Positions 1 to 64,000 of a stretch of 64,000 nucleotides of DNA are shown here, in pieces; position 1 is the stretch's first letter; the number at the start of each line of letters is the position of its first letter. A program made the translations under genes and the position numbers. The stretch is from NCBI GenBank assembly GCA_021847015.1, contig JAJZVW010000001.1:124001-188000 (forward strand), given 5' to 3'. This DNA is from Pseudomonadota bacterium (GTDB lineage Bacteria; Pseudomonadota; Alphaproteobacteria; Rhodospirillales; Magnetospirillaceae). The notes under the pieces are model-generated. The model saw nothing but the letters and a program-made list of their open reading frames with translations. It made no database searches and was not told the DNA's origin.

Positions 1-605
1 AGATCCATCAGTTCGGCGTAATCCGAGCTGGCGGTTCCGGTGGCGATCCACCAATCGGCCTTGGCCCGCAGGATGGCGTATTGAAACGTGCGGGTGCGCG
101 AGGCCAGCCACTCCGCCCCCACCACGACGCCGACGAAATGTTGGTCGAAGACCGGAGGTGCGGCGCGGTAGGTCCGCTTCCTGTGAAGTTCCGTCGCCTG
201 CCGATACGCGTCCTCGTCGTTGAGCAGCACGGCAAGGCGCTGCCAGCGCAACGTATTGACCTCCATCACCCGCCAATCCCAGCCACGCCTGTCGTCCTGC
301 GGCAGGGTGACACGAATGGCGTCGACCTGCGCCGCACCGTCGGGCGAGGCCAGTGCCTCGACCGCCAGCGGATGAGCGATCTCGGGCATGCAGGCGAGTT
401 CGTCGGTCAACAGCCCCTTACGTCGCAGATCTTCAAGCTCCGGCGTCAGCGTCTTGTTGGTCCAGGCCGGCGTGGTCAGGCGCAAGCGGTTGAGGCATTC
501 CATGAACACCGTCTTGCCCGTCGCGGCGCCAATCAGCGCCTTCAGATGCAGGATGGCACGATGCTGTGGCGTCAACGAACGGAGAATAGAAGGCAGTGCT
601 GTCAC
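1..605 (-). CDS. Unrecognised protein, N-terminal part (runs off left edge)
   Basis: An uninterrupted minus-strand reading frame of about 201 codons begins at a GTG (603-605) and continues past the window edge. The protein starts MTALPSILRSLTPQHRA. Its N-terminal 80 residues look like a winged-helix or helical region (LEDLRRKGLLTDELACMPE), followed by a Trp-rich stretch. Codon use matches the GC-rich neighbours and no frame on the other strand looks more protein-like. I do not recognise the family; an N-terminal regulatory domain of a larger protein is possible. An internal ATG about 36 codons in is an alternative start. Confidence 0.6.
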   Translation of the reverse strand, partial: MTALPSILRSLTPQHRAILHLKALIGAATGKTVFMECLNRLRLTTPAWTNKTLTPELEDLRRKGLLTDELACMPEIAHPLAVEALASPDGAAQVDAIRVTLPQDDRRGWDWRVMEVNTLRWQRLAVLLNDEDAYRQATELHRKRTYRAAPPVFDQHFVGVVVGAEWLASRTRTFQYAILRAKADWWIATGTASSDYAELMD

Positions 606-705
606 GGAATCACCGGCGGCAAGTGGAAAGGGGCAAAGGTACCGCCTGCCCCGGGGCCGCACAAGCAAGGGGGGCGGCCAGATACGATGCCTGTGTGATG
701 CCCAA

Positions 706-741
706 TTGATTCCAGCCATGATTGCATATATGCTGTCATCA
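706..741 (+). promoter_or_regulatory. Promoter and operator of the PIN toxin-antitoxin operon
   Basis: TTGATT (706-711) and TATGCT (729-734) are separated by 17 bp. A perfect palindrome GCATATATGC (724-733) overlaps the -10 and is a plausible binding site for the ribbon-helix-helix antitoxin. The expected start of transcription falls on or next to the toxin ATG at 741, and no Shine-Dalgarno sequence precedes that ATG, so the message may be leaderless. Confidence 0.5.
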
Positions 742-1160
742 TGATTCCCGTGGTGATCGACACCAACGTCTTCGTCGCCGCGCTCCGCTCCGGTGGAGGG
801 GCGTCCCGTCAGGTGTTGCGGCGGGCGCTGGAGGGAGCCTATCGTCCGCTGTTTTCCAACGCCCTTTGGCTGGAATACGAGGATCTTCTGGCGCGCCCAG
901 TATGGACGGAGGAAACCACGCCTGAGGAACGCGTTCAGGTGCTGGCAGCCCTTGCCGCGGCAGGTCGGTGGGTCAAAATCTACTACGGTTGGCGCCCCAA
1001 CCTGCGCGATGCAGGCGATGATCACCTGATCGAACTTGCCGTTGCCGGGTCCGCTCGCGCGGTGGTGACCCACAACATCCGTGACCTGCGCCACGCCGAG
1101 TTGCGCTGGCCCGACCTGCTGGTGTTGACCCCATCCGAATGTCTGGAGAAGTTCCGATGA
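741..1160 (+). CDS. PIN-domain toxin (putative ribonuclease)
   Basis: A 139-residue PIN-domain protein of the COG1569-like toxin group, predicted to cleave RNA with a metal-dependent acidic active site. Visible acidic positions are D7 in VIDTN, E45, D90/D93/D94 and D115 in THNIRD, in the order expected for the fold. The length is typical for single-domain PIN toxins. It overlaps the next gene by four bases (ATGA), so the pair is translationally coupled; here the toxin comes first, the reverse of most vapBC operons. An overlapping palindromic operator suggests autoregulation. The substrate cannot be read from the sequence. Confidence 0.85.
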   Translation: MIPVVIDTNVFVAALRSGGGASRQVLRRALEGAYRPLFSNALWLEYEDLLARPVWTEETTPEERVQVLAALAAAGRWVKIYYGWRPNLRDAGDDHLIELAVAGSARAVVTHNIRDLRHAELRWPDLLVLTPSECLEKFR

Positions 1161-1387
1161 GCACGGTGACCCTTCGCCTTCCCGACGATACCTGCCAACG
1201 CCTCAAGCAGCTTGCGGCCTCCCGCGGCATCAGCCTCAACAAGCTGATGGAAGAACTGGGCACAGCCGCCATCGCCGCGCACGACGCAGAAACCCGCTTC
1301 CACGCCATGGCGGCCGGCGCCGATCGCGAAAAGGCCCTGTCCATCCTGGACCGTCTCGACGCGAACGACCGCTCGAAGGCATCGTGA
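1157..1387 (+). CDS. Ribbon-helix-helix antitoxin
   Basis: A 76-residue protein whose first 40 residues (STVTLRLPDDTCQRLKQLA then SRGISLNKLMEELG) have the beta-strand/helix/helix pattern of CopG/Arc or HicB-type DNA-binding domains; the C-terminal half is charged and would bind the toxin. The ATG lies inside the toxin's stop region (ATGA). It is the expected neutralising partner of the PIN protein and the likely repressor at the palindrome upstream of the toxin. The assignment rests on fold pattern and position, not on a recognised named family. Confidence 0.8.
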   Translation: MSTVTLRLPDDTCQRLKQLAASRGISLNKLMEELGTAAIAAHDAETRFHAMAAGADREKALSILDRLDANDRSKAS

Positions 1388-1507
1388 GGCATGGCGGCTG
1401 ACGGTAAATCTGACGGTAAGATCGATTTGCCAAGCCGAAGATCCGTGCAGCTTCAATGCTGTATCGTGGAACGAGACAATGGAGTGGGAGTGAGGTCGTA
1501 ACATTGG

Positions 1508-1529
1508 GAAGGCGCCGCAAGGCGCCTTC
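1508..1529. terminator. Possible terminator hairpin before purT
   Basis: A perfect 9-bp stem (GAAGGCGCC / GGCGCCTTC) closes a GCAA tetraloop. Only a weak T-rich tail (TTGCTGT) follows on the plus strand, so the hairpin is clear but termination is uncertain. It separates the toxin-antitoxin operon from purT. Confidence 0.45.
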
Positions 1530-1623
1530 TTGCTGTGCGGGCCAGGCACTTTGCGTTCGACCCCGCACCCCGGCTGCCGCTATAACACGGGCGCGACAAC
1601 CGAGGACGTGGGGGGGCTTCGAC

Positions 1624-2805
1624 ATGGCCGCCATTGCCAAGATTCTGCTGCTGGGTTCGGGCGAGCTGGGCCGGGAATTCGTGATTTCCGCCAAGCGTCT
1701 GGGGGCGCACGTGGTGGCGTGCGATGCCTATGCCGGGGCGCCGGCCATGCAGGTGGCGGACGAGGCGGACGTGTTTTCCATGCTGGACGGAGCGGCGCTG
1801 GCGGCGGCCATCGACAGGCACAAGCCCGACCTGATCGTCCCCGAGGTGGAGGCCATCCGCACCGAGGTCCTGAAGGATTACGAGGACCGGGGCCTCACCG
1901 TGGTTCCCTCGGCGCGGGCGACGCTGATGACCATGAACCGCGACCGCATCCGCGAGGTGGCGGCCGCCGAGCTGGGCCTGCCCACCTCGAAATACCTCTA
2001 TGCCGAGACGCTGGAGGAGATGCGGGCGGCGGTGGCGCGGATCGGCCTGCCCTGCGTGGTCAAGCCGGTCATGTCGTCGTCCGGCAAGGGCCAGAGCGTG
2101 GTGCGCGAGGACGGCGCAGTGGACGCAGCCTGGACCTATGCGGTCGAGGGCATGCGCGGCGACCGCAAGCGGGTGATCGTCGAAGCCTTCATCCCCTTCG
2201 ATTACGAGATCACCCTGCTGACCATCCGCACCCGCGACGGCGTGGTGTTCTGCGACCCCATCGGCCACCGCCAGGAACGGGGCGATTATCAGGAAAGCTG
2301 GCAGCCCGCCGCAATGTCCGAGGCCGCCGTGGCCGAGGCGCGGCGCCAGGCCCGGGCGGTGGTGGACAATCTGGGCGGCTATGGCCTGTTCGGCGTGGAA
2401 TTCTTCGTGATGGGCGAACAGGTGATCTTTTCCGAGCTGTCGCCGCGCCCGCACGACACCGGCATGGTCACCCTGATCTCGCAGAACCTGACCGAGTTCG
2501 ACCTGCACGCGCGGGCCATCCTGGGCCTGCCCATCCCGTCCATCACCCAGCACGGCCCCAGCGCCAGTGCGGTGATCCTGGCTGACCGCGAGTCCGACGA
2601 TTTCCGGGTGACCGGCCTGGAGGCCGCGTTGCGGCCCTCGCGTCCCGGCGTGGAGGTTGACGTGCGCATCTTCAACAAGCCCACCACGCGCCCCTACCGC
2701 CGCATGGGGGTCGCCCTGGCGCTGGCCAAGGGCGGCGACACCGACACCGCGCGTGCGGCGGCCCGCGAGGCGGCGGCCAAGGTGACGCTGACGTATAAGG
2801 GCTGA
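1624..2805 (+). CDS. purT: Formate-dependent phosphoribosylglycinamide formyltransferase
   Basis: PurT makes formyl-GAR from GAR, formate and ATP in purine synthesis, the folate-independent alternative to PurN. The 393 residues match the family length. The N-terminal Rossmann-like part has ILLLGSGELGREF, followed by an ATP-grasp domain (VVKPVMSSSGKGQS, then FGVEFFV and SELSPRPHDTGMVTL). The ATG at 1624 is preceded by a G-run serving as Shine-Dalgarno; the open frame extends upstream without family similarity. The Spx-like gene follows 9 bp later and may be cotranscribed. Confidence 0.97.
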   Translation: MAAIAKILLLGSGELGREFVISAKRLGAHVVACDAYAGAPAMQVADEADVFSMLDGAALAAAIDRHKPDLIVPEVEAIRTEVLKDYEDRGLTVVPSARATLMTMNRDRIREVAAAELGLPTSKYLYAETLEEMRAAVARIGLPCVVKPVMSSSGKGQSVVREDGAVDAAWTYAVEGMRGDRKRVIVEAFIPFDYEITLLTIRTRDGVVFCDPIGHRQERGDYQESWQPAAMSEAAVAEARRQARAVVDNLGGYGLFGVEFFVMGEQVIFSELSPRPHDTGMVTLISQNLTEFDLHARAILGLPIPSITQHGPSASAVILADRESDDFRVTGLEAALRPSRPGVEVDVRIFNKPTTRPYRRMGVALALAKGGDTDTARAAAREAAAKVTLTYKG

Positions 2806-2814
2806 GGACGTGCC

Positions 2815-3165
2815 ATGATTGTCGCCATCCATGGCATCAAGGCCTGCGACACCATGAAGAAGGCGTTCGCCTGGCTGGACGCCCACGGAATCGCGTATCG
2901 CTTCCATGACTACAAGAGGGACGGCGCCGCGCGCGCCGACCTGGAGCGGTGGTGCGCCGCGCTGGGCTGGGAAAAGGTGCTGAACCGCGCCGGCACCACC
3001 TTCCGCAACCTGCCCGAGGACGCGCGCGCCAACCTGGATTCCGCCAAGGCTATCGCCCTGATGCTGGCGCAGCCGTCGATGATCAAGCGACCGGTGCTGG
3101 AAGGCCCCGGCATCCTGGAACTTGGATTCAAGCCGGAACGCTACGCGGCGGTGTTCGGCGGCTGA
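2815..3165 (+). CDS. Spx/MgsR/YffB-type arsenate reductase family protein
   Basis: A 116-residue thioredoxin-fold protein of the ArsC/Spx superfamily, closest in pattern to the YffB group: GIKACDTMKKA at the start with a single Cys (C11), YRFHDYKRDG, and the family signature IKRPVLE near residue 90. True arsenate reductases need further Cys/Arg residues not evident here, so arsenate reduction is unlikely; glutathione-dependent reduction is possible. It follows purT closely. Its stop codon lies inside a long terminator hairpin. Confidence 0.85.
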   Translation: MIVAIHGIKACDTMKKAFAWLDAHGIAYRFHDYKRDGAARADLERWCAALGWEKVLNRAGTTFRNLPEDARANLDSAKAIALMLAQPSMIKRPVLEGPGILELGFKPERYAAVFGG

Positions 3166-3224
3166 GAGCGTGTGAATGAAGGCCGGGTGAACCGCGCCCC
3201 GGCCTTCATTCACACGCTCTCAGC
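3161..3224. terminator. Bidirectional terminator, 27-bp perfect inverted repeat
   Basis: Bases 3161-3187 and 3198-3224 are exact reverse complements (27 bp) around a 10-base loop. The stem contains the stop codons of both convergent genes (TGA at 3163-3165 on plus, TGA at 3220-3222 on minus). It can form on either transcript. Confidence 0.85.
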
Positions 3225-4332
3225 CGCCGCCTTCCTGATAGGTCAGGCGTATCTTGCGGAATTCGGCTTCGCGCCTGAGGAAGACCCTGACGATATCGGG
3301 ATCGAAATGCGATCCGCTGCTCGACAGGATTATGTCCGTCGCCTTCTCATGGGAAAAGGCGCTCTTGTAGCACCGCTTCGAGGTCAGCGCGTCGTATACA
3401 TCCCCGAGAGCGACGATGCGGGCCGAAAGGCGTATGGCCTCTCCCGCAAGGCCGTGCGGATAGCCGCTTCCGTCCCATTTTTCGTGATGGCCTTCGGCGA
3501 TCTCGATTCCCATCCGGATAAAGGCATTTCCCGGGTGCTGCGCATCCACCGCGCGGAGTGTCTCCGCGCCGATGACCGCATGCGTCTTCATCGCGTTCCA
3601 TTCATCGTCGGTCAATTTCCCCGGCTTCTGAAGTACATGGTCGGGGACTCCCACCTTGCCGATATCGTGCAGCGGGCTCGCGGAATAAATATTCTCAATA
3701 AATCTATCGTTCACCTCGCTTCCCAACGAAGCGACAAGAGACAATTCTTCTGACAGAACTCTACAATATTCGCGTATACGCTCAAGGTGACTCCCCGTAT
3801 CCGTGTCACGAGATTCGGCTAGCTTCGACATTGCGAAGATAGCGGCCAAATGGGCCGATCCGATCTCCTTGACTTGTTCCCGCACCCGCCTTTCCAAAAC
3901 GTTGTTGTGCTCTTCGATGTTCCTTTGGTATTCGGCGCGCAGATCGTGTGCGACCTTCTTTTCCAGGCTTGCTGTTATGCGCGCCTTCAATAATATTGGA
4001 TTGAACGGCTTCGGAAGATAATCCTCAGCACCGAGTTCAAGACAGCGCACAACGCTATCCATTTCATTAATTGCCGTAATCATGATAACGGGGATATGAT
4101 TGTATTTGTCACTGGATTTTAACATTTCAAGAGTATTATATCCGTCCATTACCGGCATCATGATATCGAGGAGTATCAGGTCGAAGTCATAGTTTTTTAC
4201 TTTTTCGATGGCTTCCTTGCCATTTTCGGCCATGAATACGGCATACCCCTGGCGCCGCAATCGCCGCTCCAGCAAATCACGGTTCATCTCCGTGTCGTCG
4301 ACAACAAGAATTGAGAACACCTTGTCGTTCAC
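3220..4332 (-). CDS. Response regulator with HD-GYP c-di-GMP phosphodiesterase domain
   Basis: A 370-residue RpfG-like protein. Residues 1-120 are a receiver domain (D56 in LLDIMMP is the phosphoacceptor; K108 in LPKPF). A helical, coiled-coil-like linker (about 125-165) leads to an HD-GYP domain with the metal-binding H222-D223 (PLHDIGK) and HHEKWDGSGYP at 282-292. HD-GYP proteins hydrolyse cyclic di-GMP, so the protein likely lowers c-di-GMP when phosphorylated. The hybrid kinase and a single receiver lie just upstream on the same strand, but a terminator-like hairpin separates this gene from them. Codon use is AT-richer than in the flanking core genes. Confidence 0.95.
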   Translation of the reverse strand: MNDKVFSILVVDDTEMNRDLLERRLRRQGYAVFMAENGKEAIEKVKNYDFDLILLDIMMPVMDGYNTLEMLKSSDKYNHIPVIMITAINEMDSVVRCLELGAEDYLPKPFNPILLKARITASLEKKVAHDLRAEYQRNIEEHNNVLERRVREQVKEIGSAHLAAIFAMSKLAESRDTDTGSHLERIREYCRVLSEELSLVASLGSEVNDRFIENIYSASPLHDIGKVGVPDHVLQKPGKLTDDEWNAMKTHAVIGAETLRAVDAQHPGNAFIRMGIEIAEGHHEKWDGSGYPHGLAGEAIRLSARIVALGDVYDALTSKRCYKSAFSHEKATDIILSSSGSHFDPDIVRVFLRREAEFRKIRLTYQEGGG

Positions 4333-4381
4333 AGCGGCAACACCAAACTGAAGTTTTCCACAGAAATTTTAGAAGGCCTGG

Positions 4382-4413
4382 AAAAAAAATGAAGTCGCGT
4401 CATTGACCCGACT
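4382..4413 (-). terminator. Rho-independent terminator after the single-receiver gene
   Basis: Read on the minus strand, AGTCGGGTC-AAT-GACGCGACT forms a 9-bp stem with one mismatch, then TTCA and eight Ts (plus-strand A-run 4382-4389). It begins at the stop codon of the receiver gene and precedes the HD-GYP gene, so that gene either has its own promoter or depends on read-through. Confidence 0.75.
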
Positions 4414-4796
4414 CATAGGGAGATCTCCCCTGATTTCTTCAGGAGATTTTGCATCTTTTCCATCAGGCGCGAAAAATCGACGGGTTTTGTGTCGTAATCG
4501 TCGCAGCCCGCTTCTATCGCTTTTTCGCGATCTCCCGCCATGGCATGGGCCGTCAAGGCTATGACCGGAATGGCCCGTATGGCGGGATCGGCCTTGATGC
4601 GCTTGGTCGCCTCCCAACCATCCAGAACGGGCATATGCATGTCCATGAGGATCAGGTCGGGGGCTTCCGACTCGGCTTTTTCCACGCCTTCCCGGCCGTC
4701 CTGCGCCACGGCCACCGTGAAGCCCTTGCGCTCCAGCCGTCGGACAAGCATGTCGCGATTCATTTCATTGTCTTCGACCAAAAGAATCTTAGGCAT
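4413..4796 (-). CDS. Single-domain response regulator (DivK/CheY-like)
   Basis: A 127-residue stand-alone receiver domain. MPKILLVEDNEMNRDML carries the acidic pocket, D52 (LMDMHMP) is the phosphoacceptor, ALTAHAM the conserved Thr, and TKPVD the conserved Lys. No output domain is present, so it probably relays phosphate or acts through protein contact. It lies 21 bp downstream of the hybrid kinase, its likely phosphodonor. Its N-terminus resembles that of the neighbouring HD-GYP protein (VDDTEMNRDLLERRL against VEDNEMNRDMLVRRL), which suggests duplication of one receiver. Confidence 0.92.
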   Translation of the reverse strand: MPKILLVEDNEMNRDMLVRRLERKGFTVAVAQDGREGVEKAESEAPDLILMDMHMPVLDGWEATKRIKADPAIRAIPVIALTAHAMAGDREKAIEAGCDDYDTKPVDFSRLMEKMQNLLKKSGEISL

Positions 4797-4817
4797 CGTT
4801 CCTACCCTGCGCGAACA

Positions 4818-7382
4818 TCAACCGGCGGCAACGGCATCCAGCGGCGCCTGCGCCTCGACGCGCGCCTTTATCTCTTCGACAAGATCGGCCAGGCGGTACG
4901 CACCCTTCACCAATATCTTCTCGACGTGGCTATTCAATCGCCTTCTCTCGTCATCACTCAGGTCTAGAGCAGTCACGACGATGATGGGTACATGCCTTAG
5001 CCGATCTATTTTCTTGACACTGTTGACAAAGGTGAAGCCATCCATTTCCGGCATTGACAAATCAAGCAGCATGAACTGCGGATTCAGTGTTTCGAGTTTT
5101 TGGAGAGCGACCTTGCCGTTCTCGGCTTCCACCACGGCCCACCCTTCCTTTTCCAAAGTGCGGCGCGTCATCTCGCGCAGCGCCATGTCATCTTCGATGA
5201 TCAGGGCGAGCCCCGCGTCCTGGTCGGGCAGGTACCTCTTGATGATGGTTCTCAGCTTGTCGCGATCGACCGGCTTGGTCAGATAGTCCGACACGCCGAG
5301 CGTGTACCCCATCTCTTTCTGGTCCACCATTGTGACCATGACCACGGGAATGACGGCCAGTTCGGCGTCGCTTTTCAACCGCGTGAGCACCGTCCAGCCA
5401 TCCATTCCCGGCATCATCACGTCGAGCGTGATCGCATCCGGCCGAAGTTCCGCCGCCATCCGCAACCCCGCCTCGCCCCCACGGGCCAAGTGGACGTCGT
5501 AGCCATCACCGGACAGCAACCGCTGAAGGAGATCACCGGCCACGGGATCGTCATCGATGACCAGGATGGTTTTTGCCCGCGCGGACGCCACCTTCTTCGG
5601 GGCGGCGGGCGCCACGGGCTTCGCGGCGCCCTGGCCCGCCACATTGGATGGCAGGCGCACCGTGAAAACGGAACCGACGCCCACCTCGCTGGAGACGGCG
5701 ACATCCCCACCCATCATCTCGCAGAAGCGGCGGCTGATCGCCAAGCCCAGTCCCGTGCCGCCATATTTTCGCGTCGTTGACGCATCCGCCTGGGTGAATT
5801 CCTTGAACAGCTTGTCCATCTGCTCGGGCGTCATGCCGATGCCGGTGTCACGCACCTCAAACTGCACCCATTCCTGGATACGGCTCACGGTAAGGCTGAC
5901 CGTACCATTTTCCGTAAATTTGCTTGCATTACTTAGAAGGTTGAAAAGAATCTGCCGCAGTTTGGTAAGATCTGCATGCATATCGCCGACATCGTCGATT
6001 TCATCGACACTTAACGAGTTGGAGTTCTTTTCGACAAGCGGCTTAATCGTGGACACGACATCGTGAAGCATATGGGAAACGGTGAACGTTTCCAAATGAA
6101 GCTCCATTTTTCCCGCTTCAATTTTCGATATATCCAGGACGCCATTGATCAGTGCAAGCAGGTGTTTCCCGGCGGCAGCGATCTTCTGCAAGTCTGGAAC
6201 GAAATCGTCCCGACCGAGCTCGGTGGCCTCTTCCTCAAGGATTTCGCTATAGCCGATGATCGCGTTCAACGGGGTCCGCAATTCGTGGCTCATGTTGGCC
6301 AGAAACATGCTTTTCGCCTGGCTGGCCTCCTCGGCCGCCCTCTTGACCTCCCGCAAGGCCTGCTCCGCCTGCTTGCGCAAGGTTATGTCCCGGAATGAAA
6401 GGACGGCGCCGACGATTTCCCCGTTCGTTTCGACCATGGGGGTGGCTACGCCTTCAATGGCAAAGGACTGACCGCCCTTGCGCCAGAACACCTCGTCGTC
6501 CAACCGGAATGCCATCCCCTCGCGCATCGCCCTGCCGATCGGGCATTCGCTGGCGGGATAGGGGGAGCCGTCTGCCTTGGTGTGATGGGTCAAGGGATGC
6601 AGAGACTGTCCGACCAGCTCTTGCTCCGAAAAGCCCAGCATGTCGCATGCCGCCGGATTGATGAAAATGACTTTGCCTTCCCGGCTGACGCCGCAGATGC
6701 CCTCCGCCACCGTGTTAAGGAGGAGGGCGTTGCGATGGGATATTCTCCCAAGTTCATCCTCTGCTTTTTTGCGACGAATCAAGCCGGCAAGGGTACTTGT
6801 CACGGAATCGAGAAAAACGACCTCATCGTCGTTACAATCGTGATGCTCGTCGATATAGAGTAAAAGAACGCCAAGGACCTCGCCGCCACTTCCGCTATCC
6901 GCGAGAATGGGCATGGCGTAATGGCCATGAGGCTTCATCCCATCGAATGTATTGTCATGCCGTTCATCGACACAAGCGGCATAAACCATTTGCTTGCTCG
7001 CGGCGGCCCGTCCGCACAAACACCGGCCAAAAGGGACGTTTGCACACAATTCCAACAATGGTGCGGCAAAATTTTTCTGAATTTTCAGATCAATACTCTT
7101 GTTGTCGGCACCGGTGAGAAATATGCCCCCCATATTTTTCAGCTTTATCCATGGCACGCCGAGCAGCACATCGAGCGCCTTCTCCAGCTGCGCCTCCAGG
7201 GATATGTTCTCAAGAGAGATCTTCAATATCTCATTCAGCACCGATTGATGATGGCTGTTCTTTTGCGCTTTAGCCGTATGCTTGCGCACCATCTCTTCGT
7301 AGCTTGCGGTCAAACCGTCGAGGTCCGTATTGGCTTCGGTCTTATCGTGCACGGCGAACTCCAACTGTCTCGAGCCATCCAC
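4818..7382 (-). CDS. Hybrid sensor histidine kinase (GAF-PAS-HisKA-HATPase-REC-REC)
   Basis: An 854-residue cytoplasmic hybrid kinase. A GAF-like region (about 50-205, with a Cys-containing [11 protein letters not shown] motif) is followed by PAS (217-335), HisKA with H366 in [12 protein letters not shown], the ATPase domain ([16 protein letters not shown]), and two receivers ([22 protein letters not shown]). No membrane segment is visible, so a cytosolic signal is expected; the PAS/GAF pair could bind a small molecule or redox cofactor. Translation appears to begin at GTG 7380-7382, because a stop codon lies shortly upstream in frame. It heads the signalling cluster with the receiver and HD-GYP genes. 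Confidence 0.95.
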
Positions 7383-7763
7383 CCGGAATCGGCTTAGGGT
7401 TCATTCATCAGCAATGAATTACATCATAAATTTGTGTATCTAAAGATATATGCCTTTAATTGGCGCCGTTTATGCACTGATTATATTAAATTACGTGTAG
7501 TCCTGTGCGCAAGTCACTTGCTCCCCCTCCACGGCATGAATCCGATGGGCGCCGGAAACTTCGTTATGTCCACCGTCATGGCGGCGCCAAGGGACGGTAC
7601 GGATGCGTTCCCGGGACAACGCCGCGGGGACCGCGGCGGATGGCGGACAAACACCTTTCGGATCGGGCCCATAATTGCTATCGCTGTCCGCCCGGACACG
7701 GGTCGCGCCGCCGGCCACTCGCCGGTGTCCGGCATGCCTGCGTCACGTCAACGGACGGCCCCC
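7383..7763. other. Divergent intergenic region, AT-rich on the kinase side
   Basis: Between the kinase GTG and the GIY-YIG gene ATG. Bases about 7425-7500 are markedly AT-rich and probably hold the kinase promoter. I could not assign a confident -35/-10 pair on either strand and see no coding signal. Confidence 0.4.
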
Positions 7764-8156
7764 ATGCCCGATTTCCATGCCGCCGCCGACGCCATCCCCG
7801 CCCTCCCGGGCGCGTATGTACTGGCCATAATCCTGGACGCGCCGATGGCGGGATTGCCGGCCGGGCGCTACCTGTATTGCGGAAGCGCGCGGGGACCGGG
7901 GGGCCTGCGGGCGCGGCTGGGGCGACACATGCGCAAGGGCAAGGCCGTGCGGTGGCATGTGGACAGGCTGACCGAGGCGGGATGGGTTCTCGGCGCCTGG
8001 GTGTTCCCCGACCAGTCCGAATGCGATCTGGTCGCCCAACTCGCCCGCCTGCCGGTACCGTTGCCCGGTTTCGGCAGCAGCGACTGCCGGGTCTGCCCCA
8101 GCCACCTGCTGGCCTGGCCGGCGGGCGTGGCCCTACCATGGGAGGACAAGCCTTGA
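7764..8156 (+). CDS. DUF123 / GIY-YIG-like nuclease domain protein
   Basis: A 130-residue member of the DUF123 family, related to GIY-YIG endonucleases and seen fused to endonuclease III in some archaea. The core motif is RYLYCGSARGPGGLRARLGRH (Y..Y-CGSA followed by an Arg-rich helix), then RWHVDRL and a Cys/His-containing C-terminus (CRVCPSHLL). Nuclease activity is unproven for this family. I chose ATG 7764 because family similarity starts just after it; the frame is open further upstream without recognisable sequence. It overlaps the next gene by four bases. Confidence 0.8.
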   Translation: MPDFHAAADAIPALPGAYVLAIILDAPMAGLPAGRYLYCGSARGPGGLRARLGRHMRKGKAVRWHVDRLTEAGWVLGAWVFPDQSECDLVAQLARLPVPLPGFGSSDCRVCPSHLLAWPAGVALPWEDKP

Positions 8157-8548
8157 CCACACGCGTCTGCGGCCCCTGCACCATCTGCTGCCAGTTCTTC
8201 GCGGTGCCGGAGACCGGCAAGCCGACCGGGGAGTGGTGCGTCCATTGCTCGGCCTCCGGCTGCGGGGTGCATGAAACGCGGCCGCAATCCTGCCGGAACT
8301 TCGCGTGCTTCTGGCTGATGGACGAAACCTTCCCCGAGGATCTGCGCCCCGACCGGTGCGGGATCGTGGTCTCGTTCAACGAGAACCACGACAGCGTCGT
8401 CGTCCACATCGATCCCGAGCGCCCCGACGCGCTGGCCGAATCGCCGGGATCGGATTTGCTGGAGGCGTTGCTGGGCACCTTCGACCCCGTCTTCGTGGTC
8501 TGCGGCCAAGACCGCATGATGATCCGCCCACCCCGCGCCGTCGGCTGA
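8153..8548 (+). CDS. YkgJ-like CxCxxCC cysteine-cluster protein
   Basis: A 131-residue protein with the zinc- or iron-binding Cys cluster typical of the YkgJ family: CGPCTICCQFF at the start, then WCVHC, GCGVHETRPQSCRNFACFW. The function of the family is unknown. The likely start is TTG 8153, because GGAGGA at 8141-8146 sits at ideal spacing and the TTGA overlap couples it to the upstream gene; ATG 8138 is an alternative that would lengthen the protein by five residues. Confidence 0.8.
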   Translation: MTTRVCGPCTICCQFFAVPETGKPTGEWCVHCSASGCGVHETRPQSCRNFACFWLMDETFPEDLRPDRCGIVVSFNENHDSVVVHIDPERPDALAESPGSDLLEALLGTFDPVFVVCGQDRMMIRPPRAVG

Positions 8549-8644
8549 GGCCGGATCGCATCAGCTTTGGCGGGCGGAGACTTGACGGCGCTCGCGCCGG
8601 TGGCGATGCTGCGCCGGCGGGGGCGACGCGAAGGGGGATGGAAC

Positions 8645-9694
8645 ATGCTGAAAACGGCAGCCGTCATACTGGGCGCGCTGGCGCTCGCGGGCTGCGGGGA
8701 CATTCCCGTGGTGGGCAAGATCGGCCAGACCCCGTTCAAAGGCACCATCCATCGGAACGGGATAAACCCCACGGGCACCATCGCCGTGGCCAGCGCGAAG
8801 GGGGCCCAATGCATCGGGGAATATTCGGCCGATTCCATGCGCTCGGGCTCGGCCGACCTGCGTTGCGACGACGGCCGGTTCGCCGTCGTCCACTTCCGCT
8901 CGACCGCGCCCGGCCAGGGCTTCGGCGAGGGATTCACCGACAAGGGCGAAATCGTCAGCGCCGTCTACGGCCTGCCCGAAGATGAGGCCAGCGTCTATCT
9001 GAAGAAGCCGGCCCCCTTGGGGACGAATGGCAACAGCGCCGCGGACGGGGGGAAGCGGGTCTTCGGCGGCACGGGCTTCTTCATCAACGACCGCGGCGAC
9101 GTGCTGACCAACCGGCATGTCGTGCGCAATTGTTCGGACATCACCGCCCGGCTGCCCGACGGGCGAACCGTTCCCGCGAAGGCGATCTATGCCGATGGCG
9201 CCAACGACCTCGCCATCGTGCGCGTCGACGAGACGCCGGCCGAAACGGCCGTCCTGTCCGACGGCGCCTACCGCCAGGGCGACACCGCCATCGCCTATGG
9301 CTTTCCCCTGCCCGGCGGTCTGGCCCAAGATGGCGTGCTCACCACCGGCACCATCAGCGCCTTGGCCGGCTTGGGCGACGACAGCCGGTTCGTGCAGATG
9401 AGCACCCCCATCCAGCCCGGCAACAGCGGCGGCCCGCTCGCCGATTCCTCCGCGCATGTCGTCGGCGTGGTGACGGCGGAACTGGATGGCGCGCACGCCT
9501 TGAAAAAGGGCATTTTGCCCCAGAATGTGAACTTCGCGATCAAGGAATCCGTCGTCAAGACGTTCCTCGGCGCGCATGCCATCCCTTTCCGGCAAAGCCC
9601 GACCGCACCGCCCCCCTTGGCGGCGTCCGATGTCGGCGCCGTGCTGAAAAGCGTCGTGGTCGCCATCGCCTGCACCGAAACCGGCGCCCCTTGA
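8645..9694 (+). CDS. Trypsin-like serine protease, predicted lipoprotein
   Basis: A 349-residue protein with a lipoprotein signal (MLKTAAVILGALALAGC, lipobox Cys17), so it should be anchored facing the periplasm. Residues about 20-120 form an unrecognised N-terminal region. The protease domain follows, with catalytic His in LTNRHVV, Asp in ANDLAIV and Ser in IQPGNSGGPL. No PDZ domain is visible, unlike DegP/HtrA. It probably degrades or checks envelope proteins. A purine-rich Shine-Dalgarno (GAAGGGGGA) precedes ATG 8645. Confidence 0.88.
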   Translation: MLKTAAVILGALALAGCGDIPVVGKIGQTPFKGTIHRNGINPTGTIAVASAKGAQCIGEYSADSMRSGSADLRCDDGRFAVVHFRSTAPGQGFGEGFTDKGEIVSAVYGLPEDEASVYLKKPAPLGTNGNSAADGGKRVFGGTGFFINDRGDVLTNRHVVRNCSDITARLPDGRTVPAKAIYADGANDLAIVRVDETPAETAVLSDGAYRQGDTAIAYGFPLPGGLAQDGVLTTGTISALAGLGDDSRFVQMSTPIQPGNSGGPLADSSAHVVGVVTAELDGAHALKKGILPQNVNFAIKESVVKTFLGAHAIPFRQSPTAPPPLAASDVGAVLKSVVVAIACTETGAP

Positions 9695-9761
9695 CCATCC
9701 TCAAAGCCGCCACGCATGACCCAGAGTACGATAGACACTTCAACAGCATAGGCAGGACGCG

Positions 9762-10154
9762 ATGGCAGCGCTGGAATGGCACGAGGGACGAAATGTCGGC
9801 ATCGGCTTCATGGATCACGACCATGCCGAAACCGCGGCGCTGATCAACGCCGTCGCCGAGGCCGGCCCCGACCAACTGCCCGAAACCTTCCGCCGTTTCC
9901 TGGCCCACACCGAGGCCCATTTCGCCCGCGAGGAGACGATGATGCGGGAGGTCGGCTTCTTCGCCTATGGCCCCCACAAGGGCGAACACGACCGCGTGCT
10001 GGAGGATTTGCGCGCCACCGCGAAGACGCTGGAGACCGGCACCGCCATGGATAGCCGGGCCATGGCCCACGATCTCGCCGATTGGCTGATCGGACACCGC
10101 GACAGCATGGATATGGTGACCGCCAATTTCGCGCGGGCCAACGGACGGCGCTGA
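9762..10154 (+). CDS. Bacteriohemerythrin
   Basis: A 130-residue single-domain hemerythrin, an O2-binding di-iron four-helix bundle. Iron ligands are visible in order: WHEGRNVG and HDH near the start, HTEAHFAREE in the middle, HKGEHD, and HRDSMD near the end. Such proteins are plentiful in magnetotactic and microaerophilic bacteria, where they may sense or buffer oxygen. No fused signalling domain is present. The short gap after the protease gene shows no obvious terminator. Confidence 0.9.
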   Translation: MAALEWHEGRNVGIGFMDHDHAETAALINAVAEAGPDQLPETFRRFLAHTEAHFAREETMMREVGFFAYGPHKGEHDRVLEDLRATAKTLETGTAMDSRAMAHDLADWLIGHRDSMDMVTANFARANGRR

Positions 10155-10164
10155 CCGCAGGCGG

Positions 10165-10716
10165 TCAATCCCCGTCGAACAGGCCGGTGGGCAGCCCATC
10201 GAAGCTGAGCGCGTTCTTCTCGCGCCAATAGGCCTCGACGCCCTCGGCCCCCTTGCGCTCGGCCCAATCCACCAGGGTCTCCCGCTGGCCGGCCAATTCC
10301 ATCCTGGGAACGCCGAACCCGCAGGAGGTGACGACGCTGGTCACCTCGACCGCCACGATCTGCCGCTTTCCCGGATAGGCGGGAAACGCCGCGTCCATCT
10401 CCGCCCAGTCGCCGTCGCGGGGATGGACGGCACGGCCGGTGCCGTACAGGCGCAGGATCAGGGGGGTGTGCCCGAAGGAACAGAACATCAGGGTGATGCG
10501 GCCGTTCTGGCGCAGGTGCGCCGCCGTCTCGTTGCCGCTGCCGGTGAGATTGAGGAACGCCACCCGGCACTCGCCCAGAATGCGGAAACTGCCGTTCAAT
10601 CCCTTGGGGCTGAGGTTGATGCGGCCTTCGTCCGGGGCGGTGGCGACGAAGAACATCGGCTGAGCCTGGATGAACTCGGCCAGGTCGGCCGTGATCGTGT
10701 CGTGCCATTTGGCCAT
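10165..10716 (-). CDS. Pyridoxamine 5'-phosphate oxidase-like FMN-binding protein
   Basis: A 183-residue split-barrel flavoprotein. PMFFVATAPDEGRINLSPKG near the N-terminus and RITLMFCSFG correspond to FMN-binding strands of the PNPOx-like superfamily. This subgroup is not the vitamin B6 enzyme PdxH, and substrates are generally unknown. ATG 10716 starts the conserved MAKWHDTIT. It faces the hemerythrin gene tail to tail with a 10-base gap. Confidence 0.85.
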   Translation of the reverse strand: MAKWHDTITADLAEFIQAQPMFFVATAPDEGRINLSPKGLNGSFRILGECRVAFLNLTGSGNETAAHLRQNGRITLMFCSFGHTPLILRLYGTGRAVHPRDGDWAEMDAAFPAYPGKRQIVAVEVTSVVTSCGFGVPRMELAGQRETLVDWAERKGAEGVEAYWREKNALSFDGLPTGLFDGD

Positions 10717-10789
10717 CGCCGTCCTCCAGCCCGGTCGCCCGCCCGTCGTCCCGAGTGCAGCCGGCGGACGGCAGGGCGGGGTGACAGTA

Positions 10790-11893
10790 TCAGACGTTGA
10801 ACAGGAAGTGGAAGATATCGCCGTCCTGGACCACGTAATCCTTGCCTTCCAGGCGCATCTTGCCGGCGTCCTTGGCGCCGGCCTCGCCGCCGCACGCGAT
10901 GAAATCGGCGTAGGAAATAGTCTCGGCACGGATGAAGCCGCGCTCGAAATCCGTATGGATGACGCCGGCCGCCTGGGGCGCCCTGGCGCCCTTTTGCAGC
11001 GTCCAGGCGTGGGTCTCCTTGGGGCCGACGGTAAAGAAGGTGATCAGGTGCAGGAGATCGTAGCCGGCGCGGATGACCCGGGCCAGCCCGGTTTCCTCCA
11101 GTCCCAGCGTCTCCAGGAACTCGGCCCTCTCCTCGTCGCTGGCCAATTGCGCCACCTCGGCCTCGATGGCGGCCGAGATGATCACCACCCGGGCATCCTG
11201 GCTGGCGGCCATCGCTTCGACCCGCTTGGAATGGGCGTTGCCGGCGCCGGCGGAGGCTTCCTCGACGTTGCAGGCATACAGAACGGGTTTCGCGGTCAGC
11301 AGACCGAGCTGGCGCACCAGCCGCCGTTCCTCGTCGCCGTCGAAGGATACGGTACGGGCCGGCTTGCCGTCCCGAAGCGCGGCGAGGATGGGGGCCATCA
11401 CCTCGACCTGGGCCTTGGCGTCCTTGTCGCCGCCCTTGGCTTTCTTTTCCAGGGGCACGATGCGGCGTTCGAGGGAATCGAGGTCGGCCAGCATCAGCTC
11501 GGTCTCGATGATGTCGGCGTCGCGCACGGGATCGACCGCCCCCTCCACATGGGTGATGTCGGCATCTTCGAAACAGCGCAGGACGTGAACGATGGCGTCC
11601 ACCTCGCGGATGTTGGCGAGGAACTGGTTGCCCAGCCCTTCACCGCGGGAGGCTCCGCGCACCAGGCCGGCGATGTCCACGAATTCCAACTGGGTGGGGA
11701 TGATCTTGGCCGATTTCGCGGCGGCGGCCAGCTTCTCCAGCCGGGGATCGGGCACGGCCACCCGGCCGACGTTGGGTTCGATGGTGCAGAACGGGTAATT
11801 GGCCGCCTGCGCCGCCGCCGTCTGAGTCAGCGCGTTGAACAGGGTGCTCTTGCCCACGTTGGGCAGGCCGACGATGCCGCAATTGAAGCCCAT
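10790..11893 (-). CDS. ychF: Ribosome-binding ATPase YchF (Obg family)
   Basis: A 367-residue protein of the OLA1/YchF family, which prefers ATP to GTP and binds ribosomes. The G1 motif is [14 protein letters not shown] at residues 8-21, followed by the G3 region ([20 protein letters not shown]) and a C-terminal TGS domain ending in [14 protein letters not shown]. Length and ends match the family. It follows pth with a one-base gap, the common pairing, so rplY-pth-ychF form one translation operon read leftward. Confidence 0.97.
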
Positions 11894-11894
11894 G

Positions 11895-12551
11895 CTATTC
11901 CTTCCCTCGCTCCGCAGCCGCCTTCGTCGCTTCGGCCAGCGCCGAATCGGCGGCGATCGGCGGCTTTTCCTTTTTCGGTTTGGGCGGCTGGGTGAGCGTG
12001 GCGACCCGGTTCATGAAACCGCTGTCGTCGCCCGCCACCAGCAGCGGAAAGGCATCGGCCACGGCGTCCAGCAGCGGCTCCAGCCACGCCTGATCGGCCT
12101 TGGCGAAATCGTGCAGGACATAGCCTGCCACCCGGTCCTTGTCGCCGGGATGACCGATGCCGAGGCGCACGCGCCGGTAATCCCGCCCCAGGTGGGAGTC
12201 GAGACTTTTCAGCCCGTTGTGCCCGCCCGCGCCGCCACCGCGCTTGACCCGCAGCCGGCCCGCCGGCAGGTCGAGTTCGTCGTGGAGGACGACCAGGTCC
12301 TCGACCGGCACCTTGAGAAAACGCGCCGCCGCGCCCGCCGACTGGCCGGAGAGGTTCATATAGGTGTGGGGCTTGAGCACCATCACCTTCTCGCCGCCAA
12401 TGACGCCTTCGGCGACCTCGCCCTGGAACTTGGCCTTCCATGGCGAAAAGGAATGGCGGCGGACGAGCTGGTCCGCCGCCATGAAGCCGATGTTGTGGCG
12501 GTTCCTGGCGTAGTCCAGACCCGGATTACCCAGTCCAACCACCAGCAGCAT
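11895..12551 (-). CDS. pth: Peptidyl-tRNA hydrolase
   Basis: A 218-residue Pth that frees tRNA from peptidyl-tRNA that has dropped off ribosomes. The N-terminus [23 protein letters not shown] contains the catalytic His20 and tRNA-contact Asn; [15 protein letters not shown] and [13 protein letters not shown] are the other family motifs. A lysine/proline-rich tail of about 25 residues ([10 protein letters not shown]) extends past the usual end, as in other alphaproteobacteria. It sits between rplY (4-base gap) and ychF. Confidence 0.97.
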
Positions 12552-12555
12552 GGGA

Positions 12556-13170
12556 TCAGCCCGCGGCGGCCTCGCCTTCGGCGCGGGCCACGGTGGGCGG
12601 CGCGATGGAGACGACGGTGGCCTCTTCCGCCAGATGGTACGGCTTCACCCCGGCCGGCAAGGCCAAATGGGAGAGGTGGACCGCGTTGCCGATGTCCAGG
12701 CCGGTGAGATCGACGACGAACTCGCCCGGAATGGCGTCGGGGGCGCAAGCCACTTCGATTTCATGATGCTCGATATTGAGCACGCCGCCGCGCTTGATGC
12801 CCGGCGACTTGTCCTGGTTGATGCAGTGGACCGGCACCTTGACGTGGACGACCATGTCCGACGACACGCGCATGAAATCCACATGGATCGGCTGGTCGGT
12901 CACGGGGTGGAACTGGACGTCGCGGGCCAGGCAGCGGTGCTTGCCGCTGGCGCCGAGATCGATGTCGAGCAGGCGGGTGGTGAAGCCCGGCTTCTTCAGC
13001 TCGGCCCACACGACGCGGGGATCGAGGGCGATGCACAGGGGGGTCTGCTTGCCACCGTAGATGACGCCGGGAACCAGTCCGGCGCGGCGAGTGGCCCGGG
13101 CGGCCCCCTTTCCGGCCCGGTCGCGCGGGGTCGCGGCGATGGCGCTGATGTCGCTCATGTCTGTCTCCAC
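12556..13170 (-). CDS. rplY: Ribosomal protein bL25 (general stress protein Ctc form)
   Basis: A 204-residue long form of L25 (Ctc type) that binds 5S rRNA. The N-terminal L25 domain includes [25 protein letters not shown], and a C-terminal beta domain runs from about residue 95. It is first in the leftward rplY-pth-ychF operon. The short 5' leader can form a stem, listed separately. Confidence 0.95.
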
Positions 13171-13183
13171 TAAACACGGAAAG

Positions 13184-13208
13184 GCGCGACCTCCAGGGGT
13201 GTCGCGCC
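13184..13208 (-). promoter_or_regulatory. Leader hairpin in the rplY 5' region
   Basis: GGCGCGAC (13184-13191) and GTCGCGCC (13201-13208) form an 8-bp perfect stem about 15 bases upstream of the rplY ATG. On the mRNA strand the loop carries CCTGGAGG and TTTCC follows. It may be a leader structure for autoregulation or a weak attenuator; no function is demonstrated. Confidence 0.35.
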
Positions 13209-13286
13209 GAAGGTCCGTCGTCTACACCGAATCGGGAGGTTCTTCAACCGCTTTCCCGCGGCGGCCGGCCCGGCTATCATGCGGGT

Positions 13287-13904
13287 ATGATCCCCTCGTC
13301 CGAGCGCCTGTCCCGCCAGATCGCCTTCGTCCTCGAACTGGACAAGCTTAAGACGGTGCTGCGCCAGACCCTGCTGCTCGATTCCTCGCGTTTCGAGAAC
13401 GACGCCGAACATTCCTGGCATGTCGCCGTCATGGCGATGGTGCTGGCGGAGCATGCCCCGCCAGGGATCGACATCGGCCGGGTGGCGCAGATGCTGCTTC
13501 TGCACGACGTGGTCGAGATCGACGCGGGCGACACGTTCATCCACGACGAGGCCGGCGCCGCCGACAAGGAGGCCCGCGAAACGGCGGCCGCCGACCGCCT
13601 GTATGGCCTTCTGCCGGCCGACCAGGCCGCCGGCCTGCGCGCTTTGTGGGAGGAGTTCGAGGCCAAGGAAAGCCCGGAGGCCCGGTTCGCCGACGCCCTC
13701 GACCGTTTGCAGCCGATCCTCCACAACGTCGCCACCGAAGGGGAAACCTGGAAACGCCACGGCGTCACCGCCGACAAGGTGCTGCGGCTCGCCGGCCGCA
13801 TCGACCGCGGCGCTCCGGCGCTGGGCGCCTATGCCCGCGCGTTGGTAACGGAGGCCGTCCGGCGCGGCTATCTGGCGCCCGCGCCGGATGGGTTGACCGG
13901 CTGA
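13287..13904 (+). CDS. HD-domain hydrolase (YfbR/5'-nucleotidase-like)
   Basis: A 205-residue HD-superfamily phosphohydrolase. Metal ligands are visible as EHSWHVA (about residues 37-43), LLLHDVVEIDAGD (about 70-82) and a later Asp in FADALDRLQP. This arrangement matches the YfbR/HDDC2 group, which dephosphorylates 5'-deoxynucleotides, although the substrate here is inferred. The gene diverges from rplY. Confidence 0.85.
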   Translation: MIPSSERLSRQIAFVLELDKLKTVLRQTLLLDSSRFENDAEHSWHVAVMAMVLAEHAPPGIDIGRVAQMLLLHDVVEIDAGDTFIHDEAGAADKEARETAAADRLYGLLPADQAAGLRALWEEFEAKESPEARFADALDRLQPILHNVATEGETWKRHGVTADKVLRLAGRIDRGAPALGAYARALVTEAVRRGYLAPAPDGLTG

Positions 13905-13918
13905 CGCCAACGCGCGGG

Positions 13919-14164
13919 CTAAGGTTCCGCCCTCTCGGCGTAATCCGAGTCCCCGGGCCGCTCTTCCGCCACCCGCAGACGCTCGGGCGAATCCGCCAGC
14001 AATTGCAGGGCGACGGTACCGTTGGCGCTGCGGATGAGAACCTCGCGCGTCCACGATCCGTCCTCGAGCGGCATCGGCGGGCCGAGGTCGATGCTGGTCA
14101 CCCCTTCGATATCCATGCTCAGGCTGTGGTTGTCGAGGAAAGAGATGGCGGCGACGGTTTTCAT
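13919..14164 (-). CDS. Small conserved-looking protein of unknown function
   Basis: An 81-residue acidic protein with alternating short strands (MKTVAAISFLDNHSLSMDIE, then TREVLIRSANGTVALQLL). No family recognised. ATG 14164 is preferred over an upstream ATG because GGGAG lies seven bases before it. It is convergent with the HD hydrolase. Codon use agrees with a real gene of this genome. Confidence 0.6.
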   Translation of the reverse strand: MKTVAAISFLDNHSLSMDIEGVTSIDLGPPMPLEDGSWTREVLIRSANGTVALQLLADSPERLRVAEERPGDSDYAERAEP

Positions 14165-14255
14165 CGGTCTGCTCCCGGACACCTTGCGCAAGGCTGGCGC
14201 AACCTTGCCCGGGCGTCAAGCGGGGGAGCGTCCCGCTTGACTGGGGGGCGGAACG

Positions 14256-14693
14256 TCACATGGCTCGCGCCTGCCCGGTATGCCGGCAAACCTCCTCCAG
14301 CGCATGGCCGGCGACCGGGGCGGCCTGCCCCCGTTCGGCCAGGTCGCCAAGGGTGACGACGCCGACCAGCCGCTTGCCGCGGTTGAGCACCGGCAGTCGG
14401 CGGATCTGCTTGCTGCTCATGATCTCCGCCGCCTCTTCCACGTCCTGGTCCTCGAAGCAGTAGGCCACGTGTTCGGACAAAATCTCGCGGATGGAGCAGG
14501 AATTGGGGTCCTTGCCTTCGGCCACCGCCCGCAGGGCGATGTCGCGGTCGGTCACCGTCCCGATCAGGCGGTCGTTCTCGCCCACCGGAAGGAAGCCCGA
14601 ATCGATCTCCCGCATCAGCACCGCCGCTTCCCTGATGGTCAGGTCCGGGCTGATGACGCGGGGTTGGCGGGACATGACTTGTGCCACTTGCAT
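14256..14693 (-). CDS. Tandem CBS-domain protein
   Basis: A 145-residue protein made of two CBS motifs (a Bateman module): [22 protein letters not shown]...[20 protein letters not shown] and [22 protein letters not shown]...[16 protein letters not shown]. Such stand-alone modules bind adenosyl ligands (ATP, AMP, SAM) or c-di-AMP and regulate a partner. A strong Shine-Dalgarno (AGGGAGGGA) precedes ATG 14693. No partner enzyme is adjacent. Confidence 0.9.
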
Positions 14694-15053
14694 GATTCCC
14701 TCCCTTGCCGGCGCGGGGACGAATCCGCCGCTTCCGGCGCAATGAATTGCGACGTACCGAAAGCGATGTGGGCAGCCGCGACCGAAACAACACCGCACGA
14801 TGCCGATGCGCGGCGCCGTACCGATTACGCCGGCCGAAAATGTGCCGGGGAACGGCGGCGCGCCTGCAAGGGGCCTACGCGTCGAACGCCGCGCCGATTA
14901 AGGCTTTTGTCGGCGGTATCATTGTACCGTTATCGCAACGCCCTGTTTTTACTCACCTTATTCCTCATTGACTCACAGCACGGCCGTGGCATACTCCGCG
15001 CCTCTCCGATGGCGCCTCTCGCGCCCGGATTCACTGGTTTTGCCGTGGGTGCC
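14694..15053. other. Intergenic region between the CBS gene and rplM
   Basis: About 360 bp with no coding signal I trust. The right half becomes AT-rich (TTTTTACTCACCTTATTCC) and holds the rplM promoter; the left side must hold the CBS gene promoter. Confidence 0.5.
14968..14995 (+). promoter_or_regulatory. Promoter of rplM-rpsI
   Basis: TTGACT (14968-14973) and CATACT (14990-14995) with a 16-bp spacer, immediately after an AT-rich upstream stretch that could act as an UP element. It lies 58 bp before the rplM ATG. Confidence 0.6.
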
Positions 15054-15512
15054 ATGAAGACCTATAACGCCAAACCGTCCGAAGTGCAGAAGAAGTGGGT
15101 CGTGATCGACGCGGACGGCGTCGTGCTCGGCCGCCTGGCCAGCATCGTTTCGATGCGCCTGCGCGGCAAGCATCTGACCACTTACACGCCCCATGTCGAC
15201 ATGGGCGACAACGTGATCGTCGTTAACGCCGCGAAGGTGAAGCTCACCGGCAACAAGATGAGCGACAAGACCTTCTACTGGCACACCAACCATCCGGGCG
15301 GCATCAAGGGGCGCACCATGGGCCAGTTGCTGGGCGGCCGTTTCCCCGAGCGCGTGATCGAGAAGGCCGTCGAGCGGATGATCACCCGCGGCCCGCTGGG
15401 GCGCCAGCAGATGAAGAATTTGCGCGTCTATGGCGGCCCGACCCATCCGCACGAGGCGCAGCAGCCCGAGGTGCTGGACGTCGCATCGATGAATCCGAAG
15501 AACAAGAGGTAA
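15054..15512 (+). CDS. rplM: Ribosomal protein uL13
   Basis: A 152-residue 50S subunit protein L13. The N-terminus [20 protein letters not shown] and the RNA-binding segment [18 protein letters not shown], then RMLPRG-equivalent [31 protein letters not shown], are diagnostic. ATG 15054 begins family similarity. It precedes rpsI by three bases in the universal rplM-rpsI operon. Confidence 0.98.
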
Positions 15513-15515
15513 GCC

Positions 15516-15986
15516 ATGGCCGATCTCACCAGCTTGGCCGATCTGAAGGCCGCCGCTCCGGCCCAGGTTCAGCCCACGCACGAGCGCAAGGTCGACGCCA
15601 AGGGCCGTGCCTATGCCACCGGCAAGCGCAAGAACGCCGTCGCCCGCGTCTGGGTGAAACCCGGCTCGGGCAAGATCACCGTCAACAGCCGTGCCGTGGA
15701 GGTCTACTTCGCCCGGCCCGTGCTGCGGATGCTGATCAACCAGCCGTTCCAGGCGACCCGCAGCGAAGGTCAGTTCGACATCGTCTGCACCGTCACCGGC
15801 GGCGGCCTTTCGGGCCAGGCCGGGGCGCTGCGCCACGGCATCAGCCGCGCGCTCACCTTCTTCGATCCGGCCATGCGCCCGGCGCTGAAGGCGGGCGGCT
15901 TCCTCACCCGCGATCCCCGCGTGGTCGAGCGCAAGAAGTACGGCAAGCACAAGGCGCGCCGGTCGACCCAGTTCTCGAAGCGCTGA
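15516..15986 (+). CDS. rpsI: Ribosomal protein uS9
   Basis: A 156-residue 30S protein S9 with an alphaproteobacterial N-terminal extension of about 30 residues. The core runs [25 protein letters not shown] to the basic C-terminal tail [16 protein letters not shown], whose end reaches the P-site tRNA. It is followed by a strong terminator. Confidence 0.98.
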
Positions 15987-16014
15987 GGCGCTCGCACGGA
16001 CGTTCGGGTTCGAG

Positions 16015-16051
16015 GAGGGTCGCCGGCCGCCGGCGGCCCTCTTCGCTTTTT
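16015..16051 (+). terminator. Rho-independent terminator of rplM-rpsI
   Basis: GAGGGTCGCCGG (16015-16026) pairs with CCGGCGGCCCTC (16030-16041) through 12 bp including one G-T wobble, loop CCG, then TTCGCTTTTT. Confidence 0.85.
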
Positions 16052-16065
16052 CCAGGGAGCTGCGG

Positions 16066-16470
16066 ATGGGCATTCTCTACATCGCCACCAGCAAGACCGT
16101 TCAGGAATGGGGTTCGGACGTCGGGCTCGGCAAGAACCTGTACAGGGTCGGCTTCGCCGAATCGGGCACACCCGAGGACGCGCTCGCCGCCGGCCCGGCC
16201 GGCGCGACCGATTGGAAGGTGCTCCTGACCGCCGAGGCGGAGGGTCCGGAAACGGTCCTGCTCGATCGGCTGGCCCGGAAGGAAAAGCTGGTCGATCCCA
16301 ACTACTACCCTCGCCTGCGGGGCGCCACCGGCATCGTCCGGGCCAATCTGACGGCGGTCGAGAACGCCATGCTGGTGGCCCTGGCGTTGGAAAACCGCGA
16401 GCCGCCCAAGAACTTCAAGGTCAAGCCCGTGGACGTGGCCCGCCACCTCGTCAACAACGCCCTGAAATAA
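16066..16470 (+). CDS. Protein of unknown function
   Basis: A 134-residue protein beginning MGILYIATSKTVQEWGSDVG. It is a soluble alpha/beta protein without signal peptide or membrane segment; GKNLYRVGFAESGTPEDALAAG and VDPNYYPRLRGATGIVRANL are the most distinctive stretches. It follows the rpsI terminator and has its own Shine-Dalgarno (CAGGGAG). The start resembles GIY-YIG-type openings (LYIATS...YRVGF), but the catalytic pattern is not complete enough to claim that family. Confidence 0.7.
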   Translation: MGILYIATSKTVQEWGSDVGLGKNLYRVGFAESGTPEDALAAGPAGATDWKVLLTAEAEGPETVLLDRLARKEKLVDPNYYPRLRGATGIVRANLTAVENAMLVALALENREPPKNFKVKPVDVARHLVNNALK

Positions 16471-16472
16471 GC

Positions 16473-17321
16473 CTACCCCAGGAAACGGTCGAGGATCCGT
16501 TCCACGCTGCCGACATAGCCGCCGCCGAAAAGCCGGACATGCACCAGCAGGGGATAGAGGTTGTAGAGGTCCCGCCGGGCTTCCCAGAAACCCGGACGGA
16601 TCGGCCGGATGTCCTCGTAGCGGCGGAAGAACGCCTTGCCGAAGGTCGAGAACAGGGTGCCGAACGCCAGTTCGATCTCCGCGTCGGCGTAATAGATGGC
16701 CGGGTCGATGACGGCGGCCACCCGCCCCCGGTGGCAAAGCACGTTGCCACCCCAGGCATCGCCGTGGATCAGCGACGGATGGGAGGGTTCCTCGATCCAG
16801 CGGTCCAGGCGGACGGCCAGCCGCTCGACCCGCGCCATGACCGCCGCCGGCAGCCGTCCGGCCCGCCGGGCCTGGTCGGCCATGAACAGCAGCCGGTGGT
16901 CGCGGAAGAAGTCGAGCCACCGCTCCGTCGGCGGGTTGGGTTGCGGCACCCCGCCGATGACGGTGTCGCGCTCCAGGCCGAACGCTTGCCAGCCGATGCC
17001 ATGCAATTCCGCCAGCAGCTCGGCGGCGTGGGCCTCGGCGGTCTGATCGAGCGGATCGCCCGCCTCCACGTATTCCATCAGCAACAGCCCGTCGTCCGCA
17101 TGAAGCACCGCGGGCACCGGCAGACGGGATTTTTCCGCCAGATAGGCCAGCATCCACCCTTCCGGCTCCAGTCCCGCACCGACCTTGGCCACCACCCGGC
17201 CGCCATCCGAGAGCGTCACCGACAGGACCTCGCCGACGCAGCCGCCGCTGAGCGGCCGTGCGTTCGTCGCCGCGCGGCCGGTGATGCGGCTTATGCGTTC
17301 AAGCAGCGGCCGGTGAGCCAT
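16473..17321 (-). CDS. Fructosamine/ketosamine-3-kinase family protein
   Basis: A 282-residue kinase of the fructosamine-3-kinase family, which phosphorylates sugar adducts on protein amines so they fall off (deglycation). Visible motifs are VVAKVGAG (ATP Lys), LLLMEYVEAG, LIHGDAWGGNVLCHRG (catalytic loop), and AVIDPAIYYADAEIELAF (metal-binding DP..Y). ATG 17321 is chosen with GAGG just upstream. It is downstream of the low-molecular-weight phosphatase, separated by seven bases, a conserved bacterial pairing. Confidence 0.9.
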   Translation of the reverse strand: MAHRPLLERISRITGRAATNARPLSGGCVGEVLSVTLSDGGRVVAKVGAGLEPEGWMLAYLAEKSRLPVPAVLHADDGLLLMEYVEAGDPLDQTAEAHAAELLAELHGIGWQAFGLERDTVIGGVPQPNPPTERWLDFFRDHRLLFMADQARRAGRLPAAVMARVERLAVRLDRWIEEPSHPSLIHGDAWGGNVLCHRGRVAAVIDPAIYYADAEIELAFGTLFSTFGKAFFRRYEDIRPIRPGFWEARRDLYNLYPLLVHVRLFGGGYVGSVERILDRFLG

Positions 17322-17328
17322 CGGCACC

Positions 17329-17802
17329 TCACAGCATCGTGTTCCGGATATGCCCCAGCAATCCGTCGCACCCGGCCTCGATCATGTCCAGGACCTGTTC
17401 GAATCCATCGGCTCCCCCGTAATAGGGATCGGGCACATCCGGCACCCCGAATTGGGGCGCATAGCGCATGAACAGGTGAAGCCGCTGCTCCCGGCCGCGC
17501 GGGCACAGCCTGGAAAGACGGGAGTGGTGTCCTCGATCCATCGCCACCACGAGATCGAACGTCTCGAAATCGCCGGCACGCACCTGATGCGCCCGCAGAT
17601 CGTCGAGAGAAATCCCCCGCGCCTTGGCGGCGGCGCTGGCGCGGCCATCGGGGGCTTCGCCCACGTGGTAGCTGTCGGTGCCGGCCGAATCGGTGGAAAT
17701 CCTGTCCGCCAGCCCCTCCCGCGCGGCCAGCGCGCGGAAAACCCCCTCGGCGGTGGGTGAGCGGCAGATGTTGCCCGTGCAAACGAAAAGAACCTTGACC
17801 AC
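17329..17802 (-). CDS. Low molecular weight protein-tyrosine phosphatase family protein
   Basis: A 157-residue LMW-PTP with the P-loop VCTGNICRSPTAEG (C-x5-R-S) near the N-terminus and the acid loop VPDPYYGG. The likely start is GTG 17802, with AAAGGGG upstream; ATG 17829 would add nine residues. It is cotranscribed with the fructosamine-kinase homologue, so its substrate may be a phosphorylated sugar adduct such as ribulosamine 5-phosphate rather than phosphotyrosine (inference from the pairing). Confidence 0.9.
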   Translation of the reverse strand: MVKVLFVCTGNICRSPTAEGVFRALAAREGLADRISTDSAGTDSYHVGEAPDGRASAAAKARGISLDDLRAHQVRAGDFETFDLVVAMDRGHHSRLSRLCPRGREQRLHLFMRYAPQFGVPDVPDPYYGGADGFEQVLDMIEAGCDGLLGHIRNTML

Positions 17803-18001
17803 GGCATCCCCTTTCCCGCGGACCGTCATGGCAAGGGGGATAGCGGCTTCCCGGGAGGTGCGCAAGCACCGGGTGGAGCACCCCGACGGCGTGCCGATCG
17901 AAAGGGGAAACGACGCGCCCTGAAGGCCGCACTCCCCAGCGGGCTTGACTCAACCGCCAAAGTGGGTAGGCATATCGCGTCCTGGGTACTCGGATTTAGG
18001 T

Positions 18002-19888
18002 ATGGAAGCCACTCTCGGCAAGCCGGCGAACGGGGATGTGCGGCGTCTGGTTTCTTTAGCCGCAGGTGCCATCGGCGTGGTCTACGGCGACATCGGCACC
18101 AGTCCCCTGTACACCATTCAGGAATGCTTCGGCCACGGCTTGCCGGCGACGCCCGCCAACGTGCTGGGGATCGCATCCCTGGTATTGTGGTCGATCATCG
18201 TCGTCGTCACGCTGAAATACGTCCTGTTCGTCATGCGCGCCGACAACCGCGGCGAAGGCGGCATCCTCGCCCTGCTGGCGCTGGCGGACCAGGATGGCGG
18301 CGGCCGCGCCAAGTCGGGAATGATCCTGGTGCTGGGCCTGTTCGGCGCGGCCCTGTTCTTCGGCGACGGCATGATCACGCCCGCCATATCGGTGCTTTCG
18401 GCGGTCGAGGGGATCGAGGTCGCCACGCCGGCGCTGCACGACGTGATCGTGCCGGTGACGCTGGTGGTGCTGATCGCCCTGTTCTGGGTCCAGAGCAGCG
18501 GCACCGCCCGGATCGGCGCGGTGTTCGCCCCCGTCATGGCCGTATGGTTCGTCACCCTGGCCATCCTCGGCATCCACCAGATCGGCGCCGCGCCGCGCAT
18601 CTTCGCCGCCATCAACCCCTTGCACGCCTTCGCCTTTCTCAGGGATCACGGCTGGCAGGCGTTCCCCTTGCTGGGCTCGGTGGTGCTGGCGGTGACCGGT
18701 GGCGAGGCGCTCTACGCGGACATGGGGCATTTCGGCAAAAGACCGATCCAGTTGGCGTGGTTCACCCTGGTCCTGCCGGCGCTGGTGCTGAATTATTTCG
18801 GTCAGGCGGCGCTGCTCTTGTCCGATGCCGGGGCTGCGCGCAACCCGTTCTACCTGATGGTGCCCTCCTGGGGTCTGGTCCCCATGGTCCTGCTGTCCAC
18901 CGCCGCCACCGTCATCGCCAGTCAGGCGGTGATTTCCGGCGTGTTCTCGCTGGCACGCCAAGCCGTTCAGCTCGGTTTCTCGCCCCGGCTGGAAATCCGC
19001 CACACCTCCGAGGAGGAGGAAGGCCAAATCTACATTCCCCGAGCCAATTGGAACCTTTTGGCCGGAATCATCGTGCTGGTGGTGGGGTTCCACTCGTCCA
19101 GCAACCTCGCCGCCGCCTATGGCATCGCCGTGACGGGAACCATGGCGACGACCACTGTCCTGGCTTTGGTGGTGGCTCACAAATCGTGGGGCTGGAAACT
19201 GTGGCATTGTCTGGTGGTCGGCGCCTTCTTCCTAATCGTGGACTGCGCCTTCCTGGGGGCCAACCTACTTAAGATTCCGAGCGGCGGATGGTTCCCGCTG
19301 GCGGTGGGCTGCGCCATGTTCCTGTTGATGACCACCTGGAAACACGGCCGGGATATCCTGGCGCGCCGCCTGTCCGAGGAATCCCTGCCTCTCGACGTTT
19401 TCCTGGCGCGGCAGAAGGAGAATCCTGCGCGCCGCGTCTCCGGGACCGCGGTGTTCCTTACGGGCAGCCTTGACGACGTCCCCCTCGCGCTTCTGCTCAA
19501 CATCAAGCACAACACGATCATTCACGAACGCGTGGTCTTTCTGACCGTGGTGACGGAGCCCTTCCCGCGCGTCCCGGCAAAGGACCGGTTGATCGTCGAG
19601 GGCCTGGCCGAGGGATTTTACCGGATCACCGTCCGTTACGGTTTCTTCCAGGAGCCCGACATCCCCAAAGCCCTGCGCCTGTGCAAGGCTTTCGGCCTGG
19701 AATTCGACATGATGCAAACGTCGTTTTTCCTGGGCCGGGAGACTCTCATCCCATCGGTGCAACCCGAAATGCCATTCTGGCGCGAACAATTGTTCATGGT
19801 CATGAGTTGGAACGCCATGTCGGCCACCGACTTCTTCCGCATTCCCGCCGGCCGAGTGGTGGAACTCGGCACCCAGGTGCAGCTCTAG
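18002..19888 (+). CDS. kup: Kup-family potassium uptake transporter (first copy)
   Basis: A 628-residue inner-membrane K+/H+ symporter of the KUP/HAK/KT family. The signature GVVYGDIGTSPLYTI is near residue 25, twelve hydrophobic helices follow, and a cytoplasmic C-terminal domain begins near 450. ATG 18002 places the signature at the usual distance from the start; an upstream TTG in frame is less likely. The second kup starts two bases after the stop. Confidence 0.95.
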   Translation: MEATLGKPANGDVRRLVSLAAGAIGVVYGDIGTSPLYTIQECFGHGLPATPANVLGIASLVLWSIIVVVTLKYVLFVMRADNRGEGGILALLALADQDGGGRAKSGMILVLGLFGAALFFGDGMITPAISVLSAVEGIEVATPALHDVIVPVTLVVLIALFWVQSSGTARIGAVFAPVMAVWFVTLAILGIHQIGAAPRIFAAINPLHAFAFLRDHGWQAFPLLGSVVLAVTGGEALYADMGHFGKRPIQLAWFTLVLPALVLNYFGQAALLLSDAGAARNPFYLMVPSWGLVPMVLLSTAATVIASQAVISGVFSLARQAVQLGFSPRLEIRHTSEEEEGQIYIPRANWNLLAGIIVLVVGFHSSSNLAAAYGIAVTGTMATTTVLALVVAHKSWGWKLWHCLVVGAFFLIVDCAFLGANLLKIPSGGWFPLAVGCAMFLLMTTWKHGRDILARRLSEESLPLDVFLARQKENPARRVSGTAVFLTGSLDDVPLALLLNIKHNTIIHERVVFLTVVTEPFPRVPAKDRLIVEGLAEGFYRITVRYGFFQEPDIPKALRLCKAFGLEFDMMQTSFFLGRETLIPSVQPEMPFWREQLFMVMSWNAMSATDFFRIPAGRVVELGTQVQL

Positions 19889-19890
19889 CC

Positions 19891-21816
19891 ATGACCGCAG
19901 CCAATCCGCAACCCGACCCGCCGGCAGAAAACAGGGGGCCCTACGAAAGCCGCCCGCACAACGTCGGCGCCCTCCTGCTGGCGGCATTCGGCGTGGTTTT
20001 CGGCGATATCGGCACCAGTCCGCTGTACGCGATCAAGGAGACCTTCGCCGGCCCCCATCCGCTGCCCATCGACCGGCCCCATGTGCTGGGCGCGCTGTCG
20101 CTGGTCTTCTGGTCCCTCATCATCGTCGTCACCTTGAAATACGTCATCGTGATGATGCGGGCGGACAACCGCGGGGAAGGCGGCAGCCTGGCCTTGCAGG
20201 CGCTTGTCGGAACCGCCGCCGCCGGCCGCAAGCAATTGGCCGTGGCGGTCACCGCGCTCGGCATTTTCGCCGCCGCCCTGTTCTACGGGGACAGCATGAT
20301 CACCCCGGCGATCTCGGTGCTGTCGGCGGTCGAGGGGCTCCAAGTGGTGGCGCCGCAGCTCGAGAGCTACGTCATTCCGGCGACCATCGCCATTCTCATC
20401 GTGCTGTTCCTCATCCAAAGGCAGGGAACCGCGGCGGTGGGGTTCATCTTCGGCCCGGTCATGGTGGGATGGTTCGCGATCCTGGCCATCCTTGGAATTC
20501 GCAGCATCGCCCTGGCGCCCGAGGTGCTGTGGGCCGTTTCGCCCCATCACGCCTTGGCCTTCCTGTTGCACGGCGGCTGGGGAGGGTTCCTTGCGCTGGG
20601 CTCGGTGGTGCTGGCGGTGACCGGCTGCGAGGCCCTGTATGCCGATATCGGCCATTTTGGCCGGCTGCCCATCCGTCTGGCCTGGTACCTGCTGGTTCTT
20701 CCGGCGCTGGTGCTCAACTACCTGGGCCAGGGGGCGCTGCTGCTGGCGCACCCCGATTCCATCGAGAACCCCTTCTTCCGCTTGGCCCCGGCCTGGGCGG
20801 GAATGCCCTTGCTGGTGCTGGCCGCGGTGGCGACGGTGATCGCCAGCCAGGCCGTCATTTCCGGCGCTTTTTCCATGACCCGTCAGGCCGTGCAATTGGG
20901 TTTCCTGCCCCGCATGACCATCATCCATACGTCGGAGCGGGAGATCGGCCAGATCTACATCCCCTTCATCAACTGGGTACTGATGCTGGCGGTGGGGGGG
21001 CTGGTCATCGGCTTCCAGACGTCCAGCAACCTCGCCTCGGCCTACGGCATCGCGGTGACCGGCACCATGCTGATCAGCACGATCCTGTTGGCGCTGGTGA
21101 TGACGCTGCTGTGGGGCTGGCGCGGGCGCCGCACCACCCTCCTGGTCGCCCTCTTCCTGGTGGTCGATTGCGCCTTCTTCCTCGCCAACACCACCAAGAT
21201 CCCCATGGGAGGCTGGTTCCCTCTGTTGGTGGGCCTTGGCATCTTCACTCTGCTGATGACCTGGAAGGCGGGCCGTGCCTTGCTGATGCAGCGCTACCGG
21301 GACGAGGCCATGCCGGTGGACGCCTTCCTCGCCTCGCTGTCCGACCGGGTGGCGCGGGTTCCGGGCACGGCGGTGTTCCTGACCAGCACGCGCGAGGGCG
21401 TCCCCATGGCCCTGCTCCACAATCTGAAGCACAACAAGGTCATCCACGAGCGCGTGGTCATCTGCACCGTGACCACCGAGGAGGTGCCCTACGCCGCTCC
21501 CGAACAGCGGCTGGAATCCTTCCTTCTCGCGCCCAATTTCCATCGGCTGGTGCTGCGCTTCGGCTTCATGGAAGATCCGAACATCCCCAAGGCGTTGGCC
21601 CACGCCCGCACCGACGAGCTCGGATTCTTCTACGAGCCGATGTCCATATCCTATTTCATCTCGCGTGAGACCCTGGTGCCCAGCTCGCGGCCGGGCATGA
21701 CTCCCTGGCGGGAGCAATTGTTCGCGTGGATGGCCCGCAGCGCCGCCAGCGCCATGGAGTTCTTCCATCTGCCCCCCAACCGCGTGGTCGAGTTGGGGAG
21801 CCAGGTGGAGATTTGA
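19891..21816 (+). CDS. kup: Kup-family potassium uptake transporter (second copy)
   Basis: A 641-residue paralogue of the preceding transporter, with signature GVVFGDIGTSPLYAIKETF, ADNRGEGG loop and the same C-terminal FFHLPPNRVVELGSQVEI ending (compare FFRIPAGRVVELGTQVQL). A 30-residue polar N-terminal extension precedes the first helix. It is translationally close to the first copy (two-base gap), so they are one operon. Divergence between the copies (for example an NQ-free pore loop context) suggests different affinity or pH use, which cannot be settled from sequence. Confidence 0.95.
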   Translation: MTAANPQPDPPAENRGPYESRPHNVGALLLAAFGVVFGDIGTSPLYAIKETFAGPHPLPIDRPHVLGALSLVFWSLIIVVTLKYVIVMMRADNRGEGGSLALQALVGTAAAGRKQLAVAVTALGIFAAALFYGDSMITPAISVLSAVEGLQVVAPQLESYVIPATIAILIVLFLIQRQGTAAVGFIFGPVMVGWFAILAILGIRSIALAPEVLWAVSPHHALAFLLHGGWGGFLALGSVVLAVTGCEALYADIGHFGRLPIRLAWYLLVLPALVLNYLGQGALLLAHPDSIENPFFRLAPAWAGMPLLVLAAVATVIASQAVISGAFSMTRQAVQLGFLPRMTIIHTSEREIGQIYIPFINWVLMLAVGGLVIGFQTSSNLASAYGIAVTGTMLISTILLALVMTLLWGWRGRRTTLLVALFLVVDCAFFLANTTKIPMGGWFPLLVGLGIFTLLMTWKAGRALLMQRYRDEAMPVDAFLASLSDRVARVPGTAVFLTSTREGVPMALLHNLKHNKVIHERVVICTVTTEEVPYAAPEQRLESFLLAPNFHRLVLRFGFMEDPNIPKALAHARTDELGFFYEPMSISYFISRETLVPSSRPGMTPWREQLFAWMARSAASAMEFFHLPPNRVVELGSQVEI

Positions 21817-21903
21817 TTTTATCCCGCCGCCATACCGCCTTCACAACCGTCGGGTCCAGACCGTCCTTCCCGTGCCATTGTCGGCACACGGAGGAGACGA
21901 ATC

Positions 21904-22449
21904 GTGACCACGACACGAGAGCAACTGCTTGAGTATTATCAGGAGTTTGGCGACAGCGATTACTCCGCCTACACCAAATACCTGTACCCTCACTGGGAGG
22001 GATGGACCAACAGCAACAACTGGTCTCACTTGGTGACGGACCATTTCAATCAGTGCCATGTCTGCGACGGCACGGTAACCCCGGAGCGCGCCGAGGACCT
22101 GTTCATGGCTCGCTCGAACAATGGAAGCTTTCCTTTCACGTCAACGCTTCTGTCCGAAAGTTTCATCTTGGCGATCACCCGCGCGATCCGCGACAATGTG
22201 ATCCGGTTCCATGCCGGCACGGTTCGGGCCTTCGCCAATTATGAATTGGCTGTGAAAGGCTACATGATCACGGTGACCAACCAGAATTCCACGCAGACGC
22301 GCCAAACCTTGCAGTACCGGGACGGAGTGGTCGTGGGCATCGACCGCCGTGGCCTGATCAATCATTTCCACGGCGACGCGTCCTACGCCTCGGGCGGGGA
22401 CATCTATGTCCCGTCGGGCCAAGGATGGAAAAAGAAGGGCAATCTGTAG
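21904..22449 (+). CDS. Protein of unknown function
   Basis: A 181-residue soluble protein starting at GTG 21904 with GGAGGAGA upstream. It is rich in Tyr, Asn and Trp early (YLYPHWEGWTNSNNWSHL) and has an NQCHVCDG pair of Cys. The C-terminal half looks beta-rich (GYMITVTNQNSTQTRQTL) and ends in a basic tail. Codon use is AT-richer than in the kup genes. Family not recognised; no signal peptide. Confidence 0.7.
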   Translation: MTTTREQLLEYYQEFGDSDYSAYTKYLYPHWEGWTNSNNWSHLVTDHFNQCHVCDGTVTPERAEDLFMARSNNGSFPFTSTLLSESFILAITRAIRDNVIRFHAGTVRAFANYELAVKGYMITVTNQNSTQTRQTLQYRDGVVVGIDRRGLINHFHGDASYASGGDIYVPSGQGWKKKGNL

Positions 22450-22476
22450 CCCTCGGGATTCGGGGAGCGCCCATGC

Positions 22477-22508
22477 AAAACCCCTCGGCTGGAAGGCCGA
22501 GGGGTTTT
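22477..22508. terminator. Bidirectional terminator between convergent genes
   Basis: AAAACCCCTCGGC (22477-22489) and GCCGAGGGGTTTT (22496-22508) form a 13-bp perfect stem with a TGGAAG loop. The A/T-rich ends give a U-tract on either strand, serving the 21904 gene and the F0 operon. Confidence 0.85.
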
Positions 22509-22528
22509 CATCCCTGCCCTGCCGCGTG

Positions 22529-23068
22529 TCAGTGCAGCAGGCGCGGCAGATCGTGAATGGCCGAGTCCACCAGCTTGACGGCCTGGTCCGCGGTGATGCT
22601 TTGCGACAGCACCTGCCGGGCGGCGGCGACGGCCACGTCCACGGCATGATCCTGAACCTCGCGGACGGCGGCGGCTTCGGCCTGGGCGATCCGCTCCAAG
22701 GCCATCTGCTCGCGGCGCTTCAGGCTCTCCTCCAGGTCCATGGCGGCCTGCTCGGCGAGCCGCTGGGCCTCGGCACGGGCGTGGGCGATGATCGCCTCGG
22801 CCTCCTTGGCCGCCTCATTCTGCTTGCGCTGATAGGCCGCCAGCATTTCCTGAGCGTCCTCGCGCAGCGTATGGGCCTCGTCGAGTCGTGCCCGGATCTT
22901 GGCCGCACGTGCATCCAGTGCCGCGGAGATGGCCCGCATCACCGGCCGGTAGGCGAGCGCGAACACCAGCAGGAACGCGACGTTGACCCAGAAATGGGCG
23001 TCGGTATAGAAGGCGCCCACCTCTTCGGCATGCTCCGCGGTGACGGCGAAAGCGGTCGAAAAGATCAT
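22529..23068 (-). CDS. atpF: ATP synthase F0 subunit b
   Basis: A 179-residue peripheral-stalk subunit with one N-terminal membrane helix ([18 protein letters not shown]) and a long charged coiled coil. It is last in the leftward operon atpI-atpB-atpE-atpF'-atpF and overlaps the b' gene by four bases. Two distinct b-type subunits, as here, are typical of photosynthetic bacteria and alphaproteobacteria. Confidence 0.95.
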
Positions 23069-23559
23069 TGGCCCTGCTCCTCAAGGGCGGCTCCGATGGC
23101 GGCCTCCAAGCGCGCCCGATCGGGGGTGCCGCCGATCAGGCGGCCCACCACCGCTCCGGCGATGTCGGCAGCGACGTCGCGCACGCCCGCAAGCGCCGTC
23201 TCCTTGGCGGCGGCGATGCGCGCTTCCCCTGCCTTGATCTGCTCGGCGAGGCGGTCGGCCAATTCGCGGCTGCGCCGCTCGCCCTCCTGCCCAAGCCGGT
23301 CGGTGGTCTCCCTGACCACGGCGACGGCATGGGCGCGGGCTTCGGCCAGTGCCTTCTCGTAGGCGGCCAGGGCCGTTTCGGCTTCCGCCTTGATTTGCGC
23401 GGCCTTGTCGAGATTGTCGTCGATCTTGCGCTGCCGTTCGTCGAGGACGGCGCCGATCTTGGGCAGCGCGACCTTCGCCATCAGCACGTAGAGGACGATA
23501 AAAGTGACGACAAGCCAGAAGACCTGCGGCGCAAAGGTCGACGGATCGAATTGAGGCAT
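23065..23559 (-). CDS. atpF2: ATP synthase F0 subunit b'
   Basis: A 164-residue b' subunit: [33 protein letters not shown] is the membrane anchor, followed by a heptad-rich charged helix. It forms the stator heterodimer with subunit b. The start is ATG 23559, preceded by AGGAGTG; the open frame upstream is not family-like. The overlap with atpF couples their translation. Confidence 0.95.
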
Positions 23560-23674
23560 CCGAGCACTCCTGATCGGTATCGCGTCCTGACCTCCTCCTC
23601 CAGTTCGGCCGGGCCGCCGGACAGGGCAAGATGCCATATCCAGGAAGCCGGCCGTCCCGAAGGGGGGATGGACC

Positions 23675-23899
23675 CTACTTGAAAAGGATCATCAGCGACA
23701 CGACCAGGGCGTACAGGGCGATCGCCTCGGTAACGGCGAAGCCGATCCAGCCGTACAGCTCGACGTTCGCCTTGGCGGCGGGGTTGCGGCCGACGGTGGC
23801 GATCAGCGAGGACCACACGGAGCCCACGCCGACGCCGGCGCCGATCACACCGATGGCGGCAAGGCCGGCACCGATCAACTTTGCAGATTCGTAATCCAT
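23675..23899 (-). CDS. atpE: ATP synthase F0 subunit c
   Basis: A 74-residue hairpin of two membrane helices with the conserved loop TVGRNPAAK and the proton-carrying Glu in FAVTEAIALYALVV. The ATG at 23899 (MDYESAK) matches the usual N-terminus, with GAAGGAG upstream; a TTG three codons earlier is possible but unneeded. A 115-base gap before atpF' is the widest in the operon. Confidence 0.97.
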   Translation of the reverse strand: MDYESAKLIGAGLAAIGVIGAGVGVGSVWSSLIATVGRNPAAKANVELYGWIGFAVTEAIALYALVVSLMILFK

Positions 23900-23947
23900 T
23901 TCAGTCAACTCCTTCGCGATAGAAACCAGACCCCGACCCGCGCCGCC

Positions 23948-24682
23948 TCAATGCATATGAATGGCGTCGTGCAAGTAGATGCAGGTCAAAGCCGTGAACA
24001 CGTAGGCTTGCAGCAGGGCGATACCGAATTCGAGCAACGCGACCGCGCTGAGGAAAGCGAACGGAATAACCCCGGGAACGAGGTAGAACGCGCCCAGAGA
24101 AACCACGAACCCGCCCAGGATCGTCAGAATGATATGACCGGCGGTCATGTTGGCGAACAGACGGACCGAGAGGCTGATCGGACGGGACAGATAGGAAATC
24201 AACTCGATCGGAACCAGGATCACCGCCGTCGCCAGGGGGGCGCCGTGCGGAAAGAAGAAACGCAGGAAGTGCAGGCCGTGCCGGACGAATCCGATGACCG
24301 TCACGCCGACGAAGACCACGGCGGCCATCACGAACGTCACGACGATCTGGCTGGTGAATGTGAAGGCGCCGGGCAGCAGGCCCAGCAGATTGCCGAACAG
24401 CACGAACATGAACAGGGAGAAGACGAACGGAAAGTACTTGCGGCCCTCGCTTCCCACGTTGTCGCGCAACATGTTGGCGATGAATTCGTAGAAGACCTCC
24501 GCCATCGACTGCCACCGCCCGGGCACCAATGCCCGCGAGCGGACCGATACGGTCAGGAAGGCCGTGATCAGAACCACCGTCACGACCATCATCACCGCCG
24601 AGTTCGTGAACGAGACGTTCACCCCCGCTACCTGAAGGTCGACAATCGGCTTGATCTGGAACTGTTCGATCGGGTTGGCCAC
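23948..24682 (-). CDS. atpB: ATP synthase F0 subunit a
   Basis: A 244-residue polytopic membrane subunit forming the proton half-channels. The essential Arg sits in ISLSVRLFANMTAGHI, and the last helices carry LEFGIALLQAYVFTALTCIYL. The length fits the alphaproteobacterial family. It lies between atpI and atpE. Confidence 0.97.
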   Translation of the reverse strand: MANPIEQFQIKPIVDLQVAGVNVSFTNSAVMMVVTVVLITAFLTVSVRSRALVPGRWQSMAEVFYEFIANMLRDNVGSEGRKYFPFVFSLFMFVLFGNLLGLLPGAFTFTSQIVVTFVMAAVVFVGVTVIGFVRHGLHFLRFFFPHGAPLATAVILVPIELISYLSRPISLSVRLFANMTAGHIILTILGGFVVSLGAFYLVPGVIPFAFLSAVALLEFGIALLQAYVFTALTCIYLHDAIHMH

Positions 24683-24694
24683 CGCACGTCCCTC

Positions 24695-25045
24695 TTAGTT
24701 ATCCTTTTCCGACCGGGTCCGGCGCCGTTGAGCGGCCCCGATCCCAACCGTATCATCGAGTCCCCGGGCGGCGCGATAGGCGTTCATCACGCCCGCGGCT
24801 CCACCCAAAAGCAGAAACAGCACCATCAGCCACGGACGGGTGCCGAGCCAGCGGTCCAAACCCCATCCAATGGCGACCCCGACCGCGATGCCCACCACGA
24901 ACTCGACCGCCAGCCGCATCGCGAGCCCAAGTCCGGCGGACGCCACGCGCTCTTCCCGGCCACGCCCGGCCCGCTCCCGCTCCCGCGCGGCACGCAAGCG
25001 GGCATCGAGTTCCTCGAGGGAAGGGGGATTGTCCCGCTCAGCCAT
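24695..25045 (-). CDS. atpI: ATP synthase accessory protein AtpI
   Basis: A 116-residue AtpI/Mg transport-type small membrane protein. A charged N-terminal helix (ELDARLRAARERERAGRG) precedes two hydrophobic helices (LAVEFVVGIAVGVAIGWG; PWLMVLFLLLGGAAGVMNAY). AtpI helps assemble the c-ring and is encoded first in most F0 operons. The basic C-terminus (RRRTRSEKDN) faces the cytosol. Confidence 0.9.
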   Translation of the reverse strand: MAERDNPPSLEELDARLRAARERERAGRGREERVASAGLGLAMRLAVEFVVGIAVGVAIGWGLDRWLGTRPWLMVLFLLLGGAAGVMNAYRAARGLDDTVGIGAAQRRRTRSEKDN

Positions 25046-25103
25046 TGGTCATGAGCCCATGATCCTGCCCCCTTCTGGCCACACCGGTGCCAAAAGCGCG
25101 GGC

Positions 25104-25132
25104 ACCATAAGAGTAGAGCCCACCCGTGTCAA
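25104..25132 (-). promoter_or_regulatory. Promoter of the F0 operon
   Basis: On the minus strand TTGACA (plus 25127-25132), a 17-bp spacer, then TATGGT (plus 25104-25109). The -35 is a perfect consensus. It lies about 60 bp upstream of atpI. Confidence 0.75.
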
Positions 25133-25298
25133 GGACGGAAACAGGAAGAGCCAACACCTTGAAACTTCAAGACTATTCGCCATCTGCGCGATGGCGCACG
25201 GTTCGATTGCGGCGATTTTTCACGTCAGCACTCAACCCGAAAAGGTGGGGACAGATAAAAGTCTGTAATCGTTTCAAAATGTTAGGGGATGACCTTGA

Positions 25299-28200
25299 TC
25301 AGCCTGACAACGCGTCCCGGAAGGCTTCCGCTTGAGCCAGGTCTACCGATACGAGTTGCGACACCCCTCTTTCCGCCATGGTCACGCCGTAAAGGCGATC
25401 CATCCGCGCCATGCTCATGCGGTGGTGGGTGACCACCAGGAAGCGGGTGCCGGTGGAATTGGCGATGGTCTCCACCAGCGAACAGAAGCGGTCAACGTTG
25501 GCATCGTCGAGGGGGGCGTCCACCTCGTCCAGCACGCAGATGGGGGCCGGATTGGTCATGAACACCGCGAAGAGGAGGGCAAGCGCGGTGAGCGCCTGTT
25601 CGCCGCCGGACAGCAGCGACAGCACCTGGAGGCGCTTTCCCGGCGGCGACGCCATGATTTCGAGGCCGGCCGCCAGCGGGTCGTCGGACTCGGTCAAGGC
25701 GAGGTGAGCGCGGCCGCCGCCGAAAAGCCGGACGAACAAATCCCGGAAGTGGCGATCAACGTCCTGGAACGAGGCCAGCAACCGTTCGCGTCCCTCGCGA
25801 TTCAATTCGGCGATGGCCTGACGCAGCCGCGCGATGGCCTGGACGAGATCGTCCTTCTCCACGCGCATGCCGGCCAGACGTTCCTCCAATTCGCCAACCT
25901 CCTGCTCGGCCCTTAGGTTGACGGGGCCCATCGCGTCGCGCTCGCGCGACAGCCGGTCGAGGCGGCGGTGCAGGTCGTCCCGGTCGGGCGGGTCGGCGGG
26001 ATCAATTCCCGCGACCGCTCCCAATTGCTCGGGAGTGACGTCCAGCCGCTCGGCGATACGGCCGGCGACCGAACGGCATTGCTGTTCGGCAGCCCCCAAG
26101 GCCGCTTCGCTGCGGATGCGCTGCTCACGCTCGGCCTGAAGCGCCACCTCGGCGGCGCGGGCCTGGCGGTCGGCTTCCACCAAGCGCTGTTCCGCCGCGA
26201 TCAGCCGTTCCGCCGCGTCGCGGCGGGCCGCCTCCGCCTCGCCGATACGGTCGAGCAGCTCGGCGCGGCGGCGCGCGATGACGTCGGGCAGCGTGGCCAA
26301 GCGCTCGATCTCCGCCGCCACCGCCTCGCGCCGCGATTCCAGGTCTTGCACGTGCCCGCGGGCCGCATCGGCGCGGCGGCGCCAGGAATCCGCATCCTGG
26401 GCGATGGCATCGAGACGCCGTTTGCGCTCTCCGGCCTCGCGCACCAGCCGGTCGAGGGCCGAACGCGCCTCCACCAGGGCCGAGCGCCGTTCCGCCAGGT
26501 CCGCCCGCAGGGCGGCGACACGGTCGCGCCCGCCTTCGGATTGGGGAAAGCCGGCCACCATGTCGCGCGCCGCCATCACCTCCTGTTCCGCCTCCTCCAA
26601 GTCGGCGGTGGCGGCCTCGGCCTGCTCGGCCAAAGCCGCAAGGCGCGATTCGGCGGCGGCGAAGCGCTGGGCCAGACGGGAGTGGGTTTCGCGGGCGGCG
26701 GCGGTTTCCGCTTCGGCGCGGCGCACGGCGTCCTTGGCCCGGCGCTCGTTCTCCGCCGCTTCCTCGACAACCCGCGACGCGGCTTCCGCCCGCGCCTCGG
26801 CCTCTTCGACGCCGGCATCGGCGTCGCCGAGACGCAGTTCCAGCTCCCGCAGGCGGTTGCGCTGAGCCAACCGGAGCGCCATGGGACTGGGAGCCCCCGC
26901 GCGGATGGTATAGCCGTCCCAGCGGAACAGATCGCCGTCGCGGGTCACCAAACGCTGGCCCACGGCGAGCCGCTCCCGCAGCCGCTCCGCCGCCGTGGCA
27001 TCGGCCGCCACACCTACCTGAGCCAGCCTCCGCGTCAGGGCCGCGGGCGCGGTGACGAAACGGGCCAGGCACTCCGCCTCCGGCGGCAAGCCCGGCCCCC
27101 CGTCCGGCGGCCCCAGTTCGATCCAGTGCAGAGGCGCGGCCGCATCGAGAGAGGCGCCAAGATCGTCGCCCAACGCCGCCACCAGCGCCAGCTCCCATCC
27201 GGCCGGCGCGGAAACGCCGTCGAGAACGGGAGCGTGGCCGGAGCTGCCGTGCTGCGCCAATACCGCCGTCAGGGCGTCGGCTTCGGCGGACAAGCGGGAG
27301 CGCGCAGCCACCGCCGCCTGCACGGCGTCGCGGCCGGAATCCCGCGCGGCCTGGGCCTGCCGGCGCCGGCGATCGGCCTCTTCGGCCGCTTCCCGGGATT
27401 CCGCCAGGTATTCCAGCGCCGATTCGAGATCCATCTCCACCGCGGTCAGGGCCTCGCGCCCAATCGTCTCGGCATCGGCTTGAGCCCGCTGGGTTTCCAC
27501 CTGCGCCAGGCGGTCGCGCAGGCGGTCGCGGCGCGCCTCCGCGTCGGCATGCCGGCGCAGCGCCGCCGCGCGTTCGGCGTCGGCGGCGGCGACCTCCTCC
27601 ATCACCTGCGCCAGATCGCGTTCGATGACGGCCACGGCCGAAGCCGTCGCCGCGACGGTGTCCTCGGCATCCCCGCGGGCGCCGTCCTCCCCGGTGGCGG
27701 CGGCGAGAATGTCCTCGCGCTCGGCCACCAGGCGGGCGATGGCGTGTTCGGCATCCGCGGACCGGGCGCGCTCGCGCTGGAGGTCCGATGACGCCTGGGC
27801 CAGCCGTTGTTCCAAGTCGCGCCGCGTTTCCGCCAGCCGGCCCTCCTCGGCCTCCAATTGCTCGCGCTCGACCATCAGGCGTTGCAGGATGCCCGCGGTT
27901 TCGGCGTCGGCCTTGCGCAGCTCGGGCAGGCAGGCCGCCGCTTCCGCCTTGCCGGTGGCGGCGACGGCCGTCCGCTCGGACGCTTCCGCCACCCGCAGAT
28001 CGGCATCGCGCAGCGAGACGCGCGCGGCCTCGACCGCCTCAAGGGCCTCCAGCCAGGCGAGGTGGAGAATTTGCGCCTCGACCTTGACAATGTTCTCCGA
28101 AAGAGCGCGGTAGCGCGCCGCTTGGCGGGCCTGTTTGCGCAGCCCGTCGAGCTGCTGCCCGAGCGTCAGCATCACGTCGTCGAGACGAGAGAGGTTGGCT

Positions 28201-28766
28201 TCGGCCCCTTTCAGCCGGTTCTCGGCCTCGTGCCGGCGGGAATAGAGTCCGGCGATGCCGGCGGCTTCCTCCAGCAGCGACCGGCGCTCGGATGGCTTGG
28301 CATTGATGATGGCGCCGATCCGGCCCTGACTGACCAGGCCCGAGGAGCGGGCGCCGGTGGCCGCATCGGCGAACAGAAGCTGGACGTCGCGCGCCCGCGT
28401 CTCGGCCCCGTTGATCCGGTAGCTGGAACCGCGTCCGCGTTCGATGCGGCGGATGACCTCCAGCTCTTCGAAAGCATGATAGGGAGGCGGAGCGAAACCA
28501 CCCCGGTTGTCGAGATGGACGGCGACTTCGGCGATGTTGCGGGACGGACGGCCCGACGTGCCGCCGAAGATGACGTCGTCCATTTCGCCGCCGCGCATGT
28601 GGCGGGCCGAGGTCTCCCCCATGACCCAGCGCAGCGCCTCGATCAGATTGGATTTGCCGCAACCGTTGGGGCCGACGATGCCGGTCATCCCGGGCTCGAT
28701 CAGCAACTCGGCGGGATCGACGAAGGACTTGAACCCCGACAGCCTGAGCTTGCTGAAGTGGATCAT
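25299..28766 (-). CDS. smc: Chromosome segregation SMC protein
   Basis: An 1155-residue SMC ATPase, the core of bacterial condensin. The N-terminal Walker A is GPNGCGKSNLIEAL (residues 33-46). Two long Ala/Arg/Glu-rich coiled coils flank a hinge near residues 500-640. The C-terminal head has the LSGGEQALTALALL signature and the Walker B/D-loop VLDEVDAPLDDANV. The DsbA-like gene lies 43 bp upstream on the same strand; scpA/scpB are not nearby. Confidence 0.97.
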   Translation of the reverse strand: MIHFSKLRLSGFKSFVDPAELLIEPGMTGIVGPNGCGKSNLIEALRWVMGETSARHMRGGEMDDVIFGGTSGRPSRNIAEVAVHLDNRGGFAPPPYHAFEELEVIRRIERGRGSSYRINGAETRARDVQLLFADAATGARSSGLVSQGRIGAIINAKPSERRSLLEEAAGIAGLYSRRHEAENRLKGAEANLSRLDDVMLTLGQQLDGLRKQARQAARYRALSENIVKVEAQILHLAWLEALEAVEAARVSLRDADLRVAEASERTAVAATGKAEAAACLPELRKADAETAGILQRLMVEREQLEAEEGRLAETRRDLEQRLAQASSDLQRERARSADAEHAIARLVAEREDILAAATGEDGARGDAEDTVAATASAVAVIERDLAQVMEEVAAADAERAAALRRHADAEARRDRLRDRLAQVETQRAQADAETIGREALTAVEMDLESALEYLAESREAAEEADRRRRQAQAARDSGRDAVQAAVAARSRLSAEADALTAVLAQHGSSGHAPVLDGVSAPAGWELALVAALGDDLGASLDAAAPLHWIELGPPDGGPGLPPEAECLARFVTAPAALTRRLAQVGVAADATAAERLRERLAVGQRLVTRDGDLFRWDGYTIRAGAPSPMALRLAQRNRLRELELRLGDADAGVEEAEARAEAASRVVEEAAENERRAKDAVRRAEAETAAARETHSRLAQRFAAAESRLAALAEQAEAATADLEEAEQEVMAARDMVAGFPQSEGGRDRVAALRADLAERRSALVEARSALDRLVREAGERKRRLDAIAQDADSWRRRADAARGHVQDLESRREAVAAEIERLATLPDVIARRRAELLDRIGEAEAARRDAAERLIAAEQRLVEADRQARAAEVALQAEREQRIRSEAALGAAEQQCRSVAGRIAERLDVTPEQLGAVAGIDPADPPDRDDLHRRLDRLSRERDAMGPVNLRAEQEVGELEERLAGMRVEKDDLVQAIARLRQAIAELNREGRERLLASFQDVDRHFRDLFVRLFGGGRAHLALTESDDPLAAGLEIMASPPGKRLQVLSLLSGGEQALTALALLFAVFMTNPAPICVLDEVDAPLDDANVDRFCSLVETIANSTGTRFLVVTHHRMSMARMDRLYGVTMAERGVSQLVSVDLAQAEAFRDALSG

Positions 28767-28809
28767 CCCACGCCCCCTCTGGCGCTCCCCCTTGCGCCCC
28801 CCACGCGGC

Positions 28810-29427
28810 CTACTTCTTCTTGGCGGTGGCGGCGGCGTAAGCCTTGATCAGCTCCTTGTCGACCTCGTCATAGGTTTGCGCGCCCGCGAACAGCTTGCCG
28901 TTGATCACCAGCGACGGCGTGGCGTCCACGCCGTACTTCTTCGCGGCATCTTCGGCGCGAGCCTGGATGGCGTCGGCCAAGTCCTGCCGCGTCAGGCAGG
29001 AATCCACCTGGTCCGGCGTCATCCCCGCGATGCGAAGCACGTGCTTCATCTCGTCGAGGGGGCTCTGGGCGGTGGCCCATTTCTCCTGGGTCTGGAACAG
29101 CAGGTCCAGCACGCCGAAGTACCGTTCCGGCCCCGCGCATTGGGCGATCATCGACGCCCCCACGGACAGTTCCGCGGGCGCGGTGGGAAAATCGCGGTAA
29201 AGGAATTTCGCCTTGCCGGTATCGACCCAGTCGGTCTTGATCTTGGGGATCACGGTCTCGGCGAAATGGGCGCAGTGCGGGCATGTCAGCGACGCGTATT
29301 CGATGATGGTGACCGGAGCGTCGGGTTTGCCCAACATCTGATCGATGGAGGCGGTATCGGCGCCATGGGCGACACCCGCAGCGAATGACACAACCAGAGC
29401 GAGCAGCCGAAAAACAGCCTTCACCAT
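28810..29427 (-). CDS. DsbA-family thiol-disulfide protein, periplasmic
   Basis: A 205-residue thioredoxin-fold protein with a signal peptide (KAVFRLLALVVSFAAGVAHG). The active site is CPHC in EYASLTCPHCAHFAE and the cis-Pro loop is DATPSLVING. The domain is of the DsbA/BdbD (thioredoxin_4) type with an inserted helical region. It would oxidise or isomerise exported proteins. ATG 29427 has AAGGAGGC just upstream. Confidence 0.92.
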   Translation of the reverse strand: MVKAVFRLLALVVSFAAGVAHGADTASIDQMLGKPDAPVTIIEYASLTCPHCAHFAETVIPKIKTDWVDTGKAKFLYRDFPTAPAELSVGASMIAQCAGPERYFGVLDLLFQTQEKWATAQSPLDEMKHVLRIAGMTPDQVDSCLTRQDLADAIQARAEDAAKKYGVDATPSLVINGKLFAGAQTYDEVDKELIKAYAAATAKKK

Positions 29428-29599
29428 TGCCTCCTTGGCCGGGATTCTCCCCCAGATATTAAGAGGCGGCACCGAATGGCACAAGGAGAGTGACGGGAGG
29501 GGCATGGACCCGCGCGACGAATTGGACGTCTCACGGACAGGTCCCACCCTGGAAGCGCCGGCCCAGCGACGGCGACGTGGGCCGGAGCCGCCGCGCGCG

Positions 29600-30088
29600 T
29601 CAGCCCCCCAGACGCCGCCCCAGACGCTCCAGCGCGTCCCGCAATTCGGGATCGTCGACGCGGGCCAGCGCGGCCGTCAGATCGCCCGGCGGCTGGTTCG
29701 CCCCGGCCCGTGGGGCCGCCGGCGCGCTCCGGGCACGGGGAAGCGGTCCGTGCCGCAATTGAAGGCGCGCGACCGCCCGATAGCCGAAATGGCCGTTGAT
29801 GCGTTCGAGAACCAGCGGCTCCAGGTGCTGGAGGTCGGTGGCGAAGGCGGAGGAGGCCACCTTGACCACCAGCGTCCCCTCCGCCCGTTCCTTGGGCGGG
29901 AACTTGATGCGCGACGGCAGCGTATGGGCGGCCACCGCCGGCCCGACGATGGCGGGCCAATCGACCACCAGCGCGGCATCGACGAAGCCGTGGCCGCCGA
30001 AGACTCCGCGCGTCGCCCGCCCGGCCGGCACGGCGATGGCGACCAAGCCGTTGGTGCGGCGCTCGGCGGAGTCTGTGGCGCTGGTCAT
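29600..30088 (-). CDS. DUF721 (DciA-like) protein
   Basis: A 162-residue DUF721 protein. The KH-like core is WPAIVGPAVAAHTLPSRIKFPP...GTLVVKVASSAFATDLQHLEPLVLERINGHFG. The family includes DciA, which helps load the replicative helicase in bacteria lacking DnaC. An alphaproteobacterial C-terminal extension follows. It lies back to back with mutY (28 bp between starts), so the two share a promoter region. Confidence 0.85.
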   Translation of the reverse strand: MTSATDSAERRTNGLVAIAVPAGRATRGVFGGHGFVDAALVVDWPAIVGPAVAAHTLPSRIKFPPKERAEGTLVVKVASSAFATDLQHLEPLVLERINGHFGYRAVARLQLRHGPLPRARSAPAAPRAGANQPPGDLTAALARVDDPELRDALERLGRRLGG

Positions 30089-30116
30089 GGCCAGACCTTA
30101 CCACTATCCTTCGTCC

Positions 30117-31181
30117 ATGTCCGCCCCTTCCCCCGACGGTCTCGCCCGCCGACTGCTCGCGTGGTACGACCGCAACCGCCGCAGCCTGCCCTGGCGCGCC
30201 GCGCCCGGCCAGATCCCGGACCCCTACCGGGTATGGCTGTCCGAAATCATGCTGCAGCAGACCACGGTCCAAGCGGCCGCGCCTTATTTCCTGACCTTTC
30301 AGGAACGCTGGCCGACGATCCACGCGCTGGCCGCAGCCCCCGTCGAGGACGTCATGCAAGCCTGGGCGGGATTGGGCTATTACGCACGGGCGCGAAATCT
30401 CCACAAATGCGCGCAGGTGGTGTCCCAATGGCGGGAGGGCCGCTTTCCCGACGACGAAGCGGCACTGCGCCAGTTGCCGGGAATCGGCGATTACACGGCT
30501 GCCGCGATCGCCGCCATCGCCTTCGACAGGCCCGCGGTGGTCGTGGACGGCAACGTCGAGCGGGTGATGGCGCGGCTGTTCGCCCATGCCGAGCCCCTGC
30601 CCGCCGCCAAAGCCGCCCTGAAGCGGCTGGCCGCCGGCCTGACGCCCGGGGAACGGCCGGGGGACTACGCCCAGGCGGTGATGGACCTGGGCGCCACCAT
30701 TTGCACTCCCCGGGGAGATGCGGCCTGCGGCATCTGCCCGTGGATGGAGTTCTGCGAGGCCCGCCGGCTGGGGATCGCGGCGGACCTTCCGGCCAAAGCG
30801 GAAAAACCGGAACGCCCCGTCCGCCACGGCATCGCCTTCTGGACCGTGCGCCGGGACGATGCCGTCCTGCTCCGCCGCCGTCCCCCCCAAGGATTGTTGG
30901 GAGGCATGATGGAAATCCCGTCGACGCCGTGGCGATCCGCCCCCTGGACCCTGGGCGAGGCCAGCGCCGAGGCACCGCTGGGCGCGGACTGGCGGCTATT
31001 GCCGGGATCGGTCCGCCATACCTTCTCGCACTTCCATCTGGAGCTTGCCGTCGCGGTGGGAAGGGCTGGACCCGGGGCCTTCCCGCGCGGTATTTGGTGT
31101 TCGCTGGACCATCTGGGGGGGCAGGCCCTGCCGACGCTCATGCGCAAGGTGGTCAGACACGCCCTGGCCAAGGGCTACTGA
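30117..31181 (+). CDS. mutY: A/G-specific adenine DNA glycosylase
   Basis: A 354-residue MutY that removes adenine opposite 8-oxoguanine. It has the catalytic Glu in SEIMLQQTTV, the helix-hairpin-helix LPGIGDYTAAAI with Asp in VVDGNVERV, and an iron-sulfur Cys set (C-x6-C-x2-C-x5-C in CTPRGDAACGICPWMEFC). A C-terminal NUDIX-like domain recognises 8-oxoG. It diverges from the DUF721 gene. Confidence 0.96.
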   Translation: MSAPSPDGLARRLLAWYDRNRRSLPWRAAPGQIPDPYRVWLSEIMLQQTTVQAAAPYFLTFQERWPTIHALAAAPVEDVMQAWAGLGYYARARNLHKCAQVVSQWREGRFPDDEAALRQLPGIGDYTAAAIAAIAFDRPAVVVDGNVERVMARLFAHAEPLPAAKAALKRLAAGLTPGERPGDYAQAVMDLGATICTPRGDAACGICPWMEFCEARRLGIAADLPAKAEKPERPVRHGIAFWTVRRDDAVLLRRRPPQGLLGGMMEIPSTPWRSAPWTLGEASAEAPLGADWRLLPGSVRHTFSHFHLELAVAVGRAGPGAFPRGIWCSLDHLGGQALPTLMRKVVRHALAKGY

Positions 31182-31193
31182 CAGGACGGACAC

Positions 31194-31778
31194 ATGCGCA
31201 AGATCCTTTTCCTCGCCGCACTCGCCCTGGCCGCCGCCGGGCGCGACCATCCGGCGCTGGCCGGCGAAGAGATGCTGATTTTTCCGCCCGCCGACTGGCA
31301 GCGGTTGCCGATGCTGACCCAGCAGAACGTCACCGTCGCCCGCATGCTGCCGCCCGGCGCCACTCCGCAACATTACGACGAGGCCATCAATGTCGAGCGC
31401 TATGACGGCTTCAGCAATCCGCCGAAGGACTTCGCCCTCAGCGCGGTTCAAGAAGTGCGGAAGAACTGCGAGGGCGTCCAGGTAAGCCCCGTCGACGAGA
31501 CCCCGATCAACAATTACCCGGCCGCGGCGTTGCGGGTTGCCTGCACCAGGGGCCGCCACACCGGCCGCAGCGGCCTGATGATGGTGATCGCCGTCGCCGG
31601 CAAGCATGCCCTCTACGTCGCCAAGCGCATCTGGTTCGGACCGCCGGTCGCCGCCAACCAAGCCGTTCTCGTTCCGCAAGACACGCTGGCCGCCTGGGAC
31701 GCCTTCGCCGCCACCGTCACCCTGTGCGATCCCGACGACAGCACTCACCCCTGCCCGTCGGCGAACAGGCAGAGATGA
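31194..31778 (+). CDS. Secreted protein of unknown function
   Basis: A 194-residue protein with a clear Sec signal (MRKILFLAALALAAAG, cleavage near ALA-GEE). The mature part has LIFPPADWQRLPMLTQQNVTV, a pair of Cys (KNCEG and VACTRG) and another pair near the end (LCDPDDSTHPCPS) that could form disulfides. No recognised domain. It starts 12 bases after mutY and may be cotranscribed. Confidence 0.75.
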   Translation: MRKILFLAALALAAAGRDHPALAGEEMLIFPPADWQRLPMLTQQNVTVARMLPPGATPQHYDEAINVERYDGFSNPPKDFALSAVQEVRKNCEGVQVSPVDETPINNYPAAALRVACTRGRHTGRSGLMMVIAVAGKHALYVAKRIWFGPPVAANQAVLVPQDTLAAWDAFAATVTLCDPDDSTHPCPSANRQR

Positions 31779-31814
31779 GGCTTGGGGCAAGGATGGCAGA
31801 CTCTTCCCCTGGCC

Positions 31815-32156
31815 CTACTGGACGGTATTGGTGGCCCAGAGGGGATCGTTCGGCCAATAGATCACGGCATTGCCGTCGTCCTGCATGATCAGGTACGACC
31901 CCGGCTTGCCGTTGGTGCCGCTCGCCCAGGCCGGCGACCCATTGTAGAAGTACAGCACGAAATTGCCGTCTCCCTGCATGATGGCCCGCTGGATGGCCTT
32001 GCCGTCGGTGCCGGTCGCCCACAGCGGCTTCATGTCGATGGTGCGGTAAAGAACCAGATTGCCGTCGTTCTGGAGAATCAGTTCGTAGCCATTGTTGGTC
32101 GAGGAGATCGCTTGGCCGGGAAGAAGTTGCTGGCCGGGAGTAAGTATATTCGACAT
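31815..32156 (-). CDS. Small bulb-type (GNA-like) mannose-binding lectin
   Basis: A 113-residue protein that is a single beta-prism lectin domain. Three copies of the mannose-binding motif QxDxNxVxY are intact: QNDGNLVLY (29-37), QGDGNFVLY (61-69) and QDDGNAVIY (92-100), each preceded by a short turn and followed by W. No signal peptide is visible. Such domains occur in bacteriocins (larger, two-domain) and in secreted adhesins; which applies here is open. It is monocistronic, with an AT-rich upstream region. Confidence 0.85.
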   Translation of the reverse strand: MSNILTPGQQLLPGQAISSTNNGYELILQNDGNLVLYRTIDMKPLWATGTDGKAIQRAIMQGDGNFVLYFYNGSPAWASGTNGKPGSYLIMQDDGNAVIYWPNDPLWATNTVQ

Positions 32157-32333
32157 GAATAACCCCCTATTGGTTGTTTACAGGCACACCCTAGCCCCAC
32201 GGCATCCTAGCGTCAATTACGCAAGATGTCGTTATGCGTGTATGCATTACATAAACAACTAACATAGGATGTATATAGCATTTGCCAAGCGCCGCGACCC
32301 GGCTCGCCAACGAGACCGGTGGAACGCGCGGGG

Positions 32334-33461
<1,128 letters not shown>

Positions 33462-33614
33462 TCAACAAACGTTTTGAATCCAGCAACTTGACGCCCCCCA
33501 CCGCACCGCGCGGCAATGATTCTCCTGGCGTATTGCGGGGGGGAGCCACCCCGACCACATGGAGAATTGCCGAAGACGCGGAATATCGCCCGCCGTACAG
33601 ACGAGGAGGGTTTC

Positions 33615-33989
33615 ATGCCGATCGGGACAAGGACCAACCTGACCAGCTACTGGCAGGACTGGGTAAATCTGGTTCTGGGCGTGTGGCTGTTCATCGCCCC
33701 CTGGGCGCTGGGCTATTCCGGCTCGCCCGCGCCGGCCTGGAATTCGTGGATTTTCGGTGTCGTCATCGCGGTGTTGTCCATCGCCGCCCTGGTGCAGTTC
33801 GCCCTTTGGGAGGAATGGGTGAACGTCGTCATCGGTGTCTGGCTGCTGATCTCCCCCTGGGTGCTCGGCTTTGCCGCCACCCCCGGCGGAGCGACCACAT
33901 GGAACCAAGTGGTGATCGGAATCGTCGTCGGGCTGGTCGCCCTGTGGGATGCCCTGTCCCACCGCGAACGGCCGCGCGCGGCCGCCTGA
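33615..33989 (+). CDS. SPW-repeat membrane protein
   Basis: A 124-residue membrane protein with two SPW repeats: WVNLVLGVWLFIAPWALGYS and WVNVVIGVWLLISPWVLGFA. Four hydrophobic helices are predicted. The function of the family is unknown. A strong GAGGAGGG precedes ATG 33615. Confidence 0.88.
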   Translation: MPIGTRTNLTSYWQDWVNLVLGVWLFIAPWALGYSGSPAPAWNSWIFGVVIAVLSIAALVQFALWEEWVNVVIGVWLLISPWVLGFAATPGGATTWNQVVIGIVVGLVALWDALSHRERPRAAA

Positions 33990-34017
33990 CGCCCCTGCCG
34001 GGCGGGAGGCCAGGAGG

Positions 34018-34662
34018 CTACTCCGCCTCCCGCACGGGCTCCCGAAGGGCCAAAGACGGCAGCGTCATCTGCGCCACCGGCGCGAACGAGCGGCGATGGT
34101 GGGGAGTCGGGCCCAGCCGGCGCAGCGCCTCGCGGTGATCATTGGTGCCGTAGCCGGCGTTGGTTTCCCAGCCGTAGCCCGGACAGGCCGCCGCCAGACC
34201 GGCCATGAGCGCGTCGCGATGGACCTTCGCGACCACCGAGGCGGCGGCGATGGACAGACTGAGCCCGTCGCCGCCCACCACGCAGCGCACCGGGCACGGC
34301 AGCGTGTCCGGCGGCCGGTTGCCGTCCACCAGCGCCCACTCGGCCGTCCGCCCCAAAGCCTGGTAGGCGCGGGCCATGGCACGAAAGGTGGCCCGCAGGA
34401 TGTTCATGGAATCGATCTCGGCGACGCTGGCCTCGCCGATGCCGACGTCGGCGCAATCGCGCACCAGCGCGGCCAATTCCTCCCGGCGGCGGCGTGGAAG
34501 CTTTTTCGAATCGTCGAGCTGTTCGAGAAGGCGCCGCGGCAGGCGGTCGGGATCGAGGATGACCGCGGCCGCCACGACCGGCCCGGCCAGGGGCCCCCGG
34601 CCCACCTCGTCGATTCCGGCGACGATGCCGCCCAGGGATCGCTCGAAGGTGAAATCCGGCAT
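34018..34662 (-). CDS. rnhB: Ribonuclease HII
   Basis: A 214-residue RNase HII that removes ribonucleotides from DNA. Catalytic residues are in [15 protein letters not shown] (D-E) and [10 protein letters not shown] (Asp), with the later [17 protein letters not shown] 34662 gives the usual length; the frame is open upstream without similarity. The close ccrM/rnhB association is common in alphaproteobacteria. Confidence 0.95.
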
Positions 34663-34836
34663 CGTCCCCCTTATCCCGCTGCCAGCCGGCCGCAACGGAC
34701 GGCGTGGACGAATAGGGATAATCGGCGGCGGCACCCATGTCCAAGGAATAAAGCCCTGTGAACCAAGCCCACGGGCCGAATTCCGTCTCGGATCCTCCCA
34801 TGGCGGCGGAACCGCCATGGGAGTCGTCACCCGATC

Positions 34837-36369
34837 TCAGCCGACGGCGGCCAGCGCGGCGTCGGACTGCGCACCCTGCTGGGCGTTACGGCTGACGGCG
34901 TTGGCCAGCGCGTTGCCCATCGCCTGGGCCAGGATGTCGCCCTGGCCCTGCTGGGCATTGTTGCGGTTGAGGGCGTTGGCGAGCACCTGGGCCAACAGCT
35001 CGTTCTGGCCGTTCTGCTGGTTGCGGTTGGCGGCATTGGCCACCGCCTGGGCCAGGATCGCGTCGGCCAGGCAGGTCTGCAGGGTGTTGCGGCTGCCGGA
35101 GTTGGCCAGCGCGTTGGCCACGGCTTGGGCCAGGATCGCATCGTTCTGGTTGCCGTACTGGCCGTTGCGGTTGGCGCCATTGGCCAGTGCGTTGACCATC
35201 GCCTGGGCCACGATGGCGTCGTTCAGGTTGCCCTGCCGCTGTCCCTGGGAATTGCGGCTCAGAGCGGCAAGCAGCGACCCGGCGACACCCTGGTCGTCCC
35301 GCTGCTGGCGCAATTGGTCGACGAGGGCGGCGGCGATGGCGTTGACGAAGGACATGAGAGGCTCCTCTTGAGAAGAATTGAGGGAGAGAAGGGAACCGTC
35401 CGGCAACAGGACGGACGGCAAAACCGGAGCGAGGGAGATGAACGCCTTGTCGGCGTCTTCCCTGGCGTCCGGCGGCGGAACGAGCACCGGGGATTGGTCG
35501 AAGCCCATCCGCGCCAGAGTTGCCTGCACGGCCCCGATCAGCGCCGAAGCCGACACGTGCGGCCCCGCCTGCGACAAGGTTTCGAGCAGGGCGAAGGTGA
35601 AGGCCGAGCAGCCTTTGGTCTGGGCCGTGCAGGTGGCGGCAAGCTCGGCATCCCGGCATGCGAGGACAAGCATGCCGTTCAATTCAGATTGGCCCACCGC
35701 ATCCCCGGCCGTTCCGCCGAGCGCCGACAGCAGGGACAGGCTGGGCAAGGCCGGCCGAAACGAACGGCCGAACGCCTTCACCACCAGAGCGTTTTCCTGC
35801 TGGTCGGCATGGTTGGCGAAGTCGCCGGGGGTCATGCGGGTGAATGCCTTGACGCGCGCACGGTCGATCACCAGCCCGCCGCTGCGCTGCCCGGCCAGGA
35901 GCAACTTGCCCACGCCACCCGAGAAACAGGCATCCAGCACCACCGTCAACACCCCGGCCGGCACCGGTCGCGACGACGCCACCAGGCCTTCGTCGAAGAA
36001 GGCGCCGTCGTGCAGCATCAGGCATTCCTCGAACCGGCCGCCCCGCAACGCCGTCGAGCCATGCCCCGAGAAATAGAACACGACCCGATCCTGCGGCGAC
36101 ACGCCCGCCAGGGCTCCGGTCAGAGCGTCGGAGACGTTGGCCGTGGTGGCCTCCGCGTCGAGCAGCAGGCGGATCGAGAACCCATATCGGTCCTGCAGAA
36201 GTGCGGCCACGGCCCGGGCATCGTTGATGCAACTCGGCAAGTCGTTGACGGTGCCGAGGTAATTGTCGATCCCGACCACCACGGCGCTCTTCTTCGGTCC
36301 ATTGCGGGAACCCTCGGCCTCGCTCGCGCGGGACGCGCCCCTGCCGCTGTTCTTACGGGATTCGCCCAT
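34837..36369 (-). CDS. Metacaspase (caspase-like peptidase) with repetitive C-terminus
   Basis: A 510-residue protein. Residues about 25-250 are a caspase-like fold with catalytic His103 in VVFYFSGHGS and Cys148 in VVLDACFSGG; KSAVVVGIDNYLGTVNDLPSCINDAR is the typical first strand. After a linker, residues about 350-505 hold at least five imperfect repeats of the type DAILAQAVANALAN..SRN, rich in Ala, Asn and Gln. No signal peptide or membrane helix is seen. ATG 36369 is chosen with GGGAGGGG upstream. The tail may mediate assembly or substrate binding (inference). Confidence 0.9.
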   Translation of the reverse strand: MGESRKNSGRGASRASEAEGSRNGPKKSAVVVGIDNYLGTVNDLPSCINDARAVAALLQDRYGFSIRLLLDAEATTANVSDALTGALAGVSPQDRVVFYFSGHGSTALRGGRFEECLMLHDGAFFDEGLVASSRPVPAGVLTVVLDACFSGGVGKLLLAGQRSGGLVIDRARVKAFTRMTPGDFANHADQQENALVVKAFGRSFRPALPSLSLLSALGGTAGDAVGQSELNGMLVLACRDAELAATCTAQTKGCSAFTFALLETLSQAGPHVSASALIGAVQATLARMGFDQSPVLVPPPDAREDADKAFISLAPVLPSVLLPDGSLLSLNSSQEEPLMSFVNAIAAALVDQLRQQRDDQGVAGSLLAALSRNSQGQRQGNLNDAIVAQAMVNALANGANRNGQYGNQNDAILAQAVANALANSGSRNTLQTCLADAILAQAVANAANRNQQNGQNELLAQVLANALNRNNAQQGQGDILAQAMGNALANAVSRNAQQGAQSDAALAAVG

Positions 36370-36822
36370 CGGTCTGCCCCTCCCAGGATGGGCCCATCGA
36401 TCCCGCCGCCGGCTAGATATAACTATAGAATTGCCACTGTCACGGGCGCAGCGCGCCCATAAGAAATGACAACACTGTTTCACACTTACTGCGGGGTCAT
36501 CAGGGCTCTATTGACAGCGGGAGGGTATTTCCGAAGACTTTTTGGGTCAACTCCACATTGCGGCTAGCTATTTTGTCCCGATCAGGCCGCCATTCATCTT
36601 TCCGCCTAGGCGAATGTCCATGATTTAGCCGCGCCACAGTTACCGCCCAATAATCAGGCATTTCGACCACGACTCGTGCGATCCGGCCTGCGGCGGGGTC
36701 GCCGCAAAGCGAGGCGCCCCACCGCCGGGAGCGCGTTGGCGCCACGAATCGCGGCAACACAACACAGAGCTGGCCGGATTCGTTTGGACAGATTCCGGCC
36801 AGCTCTCAGGAGGGGTGTTCGG
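36370..36822. other. Junction between core genome and element 1
   Basis: About 450 bp without a supported gene. The first part (36400-36500) is AT-rich and should carry the metacaspase promoter. No tRNA or clear att repeat for element 1 is visible here. The right end has a 13-bp hairpin (AGAGCTGGCCGGA 36766-36778 with its complement 36794-36806) directly before the integrase Shine-Dalgarno AGGAGGGG. Confidence 0.5.
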
Positions 36823-37824
36823 ATGGCGGCTTTCAGGAAATGTTCGGGCGGATGGCAGGCGATCGTTCGGCGCGGTGGCGTCTACGAATCCCGCACGTTC
36901 GACACCAAGGCGGATGCCGAGGAGTGGGCGGCCGAGCTTGAGCGCAAAATCCGGCGGAACGAACATCTGGACAGCAAGGAGGCCGAGGAGACGACGCTGG
37001 GAGCAGCCCTCGACCGCTACCTTGTCGAAGCGATCCCCGGCAAGAAGGGAGAAACCCAGGATCGGCGCCGGATAGCCGCATGGAAGCGCGATGACCTATC
37101 CAAGAAGCCCTTGGCGAAGATCAAGGGCACCGACCTCGCAACCTGGCGCGACAAGCGGCTTGCCGCCGGCGTATCGGGTGGCACCGTCCGCCGGGACCTC
37201 GTCATCCTCTCCCACCTGTTCAACTTGGCCCGCAAGGAATGGGGCATGGCGGGACTTGCCAATCCCGTCGAGAACATCCGCCAGCCCTCGCCCGGGCGTG
37301 CCCGCGACCGCCGGCTGAATACGTCCCCGGACAAGGACGGCAAGACCGAGGAAGTGCGTCTTCTGGCGGCGTGCGAGGCGTCGGCGAATCCATGGCTGGC
37401 TCCCATGGTCAAGCTGGCCCTTGCCACAGCCATGCGTCAGAGCGAACTCCTCGCCCTCCGTTGGGAAAACATTGACCTACGGCGCAAGGTGGCCCACCTC
37501 GACGACACCAAGAACGGCGAGCGCCGCGACGTGCCTTTGTCGTCGGTCGCCGTGGCGGTGCTGGGGGCTTTGCCCCGCTCGGTGAACGGCAGGGTGCTCC
37601 CCGTCAGCGTCGGGCGCCTTAACATCCAGTGGAGGAAGGCCGTAGCCGCCGCCGGCCTCAAGGATTTTCATTTTCACGACCTGCGGCACGAAGCGACAAG
37701 CCGGCTGTTCGAAAAAGGCCTTAACCCGATGGAAGCGGCGAGCGTCACCGGGCATAAAACCCTTGCCATGCTTAAGCGTTACACCCATCTCCGGGCGGAA
37801 GACCTCGCCGCGAAGTTGGGGTAA
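36823..37824 (+). CDS. Tyrosine recombinase (integrase) of element 1
   Basis: A 333-residue phage-type integrase. An AP2-like/SAM-like N-terminus (GGWQAIVRRGGVYESRTFDT) binds arm sites, the core-binding domain follows, and the catalytic domain has Arg in ATAMRQSELLAL, HDLRHEATS (H-x-x-R), TGHKT and the nucleophile Tyr in LKRYTHL. It is closely related to the integrase at 39860 but lacks that protein's 44-residue insert. ATG 36823 has a strong Shine-Dalgarno. The DUF4160 gene starts two bases after its stop. Confidence 0.95.
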   Translation: MAAFRKCSGGWQAIVRRGGVYESRTFDTKADAEEWAAELERKIRRNEHLDSKEAEETTLGAALDRYLVEAIPGKKGETQDRRRIAAWKRDDLSKKPLAKIKGTDLATWRDKRLAAGVSGGTVRRDLVILSHLFNLARKEWGMAGLANPVENIRQPSPGRARDRRLNTSPDKDGKTEEVRLLAACEASANPWLAPMVKLALATAMRQSELLALRWENIDLRRKVAHLDDTKNGERRDVPLSSVAVAVLGALPRSVNGRVLPVSVGRLNIQWRKAVAAAGLKDFHFHDLRHEATSRLFEKGLNPMEAASVTGHKTLAMLKRYTHLRAEDLAAKLG

Positions 37825-37826
37825 CG

Positions 37827-38069
37827 ATGCCCACGCTCCTCCGACTCGCGGGATGGCGGTTTTTCTTTTACAGTGACGAGGGCGATCCTCGCGAGCCACC
37901 GCACGTTCATGTCACCTCGGGCGAGAAGGTGGCGAAGTTCTGGCTTGAGCCGGTCGAGCTGGTGAACAGCAAGCGGCTTCGGCCGGATGAGATAAGCGGA
38001 TTGATGGCCGTTGTCGAAGACCATCGAGCAGAGTTTCTGGAGGCGTGGAATGCGCACTTTGGCGCTTGA
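37827..38069 (+). CDS. DUF4160 protein, copy 1
   Basis: An 80-residue DUF4160 protein: MPTLLRLAGWRFFFYSDEG, then DPREPPHVHV, the family hallmark, and EISGLMAVVEDHRAEFLEAW. DUF4160 genes usually precede DUF2442 genes and are suspected toxin-antitoxin or regulatory pairs; no activity is shown. It overlaps the next gene by 20 bases. Confidence 0.85.
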   Translation: MPTLLRLAGWRFFFYSDEGDPREPPHVHVTSGEKVAKFWLEPVELVNSKRLRPDEISGLMAVVEDHRAEFLEAWNAHFGA

Positions 38070-38325
38070 GAGCGAACCGCTGGCCGTGGATGTGGTTTTT
38101 TCCGAGGACACTTTTCGGGTCGTTCTCGACGATGGCCGGGAATTGTCGGTGCCTTTGGCATGGTTCCCCCGCCTGTTTCATGGTGCCCCCGATCTGCGTT
38201 CACACTGGGAACTGATCGGGCGAGGCGAAGGTATCCATTGGCCTGATCTGGACGAGGATATCTCCATCGCCGGCCTGCTGGCCGGACGTGGCGATCAGAC
38301 GAGAAACCGGCGGACGGCCGCGTGA
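38050..38325 (+). CDS. DUF2442 protein, copy 1
   Basis: A 91-residue DUF2442 protein with the family core VVFSEDTFRVVLDDGRELSVPLAWFPRL and a C-terminus HWPDLDEDISIAGLLAGRGD. It is predicted to act with the upstream DUF4160 protein. ATG 38050 lies inside the upstream gene; the arrangement is repeated in copy 2. Confidence 0.82.
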   Translation: MRTLALESEPLAVDVVFSEDTFRVVLDDGRELSVPLAWFPRLFHGAPDLRSHWELIGRGEGIHWPDLDEDISIAGLLAGRGDQTRNRRTAA

Positions 38326-38391
38326 GCATTTGGGCGCAGCCCCGCGCGACCGAAATATCGCCTTAGACCTCGCCGCGAAGCTGGGGTAACG

Positions 38392-38634
38392 ATGCCGACA
38401 GTCCTTCGACTCGCCGGCTATCGGTTCTTCTTCTACAGCGACGAGGGCGACCCCCGTGAGCCACCGCATATCCACGTCAGACAGGGGCAGGACGAGGCCA
38501 AGTTCTGGGTACAACCGGATGTCGCTTTGGCCTACAATGAGGGCTTCGACGCCCGGACGCTGAACCATCTTCAAAGACTGGTCGAGCTTCACAGAGATGA
38601 ACTTGAAAGGGCATGGCATGACTATTTCGCCTAA
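38392..38634 (+). CDS. DUF4160 protein, copy 2
   Basis: An 80-residue paralogue of the 37827 gene (MPTVLRLAGYRFFFYSDEG, DPREPPHIHV). Its C-terminal half has diverged (EARTLNHLQRL-type helix against EISGLMAVV), so the two pairs may have different partner specificity. It overlaps copy 2 of DUF2442 by 17 bases. The start context TAACGATGCC is identical to copy 1. Confidence 0.85.
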   Translation: MPTVLRLAGYRFFFYSDEGDPREPPHIHVRQGQDEAKFWVQPDVALAYNEGFDARTLNHLQRLVELHRDELERAWHDYFA

Positions 38635-38866
38635 GGCGCTTCGTTTCGACGAAAACAGCATGTGGGTGGAACTCACCGATGGCCGCACCGTCGGCGTGCC
38701 CCTGGCGTGGTTTCCGCGCCTGCTCCATGCTTCGCCTGAGCAACGCGCGGATTATGAACTGAGCAGCCGTGGCATGCACTGGGAGACTCTGGACGAGGAT
38801 ATCTCCATTGAGGGCATCCTGGCGGGCCGGGGCGATCGGACCAAAACTCGCCGCACTGCCGCGTGA
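38618..38866 (+). CDS. DUF2442 protein, copy 2
   Basis: An 82-residue paralogue of the 38050 gene: LRFDENSMWVELTDGRTVGVPLAWFPRL and HWETLDEDISIEGILAGRGD. ATG 38618 is favoured with AAAGGG upstream; ATG 38597 would add seven residues. Confidence 0.82.
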   Translation: MTISPKALRFDENSMWVELTDGRTVGVPLAWFPRLLHASPEQRADYELSSRGMHWETLDEDISIEGILAGRGDRTKTRRTAA

Positions 38867-38965
38867 GCATCCGGGCGCAGCCCCGCGCGACTGAAATATC
38901 GCTTTTTTCAATCTCGGCAAAAAATGGTGGTATCTGGATAGGGCCTCAACGTTGGAGCCCCATCC

Positions 38966-39358
38966 ATGACGACCACGCCATCTCCCCACAGCCAGGGGGA
39001 TTACATCGCCCGGATCGATGTGCCCCGCCAGTACCCGCTGCCGATCCGATACTCGACACGCTTGTCTCGGCCGGCAAGATCCCGGCTATCCGGCTAGGGC
39101 GGAAGATTCTGTTCCGGCGCGTGGATATAATCGCCTACCTGGATTCGTGTCTGACGCCCGCACCGGACCGCCTTGGCCGCCGAGAAGAGCGACTGGGTAT
39201 CGGAGCGGCTGCAAGCTGCCGTAGCGGAGTCCATCAAACCGGCGGAGCCCATGGCGGAGCGAGCGAAGCGAGAGCCGCCTTCCCTGCCAGCGCTGGTTTC
39301 TCAGCCGACGCTGGCTGTCGCCGCCAAAAAACTGGACGACGAGCTTGGCATCAAGTGA
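38966..39358 (+). pseudogene. Excisionase-like helix-turn-helix gene with two compensating frameshifts
   Basis: Frame A opens at ATG 38966 (MTTTPSPHSQGDYIARIDV) and reaches a stop near 39098. The second half of an HTH_17/excisionase domain (DTLVSAGKIPAIRLGRKILF, RRVDIIAYLDS) is in frame B from about 39049. From about 39155 frame A is again open and gives a plausible C-terminus (AAEKSDWVSERLQAAVAESI...KKLDDELGIK, stop 39358). Only a shift near 39049 and a reverse shift near 39155-39170 join the three parts. It is either decayed or programmed; decay is likelier. An excisionase would normally act with the neighbouring integrase. Confidence 0.5.
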
Positions 39359-39495
39359 GCCTGAGCCTTTCCCCCCCTGCCGCGCCAGCGGTGGGGGGGG
39401 TGCCCTTGTCAATAGGAGGGATAATACGAACACGGAAGGGGTAGGGGCGCACGATGCTGGTCTGGGCGGGAGGCCGCCGCTTCGTCCCGGGACGC

Positions 39496-39587
39496 GTGCC
39501 AAGAGTGTGCCAAGCCGTCTCGCGGACGCGGGCGCGTGCTTCGTGCCCTGGCACGTTTGGCACGCTCTTGGCACACTCAAGTGCCAA
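39496..39587. promoter_or_regulatory. Arm-type integrase sites of element 1
   Basis: GTGCCAAG at 39496-39503 and 39507-39514 (11-bp period), then inverted TTGGCAC at 39557-39563 and 39568-39574 (again 11 bp), with CTGGCAC at 39548 and GTGCCAA at 39581. The helical phasing and nearness to the tRNA-derived att fragment fit arm sites at the right end of element 1. Confidence 0.6.
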
Positions 39588-39658
39588 ACAGGGTGCATTT
39601 CGGCGCAGCGCGGTGCGCTTCCGTGCGCTGTAAGTGGCGGATTTCTGCGGAAAAAGAA

Positions 39659-39707
39659 TGGTGCCGGCGAGAAGACTCGAACTCCCGACCCGCGCATTAC
39701 GAATGCG
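39659..39707 (-). repeat. attL: 3' fragment of tRNA-Thr (left end of element 2)
   Basis: 49 bp matching the 3' part of the tRNA-Thr(CGT) gene at 60634-60682 with two mismatches (GAGAAGAC against GAAGAGAC). It covers the encoded CCA through the anticodon stem and then diverges, so it is not a functional tRNA. This is the duplication left by integration into the tRNA 3' end. Confidence 0.9.
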
Positions 39708-39772
39708 ATTTTTCTCTTGCGGAGGCACCGCAAATATCCGGAGTTTACTTGGCTTTTCCCCATTAACACGCT

Positions 39773-39808
39773 GAATGCCATTGCCAGTTTGGCATTCCAT
39801 TGGCATTC
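39773..39808. promoter_or_regulatory. Left arm-type integrase sites of element 2
   Basis: GAATGCCA (39773-39780) and direct TGGCATTC at 39790-39797 and 39801-39808. The same pair with the same 11-bp spacing recurs inside the right end at 60534-60552. Confidence 0.75.
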
Positions 39809-39859
39809 TTAGGGCGAAAGCGGGTGGCACTGCTCCCGTTTGACCATTGGAGCGGGCGC

Positions 39860-40993
39860 ATGGCGACATACCGGAAAAGGTCGGGAAATTGGCAGGCTAT
39901 CGTTCAGCGGGGCGGCGTCTGGGAATCCCGCACCTTCGACACCAAGGCGGACGCCGAGGAATGGGCTACTGAACTTGAGCGTAAAATTCGACGGAATGAA
40001 CACCTCGACAGCAAGGAAGCCGAGGAAACGAGCTTGCTCGATGCCCTCGACCGCTACCTGAAGGAAATCGTTCCCGGCAAGAAGGGCGAAGTGCAGGATC
40101 GCCGTCGTATCGCCGCCTGGAAGCGCGATGAACTGGCCAAGAAGCCGTTAGCCAAAGTGCGGGGAAGCGATCTCGCCTCGTGGCGCGACAAGCGCCTTGC
40201 CGCCGAGGTATCGGGCGGAACGGTTCGGCGTGATCTCGCCATCATTTCCCACCTGTTTAACGTGGCTGCCAAGGAATGGGGGATGACGGGGCTTGTGAAT
40301 CCGGTCGAAAACATCCGCGTGCCACCCCAGGGAAAAGCCCGTGACCGGCGCTTGAGCGCTCGCCCGGATAAGAAGGGCAAAACCGAGGCAGTGCGCCTTC
40401 TGGCGGCTTGCAAGGCGTCGGCAAATCCGTGGCTGGCGCCGATAGTGGAGGTGGCCCTCGCCACGGCCATGCGTCAAAGCGAGCTGCTTGCGCTCTCCTG
40501 GGACGCCATCGACTTGACGCGGAAGGTCGCCCGCCTCGAGGACACCAAGAACGGTGAGCGGCGGGACGTGCCGCTATCGTCGGCCGCCGTAAAGACCTTA
40601 AAGCGCGTTGCGCGGTTTACAGCGGGTTTCCCAGTGGCCATCGGTAAACGAAACATAAAGTTGCGAAAAACCATCAAGCCCGGTAGTCGGCGGGCCTTTC
40701 CATTCCACGCCGAGTCGGAGGGGCACCGCCTGGAAAGGCGTATCCGCATTCTTGATGGCCGGGTATTCCCCGTCAGCGTCGGGCGGCTGAATGTCCAGTG
40801 GCGAAAGGCGGTGAAGACGGCGGAGCTTGGAGATTTCCACTTCCACGACCTCCGCCACGAAGCGACCTCACGCCTATTCGAAAAGGGCCTTAACCCGATG
40901 GAGGCTGCGGCAGTTACGGGGCATAAGACGCTCCAGATGTTGAAGCGCTACACCCACCTGCGGGCTGAAGATCTTGCCGCAAAACTGGGCTGA
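39860..40993 (+). CDS. Tyrosine recombinase (integrase) of element 2
   Basis: A 377-residue integrase homologous along its length to the 36823 protein. Catalytic motifs are ATAMRQSELLAL, HDLRHEATS, TGHKT and LKRYTHL. Between the first catalytic Arg region and HDLRHEA it carries a 44-residue insert (encoded by about 40614-40745) absent from the other integrase; the insert is basic and its DNA has internal inverted repeats. ATG 39860 aligns with the other start. It lies just inside attL and should catalyse integration and excision of the island. Confidence 0.95.
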   Translation: MATYRKRSGNWQAIVQRGGVWESRTFDTKADAEEWATELERKIRRNEHLDSKEAEETSLLDALDRYLKEIVPGKKGEVQDRRRIAAWKRDELAKKPLAKVRGSDLASWRDKRLAAEVSGGTVRRDLAIISHLFNVAAKEWGMTGLVNPVENIRVPPQGKARDRRLSARPDKKGKTEAVRLLAACKASANPWLAPIVEVALATAMRQSELLALSWDAIDLTRKVARLEDTKNGERRDVPLSSAAVKTLKRVARFTAGFPVAIGKRNIKLRKTIKPGSRRAFPFHAESEGHRLERRIRILDGRVFPVSVGRLNVQWRKAVKTAELGDFHFHDLRHEATSRLFEKGLNPMEAAAVTGHKTLQMLKRYTHLRAEDLAAKLG

Positions 40994-41051
40994 TACCCCA
41001 GAACCACATATTTTTTTTCACGAAAAAGCCGCACGAGCCAGACGTCGGACT

Positions 41052-41095
41052 CGTATGCTTTTCGTCTGAAAAGCGTATGGTTTTCGTCTGAAAAA
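41052..41095 (+). repeat. Two tandem 22-bp operator-like repeats upstream of mod
   Basis: CGTATGCTTTTCGTCTGAAA and the near-identical next copy (41052-41073 and 41074-41095), each containing the inverted repeat TTTTC-GTCT-GAAAA. Their 22-bp period equals two helical turns, as expected for cooperative regulator binding. They lie about 200 bp before the methyltransferase gene. Confidence 0.6.
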
Positions 41096-41292
41096 CGTAA
41101 TCAAGTTTCGTTTCTGTTGCCTCCCACGGCGTCAGACGACCGCAAGCCGCCGCAACCGCCCTTGAGGCCCCGATGCGACTGGTGCCTTGCCGCAAGAGCC
41201 TTTCCCGCTTCCGACAACCGGTTATCTGGTATCTTCGCCGGCCGAAAGCAGGATTCCGGCACAGGCGCCGCCGGCAGAGGGAAATTGAATAG

Positions 41293-42846
41293 ATGCCGAT
41301 TCTTCAGTGGCTCACCAGAGACCAGGACGTCAATGCGGCGCAGTCGGTGCCTTACCGCTTGCTGGAAGAGGTCGGGGACCTCGGTCACGGTGACCGCAAC
41401 GCGGGCAACATGCTCATCCAGGGCGACAACCTTCAGGCACTCAAGGCGCTCCTGCCGTTCTATGCGGGCCAGGTGAAGTGCATCTACATCGACCCCCCGT
41501 ACAACACCAAGTCTGCCTTCGAGCATTACGACGACAACCTCGAACACAGCCGCTGGCTTGCGATGATGTGGCCGAGGCTAGAACTCCTTCGCGACCTACT
41601 CTCCGAAGACGGCTCCATCTGGGTGTCGATCGACGACAATGAGGCGCACTACCTCAAAGTCATCATGGACGAGGTGTTCGGCAGGAACTGCTTCATTGCC
41701 TCCAATGTCTGGCAGAAGCGTTATTCACGCGAGAATCGGGAGGCTATCGGTGACGTCCACGAGTACATCTTCGTGTACGCTCGTAGTCCCGAGCGCTTCA
41801 AGGCAACCCGTAACCGCGTTCCTCTCGACGAGCAGCAGGCCAAGATCTACCGCAACCCGGACAACCGGGACGAAAAGGATCCGACCAAGAGGTGGCGCGG
41901 CCTCCCGATGACGGCCCAGGGCTACCGGCCCAACCAGATGTACAAGATCACCGCGCCGAACGGAAAAGTGCATGTGCCCCCGGAGGGACGGTGCTGGTCG
42001 ATGATCGAGCCTGAATTCGAGAAGCAGCTGGCGGCAGGAAGGATCTATTGGGGCAAGGATGGAAACGCCCAACCGAGCGTGATCCGTTTCCTCTCCGAGG
42101 TGGAAGGGCTCGTGCCGTGGACTTGGTGGCCGCACGATGAGGTGGGACACACCGATGAGTCCAAAAAGGAATGCAACGTCCTTTTCGGTGCCGACGTAAG
42201 CTTCGGCACGCCGAAGCCAGAAAGGCTTATCCATCGCATCCTGCACATCGCTACTAACCCCGGTGACCTCGTCCTTGACTCCTTTCTCGGATCGGGCACC
42301 ACCGCCGCCGTGGCCCATAAGATGGGGCGCCGCTGGATCGGCGTGGAAATGGGCGACCATGCGGAAAGCCACTGCGTCCGCAGGCTTGGAAAGGTCATCG
42401 ACGGCGAACAGGGTGGCATATCCGAAGAGGTCGGCTGGAAGGGCGGTGGCGGTTTCCGCTTCTACCGCCTCGGCTCCCCCGTCTTCGACGAGGAAGGCCG
42501 TCTGTGCTCCGACATCCGCTTCCCCGTCCTCGCCGCCCATGTGTGGTTCAGTGAGACCGGCACGCCGTGGAATGGGCGACCGGGCACGCCCTTCCTGGGC
42601 ATCCACGAAGGGCGGGCCTACGCCCTGCTCTACAATGGCATCCTCGGCGACAAGCGGCCGGACGGCGGCAACGTGCTGACCCGTCCTATCCTGCGGCTGA
42701 TCCGCGACGAGATCGCCGCGGCGGCACCGGCCTTCGACGGTTCGCTGACCGTCTACGGCGAGCGGTCGGCGCTGGCGGCGGCGAGCTTGGACCGCGAGAA
42801 CATCGCCTTCAAGCAGACGCCGTACGACGTGAAGGCAAGGCGATAG
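41293..42846 (+). CDS. mod: Type III restriction-modification methyltransferase (Mod)
   Basis: A 517-residue beta-class N6-adenine methyltransferase. The catalytic motif is IDPPYNTKSAFEHYDDNLEH, the AdoMet motif LDSFLGSGTTAAVAHKMGRRWIGVE, and the variable target-recognition region lies between (about 130-300). It protects host DNA and gives target specificity to the Res partner 9 bp downstream. No homopolymer or tandem repeat that would cause phase variation is visible. Confidence 0.93.
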   Translation: MPILQWLTRDQDVNAAQSVPYRLLEEVGDLGHGDRNAGNMLIQGDNLQALKALLPFYAGQVKCIYIDPPYNTKSAFEHYDDNLEHSRWLAMMWPRLELLRDLLSEDGSIWVSIDDNEAHYLKVIMDEVFGRNCFIASNVWQKRYSRENREAIGDVHEYIFVYARSPERFKATRNRVPLDEQQAKIYRNPDNRDEKDPTKRWRGLPMTAQGYRPNQMYKITAPNGKVHVPPEGRCWSMIEPEFEKQLAAGRIYWGKDGNAQPSVIRFLSEVEGLVPWTWWPHDEVGHTDESKKECNVLFGADVSFGTPKPERLIHRILHIATNPGDLVLDSFLGSGTTAAVAHKMGRRWIGVEMGDHAESHCVRRLGKVIDGEQGGISEEVGWKGGGGFRFYRLGSPVFDEEGRLCSDIRFPVLAAHVWFSETGTPWNGRPGTPFLGIHEGRAYALLYNGILGDKRPDGGNVLTRPILRLIRDEIAAAAPAFDGSLTVYGERSALAAASLDRENIAFKQTPYDVKARR

Positions 42847-42855
42847 GGGGACGCC

Positions 42856-45489
42856 ATGGAACTAAAGGAATACCAGAAGAAGACCATGGCGGTCCTGCGG
42901 GCGTTCTTCGAGGAGGCCCGTCTCGCCGGTCCGAAGGCGGCCTACGAACGGATTGTCCGCGAGCCGGAGCAAGCCAAGCGGTTGGGGCGCTACGCCGACG
43001 AATACCGTCCGCTGGAGGGTCTACCCAACGTGCCCTATGTCTGCCTCCGCCTGCCCACCGGCGGCGGCAAGACCATCCTCGGCGCCCACAGCGTCGAGGT
43101 GATCAAGAAGGCCTGGATCGAGAAAGACTTCCCAGTCGTCCTGTGGCTGGTGCCGTCCAACACCATCCGCCTCCAGACCGTCGACGCCCTGAAGAACGCC
43201 CGCCATCCCTATCGCCGTGTCCTCGACGAGGCCTTCGACGGGCGGGTGCGGGTCTTCGACATCGCCGACTTCGCCACCGTCCGCCCGCACGAGATCGGGA
43301 CCAACCTCTGCGTGGTGGTCGGCACCATCCAAACCCTGCGCGTCGGCAACACCGAAGGCCGCAAGGTCTACGCCCACCACGAGGACATGGCGCCGCACTT
43401 CTCCTCCGTGCCCCGCAACATGCCCGAGCTGGATCTCCTGCCCGATGGCTCGCCCAAGTTCTCCTTCGCCAACCTGCTATACATCCACCGCCCGCTGATG
43501 GTGGTCGACGAGGCTCACAACGCCGTCACCGGGCTGACCCGCGAGATGCAGCAGAGGGTGAACCCCTGCGCCATCGTCGAGTTCACGGCGACGCCGCGAC
43601 TGGCCAGCAACACGCTCCACAGCGTCACCGCACAGGAGCTGAAGGCCGCGGAAATGATCAAGCTGCCGATCATGCTCTCCGAGCACGATTCGTGGCAGAA
43701 CGCCGTCAACGGCGCCGTCGCCACCCGCGCTGCGCTGGAAGAGGCCGCGCGGGGCGAAACGGAATACATCCGGCCCATCGTCCTGTTTCAAGCCCAACCG
43801 AAAAATCAGGAGGTGACGGTCGAGGTGCTGAAGAGGCACCTGATCGAGGTCGAGAACATTCCCGAGAACCGCATCGCCGTGGCCACCGGCGACCAGCGGG
43901 AACTGGACGGCCTTAACCTGTTCGACGAGAACTGCCCGATCGAGTACGTCATTACCGTCGAGGCCCTCAAAGAGGGTTGGGACTGCTCGTTCGCCTACGT
44001 CTTCTGCTCGGTGTCGAACATCCGCAGCGCCACCGACGTGGAGCAGCTTCTCGGCCGTGTCCTGCGTATGCCCTATGCCCGCCGCCGCAAGGCGCCAGAG
44101 TTAAACAAGGCGTACGCCCACGTCTCTGAGACCTCGTTCCAGCAGGCGGCACAGGCCCTGTGCGACAAGCTGGTCAGCATGGGCTTCGAGGAGGACGAGG
44201 CGCTGGAGAGCATCGAGAGCGCCCAGCGGCGGTTTGACGACTTCGAGGAGGGGCTATTCGCCCCCAAGGACAGGCAGAAGCCCATCTTCGTCCACTCCTT
44301 CAAGGCGTCTTCCGAGGCCGTCGAGACATTGAAGGGCCATGCCAGCGTCAAGGTCGAGACCACGCCGGCCGGCGAAGTGAAGGTCGTCATCGAAGGCCGC
44401 CTAGCCCCCGAGGTCGAGGAGGTCATCACCTACTCCATGCCGGAATCGGCGCGCGGCGAATTCAAGGAAGCGGTGAAGCGGTATCGGCTGGAAACCAAGG
44501 ATAGGCTGTCCCCCGCCGAGCACGGGGAGCGTTTCTCAGTCCCCCGCCTCATGGCGGACGTGCAGGGAGAGTTGGAATTCGCCGACGTCGACCTTTTCAT
44601 GGAGGCGTTCCCGTGGTCCGTGCTGGACATGCCGGCACGGCTGGAGCCATCCGAGTTCGACGTCCGCGAGACCGCCCGCAGCTTCGAAATCGACCTCGAC
44701 GGCAAGAAGGTCGTGTACTCGTTCGCAAGCGAGGACGAACAGCTCCCCCTCGACATCGATGTGGAGGGGTGGACCGAGGAGGCGCTGACCCTTTGGCTCG
44801 ATCGCCAAGTGCGCCAGCCCGACATCTCTCAGTCCGAGCTTGTCCGCTGGCTCCGCGACGTAGTCACCAATCTGACCAAGGTTCGGAAACTCCACCTCAA
44901 TGCGTTGATGCGGTGCAAATTCATCCTTGCCCGTAAGGTCCGGGACAAGATCGACGCCCTCCGAATGGCGGCCCGCGCGGGGGCATACCAGCAATTCCTA
45001 TTCGCGCCCGAAGCCAAGGTCGGGGCCACCTTCGACCACGCCTTCGAATTCCGAAGCGGCATGTACGCCGATGTGCGCCGCTACCATGGACGCCTGAAGT
45101 TCCGGAAGCACTTCCTCGGCCCCGAAAACGTTCCAGCCTTCGACGGCAAGGCCGGCGGCGAGGAGGAGATCTGCGCTGGGGTCATCGACAGCATCGCCGA
45201 AGTCAAATACTGGGTCCGCAATGTGTCCCAGCACAAAGACTCGTTCTACCTGCCTACGGCCACCGACAGGTTCTACCCCGACTTTATCGCCCTGCTGGAA
45301 GACGGCCGCCTACTCGTGGTCGAGTACAAAGGCGAACTCACCGCCGGCACCGACGACACCCGCGAGAAACGCGCCGTCGGCTTGCTGTGGGAAAGGGCTA
45401 GCGGCGGCAAGGGCCTTTTCCTGCTGGCCGAGAAGGATGTCGGCGGGTTGGACGTGCGGGGTCAGATCAAGCTCAAGGTGGGAAAGTAA
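42856..45489 (+). CDS. res: Type III restriction enzyme, helicase/nuclease subunit (Res)
   Basis: An 877-residue superfamily 2 helicase-nuclease. Walker A is RLPTGGGKTILGAHS (about residue 65), Walker B VVDEAHN, motif III VEFTATPRLAS, and a later LLGRVLRMPYARR is motif VI. The C-terminus holds a PD-(D/E)xK nuclease (FYPDFIALLEDGRLLVVEYKG). With Mod it should cut unmodified DNA after translocation. The frame is intact, so the system appears functional. Confidence 0.93.
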   Translation: MELKEYQKKTMAVLRAFFEEARLAGPKAAYERIVREPEQAKRLGRYADEYRPLEGLPNVPYVCLRLPTGGGKTILGAHSVEVIKKAWIEKDFPVVLWLVPSNTIRLQTVDALKNARHPYRRVLDEAFDGRVRVFDIADFATVRPHEIGTNLCVVVGTIQTLRVGNTEGRKVYAHHEDMAPHFSSVPRNMPELDLLPDGSPKFSFANLLYIHRPLMVVDEAHNAVTGLTREMQQRVNPCAIVEFTATPRLASNTLHSVTAQELKAAEMIKLPIMLSEHDSWQNAVNGAVATRAALEEAARGETEYIRPIVLFQAQPKNQEVTVEVLKRHLIEVENIPENRIAVATGDQRELDGLNLFDENCPIEYVITVEALKEGWDCSFAYVFCSVSNIRSATDVEQLLGRVLRMPYARRRKAPELNKAYAHVSETSFQQAAQALCDKLVSMGFEEDEALESIESAQRRFDDFEEGLFAPKDRQKPIFVHSFKASSEAVETLKGHASVKVETTPAGEVKVVIEGRLAPEVEEVITYSMPESARGEFKEAVKRYRLETKDRLSPAEHGERFSVPRLMADVQGELEFADVDLFMEAFPWSVLDMPARLEPSEFDVRETARSFEIDLDGKKVVYSFASEDEQLPLDIDVEGWTEEALTLWLDRQVRQPDISQSELVRWLRDVVTNLTKVRKLHLNALMRCKFILARKVRDKIDALRMAARAGAYQQFLFAPEAKVGATFDHAFEFRSGMYADVRRYHGRLKFRKHFLGPENVPAFDGKAGGEEEICAGVIDSIAEVKYWVRNVSQHKDSFYLPTATDRFYPDFIALLEDGRLLVVEYKGELTAGTDDTREKRAVGLLWERASGGKGLFLLAEKDVGGLDVRGQIKLKVGK

Positions 45490-45603
45490 CTGGGCCGCTG
45501 CGGCGTACTCGCTTTTGCGACGGTTTTGCGACGGAAATACACGAGTCCGGGCAGATCATCCTCGTAGCAAAAACGAGTACACGGCAGAAATGCACGGAAC
45601 ATG

Positions 45604-46113
45604 TCAGCGCCAGCCTTCGGCTCGCCACTGCCCACGCCACCAGCGATAATTTTCCGAGGCATCGGACAAAGGCCCCTCGAGATCAAGGCCAAGCAACTTT
45701 TCCGCATGGCGTACGATGCCGGGATTCGGATGGCACCGGGGAGCAGCGTCCAGAAGGTCGGCGATCGCGCGGCCCGCGTCCTGGTGATAGGCGGCGAGGA
45801 TGGCCAGCGCGATGCCGGCGCTGCGGCTTTTTCCTTGGAGGCAATGGATAGCCAGATGTCCGGGGAATCGGCGGCTGAAGGTGATCGCCTCCATCACCTG
45901 ACCCTCGGCCGGGCCGACGTAAAGCTCGTTGTGGGGGCCGCCGCGCCACGGCGCCGGCCACGGAATATCATCGAACTCCAAGCGCAAGACGCCGCCGAAC
46001 CGCTCGGCGAGGACGGCCGCCCGTTGAGAATGGGTTCCGACGATACTGACAAGGGCGTCGGCCACGACGGCGCCACTTTCGATGATCGCCTGGGAATGGA
46101 CCGTCACGCGCAT
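45604..46113 (-). CDS. Dual-specificity/tyrosine phosphatase-like protein
   Basis: A 169-residue protein with the Cys-phosphatase signature HCLQGKSRSAG (H90, C91, R97), preceded by a strand-loop region like that of dual-specificity phosphatases. The general-acid Asp is not obvious (DDIPWP near 49 is a candidate). Similar proteins are common on alphaproteobacterial integrative elements. It is convergent with res and downstream of the exonuclease gene. Confidence 0.8.
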   Translation of the reverse strand: MRVTVHSQAIIESGAVVADALVSIVGTHSQRAAVLAERFGGVLRLEFDDIPWPAPWRGGPHNELYVGPAEGQVMEAITFSRRFPGHLAIHCLQGKSRSAGIALAILAAYHQDAGRAIADLLDAAPRCHPNPGIVRHAEKLLGLDLEGPLSDASENYRWWRGQWRAEGWR

Positions 46114-46129
46114 CGATCATCGTCCATGG

Positions 46130-46645
46130 TCATGCGCCCTCCGCCACCAGCCGCGTCAACGTCGCCCAAAACCGTGCGTCGTCGGCGGCCCGATGCGTGA
46201 TGGGGGCCAACGCCTTGGCCTGCTCCTGCGCCATGGCGTATTCCCCTTCGCCGGTCAACCCGCCGCTGTTGATGAAGGTGTAAACGAAGCTGTGGCCGTC
46301 AAAGAGACGGATGCTCGTATCCGTGCCGGCGGCTTTGAAGAGGCGTGCCAGCCACCACGCATCGACCCGAGGGTTGTCCGAAAACACCATGCGGTCGGCG
46401 GTCGCGGCGACGATCCGCGCGGCGACTTCGGCCGCGGGCACACCCTCGGCCGCCAGCATGGCGAGGGAGATGCCATGCACGCCCTCGGCGTCCAGGTCCC
46501 AATAGGTCCATGTCGGCTCCGGCCGAACCAGCACGGAACCGGTGCGCCCCGCGATGTCGCTCCATCCGACCTCGATGGGGTAGCTCTCGGGACCGAAGCC
46601 GCTGGCCTCCACGTCCAGCCACAGAACGCGGGAAAGGTCGATCAT
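46130..46645 (-). CDS. DEDD-type 3'-5' exonuclease-like protein
   Basis: A 171-residue RNase H-fold exonuclease-like protein. LWLDVEASGFG supplies the first D-x-E, VFSDNPRVDAWWL the second Asp, and THRAADDARFWATL the final H-x4-D, as in DnaQ/oligoribonuclease-type enzymes. The substrate is unknown. Its ATG overlaps the stop of the upstream small gene by four bases. Confidence 0.82.
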   Translation of the reverse strand: MIDLSRVLWLDVEASGFGPESYPIEVGWSDIAGRTGSVLVRPEPTWTYWDLDAEGVHGISLAMLAAEGVPAAEVAARIVAATADRMVFSDNPRVDAWWLARLFKAAGTDTSIRLFDGHSFVYTFINSGGLTGEGEYAMAQEQAKALAPITHRAADDARFWATLTRLVAEGA

Positions 46646-46878
46646 GGCTTATCGCTCCCGATCTTCTTCCGCCGCTTCCTGGCCGAGCGCAGCTTCGCCA
46701 TAACCCCGCTGGAAGCCATCATCTCAGCCGCCGGCTTAAACCAACCTTCCGGCGCGACAGGCGGAACCGGCCGGCGATTGGTTGCCGGCGTCACCAGTGG
46801 CCCGCCCGGCTTGAAGTCGGCCGGCGGTTCGCGACCGGCGAGCCACCACGGGAGTTCAATGTGGTCGTCGTCAGCCAT
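46642..46878 (-). CDS. Small protein of unknown function
   Basis: A 78-residue protein: acidic start (MADDDHIELPWWLAG), Pro-rich middle, strongly basic end (KLRSARKRRKKIGSDKP). Translationally coupled to the exonuclease gene through ATGA. No family recognised; the basic tail suggests nucleic-acid or membrane contact. Confidence 0.65.
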   Translation of the reverse strand: MADDDHIELPWWLAGREPPADFKPGGPLVTPATNRRPVPPVAPEGWFKPAAEMMASSGVMAKLRSARKRRKKIGSDKP

Positions 46879-46880
46879 GG

Positions 46881-47114
46881 CTATGCCGGCCTCCCCGTCA
46901 ATTCCCCGCGCATTTCCGCGAGCGCGATTTCCCTGGCGGCGTCGGCGTTCGTGCCGTCGTCCACCATGGCCGCATAGCGATCCAGGGCGGCATCGGCAAC
47001 CCGCGCGATCACCTCCTCCAGTGCGCCAGCCCCCAGAAGGGTGCGGTAGGTTTCGCCAGCCTCGCTCTGCAAACAGCGTAGCGCGATCTCTTCCCATTGA
47101 TTTCTCGGCGTCAT
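46881..47114 (-). CDS. Small helical protein of unknown function
   Basis: A 77-residue protein starting at ATG 47114 (MTPRNQWEEIALRCLQSEAG). Almost entirely predicted helix, acidic. It stands two bases from the next gene in the same leftward cluster. No family recognised. Confidence 0.6.
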   Translation of the reverse strand: MTPRNQWEEIALRCLQSEAGETYRTLLGAGALEEVIARVADAALDRYAAMVDDGTNADAAREIALAEMRGELTGRPA

Positions 47115-47130
47115 CGTTGCTGCTGCCCCC

Positions 47131-47556
47131 TCAGTTTCCGGCGGCCTTCGTCGTACCGCTCCCGCCAAAGCAGTTCTTGGCGTTGCCAAGGGTGGTGAGG
47201 TTTTCCTTGCGCAGCTTGGCGTCGGCGGCGTCCTGCTGCGCTTGGGCCCGGGCGTTGCCCTGCTCGCCCGCGACCTGACCGCCGGCCAGGGCCGGGATGA
47301 TCCCGACGACGGGGATCATGCTGAGAGCGCCGGTGGCCACCTCGGCGGCGGTGGTGCCGGTCTTGGCCTTGTCGCCCGCCGCGTTGGCGTCGGCGATGGT
47401 CTTGTCCATCGTCGCGATCTCCGCCTGGATTTGCGGACACGTCAGCGCGTTGTCGCCCGGCTTCACCCGGTCGATCCGGCTCGTTACCTCCGGCTGCTGC
47501 GCGCAGGCCGACAGGGTGGCGATGGTCAGCGCGGCGATGATCGAAATCTTCTTCAT
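47131..47556 (-). CDS. Predicted small lipoprotein
   Basis: A 141-residue protein with a lipobox (MKKISIIAALTIATLSACAQ, Cys18). The mature part has a helical region with TMDKTIADANAAGDKAKTG, a hydrophobic glycine-rich segment (ALSMIPVVGIIPALAGG) and an Ala/Gln-rich helix before NAKNCFGG. Anchored in an envelope membrane. It heads the leftward five-gene cluster. A terminator-like hairpin lies just upstream. Confidence 0.75.
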   Translation of the reverse strand: MKKISIIAALTIATLSACAQQPEVTSRIDRVKPGDNALTCPQIQAEIATMDKTIADANAAGDKAKTGTTAAEVATGALSMIPVVGIIPALAGGQVAGEQGNARAQAQQDAADAKLRKENLTTLGNAKNCFGGSGTTKAAGN

Positions 47557-47580
47557 GGTGGTCTTCTCCGTCCCGAGCCC

Positions 47581-47621
47581 AAAAACGCGACAGGCCCCGC
47601 CGGCTGGACCGGGGGGCCTGT
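47581..47621 (-). terminator. Minus-strand terminator or attenuator before the lipoprotein gene
   Basis: Read on minus, a GC-rich stem (ACAGGCCCC... with ...GGGGCCTGT, inner CCGG/CCGG) is followed by CGCGTTTTT. It is upstream of the lipoprotein ATG, so it either ends a transcript from the right or attenuates this operon. Confidence 0.6.
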
Positions 47622-48172
47622 TGCATCTCCCCCCTGTCGGCCGGCGTTACCCGGTATCCGAGGGGGAGTCCCTGGACGGCTCGCCGGGGTGTCCGGCGAA
47701 CCACGATTACCTTCCGGCCCATTGCCTAGCGTCTCCGTGCCAGGGGGGAACCGGGGTGGCGCTTCCCGGAGCGGCGAGGGCCACCAGCCCTGCGGTCCAG
47801 AAAACGAAGTTCATGCTACACCGGATGCGGGAAAAATTCCACCTGCTGTCCACTCGGGCAGCGCCTCCACTTGAATCCCAACTGACCAGAGTCCCGCCCG
47901 GAGACGTTGTCCGCGCCAGAACTAGGACGGTGACTTAGTGCCCATCCCGGTCGGCGGGTTAACCAACGTCGTGCTCCAAACCAGACATTTCAAAGCACAT
48001 CCCATGCAGTTTCCAGTCAGTATCGGCGCCGCCGCGCGGAGCGCTTTTTTTTCAGCACACGTGACAATATGAGGTCTTGACCCGGGGTGCCCAGAAGTAC
48101 ACCCTGCTCCAGTGAATAAGGCTTTGTTGTGGCGCTTCAGTTGGCGCCTCGCGGAATCATTCGGCGCTGGAT
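47622..48172. other. Long intergenic region, no supported gene
   Basis: About 550 bp. The part to 47800 is very GC-rich and full of short inverted repeats (for example CGCCGG-GGTGT-CCGGCG near 47680); a 35-codon signal-like minus ORF (start 47814) lacks a Shine-Dalgarno and is not called. The part from 47940 is AT-richer, with an eight-T run near 48050. No known riboswitch class could be assigned. Confidence 0.4.
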
Positions 48173-48200
48173 TTGACCCTGGACAACCGATAGTTAGGAT
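48173..48200 (+). promoter_or_regulatory. Promoter of the cysteine-peptidase operon
   Basis: TTGACC (48173-48178), 16-bp spacer, TAGGAT (48195-48200), 40 bp before the peptidase ATG, which has GGGGAG as Shine-Dalgarno. Confidence 0.5.
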
Positions 48201-48240
48201 GCTATCCCGCTAATCGGGAGCCGAAGCGGGGAGCCAACTG

Positions 48241-49698
48241 ATGTATAAGTGGATTTCGTTGGCGACGAGCGCCGATCTCGCGCAACTGCCCGACCAAATA
48301 ACCTCTGAGTACGACCCTGTCCGTGTCGCCGGAATCCTGAGCCAAGGGATATCTGATGCAGTGAAGGGGGTCCTGATTGAGTATAATTATATCGATAAAG
48401 ACTATCGTAGCACGTACTATAATTTTTATTCCAAAAAGGGTCAGCGTTATCGGGACGATTGTGTGCGACTGCACTTTTTTGACCAGACCGTGCAGTTCGA
48501 TGACGCCAACCTCGCGCTGATTTGTCCAGATTCCGCACTCACCGATCATTACTTCGGCTACATGGTGTTGCGGCCAACGGGTATTGCAGCTATCGGCAGG
48601 ACGGTTCTGTCACCGGACATCCGCAAGGGCGCAGGTCGGTTCATCATAACCGCCGACCACAAGGTGCATCTGCTCGGCTACAAGCTCTCGATACGAGGCT
48701 TCCCCTCGATGGACCAACACGTCGATATTTCAGTGTGCGCGCATGCCGCCTGCTGGTCGATCCTGCGTCATTACAGCGAGCGCTACAGCATCCATCGTGA
48801 ATATTTGGTCCACGAAATCACGATGATGGCGCACGAGTTCAATCCTGGCGGCTTAGTGCCGTCCAAGGGATTGCAGATCGCCCATGCAGAACGTGTGTTT
48901 TTGGAGGCGGGCACATTCCCGGTGCACATCGCACGCAATAGCCAGACTAAAGCCGGCGACCATCCGTTCTATCGGCAACTGATCGCGTACGTGGAATCGG
49001 GCTTCCCGCTGTTCGTCGCGATGCATTCGCGGGGTCACGCAGTTGCGCTCGTAGGCTATGAATGGCGGCAGCCGGCGAAAGGTCAGCCCGGCCTCCGGTA
49101 TGCTTGGGATGAAGTCGAATCACTGGCCGTCGTGGACGACAATCACCTGCCATACATGTCTATTCCGCGGATGGGCGGGCACCCATACGCGGCTGACGCG
49201 ATTGACGCTTTTATCGTGGCTCTGCCTGAAAAGGTGTACTATCCGGCGGATGCTGTTGATCGGTTGGCGCCGGCCCTGTTCACCCTTGGTGGCGCTTTGG
49301 GTCTGCCCCCAAAAGATGATACGATCGTCCGCTACTTCATTACGACCGGATCGGCCTATCGCCATTTCGCCCGTGAGCATGCGTCGGAATTTGATCCGAA
49401 GCTCTTGCAGTACATCATGCAGCTGCCATATGCCCAGTTCATTTGGGTCGTGGAATTTGCGACCGAGGATCAGTGGGCTGCCGGCAAGATCGAGGCCCGG
49501 GCTGTGATCGATGCCACTGCGAGCTTGCGTGAACGGATCCCTTTGTGGCTATTCCACAGCCGCACTGACGCCTTGATTTTCGATCGCAGGCAGGTCGGTC
49601 AAACTGTCGCAGGTATGGGTTGCTTGAAACTTGCGCAAGTCAACCACGGAGGTTTCTCCCGGATGGATCGCAACCTTCGGCCAACTCAAACTAAATAA
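48241..49698 (+). CDS. Papain-fold (C39-like) cysteine peptidase of unknown family
   Basis: A 485-residue soluble protein. After about 155 residues with no recognised domain comes a papain/C39-like core: DQHVDISVCAHAACWSILRH gives the nucleophile (C166, or C171 next to W172), SRGHAVALVGYEW gives H266, and LAVVDDNHLPY gives the D/N at 299-301. Q159 could form the oxyanion hole. The C-terminal 150 residues are unassigned. No signal peptide, ABC transporter or bacteriocin precursor accompanies it, so it is not an ordinary C39 exporter protease. It sits beside a ubiquitin-like system and may cleave a modifier or target (inference). Confidence 0.7.
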   Translation: MYKWISLATSADLAQLPDQITSEYDPVRVAGILSQGISDAVKGVLIEYNYIDKDYRSTYYNFYSKKGQRYRDDCVRLHFFDQTVQFDDANLALICPDSALTDHYFGYMVLRPTGIAAIGRTVLSPDIRKGAGRFIITADHKVHLLGYKLSIRGFPSMDQHVDISVCAHAACWSILRHYSERYSIHREYLVHEITMMAHEFNPGGLVPSKGLQIAHAERVFLEAGTFPVHIARNSQTKAGDHPFYRQLIAYVESGFPLFVAMHSRGHAVALVGYEWRQPAKGQPGLRYAWDEVESLAVVDDNHLPYMSIPRMGGHPYAADAIDAFIVALPEKVYYPADAVDRLAPALFTLGGALGLPPKDDTIVRYFITTGSAYRHFAREHASEFDPKLLQYIMQLPYAQFIWVVEFATEDQWAAGKIEARAVIDATASLRERIPLWLFHSRTDALIFDRRQVGQTVAGMGCLKLAQVNHGGFSRMDRNLRPTQTK

Positions 49699-49745
49699 CA
49701 TATTGAGGGGCAGAGAGCCCTATCGGGGATGTGAAGGAGTTCACC

Positions 49746-49937
49746 ATGTCGGACAACAAAGACGACAAGCCAGTTGAAAGACCCAACGTGCTTCAGGGGC
49801 TCGCGCCTGTTGATGCCGGTTTGTTACAGGACTTCCTCAAGGAAATGGACGAGCAGGTAATTCCTGACATCGTTAAGGTTGTGGAAGAGCGGCGATTGGA
49901 AGCGGCGGAAAGTCGCCAGTGGCAGCTAAAGTGCTGA
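49746..49937 (+). CDS. Small acidic protein downstream of the peptidase
   Basis: A 63-residue protein starting at ATG 49746 with AAGGAG upstream (MSDNKDDKPVERPNVLQGLA...). It is mostly one charged helix (LLQDFLKEMDEQVIPDIVKVVEERRLEAA) and ends in QWQLKC. It lacks a Gly-Gly leader and a signal peptide. Encoded 47 bp after the peptidase, it could be its partner, inhibitor or substrate. No family recognised. Confidence 0.6.
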   Translation: MSDNKDDKPVERPNVLQGLAPVDAGLLQDFLKEMDEQVIPDIVKVVEERRLEAAESRQWQLKC

Positions 49938-49943
49938 GGGAAC

Positions 49944-50330
49944 TTATTCGGTTGGCTTTTTTAAGCGCTCATAGGCTGCCCGCACAATCGCTTCCACGGC
50001 TTCAGCGGCCTCAGCATCCAGGGCCGGATCAGCCCGCAGCAGGCTGGAAATTTGAACCATCGGCTCTGGTTGCGCAACCCGATAGGGTGCATCGACAAAA
50101 TCCGAAGGATTGAGCCCCGCCCAGGCCGATAGCGCGGCTAGGCTGGCTGCGTCTGGGCGTCGGCCTTGTGCCATCCGCGTTAGGGTCGAAGCGCTGACGC
50201 CGGTAGCCGTTGCCACCTGCTTCCACGTGACGCGTCGAGCCTCGACCGTCGCTTCCAGCGCTCGGTAAAAGGCATCGCCATCGAAGCCCTTATTTTCGGT
50301 GGCGGTCTTTGCGCGATCAGAAATTGCCAT
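49944..50330 (-). CDS. XRE-family transcriptional regulator
   Basis: A 128-residue protein with a Cro/CI-type helix-turn-helix (WKQVATATGVSASTLTRMAQGRRPDAASLAALSAWAGL, about 35-72) and a C-terminal helical region. It is divergent from the ubiquitin-like operon and convergent with the small protein gene. Inverted repeats built on ATTGC/GCAAT overlap its own start codon and the divergent promoter, so it likely represses both. Confidence 0.88.
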   Translation of the reverse strand: MAISDRAKTATENKGFDGDAFYRALEATVEARRVTWKQVATATGVSASTLTRMAQGRRPDAASLAALSAWAGLNPSDFVDAPYRVAQPEPMVQISSLLRADPALDAEAAEAVEAIVRAAYERLKKPTE

Positions 50331-50387
50331 TTAGCAATTGACTTCCTATATCGGTTCGTGTAGCTAATTGCTTTATAGCAATTTAGC
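50322..50387. promoter_or_regulatory. Operators and promoter between the XRE gene and the ubiquitin-like operon
   Basis: O1: AATTGC...GCAATT within about 50322-50339 overlaps the XRE start codon. O2: GCTAATTGCT (50363-50372) faces AGCAATTTAGC (50377-50387). A rightward promoter TTGACT (50338-50343), 17-bp spacer, TAGCTA (50361-50366) puts its -10 on O2 and its -35 on O1, so binding would block transcription of both genes. Confidence 0.6.
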
Positions 50388-50412
50388 GCCGGAATCGCAA
50401 GGAGAAAGGCAC

Positions 50413-50913
50413 ATGGCTGGCGAGCACATCGATATCCTTGAGACCGAGGGACTCAAGCACAACCGCTTGGTAACAGTGGAGGTGAACGAGCGCCCGGTGA
50501 AGCTCCTGGGGCCGCGTGAAACTGGTGAGCAGATCAAGATTGCGGCGATCGAGCAGGGCGCCGAGATTGGCACGGACTATCTATTGGATGAGGTCTCCCA
50601 CGATGGCATCCATCGCCGCATCCAAGATCATGAGCACATCGAGCTCCATGATCACATGGTGTTCCTTGCGCGTCGTCCAGAACATGTGATGGTCGTTACT
50701 GTCAACGAACAGGCGGTGAAGCTCGAAGGCGACTCTGCCACCGGCTTGGAGATCAAGGCGGCCGCTATCGCCCAAGGTGCGGCAATCCAGATTAACTTCG
50801 TCCTGCAGGAGGAGTTGCCCAACGGGACCAGCCGCGTTATCGGCGATCATGATCGCATCCATCTGCGGGAACATTTGCGGTTCACGGCGATCGCGCCGGA
50901 CGACAACTCTTAG
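50413..50913 (+). CDS. Protein with two ubiquitin-like (multiubiquitin) repeats
   Basis: A 166-residue protein consisting of two homologous beta-grasp domains of the multiubiquitin type: residues 19-88 (LVTVEVNERPVKLLG...ETGEQIKIAAIEQGAEI...IQDHEHIELHDHMVFLA) and 93-160 (MVVTVNEQAVKLEG...ATGLEIKAAAIAQGAAI...IGDHDRIHLREHLRFTA). The 12-residue N-terminus is flexible. The C-terminus is APDDNS, with no Gly-Gly there or elsewhere. It is first in an operon with E2-like and JAB-E1 genes, so it is the presumed modifier. ATG 50413 follows AAGGAGAAAGG. Confidence 0.88.
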   Translation: MAGEHIDILETEGLKHNRLVTVEVNERPVKLLGPRETGEQIKIAAIEQGAEIGTDYLLDEVSHDGIHRRIQDHEHIELHDHMVFLARRPEHVMVVTVNEQAVKLEGDSATGLEIKAAAIAQGAAIQINFVLQEELPNGTSRVIGDHDRIHLREHLRFTAIAPDDNS

Positions 50914-50925
50914 GCGGAGGCTGCC

Positions 50926-51312
50926 ATGAAAGTGGAAGTCTCTGCCGGCATCGAAGACCTTAGGAAACAGTTCCCGGCCGCCAACATTACAACACGGGAC
51001 GATGGGCAAGGGGGCGCCTACATAGTGATCGAGCCGATTGCCCTTGGCAGCCGTTTCCTCCCTGCGCAGACGTGGGTCGGCTTCCACATCCCCGCGCAAT
51101 ACCCGTATGCCGACATATACCCTGTGTTCATCGGCGGAGACATTCGCCGCGCTGACGGCATTGGCTTTGTGGCCCCTGTAACGATGGGACACACGTTCGA
51201 AGGAAGGCAAGCCCTGCAAGTCTCCCGTCGCAACAGCGCGGCTCAGAACGGTAGGCAGAAAGTTTGTGCCAAGGTTCTCAAGGTTTTGGACTTTTTGGAA
51301 AGGCTACCTTAA
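50926..51312 (+). CDS. E2-like protein (prokaryotic E2 family E type)
   Basis: A 128-residue protein with a degenerate UBC-like fold: strands in GAYIVIEPIALGSRFLPAQTW, the IPAQYPYADIYPVFIGGDIRR segment (equivalent of the E2 P-x-x-YP turn), then MGHTFEGRQALQVSRR and a C-terminal helix. It contains a single Cys (C114) in that last helix, not where a classical E2 nucleophile sits. It lies 12 bases after the modifier gene; its stop overlaps the E1 gene start (TAATG). Function in conjugation is inferred from the operon. Confidence 0.8.
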   Translation: MKVEVSAGIEDLRKQFPAANITTRDDGQGGAYIVIEPIALGSRFLPAQTWVGFHIPAQYPYADIYPVFIGGDIRRADGIGFVAPVTMGHTFEGRQALQVSRRNSAAQNGRQKVCAKVLKVLDFLERLP

Positions 51313-52682
51313 TGGCCAAGTGTAAGCTTCGCATCACCCGTGAGGACTATGAGTCGCTTTACCATCACCTCTACCAGGAGGATGGTGATGAGCATGGCGC
51401 CGTTCTACTTGCAGGCCTCTCCTATTTAAACCAGCTTCCGCTCCTCACAGTGCGAGAGGTGCATTTGGCCAAGGATGGCGTCGATTACGTTGCAGGCAAG
51501 ATCGGTCACCGCGCCCTGGTCCCACAATTCATTCACCGTCTGATTACACGCGCCCGGGACGAGCGGTTGGTTTTTCTAGCTGTACATAATCACGGCAGCG
51601 ACCGAGATGTTGGGTTCAGCAATATCGACATTCGGTCCCATGAGCGAGGCTATCCTGCCCTCTTGCAGATCGCCAAGGGCATGCCGGTCGGCGCCCTGGT
51701 GCTAGGGCGACGGGCAATGCAGGCAGATCTCTGGATGCCAGATGGCAGCCGTTGTGAGCTTGATCAGGCGACCGTGATTGGAATGAAGATTGATCGCCTC
51801 ACGCCGCAGCCCGTGAAAGATTTGGCCTCCACCGATGATCAATACGACCGCCAGATACGCATGTTCGGTCTTGCGGGACAGAGGGCTCTAGCGCGGGCCC
51901 ACGTCGCTGTGATCGGGTTGGGCGGGATCGGCAGCCTAGTCGTGGAATATCTCGCGCGATTGGGCGTCGGCCACTTCACGCTTATTGATGATGATGTGGT
52001 CGAAGCGTCTAACCTGTCTCGGATTGTCGGCGCCTCGCTTTCCGATGCGGAAAATCAGACCCCCAAGGGTGAGGTAGCAGAGCGCCTCATCCTACAGGCC
52101 AATCCATTAGCCCACATTGAGCGCCTCGATGCAGACGTGACCAAAGCGTCAGTGGCCGCCCAGCTCAAAGGTTGCGACTACATCTTTCTTGCTGCGGACT
52201 CGATGCGGGCGCGGCTGCTGGTAAACGCATTGGTCCATCAACACCTCATTCCTGCGGTTCAGCTGGGCTCGAAGATCCGCGCCGATGAAAAAGGACGGGT
52301 CTTAGATACCTTTAGCGCAATTCGTCCACTGCGACCGGGTGCTGGCTGTCTGTGGTGTAATCAGTTGATCGATCCCAGTTTGTTGGCCAAAGAAGCCAAG
52401 ACAGACGCGGAACGGAAAGAGCAAGCCTATGGCGTTGAAGAACCCAACCCGAGCGTTATCAGCCTTAATGCGGTTGCAGCAGCGCACGGAGTTAATGATT
52501 TCCTGATGGACTATCTCGGTTTACGCGATGACCGAACCTTGTATTACCAGCATGTCCATGGGCAGAGCGGAAAGCTGCAACTGGTCGAACCGCGTAGAGA
52601 TGCCGAATGTTCGGAATGCTCGAAGGACGGCATGCGTTTCGCCCGCGGTGATGGGGTGGACTTGCCTTGTACAGAAGGATAG
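51312..52682 (+). CDS. JAB metalloprotease - E1 (ThiF) fusion protein
   Basis: A 456-residue two-domain enzyme. Residues 1-150 are a JAB/MPN domain with a complete JAMM set: E28, H92-N-H94, S103 and D106 (HNHGSDRDVGFSNID). Residues about 170-430 are a ThiF/UBA-type E1 adenylation domain with GLGGIGS (202-208), LIDDDVVEASNLSR and a Zn-site CLWC (346-349) plus CSEC (433-436). One polypeptide would thus both activate and remove the ubiquitin-like modifier. The start overlaps the E2 stop. The gene ends 40 bp before an IS remnant. Confidence 0.9.
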   Translation: MAKCKLRITREDYESLYHHLYQEDGDEHGAVLLAGLSYLNQLPLLTVREVHLAKDGVDYVAGKIGHRALVPQFIHRLITRARDERLVFLAVHNHGSDRDVGFSNIDIRSHERGYPALLQIAKGMPVGALVLGRRAMQADLWMPDGSRCELDQATVIGMKIDRLTPQPVKDLASTDDQYDRQIRMFGLAGQRALARAHVAVIGLGGIGSLVVEYLARLGVGHFTLIDDDVVEASNLSRIVGASLSDAENQTPKGEVAERLILQANPLAHIERLDADVTKASVAAQLKGCDYIFLAADSMRARLLVNALVHQHLIPAVQLGSKIRADEKGRVLDTFSAIRPLRPGAGCLWCNQLIDPSLLAKEAKTDAERKEQAYGVEEPNPSVISLNAVAAAHGVNDFLMDYLGLRDDRTLYYQHVHGQSGKLQLVEPRRDAECSECSKDGMRFARGDGVDLPCTEG

Positions 52683-52722
52683 CGGGCGCGGGATACTGAC
52701 CTGAGACCGAAGTTTCATCCGC

Positions 52723-53349
52723 CTATGGATAGAGCCTCGTGCGGTTTTGATGCCCGAAACGGGCGGTGATGGCAAGCAGGGCTGGGGCATGCCCCAGCCC
52801 TGCTTGCTTTGCGGCCTTGGCGGCGGCTTCGGCGGGGGTGATGCCGCCGAGACCGGAATGGGGCCGCGCATGGTTGTAGTCGTCCCGCCAGTCGGCCAAG
52901 ACGGCACGGGCATGGGGCAATGACTCGAACAGCGTCTCGTTGAGGCATTCGTCGCGGAGCCTGCCGTTGAAGCTCTCGACGAAGCCGTTCTGCATGGGCT
53001 TACCCGGCGCGATGTAATGCCATTCCACTTGGCGGTCCTGGCTCCAGCGCAGCATCGCCATGCTCGTGAATTCGGTCCCGTTGTCGCTGACGACCATCAG
53101 CGGCCTGCCGCGCCTGGCGAGCAAGCCATCCAATTCGCGGGCAACGCGGACGCCGGACAGCGAGGTGTCGGCCACCAGCGCCAGGCACTCGCGGGTAAAG
53201 TCATCAACCACGGCCAGGATGCGAAACCGGCGGCCGTCGGTGAAGGCGTCGGCGACAAAGTCCAGTGACCAGCGCTGATTTGGTCCCTGAGGGATCGTCA
53301 TCGGTGCCCGCGTGCCTAAGGCGCGTTTGCGTCCGCCTTGACCTGCCAC
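52723..53349 (-). pseudogene. IS3-family transposase OrfB, 5'-truncated remnant
   Basis: The C-terminal 200 residues of an IS3-type DDE transposase ([28 protein letters not shown], then [23 protein letters not shown]). The N-terminus and OrfA are missing; the frame opens at a non-native GTG near the left end of the next IS. The 3' part contains a 36-bp perfect palindrome in frame. It borders the ubiquitin-like operon and may have displaced its 3' flank. Confidence 0.85.
52772..52807. repeat. 36-bp perfect palindrome with GGGGCATGCCCC core
   Basis: A loopless perfect palindrome of 36 bp inside the truncated transposase gene. A second 36-bp palindrome with the same 12-bp core lies at 55100-55135 at the end of another transposase gene. 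Confidence 0.85.
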
Positions 53350-53402
53350 GGGAATCTTCCTCCAGTTTGAAGTAGAGTCCGGCCCTTCGGAAGGACGGAC
53401 TT

Positions 53403-53669
53403 ATGAAACTCAGCAGGTTCAGCGAGGAGCAAATTATCGGCATCCTGAAGGAGCAGGAGGCCGGGGCGAAGACGGCGGATGTGTGCCGCCGTCATGGGAT
53501 CAGCCAGGCGACGTTCTACAAGTGGAAGGCCAAGTACGGCGGCCTTGACGTGTCGGAGGCGCGACGGCTGAAGGCGTTGGAAGATGAGAACGCCCGGCTG
53601 AAAAAGCTACTGGCGGAATCGATGCTGAACGAGGCCGCGCTCCGCGATCTTTTAGGAAAAAAATGGTGA
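53403..53669 (+). CDS. IS3-family transposase OrfA
   Basis: An 88-residue OrfA with the HTH RFSEEQIIGILKEQEAGAKT and a leucine-zipper region (RLKALEDENARLKKLLAESM). It ends in a run of seven As before TGG, the usual -1 slippage site giving the OrfAB transposase; OrfB is in the -1 frame. Its partner OrfB is disrupted, so no active transposase is expected. Confidence 0.92.
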   Translation: MKLSRFSEEQIIGILKEQEAGAKTADVCRRHGISQATFYKWKAKYGGLDVSEARRLKALEDENARLKKLLAESMLNEAALRDLLGKKW

Positions 53670-54076
53670 GGCCCGCCGCCAAGCGGGAAGCTGTCGCCCA
53701 TCTGCAAAGCTGCTTTGGGATGAGCGAGCGTCGGGCCTGCGTCGTGATCGCGGCGGATCGCAAGATGGTCCGCTATCGATCGATCCGCCCTGATGATGTC
53801 GCCCTGCGCGGTCGCCTTCGCGATCTCGCTCACCAACGGCGCCGGTTCGGCTATCGGCGGCTGTTCATCCTGCTGCGTCGCGACGGGGAGCCATCGGGGA
53901 TCAGCCGCGTCTACCGGCTTTACCGCGAGGAAGGACTGGCGGTTCGCAGGCGGCGTGGACGGCGCAAGGCTATCGGCAGTCGTGCGCCCATCCTGGTGGA
54001 AGCGGTGCCCAGAGGTGGCCCCCGAAAATCGGACAGGGTGTTAAGCTATTCCCCATCCTAAGAAGGACTGGGACTG

Positions 54077-54364
54077 ATGGGAAAAGTGACGAGGAAGCGC
54101 TACAGCGCGGATTTCAAGGCGAAGGTTGCGCTGGAGGCGATCAAGGGGGAACTAACGCTGGCGGAATTGGCCGCCAAGCATGGTATCCACCAGACGATGA
54201 TTGCGGCGTGGAAGCGTCAGGCCATCGAGGGCATGGCGGCAACATTTTCCGGCAAATCAGAGGCGAGCACGGCGGCCAGCGAAGCCGAGGTCGCCAAGTT
54301 GCACGCCAAGATCGGGCAACTGGTCGTGGAGCGGGATTTTTTGTCCAAAGCCTTCGGTCGATGA
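54077..54364 (+). CDS. IS3-family transposase OrfA (nested IS)
   Basis: A 95-residue OrfA: KRYSADFKAKVALEAIKGE, LAAKHGIHQTMIAAWKRQA HTH and a C-terminal zipper-like helix (AEVAKLHAKIGQLVVERDFLS). It overlaps OrfB by four bases. Confidence 0.92.
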   Translation: MGKVTRKRYSADFKAKVALEAIKGELTLAELAAKHGIHQTMIAAWKRQAIEGMAATFSGKSEASTAASEAEVAKLHAKIGQLVVERDFLSKAFGR

Positions 54365-55134
54365 GTGTCGAGCGGAGGCGGCAGATGATCGAACCGAACC
54401 ATCCCCGGCTGTCGGTGGTGCAACAGTGCGCCCTGGTGTCCATCAGCCGGTCGGCGTTCTATTACAGCCCGACCGGGGAAAGCCCGCTCAATCTGGTGCT
54501 GATGCGCCTCATCGACGAGGCATTCCAGGAATGCCCGTTCTACGGCGCCCGGCAGATGGCCCGCCACCTGCGGCGCCAGGGCTACACGGTGGGACGCAAG
54601 CGGGTGGCGCGGCTGATGGCGAAGATGGGGCTGTCGCCCATCTACCAGAAACCCCGGACCAGCGATCCTCATCCGCAGCACCCGACCTACAAGTACCTGC
54701 TGAAGGGGCTGGTGATCGACCGCCCCAATCAGGTCTGGTGCGCCGATATCACTTACATCCCGATGCGGCGCGGCTTTCTGTACCTGGTGGCGATCATGGA
54801 CTGGGGCAGCCGCAAGGTGCTGGCCTGGCGGCTGTCCAACACCATGGAGGCCGACTTCTGCATCGAAGCACTGGAGGAGGCCCTGGCCCGCTTCGGCAGG
54901 CCGGAGATCTTCAACACCGACCAGGGCAGCCAATTCACCAGCCCCCGCTTCACCGGAGTGCTGAAAGACGCCGGGGTGCGGATCAGCATGGACGGGCGGG
55001 GGCGCTGGATGGACAACGTCTTCATCGAGCGCCTGTGGCGGTCCATGAAGTACGAATGCGTCTACCTGCACGCCTTCGAGACCGTCATCGAACCGCGCCG
55101 TCACCATGGCCGGGGCATGCCCCGGCCATGGTGA
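54361..55134 (+). CDS. IS3-family transposase OrfB (nested IS), altered C-terminus
   Basis: A 257-residue DDE integrase. Visible are an HTH_21-like region (FYGARQMARHLRRQGY), WCADITYIPM (first Asp), FNTDQGSQFTS (second Asp) and VFIERLWRSMKYE (Glu). After YLHAFET the sequence departs from the usual ending and stops within a 36-bp palindrome, so about 40 C-terminal residues appear lost and activity is doubtful. Confidence 0.85.
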   Translation: MSVERRRQMIEPNHPRLSVVQQCALVSISRSAFYYSPTGESPLNLVLMRLIDEAFQECPFYGARQMARHLRRQGYTVGRKRVARLMAKMGLSPIYQKPRTSDPHPQHPTYKYLLKGLVIDRPNQVWCADITYIPMRRGFLYLVAIMDWGSRKVLAWRLSNTMEADFCIEALEEALARFGRPEIFNTDQGSQFTSPRFTGVLKDAGVRISMDGRGRWMDNVFIERLWRSMKYECVYLHAFETVIEPRRHHGRGMPRPW

Positions 55135-55135
55135 C
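55100..55135. repeat. 36-bp perfect palindrome with GGGGCATGCCCC core (second copy)
   Basis: A loopless perfect palindrome at the 3' end of the nested OrfB, containing its stop codon. It shares length and the central 12 bp with the one at 52772-52807, while the outer 12 bp of each arm differ. Confidence 0.85.
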
Positions 55136-55922
55136 CACCAGCGCACTGGCGGCATGATCGTGAACCGGGAATAGCTTAGCAAAGCCGCCAAACTGTCCAA
55201 ACGGACGGGGCCACCTCTCCCAACGCCCGCTGGTCGCTGGACTTCGTCCATGACCAGATGGCCAGTGGCCGTCGCTTCCGTGTCCTCAACATCGTCGACG
55301 ACGTGACGCGGGAGTGCTTGGCCGCTGTCCCCGACACGTCGATTTCAGGGGTGCGCGTCGTCCGTGAGCTTACGGCGCTCATCGCCCGGCGCGGCAAGCC
55401 GGGGATGATCGTGTCCGACAACGGGACGGAATTGACCTCCAACGCCGTGCTGAAATGGGCGCAGGACCACCGGATCGATTGGCATTACATCGCCCCCGGC
55501 AAGCCGATGCAGAACGGCTACATCGAAAGCTTCAACGGCCGGATGCGCGATGAGCTGCTCAACGAGACGGTCTTTACCAGCCTGCCTCAGGCCCGAGCCG
55601 CCCTCGCAGGCTGGGTGGCCGATTACAACACCACCAGGCCCCACTCGGCCCTCGGTTATCAGACCCCGGCGGCTCACGCCGCCAAACTCAAGGCAATGGG
55701 GCCAGCATCTCCGCCCGTCCGGGCTCCGATCCTGGCCCCATTGCCCACACCGCGCCAGACGGCGTAATCTTGGCTCGGACTCTACCGATGGCTGGATGAA
55801 AAACCCACGGCAGGTCACGAATAACATACCGATCGACATGATACCGTAAGTGCAAGCGAACGCCGTTTGCGCAGGCCACCACCATTTCCTGCTTCAGAAG
55901 GCAGCCCAACTCCAATTCTCAA

Positions 55923-56480
55923 TCATTTTATTGAAAACGGCATCGTATATGATGCCTCTTCCTCCGTTGGCGTGTATTTTCCTCCGCGCTCACAAATAAT
56001 CTTGAGTTTATTTTCAAAGCTCCCTGAGGTCCCAACCATATCGTAATACTCGCTGAGAATATCTTGCGCACGCGGTAGGACTTGCATCGGCGCATACGCT
56101 GGGAAATCGAGCATATTAAGCCGCATTGTTAGAGTTCCTCGAAACGCAGAAATACTCTCAGCGAGAGGTGGGTCGAGTTTGACGGCTAGGCCCCAGGTAC
56201 TCGGCGAGGGATTGAGCTTCATCAGGCGGAGGGCCTGCAAGGCCCCCATCGCAAGCTCCGGACTTTCACGACCACTTTTTACGGCTGATTTCAGCGCACC
56301 GTGGACGATTTGAAGTTCACCGGCCAGCACACATGCCGCGGCTTGTCGTTCTTCGACATCCTTCCGTTCAATCTGCCACCAGCTTGCAGCGAATGTCATG
56401 CCACCGCCGACGACTGCCCCGATCACAGCTCCAATTACCGCGCTCCCGAGTTGCCCAATTCGCCATCCGACAGGCCGCAT
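55923..56480 (-). CDS. Single-span membrane protein of unknown function
   Basis: A 185-residue protein with one N-terminal membrane segment (LGSAVIGAVIGAVVGGGMTFAASW) followed by a soluble, mostly helical domain (ERKDVEERQAAACVLAGELQ...). The C-terminus is polar. The start is ATG 56480 or the adjacent ATG 56483 after a G-run. Lower GC than the relaxase next to it. No family recognised. Confidence 0.65.
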   Translation of the reverse strand: MRPVGWRIGQLGSAVIGAVIGAVVGGGMTFAASWWQIERKDVEERQAAACVLAGELQIVHGALKSAVKSGRESPELAMGALQALRLMKLNPSPSTWGLAVKLDPPLAESISAFRGTLTMRLNMLDFPAYAPMQVLPRAQDILSEYYDMVGTSGSFENKLKIICERGGKYTPTEEEASYTMPFSIK

Positions 56481-56640
56481 CATCCCCCCTCTATCCAAGG
56501 CTCACGACGAGTACTTTCACCCCCTGCGTGGTCTCGGCAAGGAACAATGATTAGGGGGGAAATCTTCCGGCTGGGCGGGCTTGCCCCTTTGCGTTGCGAG
56601 GAGAGCTAATTCTGTGCCGCTCCTTCGATGAAATAACGTG

Positions 56641-58665
56641 TTAACCATGGGTTCGTCCTTGGCCCGCCCCACTCCTGCCCACCGAGAGCCGACGGGCCTT
56701 GGCTTCGGCGTTAAGCATCCTCAGGCCGGCCGAAAACGCCTGAGCGCGGTCGGCCGTTGGTTCATTCTTCACCGCGGCCAGGGCTGCCTTCGTCGCCACA
56801 ATGTTGGCCAGCAGCTGCTCGTTCGAGGAGCTATTGATCTCCTTGCGGATTTTGTCTTGCACATCCCTGCTGTAGGTCGCCTTGAACATCTGGGCCTTAC
56901 CCTTGACCTCACCGTCCTGCGCCTTCGCGGCTTCGTGCGGGGCCGCCCGCCCGTGGTGACCGCTGCCCGCCGCGTTGCCTAGCTGGGCGATGATCTTATT
57001 CATCTGAAACTCCTTGCGATGGAGGCCAGCTAGCAAGCCCTTGCCAACGCCGTACTTACCGCCGATGGCTGTGTCGTACGCACAAACCACCAACACATCC
57101 GATCTGCCCTTGGCCGGCTCGGCAAAACCGAGCAGCGCGGGGCGACCGTTGGAATCCTTGGTGGCCATGTCGACCACGAAGAATGTCCCATCCTTATGCG
57201 GATTCGGCTTCAAAGCGATCCGCTCGGCCGGACGGGCGGACTCCTCTAAAGCCTTCAATGCATGCAATGCCAGGCGAGCCTCTGACGCTCCCTCACGGGC
57301 TTTTTCGACCTCCCGGCGGGCTTCCTGGGCGTCCCGCCGCGCGACAGCCGCTTCCTGGCGGGCCTGGGCGGCCTCCCGGCGCGCATCGTCCACATCCAGC
57401 GCGAAGTTCGCCCGTGATCCCCTGACACGGGTCAACTCGTCCAGAAGCTTCTTCCGCTCGTCACCTTTGGAGCGCATGACGGCATAGAATTGGCTCTGCG
57501 CCTGTTCGTTGGTGTCGATGTCGATCGGCACGTCGACGCCGGCGCGGCTGGCGATCTCCTCAAACACCGAACGGACCTTGGCAGAAAGGGCCTTCACCTC
57601 GCGCTCAGCCGCGATCCGGCGCTTGTATTCCTCTCCCCACTTAGCATTGCGGTCGGCAGCGTTCTTTTCTGCGGCGTCCAACTTTTCCTTCGCCACTGCG
57701 CCGGCCCGTGCCAAGAGCTGCTCTTGCCGAGCAGCCTTTTCGGCGGCCTTCGCCGCCGCCTTCTCTGCGGCCTCGCGCCGCTTGCGTTCGCCCCAGGCTT
57801 TCCGGGCCGCGTGCAGCTCCGTGATGCGCCCCTCGGCAATCATGGCATTGGCCCAACCTGGCCCATCGGCATCCGCCTCCCGCACGCTCACCGGCCGGCC
57901 CGCGCGCGCCTTCGCTTCCCTCCCCTTGTAGACAGCCATGGGAAGGCGCTTTTTCGGCTCGCGCTCTATGCCGATGTCTTTGAAGCTCCCGCCGTCCCAG
58001 GTGGCCCCGAGCACGGCGTGTTCGGTCGCCACCGTATTAACGATCTCCGCGACGGTATGGCGGAATGCCTTGACCTCGGCGGGAGTGGGGAGGATTGCCC
58101 TCGCCCCGGCGCCGTGATGCTTGTTGCCGCCCCCTTCGCCGATCCACTCGCCCTCGACAAGGCGGACCGGCCGCTTGGTCACGGTGAAGTGCGCGTGCGG
58201 CTGATACTGCCCCTGTTCATTGTGGCTGTGGACAGCCCAATGGACAGGGCATTCCCGTCCCTCGAAAAGCGCCTCGATGCGCTGCATCACTTGCTGGCGC
58301 TGGGGCGCGGTCATGTCGGCGGGCAATTCCAGTTTCATGGTCAGCGCGGCCACACCATCTTTCCTGGTCTGCGCGGCCTGGGCAGCGACGATGATCTTCT
58401 CCATTTCGCTGTTGGACCGGCCGCCTTCGCTTTCGAGTTCGTCCACGCGGTTCGCGAACTGGGAGACTCGCCGGTCGTAATGGAGTCGTGAGCGGATGGC
58501 CTCCCTGCTCACGTCCTTCCCGATTTTGCCAAGCCCCAGGTGGAAGGTGCGCCGGCCGTCGCGGCTAATACGACCGCAGCGGAGCGCGCGGACAATCTGC
58601 CGCGCGCCTTCGTCGAGAACGCGGCCCATCCGCTCGAGGTCTTGCTCTTCGCCTCGGATAGACAT
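56641..58665 (-). CDS. Relaxase (MobA/VirD2-like) of the mobilizable element
   Basis: A 674-residue mobilization relaxase. The metal-binding histidine motif is in VHSHNEQGQYQPHAHFTVTKRP (H157, H159), as in HUH relaxases; a Tyr such as Y63 (RLHYDRRV) is a candidate nucleophile, not confirmed. The central part (about 300-470) is an Ala/Glu/Arg coiled coil, and the C-terminal 170 residues are unassigned. ATG 58665 has AGGGGGAAA upstream and abuts the oriT-like repeats, the usual oriT-mob arrangement. Confidence 0.82.
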   Translation of the reverse strand: MSIRGEEQDLERMGRVLDEGARQIVRALRCGRISRDGRRTFHLGLGKIGKDVSREAIRSRLHYDRRVSQFANRVDELESEGGRSNSEMEKIIVAAQAAQTRKDGVAALTMKLELPADMTAPQRQQVMQRIEALFEGRECPVHWAVHSHNEQGQYQPHAHFTVTKRPVRLVEGEWIGEGGGNKHHGAGARAILPTPAEVKAFRHTVAEIVNTVATEHAVLGATWDGGSFKDIGIEREPKKRLPMAVYKGREAKARAGRPVSVREADADGPGWANAMIAEGRITELHAARKAWGERKRREAAEKAAAKAAEKAARQEQLLARAGAVAKEKLDAAEKNAADRNAKWGEEYKRRIAAEREVKALSAKVRSVFEEIASRAGVDVPIDIDTNEQAQSQFYAVMRSKGDERKKLLDELTRVRGSRANFALDVDDARREAAQARQEAAVARRDAQEARREVEKAREGASEARLALHALKALEESARPAERIALKPNPHKDGTFFVVDMATKDSNGRPALLGFAEPAKGRSDVLVVCAYDTAIGGKYGVGKGLLAGLHRKEFQMNKIIAQLGNAAGSGHHGRAAPHEAAKAQDGEVKGKAQMFKATYSRDVQDKIRKEINSSSNEQLLANIVATKAALAAVKNEPTADRAQAFSAGLRMLNAEAKARRLSVGRSGAGQGRTHG

Positions 58666-58672
58666 GATTTCC

Positions 58673-58788
58673 CCCTGGGACGTCACGTTAAATCAAGGTG
58701 TGCGAGGCCCCTGGGACGTCGCGTTAAATCAAGGTGTGCGAGGCCCAAAAAGTGTTGACCGGTCAACTATTTTTGGGCCCTCGCACAC
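58673..58788. other. Putative origin of transfer (oriT)
   Basis: Two 35-bp direct repeats (58673-58707, 58709-58743; one mismatch) start with CCCTGGGACGTC and end with GTGTGCGAGG. The second runs into a long hairpin: GTGTGCGAGGCCCAAAAA (58734-58751) against TTTTTGGGCCCTCGCACAC (58770-58788, one extra base), with an inner palindrome TTGACCGGTCAA. Direct repeats plus a large inverted repeat immediately before a relaxase gene are typical of oriT. Confidence 0.6.
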
Positions 58789-59108
58789 AGAGCTAATCCC
58801 GGCGTCTCACCCGTTTTTCCACCAGCCTCGGTGCGCCCCGGGTAGGCAGGTTCATCGTCGGCGACTTGGTCACCGTGTGAGGCCAGTTGCTCCTGCCTCA
58901 GATCCCCAAGACCGGGATAAGGGTGAATATCGAGGTCGATGGAGACGCCGGACGGCCAAGCTCTGATGAGCACCGGGCCAAGAGCGGCGAGGATCGCTTC
59001 CGCGAGACAGTCGACACCACCGCTTGCCTCGACCTCCGCGTGATGGACTTCGCCGTAAACCAGGGTGGAGAGGGGCACTGACGGTGCGATAAGAAGGGGC
59101 TGCCGCAT
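58767..59108 (-). CDS. Protein of unknown function beside oriT
   Basis: A 113-residue protein starting at ATG 59108 with GGAGG upstream (MRQPLLIAPSVPLSTLVYGE). The middle (GGVDCLAEAILAALGPVLIRAW) is alpha/beta; the C-terminus is polar and ends inside the oriT-like hairpin. It may be a mobilization accessory protein by position only. Confidence 0.55.
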   Translation of the reverse strand: MRQPLLIAPSVPLSTLVYGEVHHAEVEASGGVDCLAEAILAALGPVLIRAWPSGVSIDLDIHPYPGLGDLRQEQLASHGDQVADDEPAYPGRTEAGGKTGETPGLALCARAQK

Positions 59109-59196
59109 GGGAGTACCTCCGGGTGGAAGCGGCAGGAACCATCTCCTGCCGCGGCGGGGAAATGCGCGAACATTCCCCGCCTGATCATCGATCCTG

Positions 59197-59919
59197 CTAA
59201 GTACGCGACGTCTGCCGGCGCGAGTCGGCGATGATGGGAGATGGCCGGCCAGCGGCAATCCAGGCCGCCAGAGGGCGCTGGGCCGGCGGAAGCGAATAAA
59301 AGTCGCTCGTCGCCAGACGATCCCGGACATTCGGTGCCAGACTGTCCCACCAAGCCTTCGCGGCCGCTGCGTCACGCGCGCGCGCTTTAGATTCCCCTAT
59401 AGATTCCTCTATAGGTTCCTCTCTATGCGGCACCTCATGCCGTAGCTCTTGCACCTGGTGCAGCACCTCGGTGCCACCCGCTGCAGCAGGTGCGGCACTT
59501 GACGCCGTAGGTACTGCACCCGGTGCAGCACCATCTCGCCACGTGAGATGGTAGATGTTGGAGTCATGCTCGCGCGTGCCGGGCTTGGTCCGCCCCGTTA
59601 TTTTGATATGGCCACGCTTGGCCAGCCGGGCGATTGCGCCTCGGGCCGCGCGAGGTGAGCAGCCGGCAAGAGCCGCGATACTGGCCACCGACAACCAACA
59701 CCGGCCGGCGCCGCTGACGGCAGCAGTCGCCAGGACGGCCGCCACGGCGCGGACGATGAGGACTGTCGGCGCATCCCCGGCTGCGGCTAGGTCCTTATCG
59801 TGTTGTATAGCCGCCAGCCAGGTTAAGCGCTCGGCCGGCGAGCGGGCCACGCGTGCAGCCGCATCAGCGGGATCGGAGACGCTTGCGATCGGCTGCTGCT
59901 GGGCGGGCGCAGACTTCAT
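59197..59919 (-). CDS. Helix-turn-helix protein (replication/regulation type)
   Basis: A 240-residue protein with a winged-helix HTH in the middle (WLSVASIAALAGCSPRAARGAIARLAKRGHIKI, about 75-108) preceded by an Ala-rich helical region and followed by a low-complexity linker with Glu-rich EEPIEESIGESKARARD. The C-terminus (WWDSLAPNVRDRLATSDFYSL) is a small helical domain. Such proteins are common beside relaxases on mobilizable elements and plasmids, perhaps in replication or copy control. It overlaps the AlpA-like gene by four bases. Confidence 0.65.
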   Translation of the reverse strand: MKSAPAQQQPIASVSDPADAAARVARSPAERLTWLAAIQHDKDLAAAGDAPTVLIVRAVAAVLATAAVSGAGRCWLSVASIAALAGCSPRAARGAIARLAKRGHIKITGRTKPGTREHDSNIYHLTWRDGAAPGAVPTASSAAPAAAGGTEVLHQVQELRHEVPHREEPIEESIGESKARARDAAAAKAWWDSLAPNVRDRLATSDFYSLPPAQRPLAAWIAAGRPSPIIADSRRQTSRT

Positions 59920-60215
59920 GCGGCGCCACCTGTCTTGCGGGGCCGGCCCCGTTTCCGGGGTGGTTCGAGCGTCACCACTCCCGCCAACACATAGCTATCA
60001 AGGTCGGCGACCGCGTACCAGATGATCCTCGCGCGGCTGCCGCCGCCCCGAACCTCAATCCAACGGGGGCCGATCAGATGCCCTGCACGACGACTCTTAG
60101 ACCGCCAGACGCGCAACGTGTCGCGCGCGACCCCAACATATTGGGCGGCGTCGGCCTCGCGCATACGCGCCGGTGTAGCTGTAGGGGCGGGGATGGCGAC
60201 TGAATTTTGTGACAT
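59916..60215 (-). CDS. AlpA/HTH_17-type DNA-binding protein
   Basis: A 99-residue protein with an excisionase/AlpA-like HTH: MREADAAQYVGVARDTLRVWRS, then RWIEVRGGGSRARIIWYAVADLDSYV. The C-terminal RKRGRPRKTG is an AT-hook-like basic tail. Near the right end of the island, it is a candidate recombination directionality factor or operon regulator. ATG 60215 is preferred over an upstream ATG by domain position. Confidence 0.8.
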   Translation of the reverse strand: MSQNSVAIPAPTATPARMREADAAQYVGVARDTLRVWRSKSRRAGHLIGPRWIEVRGGGSRARIIWYAVADLDSYVLAGVVTLEPPRKRGRPRKTGGAA

Positions 60216-60533
60216 GACTCCAAGCCTCTTGGCCTGGAGTCCTCTGCCGCGGACTCTCACTGACGATGTGGCGCTGGTCCTGCCCGACGCCCAACAACCC
60301 GAAGCTGGCGGCGTCAGAGGCGGAGTGGTTTCGCCACTCCCGTGCGTACCCCGCTGGCCTTACGGATGCTGCGGCTCCGCCTTACGCATCCAGCCAGTTG
60401 TCGCGGTTTCGAGCACACGCACGTGGACTTCGCACCGGCCTGGCACATTACCTTCCAGGCCAATGGCAGTCACAACTGGTCACACGCTGCCACCAGGGAT
60501 AACCACTGTCAAGCGTGAGACCGCCCGGCCCCC

Positions 60534-60562
60534 TGGCATTCCCTTGGCATTCTCGAATGCCA
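60534..60562. promoter_or_regulatory. Right arm-type integrase sites of element 2
   Basis: TGGCATTC at 60534-60541 and 60545-60552 (11-bp period, as at the left end), then GAATGCCA at 60555-60562. They lie about 70 bp inside the tRNA-Thr att copy. The rest of 60216-60633 shows no coding signal. Confidence 0.75.
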
Positions 60563-60633
60563 GAACCGGGTGCGCCGGAGTGCGCCCGGTTAACATCGGG
60601 TAACATCAACCCGTTGATTTTGCTGAGGAAAAA

Positions 60634-60709
60634 TGGTGCCGGCGAAGAGACTCGAACTCCCGACCCGCGCATTACGAATGCGCTGCTCTACCAACTGAGC
60701 TACGCCGGC
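60634..60709 (-). tRNA. tRNA-Thr (anticodon CGT); right attachment site of element 2
   Basis: A full cloverleaf on the minus strand: acceptor GCCGGCG/CGCCGGC, D arm GCTCAGTTGGTAGAGC, anticodon arm GCGCA-TTCGTAA-TGCGC, T arm with TTCGAGT, and encoded CCA. The anticodon CGT reads ACG (Thr). Its 3' 49 bp are duplicated at 39659-39707, so the island's right end rebuilds an intact tRNA. Confidence 0.96.
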
Positions 60710-60800
60710 ACCGGGGCCTGATGGGCCATCCCCGACGGGAAGCGGGGAGGCGGCGAAGTTAACTCCGCGAGTTGGGAAAAGCAAGCGAAGCGTCGGCGCC

Positions 60801-61238
60801 TCACTTCGCCCGAGGCGGCGGTTCGTGTCCGTTCACCAGGCGGGCGAAGCGGGCCTTGGCGCCGCGCTCGATGGCGGCCGCGACCAGCCGGTCGATGTCC
60901 AGGCGGTGGCGGATGATTTCCAGCATCCTGCGCACCTCCTGATGGGGTTCACCATCGGCGGCGGCCACGTCGCAGGCGACGGCATAGGCGGTTTCGCGCA
61001 GAAGTGGCGGAAGGGCGGCCTTGATGACGTCAAACGCATGGTCGAGTCCGTCATCGGAATCCAGCAGTTCGGCACAGGCGGCTGTGGTCTTTGGCAGCAG
61101 GGAAGGATCGTAGTCGCGAAAGACCGGCAAGAAATTGACGATTTCGCCGATCATTTTCAGTTCCGCGTCGGTCATGTTGCGATCCGCCGCCGAAACCATC
61201 ACCATCACATAGATTAGGGCCGCGTGATGACTGAACAT
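60801..61238 (-). CDS. TerB-like protein
   Basis: A 145-residue all-helical protein of the TerB (tellurite-resistance/DjlA N-terminal) superfamily: MVMVSAADRNMTDAELKMIGEIV and DVAAADGEPHQEVRRMLEIIRH are the two pseudo-symmetric Asp/Glu metal-binding motifs. ATG 61238 with GGGAGGCG upstream is preferred over ATG 61304, giving the usual length. Function in metal or stress sensing is inferred from the family. It is the first core gene right of the island. Confidence 0.82.
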   Translation of the reverse strand: MFSHHAALIYVMVMVSAADRNMTDAELKMIGEIVNFLPVFRDYDPSLLPKTTAACAELLDSDDGLDHAFDVIKAALPPLLRETAYAVACDVAAADGEPHQEVRRMLEIIRHRLDIDRLVAAAIERGAKARFARLVNGHEPPPRAK

Positions 61239-61380
61239 GGTCGCCTCCCGCGCGTCGAGGGCTCCGAGGACTTTAGGCTTGCGGCGTATCTCCGCGTCAA
61301 GCATAGATTCCGGAACGAGCCGGAAGTGGTATGCCGAGGCTTGGGGTGATGGCCGGCGGCTACTGGCGGGAGAGATTGCA

Positions 61381-61749
61381 ATGATCGGAAAGACGGTGCT
61401 TCTGGTCGACGACAGCCGGGTGGCACGCATGATGGCCCGTGCCGTCATCGAAAGGCATCATCCGGGCTGGACCGTTCACGAGGCCGGCACAGGCGAGGAT
61501 GCCGTCGCCATCGCCACGTCCTCGCATCCCGATTTCATCCTGGTGGACGTGAACATGCCCGGCATGGGCGGGCTGGCGGCGGCCGCCAGGCTCAGGGAGC
61601 TGCACCCCAAGGCCGCGGTCAGCATGCTGACCGCGAACATACAGGAGCCGGTGCAACATCAGGCCGAGCACCTTGGCGTGGGCTTCATCACCAAGCCCAT
61701 CCGCGAGGACGCTTTGCTGGCCTTCCTCACCGTCGGGGACGCGGGATGA
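61381..61749 (+). CDS. Single-domain response regulator
   Basis: A 122-residue receiver domain: MIGKTVLLVDDSRVARMMAR, phosphoacceptor Asp in FILVDVNMPGMGG, Thr in MLTANIQ, Lys in ITKPI. It overlaps the CheC-like phosphatase gene by four bases, so the phosphatase may act on this protein. Confidence 0.92.
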   Translation: MIGKTVLLVDDSRVARMMARAVIERHHPGWTVHEAGTGEDAVAIATSSHPDFILVDVNMPGMGGLAAAARLRELHPKAAVSMLTANIQEPVQHQAEHLGVGFITKPIREDALLAFLTVGDAG

Positions 61750-62369
61750 CCCCGTTCATCGACGCCATCGACCGCGACGCCGTCACGGAACTGGTCAATA
61801 TCGCCATCGGCCGGGCGGCGGCATCGCTGTCGGAACTGGTCGAGGACGAGCTGCGGCTGTCGGTGCCCGTGATCGAGTTCCTCACCCCCAGGCAGGCGGC
61901 GGAACGGCTGGAGCACGAGACCCATGGCGGCGAGACGGTGGCGGTCCGCCAGAACTTTTCCGGCCGCATGACTGGACACATGCTGCTGATCTTTCCGGAA
62001 AAGCGGAGCCTCGACCTGGTGCGCTCGATGCTCGGCGACCATGTCCCCCTCGACCAATTGACCGAATTGGAGCAGGAAGCCTTTTTGGAGGTGGGCAACA
62101 TTATCCTCAACGCCTGTCTGGGCAGCCTGGCCAACCAACTGGGCCTCGCGCTGGAAAGTTCGCTGCCCGCCTATGTACGCGGGCGAGGCGCGCAAATCCT
62201 CGACGGCGGAGTAAGCGCCGACGACGAACTCGTCCTTTTCCTTCAGGTTGATTTTTCCTTGCTGAGAAAGGACATCCACGGATATCTGGCCTTCGTCATG
62301 GATATCGTCTCCGCCCGGCATTTCATCGAAGCTGTCCGAGACTACGTGGCATCCAAGCTGGCCGGCTAG
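61746..62369 (+). CDS. CheC-like chemotaxis phosphatase
   Basis: A 207-residue CheC/FliY-type protein with the two pseudo-repeated active-site helices: DRDAVTELVNIAIGRAAASLS and LEQEAFLEVGNIILNACLGSLAN, both carrying the E-x2-N signature. Such proteins dephosphorylate CheY-type receivers. It is translationally coupled to the receiver upstream and precedes a diguanylate cyclase, suggesting a signalling unit outside the main chemotaxis operon. Confidence 0.9.
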   Translation: MTPFIDAIDRDAVTELVNIAIGRAAASLSELVEDELRLSVPVIEFLTPRQAAERLEHETHGGETVAVRQNFSGRMTGHMLLIFPEKRSLDLVRSMLGDHVPLDQLTELEQEAFLEVGNIILNACLGSLANQLGLALESSLPAYVRGRGAQILDGGVSADDELVLFLQVDFSLLRKDIHGYLAFVMDIVSARHFIEAVRDYVASKLAG

Positions 62370-62384
62370 CGGTCCGATCCGGAT

Positions 62385-62494
62385 GGAAGATTCAGGGCAT
62401 GAATCTTCCGTCTGCCGAATCGGCCCACAACATCAATGCATTGTGCACCGACACATTCGGAAGGTCGGTGCACCTTCCGAATGTGTCGGTGCAC
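62385..62494. terminator. Two inverted repeats between the CheC-like gene and the cyclase gene
   Basis: First, GGAAGATTCA (62385-62394) with TGAATCTTCC (62400-62409), loop GGGCA. Second, a perfect 22-bp stem (62443-62464 with 62473-62494) and an 8-base loop. Neither is followed by a T-run, so the second, 22 bp before the cyclase ATG, could be an operator or factor-dependent terminator. Confidence 0.5.
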
Positions 62495-62516
62495 TAGGAC
62501 GGAGAACCGAGAAAGC

Positions 62517-64000
62517 ATGTCCGCGTCGCGCCCGAGTGACCTCCTCCGCGCCCTGACCGATGCCGCAGAGATGGGTGTGGTGCTGCTGGATTCGGCCGGT
62601 CAGGTCTCGCTGTGGAACGCCTGGATGGCGAAGGCCTCGGGAATCGGGGTCGAGGAGGCTCTGGAAACCGAGCTGACCGTCCTGTTTCCCTGCCTTACCG
62701 GCTCGCGCATCGATACCGCGATCAAACAGGCCCTGTCTTCGGGCATGGCCGCGATGCTGTCGTCATCCCTGAACAAGCATCTCTTCCCGCTCACGCACAG
62801 CGGACGGTCGGCGGATGACGGCGAGCCTATGCACCAGATCGTCGTCATCAAGCCGCTCGCGGCCAAAGGCGGACGCGCATGCCTGATCCAGGTGTTCGAC
62901 GTCACGAACATCGCGCACCGGGAAACACTTCTGCGCCAGCAGGCCCGCACCATGGAGGCCCTGGCGGAGAACTACCGCCTTTCCGAACTCCATAACCGCG
63001 CCATCGTCGACAATACGGCCGATGCCATCGTCACTTTCGGCGAGGATGGCCTGATCGGCACCTACAATCCCGCGGCCGAGCGAATCTTCTGCTACGCTCC
63101 CGTCCAGGTGGTCGGCAAGACGATCGGCCTTCTGATCCCCGAACTGGCGGACAGTCAGGGGGGCATCCTCGCCGACCACTTCCTCGACCGGCGGCGCGAG
63201 GCGGTGGGCCGCCGGAAAAACGGCACGACCTTTTCTTTGGAACTGTCGGTCTCGGCGATGGAGCTGGGGGGACAGCGGCTGTTCATCGCCATCGCCCACG
63301 ACATCACCCAGCGCAAGCAGGCCGAAGAGGAGGTGCGGACCCAAAAGGAGTGGCTGACCACCCTGATCAACGCCATGCCCGACCTCGTGTGTTTCAAGGA
63401 CGGGCTGGGGCGCTGGCTGGTGGCGAACCGGATCTACCTGGAGATCGCGGGCCTGGCGGGCGTGGACTACCAGGGACTCACCTGTCTGGAGCTGGCGCGG
63501 CAGTCCCACGGCAGGGCCGGCCATCTTCTCGCCACCCGCGAAACCGACGAGCGCGCCTGGCGCGAAGGCAAACAGATCGCCTATGAGGACAGCGTCCCCA
63601 CTCCGGACGGCGGATCGAAGGTCTTCGACATCGTCAACATTCCCCTGACGAACCCCGATGGCAGCCGCAGGGGTCTGGTGGTCGTCGGCCGCGACATCAC
63701 CGAGCGCAAGCTGGCGGCGGCGCGGATCCACCACTTGGCGCACCACGATTCCCTCACCGGCCTGCCCAACCGCGTGCTGTTTCAGGAGCGTCTGCGCCAG
63801 GCCATGGTGCAGGCCAAGCGTGCCGGCCGGCGGGTCGGCCTGCTGTTCCTTGACCTCGACAAGTTCAAGGAGACCAACGACACGCTCGGCCACCATGTGG
63901 GCGACCTGCTTCTGAAGGCGGTGGGCAAGCGGCTCCAGCGCTGCGTGCGCGAGAGTGACACCGTGGCGCGGTTGGGCGGGGATGAATTCGCCATCGTCCT
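62517..64000 (+). CDS. PAS-domain diguanylate cyclase (runs off right edge)
   Basis: An open frame of 494 codons from ATG 62517 continues past the window. The N-terminus has a PAS-like region (GVVLLDSAGQVSLWNAWMAKASG), a second PAS (IVDNTADAIVTFGEDGLIGTYNPAAERIF), a third (LINAMPDLVCFKDGLGRWLVANR), then a GGDEF domain (HHDSLTGLPNRVLFQERL, FLDLDKFKETND, LGGDEFAIV at the edge). The intact GGDEF predicts c-di-GMP synthesis; an EAL domain may follow outside. No membrane segment is seen. Confidence 0.93.
   Translation, partial: MSASRPSDLLRALTDAAEMGVVLLDSAGQVSLWNAWMAKASGIGVEEALETELTVLFPCLTGSRIDTAIKQALSSGMAAMLSSSLNKHLFPLTHSGRSADDGEPMHQIVVIKPLAAKGGRACLIQVFDVTNIAHRETLLRQQARTMEALAENYRLSELHNRAIVDNTADAIVTFGEDGLIGTYNPAAERIFCYAPVQVVGKTIGLLIPELADSQGGILADHFLDRRREAVGRRKNGTTFSLELSVSAMELGGQRLFIAIAHDITQRKQAEEEVRTQKEWLTTLINAMPDLVCFKDGLGRWLVANRIYLEIAGLAGVDYQGLTCLELARQSHGRAGHLLATRETDERAWREGKQIAYEDSVPTPDGGSKVFDIVNIPLTNPDGSRRGLVVVGRDITERKLAAARIHHLAHHDSLTGLPNRVLFQERLRQAMVQAKRAGRRVGLLFLDLDKFKETNDTLGHHVGDLLLKAVGKRLQRCVRESDTVARLGGDEFAIV

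Follow-up and report, generated by a model that had tools for sequence, protein, structure and literature searches.

The window, by which we mean the whole 64,000-nucleotide stretch of DNA analysed, carries three forward-strand genes encoding a ubiquitin-like (UBL) modifier (50413–50913, 166 aa), an E2-like protein (50926–51312, 128 aa) and a JAB-E1 enzyme (51312–52682, 456 aa when read from its ATG at 51312), a BubCD-like protein in which a JAB (JAMM) isopeptidase is fused to an E1-type adenylation domain. Divergent from these, on the reverse strand, lies the gene for a Cro/CI-type HTH repressor (49944–50330; HTH_31, HTH_26 and HTH_3 all reach their cut-offs), and between it and the UBL gene a perfect 7-nt inverted repeat, AATTGCT-TTAT-AGCAATT (50366–50383), forms a candidate operator. 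Upstream, on the forward strand, are a 485-aa protein of no named family, which we call U (48241–49698), and its 63-aa partner, ending in -RQWQLKC (49746–49937). No Rfam match was obtained in 47500–53500.

The operon and U sit in a genomic island of ~21 kb at tRNA-Thr. The island's tyrosine integrase (39800–40993, forward strand; Phage_integrase, 100 bits) adjoins an att-like 35-bp copy of the tRNA-Thr end (39673–39707, forward strand), and the right-hand copy (60648–60682, forward strand) lies inside the tRNA-Thr(CGT) gene (60634–60709, reverse strand); an integrase next to such a direct repeat supports an integrative island. The initial annotation had placed the operon in a mobilizable element beside a type III restriction-modification (R-M) system with a repressor of its own; the repressor and the R-M neighbour (N6_N4_Mtase and ResIII matches) are supported and the element is probably integrative, but its mobilizable character is not confirmed, as no mobilization gene was hit among the window proteins scanned.

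Profile and fold comparisons establish the identity of the three gene products. The modifier scores 58.7 bits against PF14452 (Multi_ubiq; cut-off 24.5), with separate matching stretches at 50470–50673 and 50695–50901, confirming two beta-grasp repeats, and a UBL profile built from seven modifiers of the -DDNS tail type finds multi-ubiquitin proteins of solved structure (9cd2, E 7e-13). For the middle protein, Prok-E2_E scored 21.8, below its cut-off of 25, and the sequence profile matches BubB weakly (E 0.006–0.04); its AlphaFold model (pLDDT 93.9), however, is closest in fold to BubB (9eae_C; Z 12.4, rmsd 3.0 over 123 residues), with eukaryotic E2s following (Z 9.3 and below). Foldseek likewise pairs the model with BubB (prob 1.00, E 0.0022), with no match at E <= 0.001. 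For the third protein, ThiF scores 130 bits, and its profile matches solved BubCD over profile positions 6–426 of 482 (E 3.4e-40). Pfam returned no JAB family match for it; the JAB assignment follows from the BubCD alignment and from the JAMM residues E27, H92, H94, S103 and D106, each present in 78/78 rows, the window included. The JAMM motif is complete, as had been claimed, and of the two active-site residues then named H92 stands, while E28 was off by one and corresponds to E27.

Comparison loci were picked by two JAB peptide patterns and therefore sample one subfamily. The three genes are conserved together, in line with the single operon first proposed: an E2 profile match lies upstream of E1 in 78 of 80 genome-scan loci (exceptions L032 and L094; at L066, on a contig edge, the match reaches only E 0.05), and a UBL gene was not found in six of the 80 (L032, L041, L048, L066, L083 and L094), some of them at contig ends. 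Left out of the counts were L001–L006, the extended operons L013 and L014, L076 (the same record as L008), identical sequences, and rows with E1 below 400 aa or E2 below 100 aa; the 76 distinct modifiers compared, the window's included, come from 14 phyla. Relative to a Bradyrhizobium copy, with synonymous sites partly saturated, dN/dS is 0.16 for the UBL, 0.17 for the E2 and 0.08 for the JAB-E1. The partner of U has a dN/dS of 0.09, and purifying selection is seen on six genes in all.

The operon belongs to the Bub family and to type 6e as defined by Iyer, Burroughs and Aravind (2006), and is therefore not a new kind of system. With Bub (Citrobacter BubCD/BubB; PDB 9ea4, 9ea5, 9ea8, 9eae, 9eav) it shares the JAB-E1 fusion, the E2 fold, a PF14452-type modifier and a serine in the E2 motif; it differs in being a three-gene subfamily with a -DDNS tail, in an E2 motif (QVSRR) that lacks the His of RWSRH and WFSWH, and in having a papain-like protease linked to it in two clades. 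Type 6e, in the excerpted text of its description, comprises one to three UBL repeats, a cysteine-less E2/RWD-like protein between UBL and JAB-E1, and a JAB fused N-terminally to the E1 (PMC1779556). The order UBL, cysteine-lacking E2/RWD gene, JAB-E1 agrees with the window, which differs in having no Zn-finger gene, and those excerpts mention neither the -DDNS tail nor a linked protease (PMC1779556). What we add here is the linked papain-like protease, although Ye et al. 2026 and Gong et al. 2025 may already describe the tail or the protease. The UBL/E2/JAB-E1 type given initially thus stands, refined to Bub/type 6e; what had gone unremarked is that the modifier has no glycine tail, the E2 no active-site cysteine and the E1 no conserved cysteine beyond four zinc-type ones, and that a papain-like protease lies upstream.

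Other systems share parts of this gene set. Bil (BilA-BilB-BilC-BilD) also has a UBL, E1, E2 and JAB, and the BilA structure 8u38 matches the UBL profile (E 7e-5). Bil relies on cysteines in both its E1 and its E2 and encodes the JAB separately, whereas this operon has no conserved catalytic-type cysteine and JAB and E1 form one protein; a Bil assignment was rejected on these grounds. Type II CBASS Cap2/Cap3 shares a JAB and an E1 relative (Cap2 7to3 against the E1 profile, E 6e-6), in contrast to which this operon has no E1-E2 fusion; this candidate was also rejected, given a three-gene operon and no cyclic-nucleotide synthase (CD-NTase) family among the window proteins scanned, and the initial view that the system is not CBASS is upheld. 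A sulfur-carrier reading was put aside, as was a ThiF/MoeB equivalog for the E1 (best NCBIfam match 94 bits, cut-off 275). PADLOC gave no match for UBL, E2 or U, and its E1-E2 models match the E1 in the ThiF part only. No JAB-E1 relative was found in viral contigs, nor any E1 match at 1e-10 in phage records.

The modifier tail is -DDNS in 68 of 76 distinct modifiers (-AIAPDDNS in the window) and ends in Ser in 74, and none of the 80 loci with a complete modifier has Gly within the last four residues; tail uses akin to those of MccB or Pup were considered. In the E2, Ser100 is invariant (77/77 distinct E2s), 36 of the 77 have no cysteine at all, none has a conserved one, and the single Cys of the window protein, in the last helix, is not conserved. 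Judged from its order and spacing relative to the final helix of the model (113–125), Ser100 probably lies at the active site, where the catalytic cysteine is expected. Other Bub types carry a serine in the same E2 motif (WFSWH in L013 and L014, RWSRH in solved BubB), but because the HMMER alignment puts the Ser100 column on the Trp adjoining the BubB serine, the correspondence of the two serines is our own reading. The only near-invariant E1 cysteines are C346 and C349 (78/78) and C433 and C436 (77/78), all zinc-type. Bub reportedly uses oxyester instead of thioester intermediates, according to Ye et al., and a tail without Gly, an E2 serine and an E1 with no near-invariant non-zinc cysteine fit oxyester rather than thioester conjugation in the -DDNS operon as well. 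This would be a minimal, intact and widely spread ubiquitin-like cascade without conserved catalytic cysteines, whose near-invariant non-glycine tail makes the ester hypothesis directly open to point mutants.

It is also conceivable, if distinctly unlikely, that the E2-fold protein has no catalytic activity and serves as an RWD-like scaffold, the E1 passing the adenylated modifier directly to its target. Excerpts of Iyer 2006 call the sandwiched E2/RWD domain cysteine-less and likely inactive (PMC1779556), and E1 Ser381, a possible relay residue, is found in 75/78 rows and so is not universal (Ala replaces it in L060 and L073, L083 has a gap, and the extended operons L013 and L014 likewise carry Ala); yet no more than four or five columns of the E2 alignments are invariant and Ser100 is among them, a degree of conservation needless in a mere scaffold. 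We regard as very improbable an ordinary Bil-like cascade in which the thioester route survives through a less conserved cysteine. In its favour, Cys stands at E1 position 288 in 60/78 rows and in the residue-81 column in 50/78; against it, neither position is invariant, 36 of 77 E2s have no cysteine, and C288 directly precedes the conserved D289, presumably not the place of an E1 catalytic cysteine.

Returning to the oxyester reading, the JAB-E1 enzyme would adenylate the carboxylate of the modifier's terminal Ser and hand the modifier, perhaps via E1 Ser381, to Ser100 of the E2 fold as an oxyester, from where it would move to a target; the fused JAB would later take it off. The divergent HTH protein would repress the operon until stress, perhaps through the 50366–50383 repeat, and the papain-like protease with its small partner (48241–49937) may supply a second proteolytic function. 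We consider this whole reading, of a Bub-type three-gene -DDNS conjugation operon with a Ser-oxyester cascade, repressor control and a linked protease, to be probable. A defence function of the operon is plausible; phage protection is not shown for Bub in the excerpted text of the published account (PMC13373217).

U is a papain-like (clan CA) peptidase, judging by the fold of its model and by conserved Cys, His and Asp. C166 and H266 are present in 38/38 alignment rows covering them, and D299 in 36/38 (N in the other two), with Q159 completing the set; around the cysteine the model is weak (mean pLDDT 54 for block 161–170, below 50 for 185–211). The fold matches a C39 peptidase (Z 11.9 over 129 residues), compared with which U has extra N- and C-terminal parts and no significant sequence family match. 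Searches of Pfam, NCBIfam, PADLOC, PHROGs and PDB sequences gave no significant match for U, nor did phage records at 1e-3, while four relatives were found among viral contigs. Weak hits were rejected: a nucleoside-diphosphate kinase (E 0.067, 13 bits versus 155), a PDB chain matching the U profile (E 0.69) and a tail-fibre PHROG for the partner (E 0.006). A small ORF adjoins U in 18 aligned loci, and the pair, which Pfam, NCBIfam, PADLOC and PHROGs do not significantly match, is a two-gene module of interest by itself, besides offering concrete candidates for what else acts with a Bub-type system.

U is co-inherited with the Bub operon in two cross-phylum E1 clades, filling 8/8 and 9/11 of their rows, with U and E1 distances correlated at r 0.97 (0.85 and 0.84 within the clades) and with the linkage kept although the position of U beside the operon varies. 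These observations count against the strongest rival, to which we give somewhat less than an even chance, namely that U and its partner are an independent defence-like module merely sharing islands with Bub. In its favour, U occurs in 20 of 398 genomes of the phylum sample and PF14452 matches in 15, the only genome with both being the window's own; compact-type Bub profiles at E 1e-3 had no match in any of 14 U neighbourhoods; and four Bub-free U neighbourhoods scanned contained type I R-M, a pAgo with a helicase, transposition genes or a phage portal gene. Should the linkage be functional, the -DDNS Bub operons of the two cross-phylum lineages could be two-protease systems, a cysteine-free Ser-ester cascade plus a dedicated papain-like protease with a ~60-residue partner, the protease replacing ImmA/CapP or acting as second deconjugase or effector, a proposal we make tentatively.

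The more specific roles fare less well. That U acts on the Bub modifier, either as a second deconjugase or as a processing peptidase, seems unlikely: the papain-like fold with its conserved Cys, His and Asp would suit, the Ufm1 proteases UfSP2 and UfSP1 are among the fold matches (Z 10.5 and 9.5) and a U gene also adjoins a different Bub type, but C39 peptidases and toxins fit as well or better and cathepsins about equally, and U is common without Bub. Still more doubtful is that U has taken the place of an ImmA/IrrE (CapP-like) metalloprotease in inactivating the HTH repressor and so is the switch by which this Bub lineage responds to stress, since the contrast in ImmA-type genes (HExxH) within 6 kb (44/57 non-U versus 1/18 U loci with room upstream), with the HTH kept in 18/18 U loci and the same HTH type accompanied by ImmA in 15 of 19 non-U loci, amounts to two or three independent transitions on the tree and so has no phylogenetic power, an independent-pairs test of U against ImmA yielding no more than 2–3 pairs, while a P. 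aeruginosa plasmid holds HTH, ImmA and U together and no related HTH lies beside the Bub-free U genes searched. As regards CapH+CapP regulation, the window has the HTH, and no ImmA profile match with HExxH lies within 6 kb of its E1. Relatives of the repressor occur in 42 loci, including the window and all other U-bearing loci; one HTH cluster of the analysis may contain chance ORFs. The sole U locus with an ImmA-type gene, L087, has it 5 kb away. Among the 18 U loci and the 40 rows of the U alignment, L016 is a near-copy of L015, both being counted, and in L017 and L084 U is split into two frames.

The three genes of the ubiquitin-like conjugation operon proposed by the initial annotation are present and intact at the positions it gave, with a ubiquitin-like modifier (UBL, 50413–50913) followed after a 12-bp gap by an E2-like gene (50926–51312), which overlaps the JAB-E1 gene (51312–52682) by one base. 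Comparison with a Bradyrhizobium copy (locus L015), in which synonymous sites are partly saturated, gave dN/dS values of 0.16, 0.17 and 0.08 for these genes, respectively, and of 0.06, 0.08 and 0.09 for the divergent repressor (HTH, 49944–50330), a papain-like cysteine protease gene that we call U (48241–49698, 485 aa) and its small partner (49746–49937, 63 aa). The modifier produced two matches to Multi_ubiq and also matched solved multi-ubiquitin proteins. The E2-like protein scored 21.8, under the Pfam cut-off of 25; the best fold match of its predicted model (pLDDT 93.9) was BubB (Z 12.4; Foldseek E 0.0022), with UBE2L6 and other E2s at Z 9.3 and below. The JAB-E1 profile matched Citrobacter BubCD over positions 6–426 of 482 (E 3e-40). 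The same gene set appears as operon type 6e in Iyer 2006 (PMC1779556), and the window operon is a member of the group now named Bub (bacterial ubiquitination-like): a real, intact and conserved conjugation operon that represents a compact -DDNS form of a known kind. A 2026 paper (PMC13373217) mentions 544 Bub operons and describes phage protection by Bub as undemonstrated.

While its reading of the operon stands, the initial annotation left out the non-glycine tail of the modifier, the cysteine-free E2 site, the cysteine pattern of the E1 and the linked protease U. Relatives were gathered by one genome-contig scan with two JAB peptide patterns, and to the best 80 of 88, which span 14 phyla named in record titles and include many metagenome bins, the window and six plasmid loci were added. 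In this set, 80 loci carry a complete modifier, of which 72 terminate in DDNS and none has a glycine within the last four residues; among its 76 distinct modifiers, DDNS is the terminus of 68 and serine the last residue of 74, the termini other than DDNS being HEDS (three), EDNS, QEDS, QDVS, TSWR and EPTC. The last two belong to L063 and L073, whose modifiers extend past the tail (DDTS-WR and DDNS-SEPTC), and judging from sequence these additional residues would suit precursor trimming by the JAB domain. Serine ends also occur in other types among PF14452 loci sampled from the window's phylum (e.g. -TVQS, -TDKS); the same sample contains a modifier ending in -TFGL and others in which the modifier is fused to an E2-like portion. 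Two extended Bub-like operons (L013, 9221–11084; L014, 9328–11327), left out of the counts, have an added phosphotransferase and DUF6527 gene, and their modifiers end in GGGV or ANFG. Locus L032 (7986–9434) has a JAB-E1, with no UBL or E2 detected by profile despite 8 kb of upstream sequence.

Residue conservation was counted in 77 E2 and 78 E1 rows from the same best 80 of 88 relatives, window and plasmid loci. Ser100 of the E2 is invariant (77/77), and 36 of the 77 E2s are free of cysteine. This serine lies 13 residues ahead of the last helix of the E2-like model (113–125), at the place of the catalytic cysteine in eukaryotic E2s, and the HMMER alignment places its column one residue off the BubB serine. 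Bub reportedly works through oxyesters. The JAMM residues are conserved in 78/78 E1 rows, in which the only near-invariant cysteines are four of zinc type (346 and 349, 78/78; 433 and 436, 77/78), followed by C288 (60/78) and the residue-81 column (50/78). Ser381, in a PSVI-LN motif, is a candidate E1 acceptor; since alanine replaces it in L060 and L073, and also in L013 and L014, not all E1s of this kind can depend on it.

Of all the parts, the linked papain-like protease module most merits further study. Searches of Pfam, NCBIfam, PADLOC, PHROGs and PDB sequences yielded nothing significant for U. Its predicted model (mean pLDDT 77.5) contains a papain-like domain at about 130–331 that matched a C39 peptidase (Z 11.9), a CDI toxin (10.6), UfSP2 (10.5) and cathepsins (about 10); Foldseek alone found nothing at E ≤0.001 (best 0.024), and the model is weak close to the catalytic cysteine (block 161–170, mean pLDDT 54). 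In rows covering these positions, which two C-terminal pieces from split genes do not reach, C166 and H266 are conserved in 38/38 and D299 in 36/38, with Asn in the other two. A small ORF of 60–73 aa adjoins U in 18 aligned loci, and the partners of the two U clades resemble each other weakly.

Eighteen further loci (L008, L015–L021, L024–L027, L030, L031, L033, L038, L084, L087) have a relative of U beside the operon, placed either upstream in the same orientation or downstream in convergent orientation. When 86 loci were clustered all against all, and operon genes and ORFs opposite them were set aside, the U cluster (19 loci) was the sole neighbour besides HTH and the ImmA/IrrE-type metalloprotease (ImmA) recurring in more than 8 loci. 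On the E1 tree, U occupies two clades (8/8 and 9/11 rows) with four changes, a number as low in 0/500 shuffles; of the U-less rows, L034 reaches a contig edge and has a 20-residue match (E 0.003), and L035 has no U match. U and E1 distances correlate across 16 loci (r 0.97, p 0.0001), as they do within each clade (r 0.85 and 0.84, p ≤0.003), and both clades contain mixed phyla, so that joint transfer of U and operon as a single cassette is the simplest account.

U may also be a functional part of Bub. An ImmA-type gene lies nearby in 44/57 non-U loci vs 1/18 U loci (Fisher 6e-8), although this contrast rests on two to three independent transitions and both genes coexist on a P. aeruginosa plasmid. 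In two of four U-bearing plasmid records, U neighbours a Bub operon, and these two operons differ in type; plasmid records matching two E1 queries at E 1e-20 numbered 54 and 113 of 72,556. A role restricted to Bub is, however, opposed by the distribution of U, which occurs in 20/398 genomes of a phylum sample, and PF14452 in 15/398, with both, by genome identifier, in the window's genome only. Moreover, U neighbourhoods fetched from 14 of the 19 other genomes gave no match to compact-type Bub profiles or to the HTH profile, and four scanned Bub-free neighbourhoods contained, respectively, type I R-M, pAgo with a helicase, transposition genes and a phage portal gene.

Individual U loci differ in their surroundings. 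On the P. aeruginosa plasmid (L125, 4110–10019), a different type of Bub operon (HTH, ImmA, multiubiquitin protein, ThiF, DUF6527) precedes a small ORF and a U homolog of 726 aa. At a Bub-free locus of a Hymenobacter plasmid (L126, 5586–9443), a U homolog has a DEAD/DEAH helicase and a caspase-family protein as neighbours. The U homolog of L129 (7821–15556) lies next to genes for a pAgo (Piwi) protein and a helicase of HKD+Snf2 type. An IMG/VR contig (L128, 1438–3113), with no Bub match, has a 69% identical U and small partner upstream of a phage portal gene, the sole partner found by profile in the Bub-free U loci searched.

A 35-bp sequence from the end of tRNA-Thr(CGT) is directly repeated at 39673–39707 and 60648–60682. 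The two copies, with a tyrosine integrase at the island start (39800–40993), mark the boundaries of a ~21-kb integrative island containing the integrase, a type III R-M-like pair (41293–45489), U and its partner, the HTH gene, IS elements and the operon. The proposed type III R-M neighbour is within the island; the integrase and tRNA-Thr repeats support an integrative element, but the proteins scanned included no recognisable mobilization gene to support a mobilizable one. The operon has a G+C content of 0.57 and U one of 0.56, vs 0.62–0.72 in other measured stretches. Several IS-type transposase pieces (rve domains, 52723–55767) lie immediately downstream of the operon. Just beyond the island, a caspase-domain protein (Peptidase_C14, 76 bits) is encoded at 34837–36483 on the minus strand, close to a second integrase (36676–37824).
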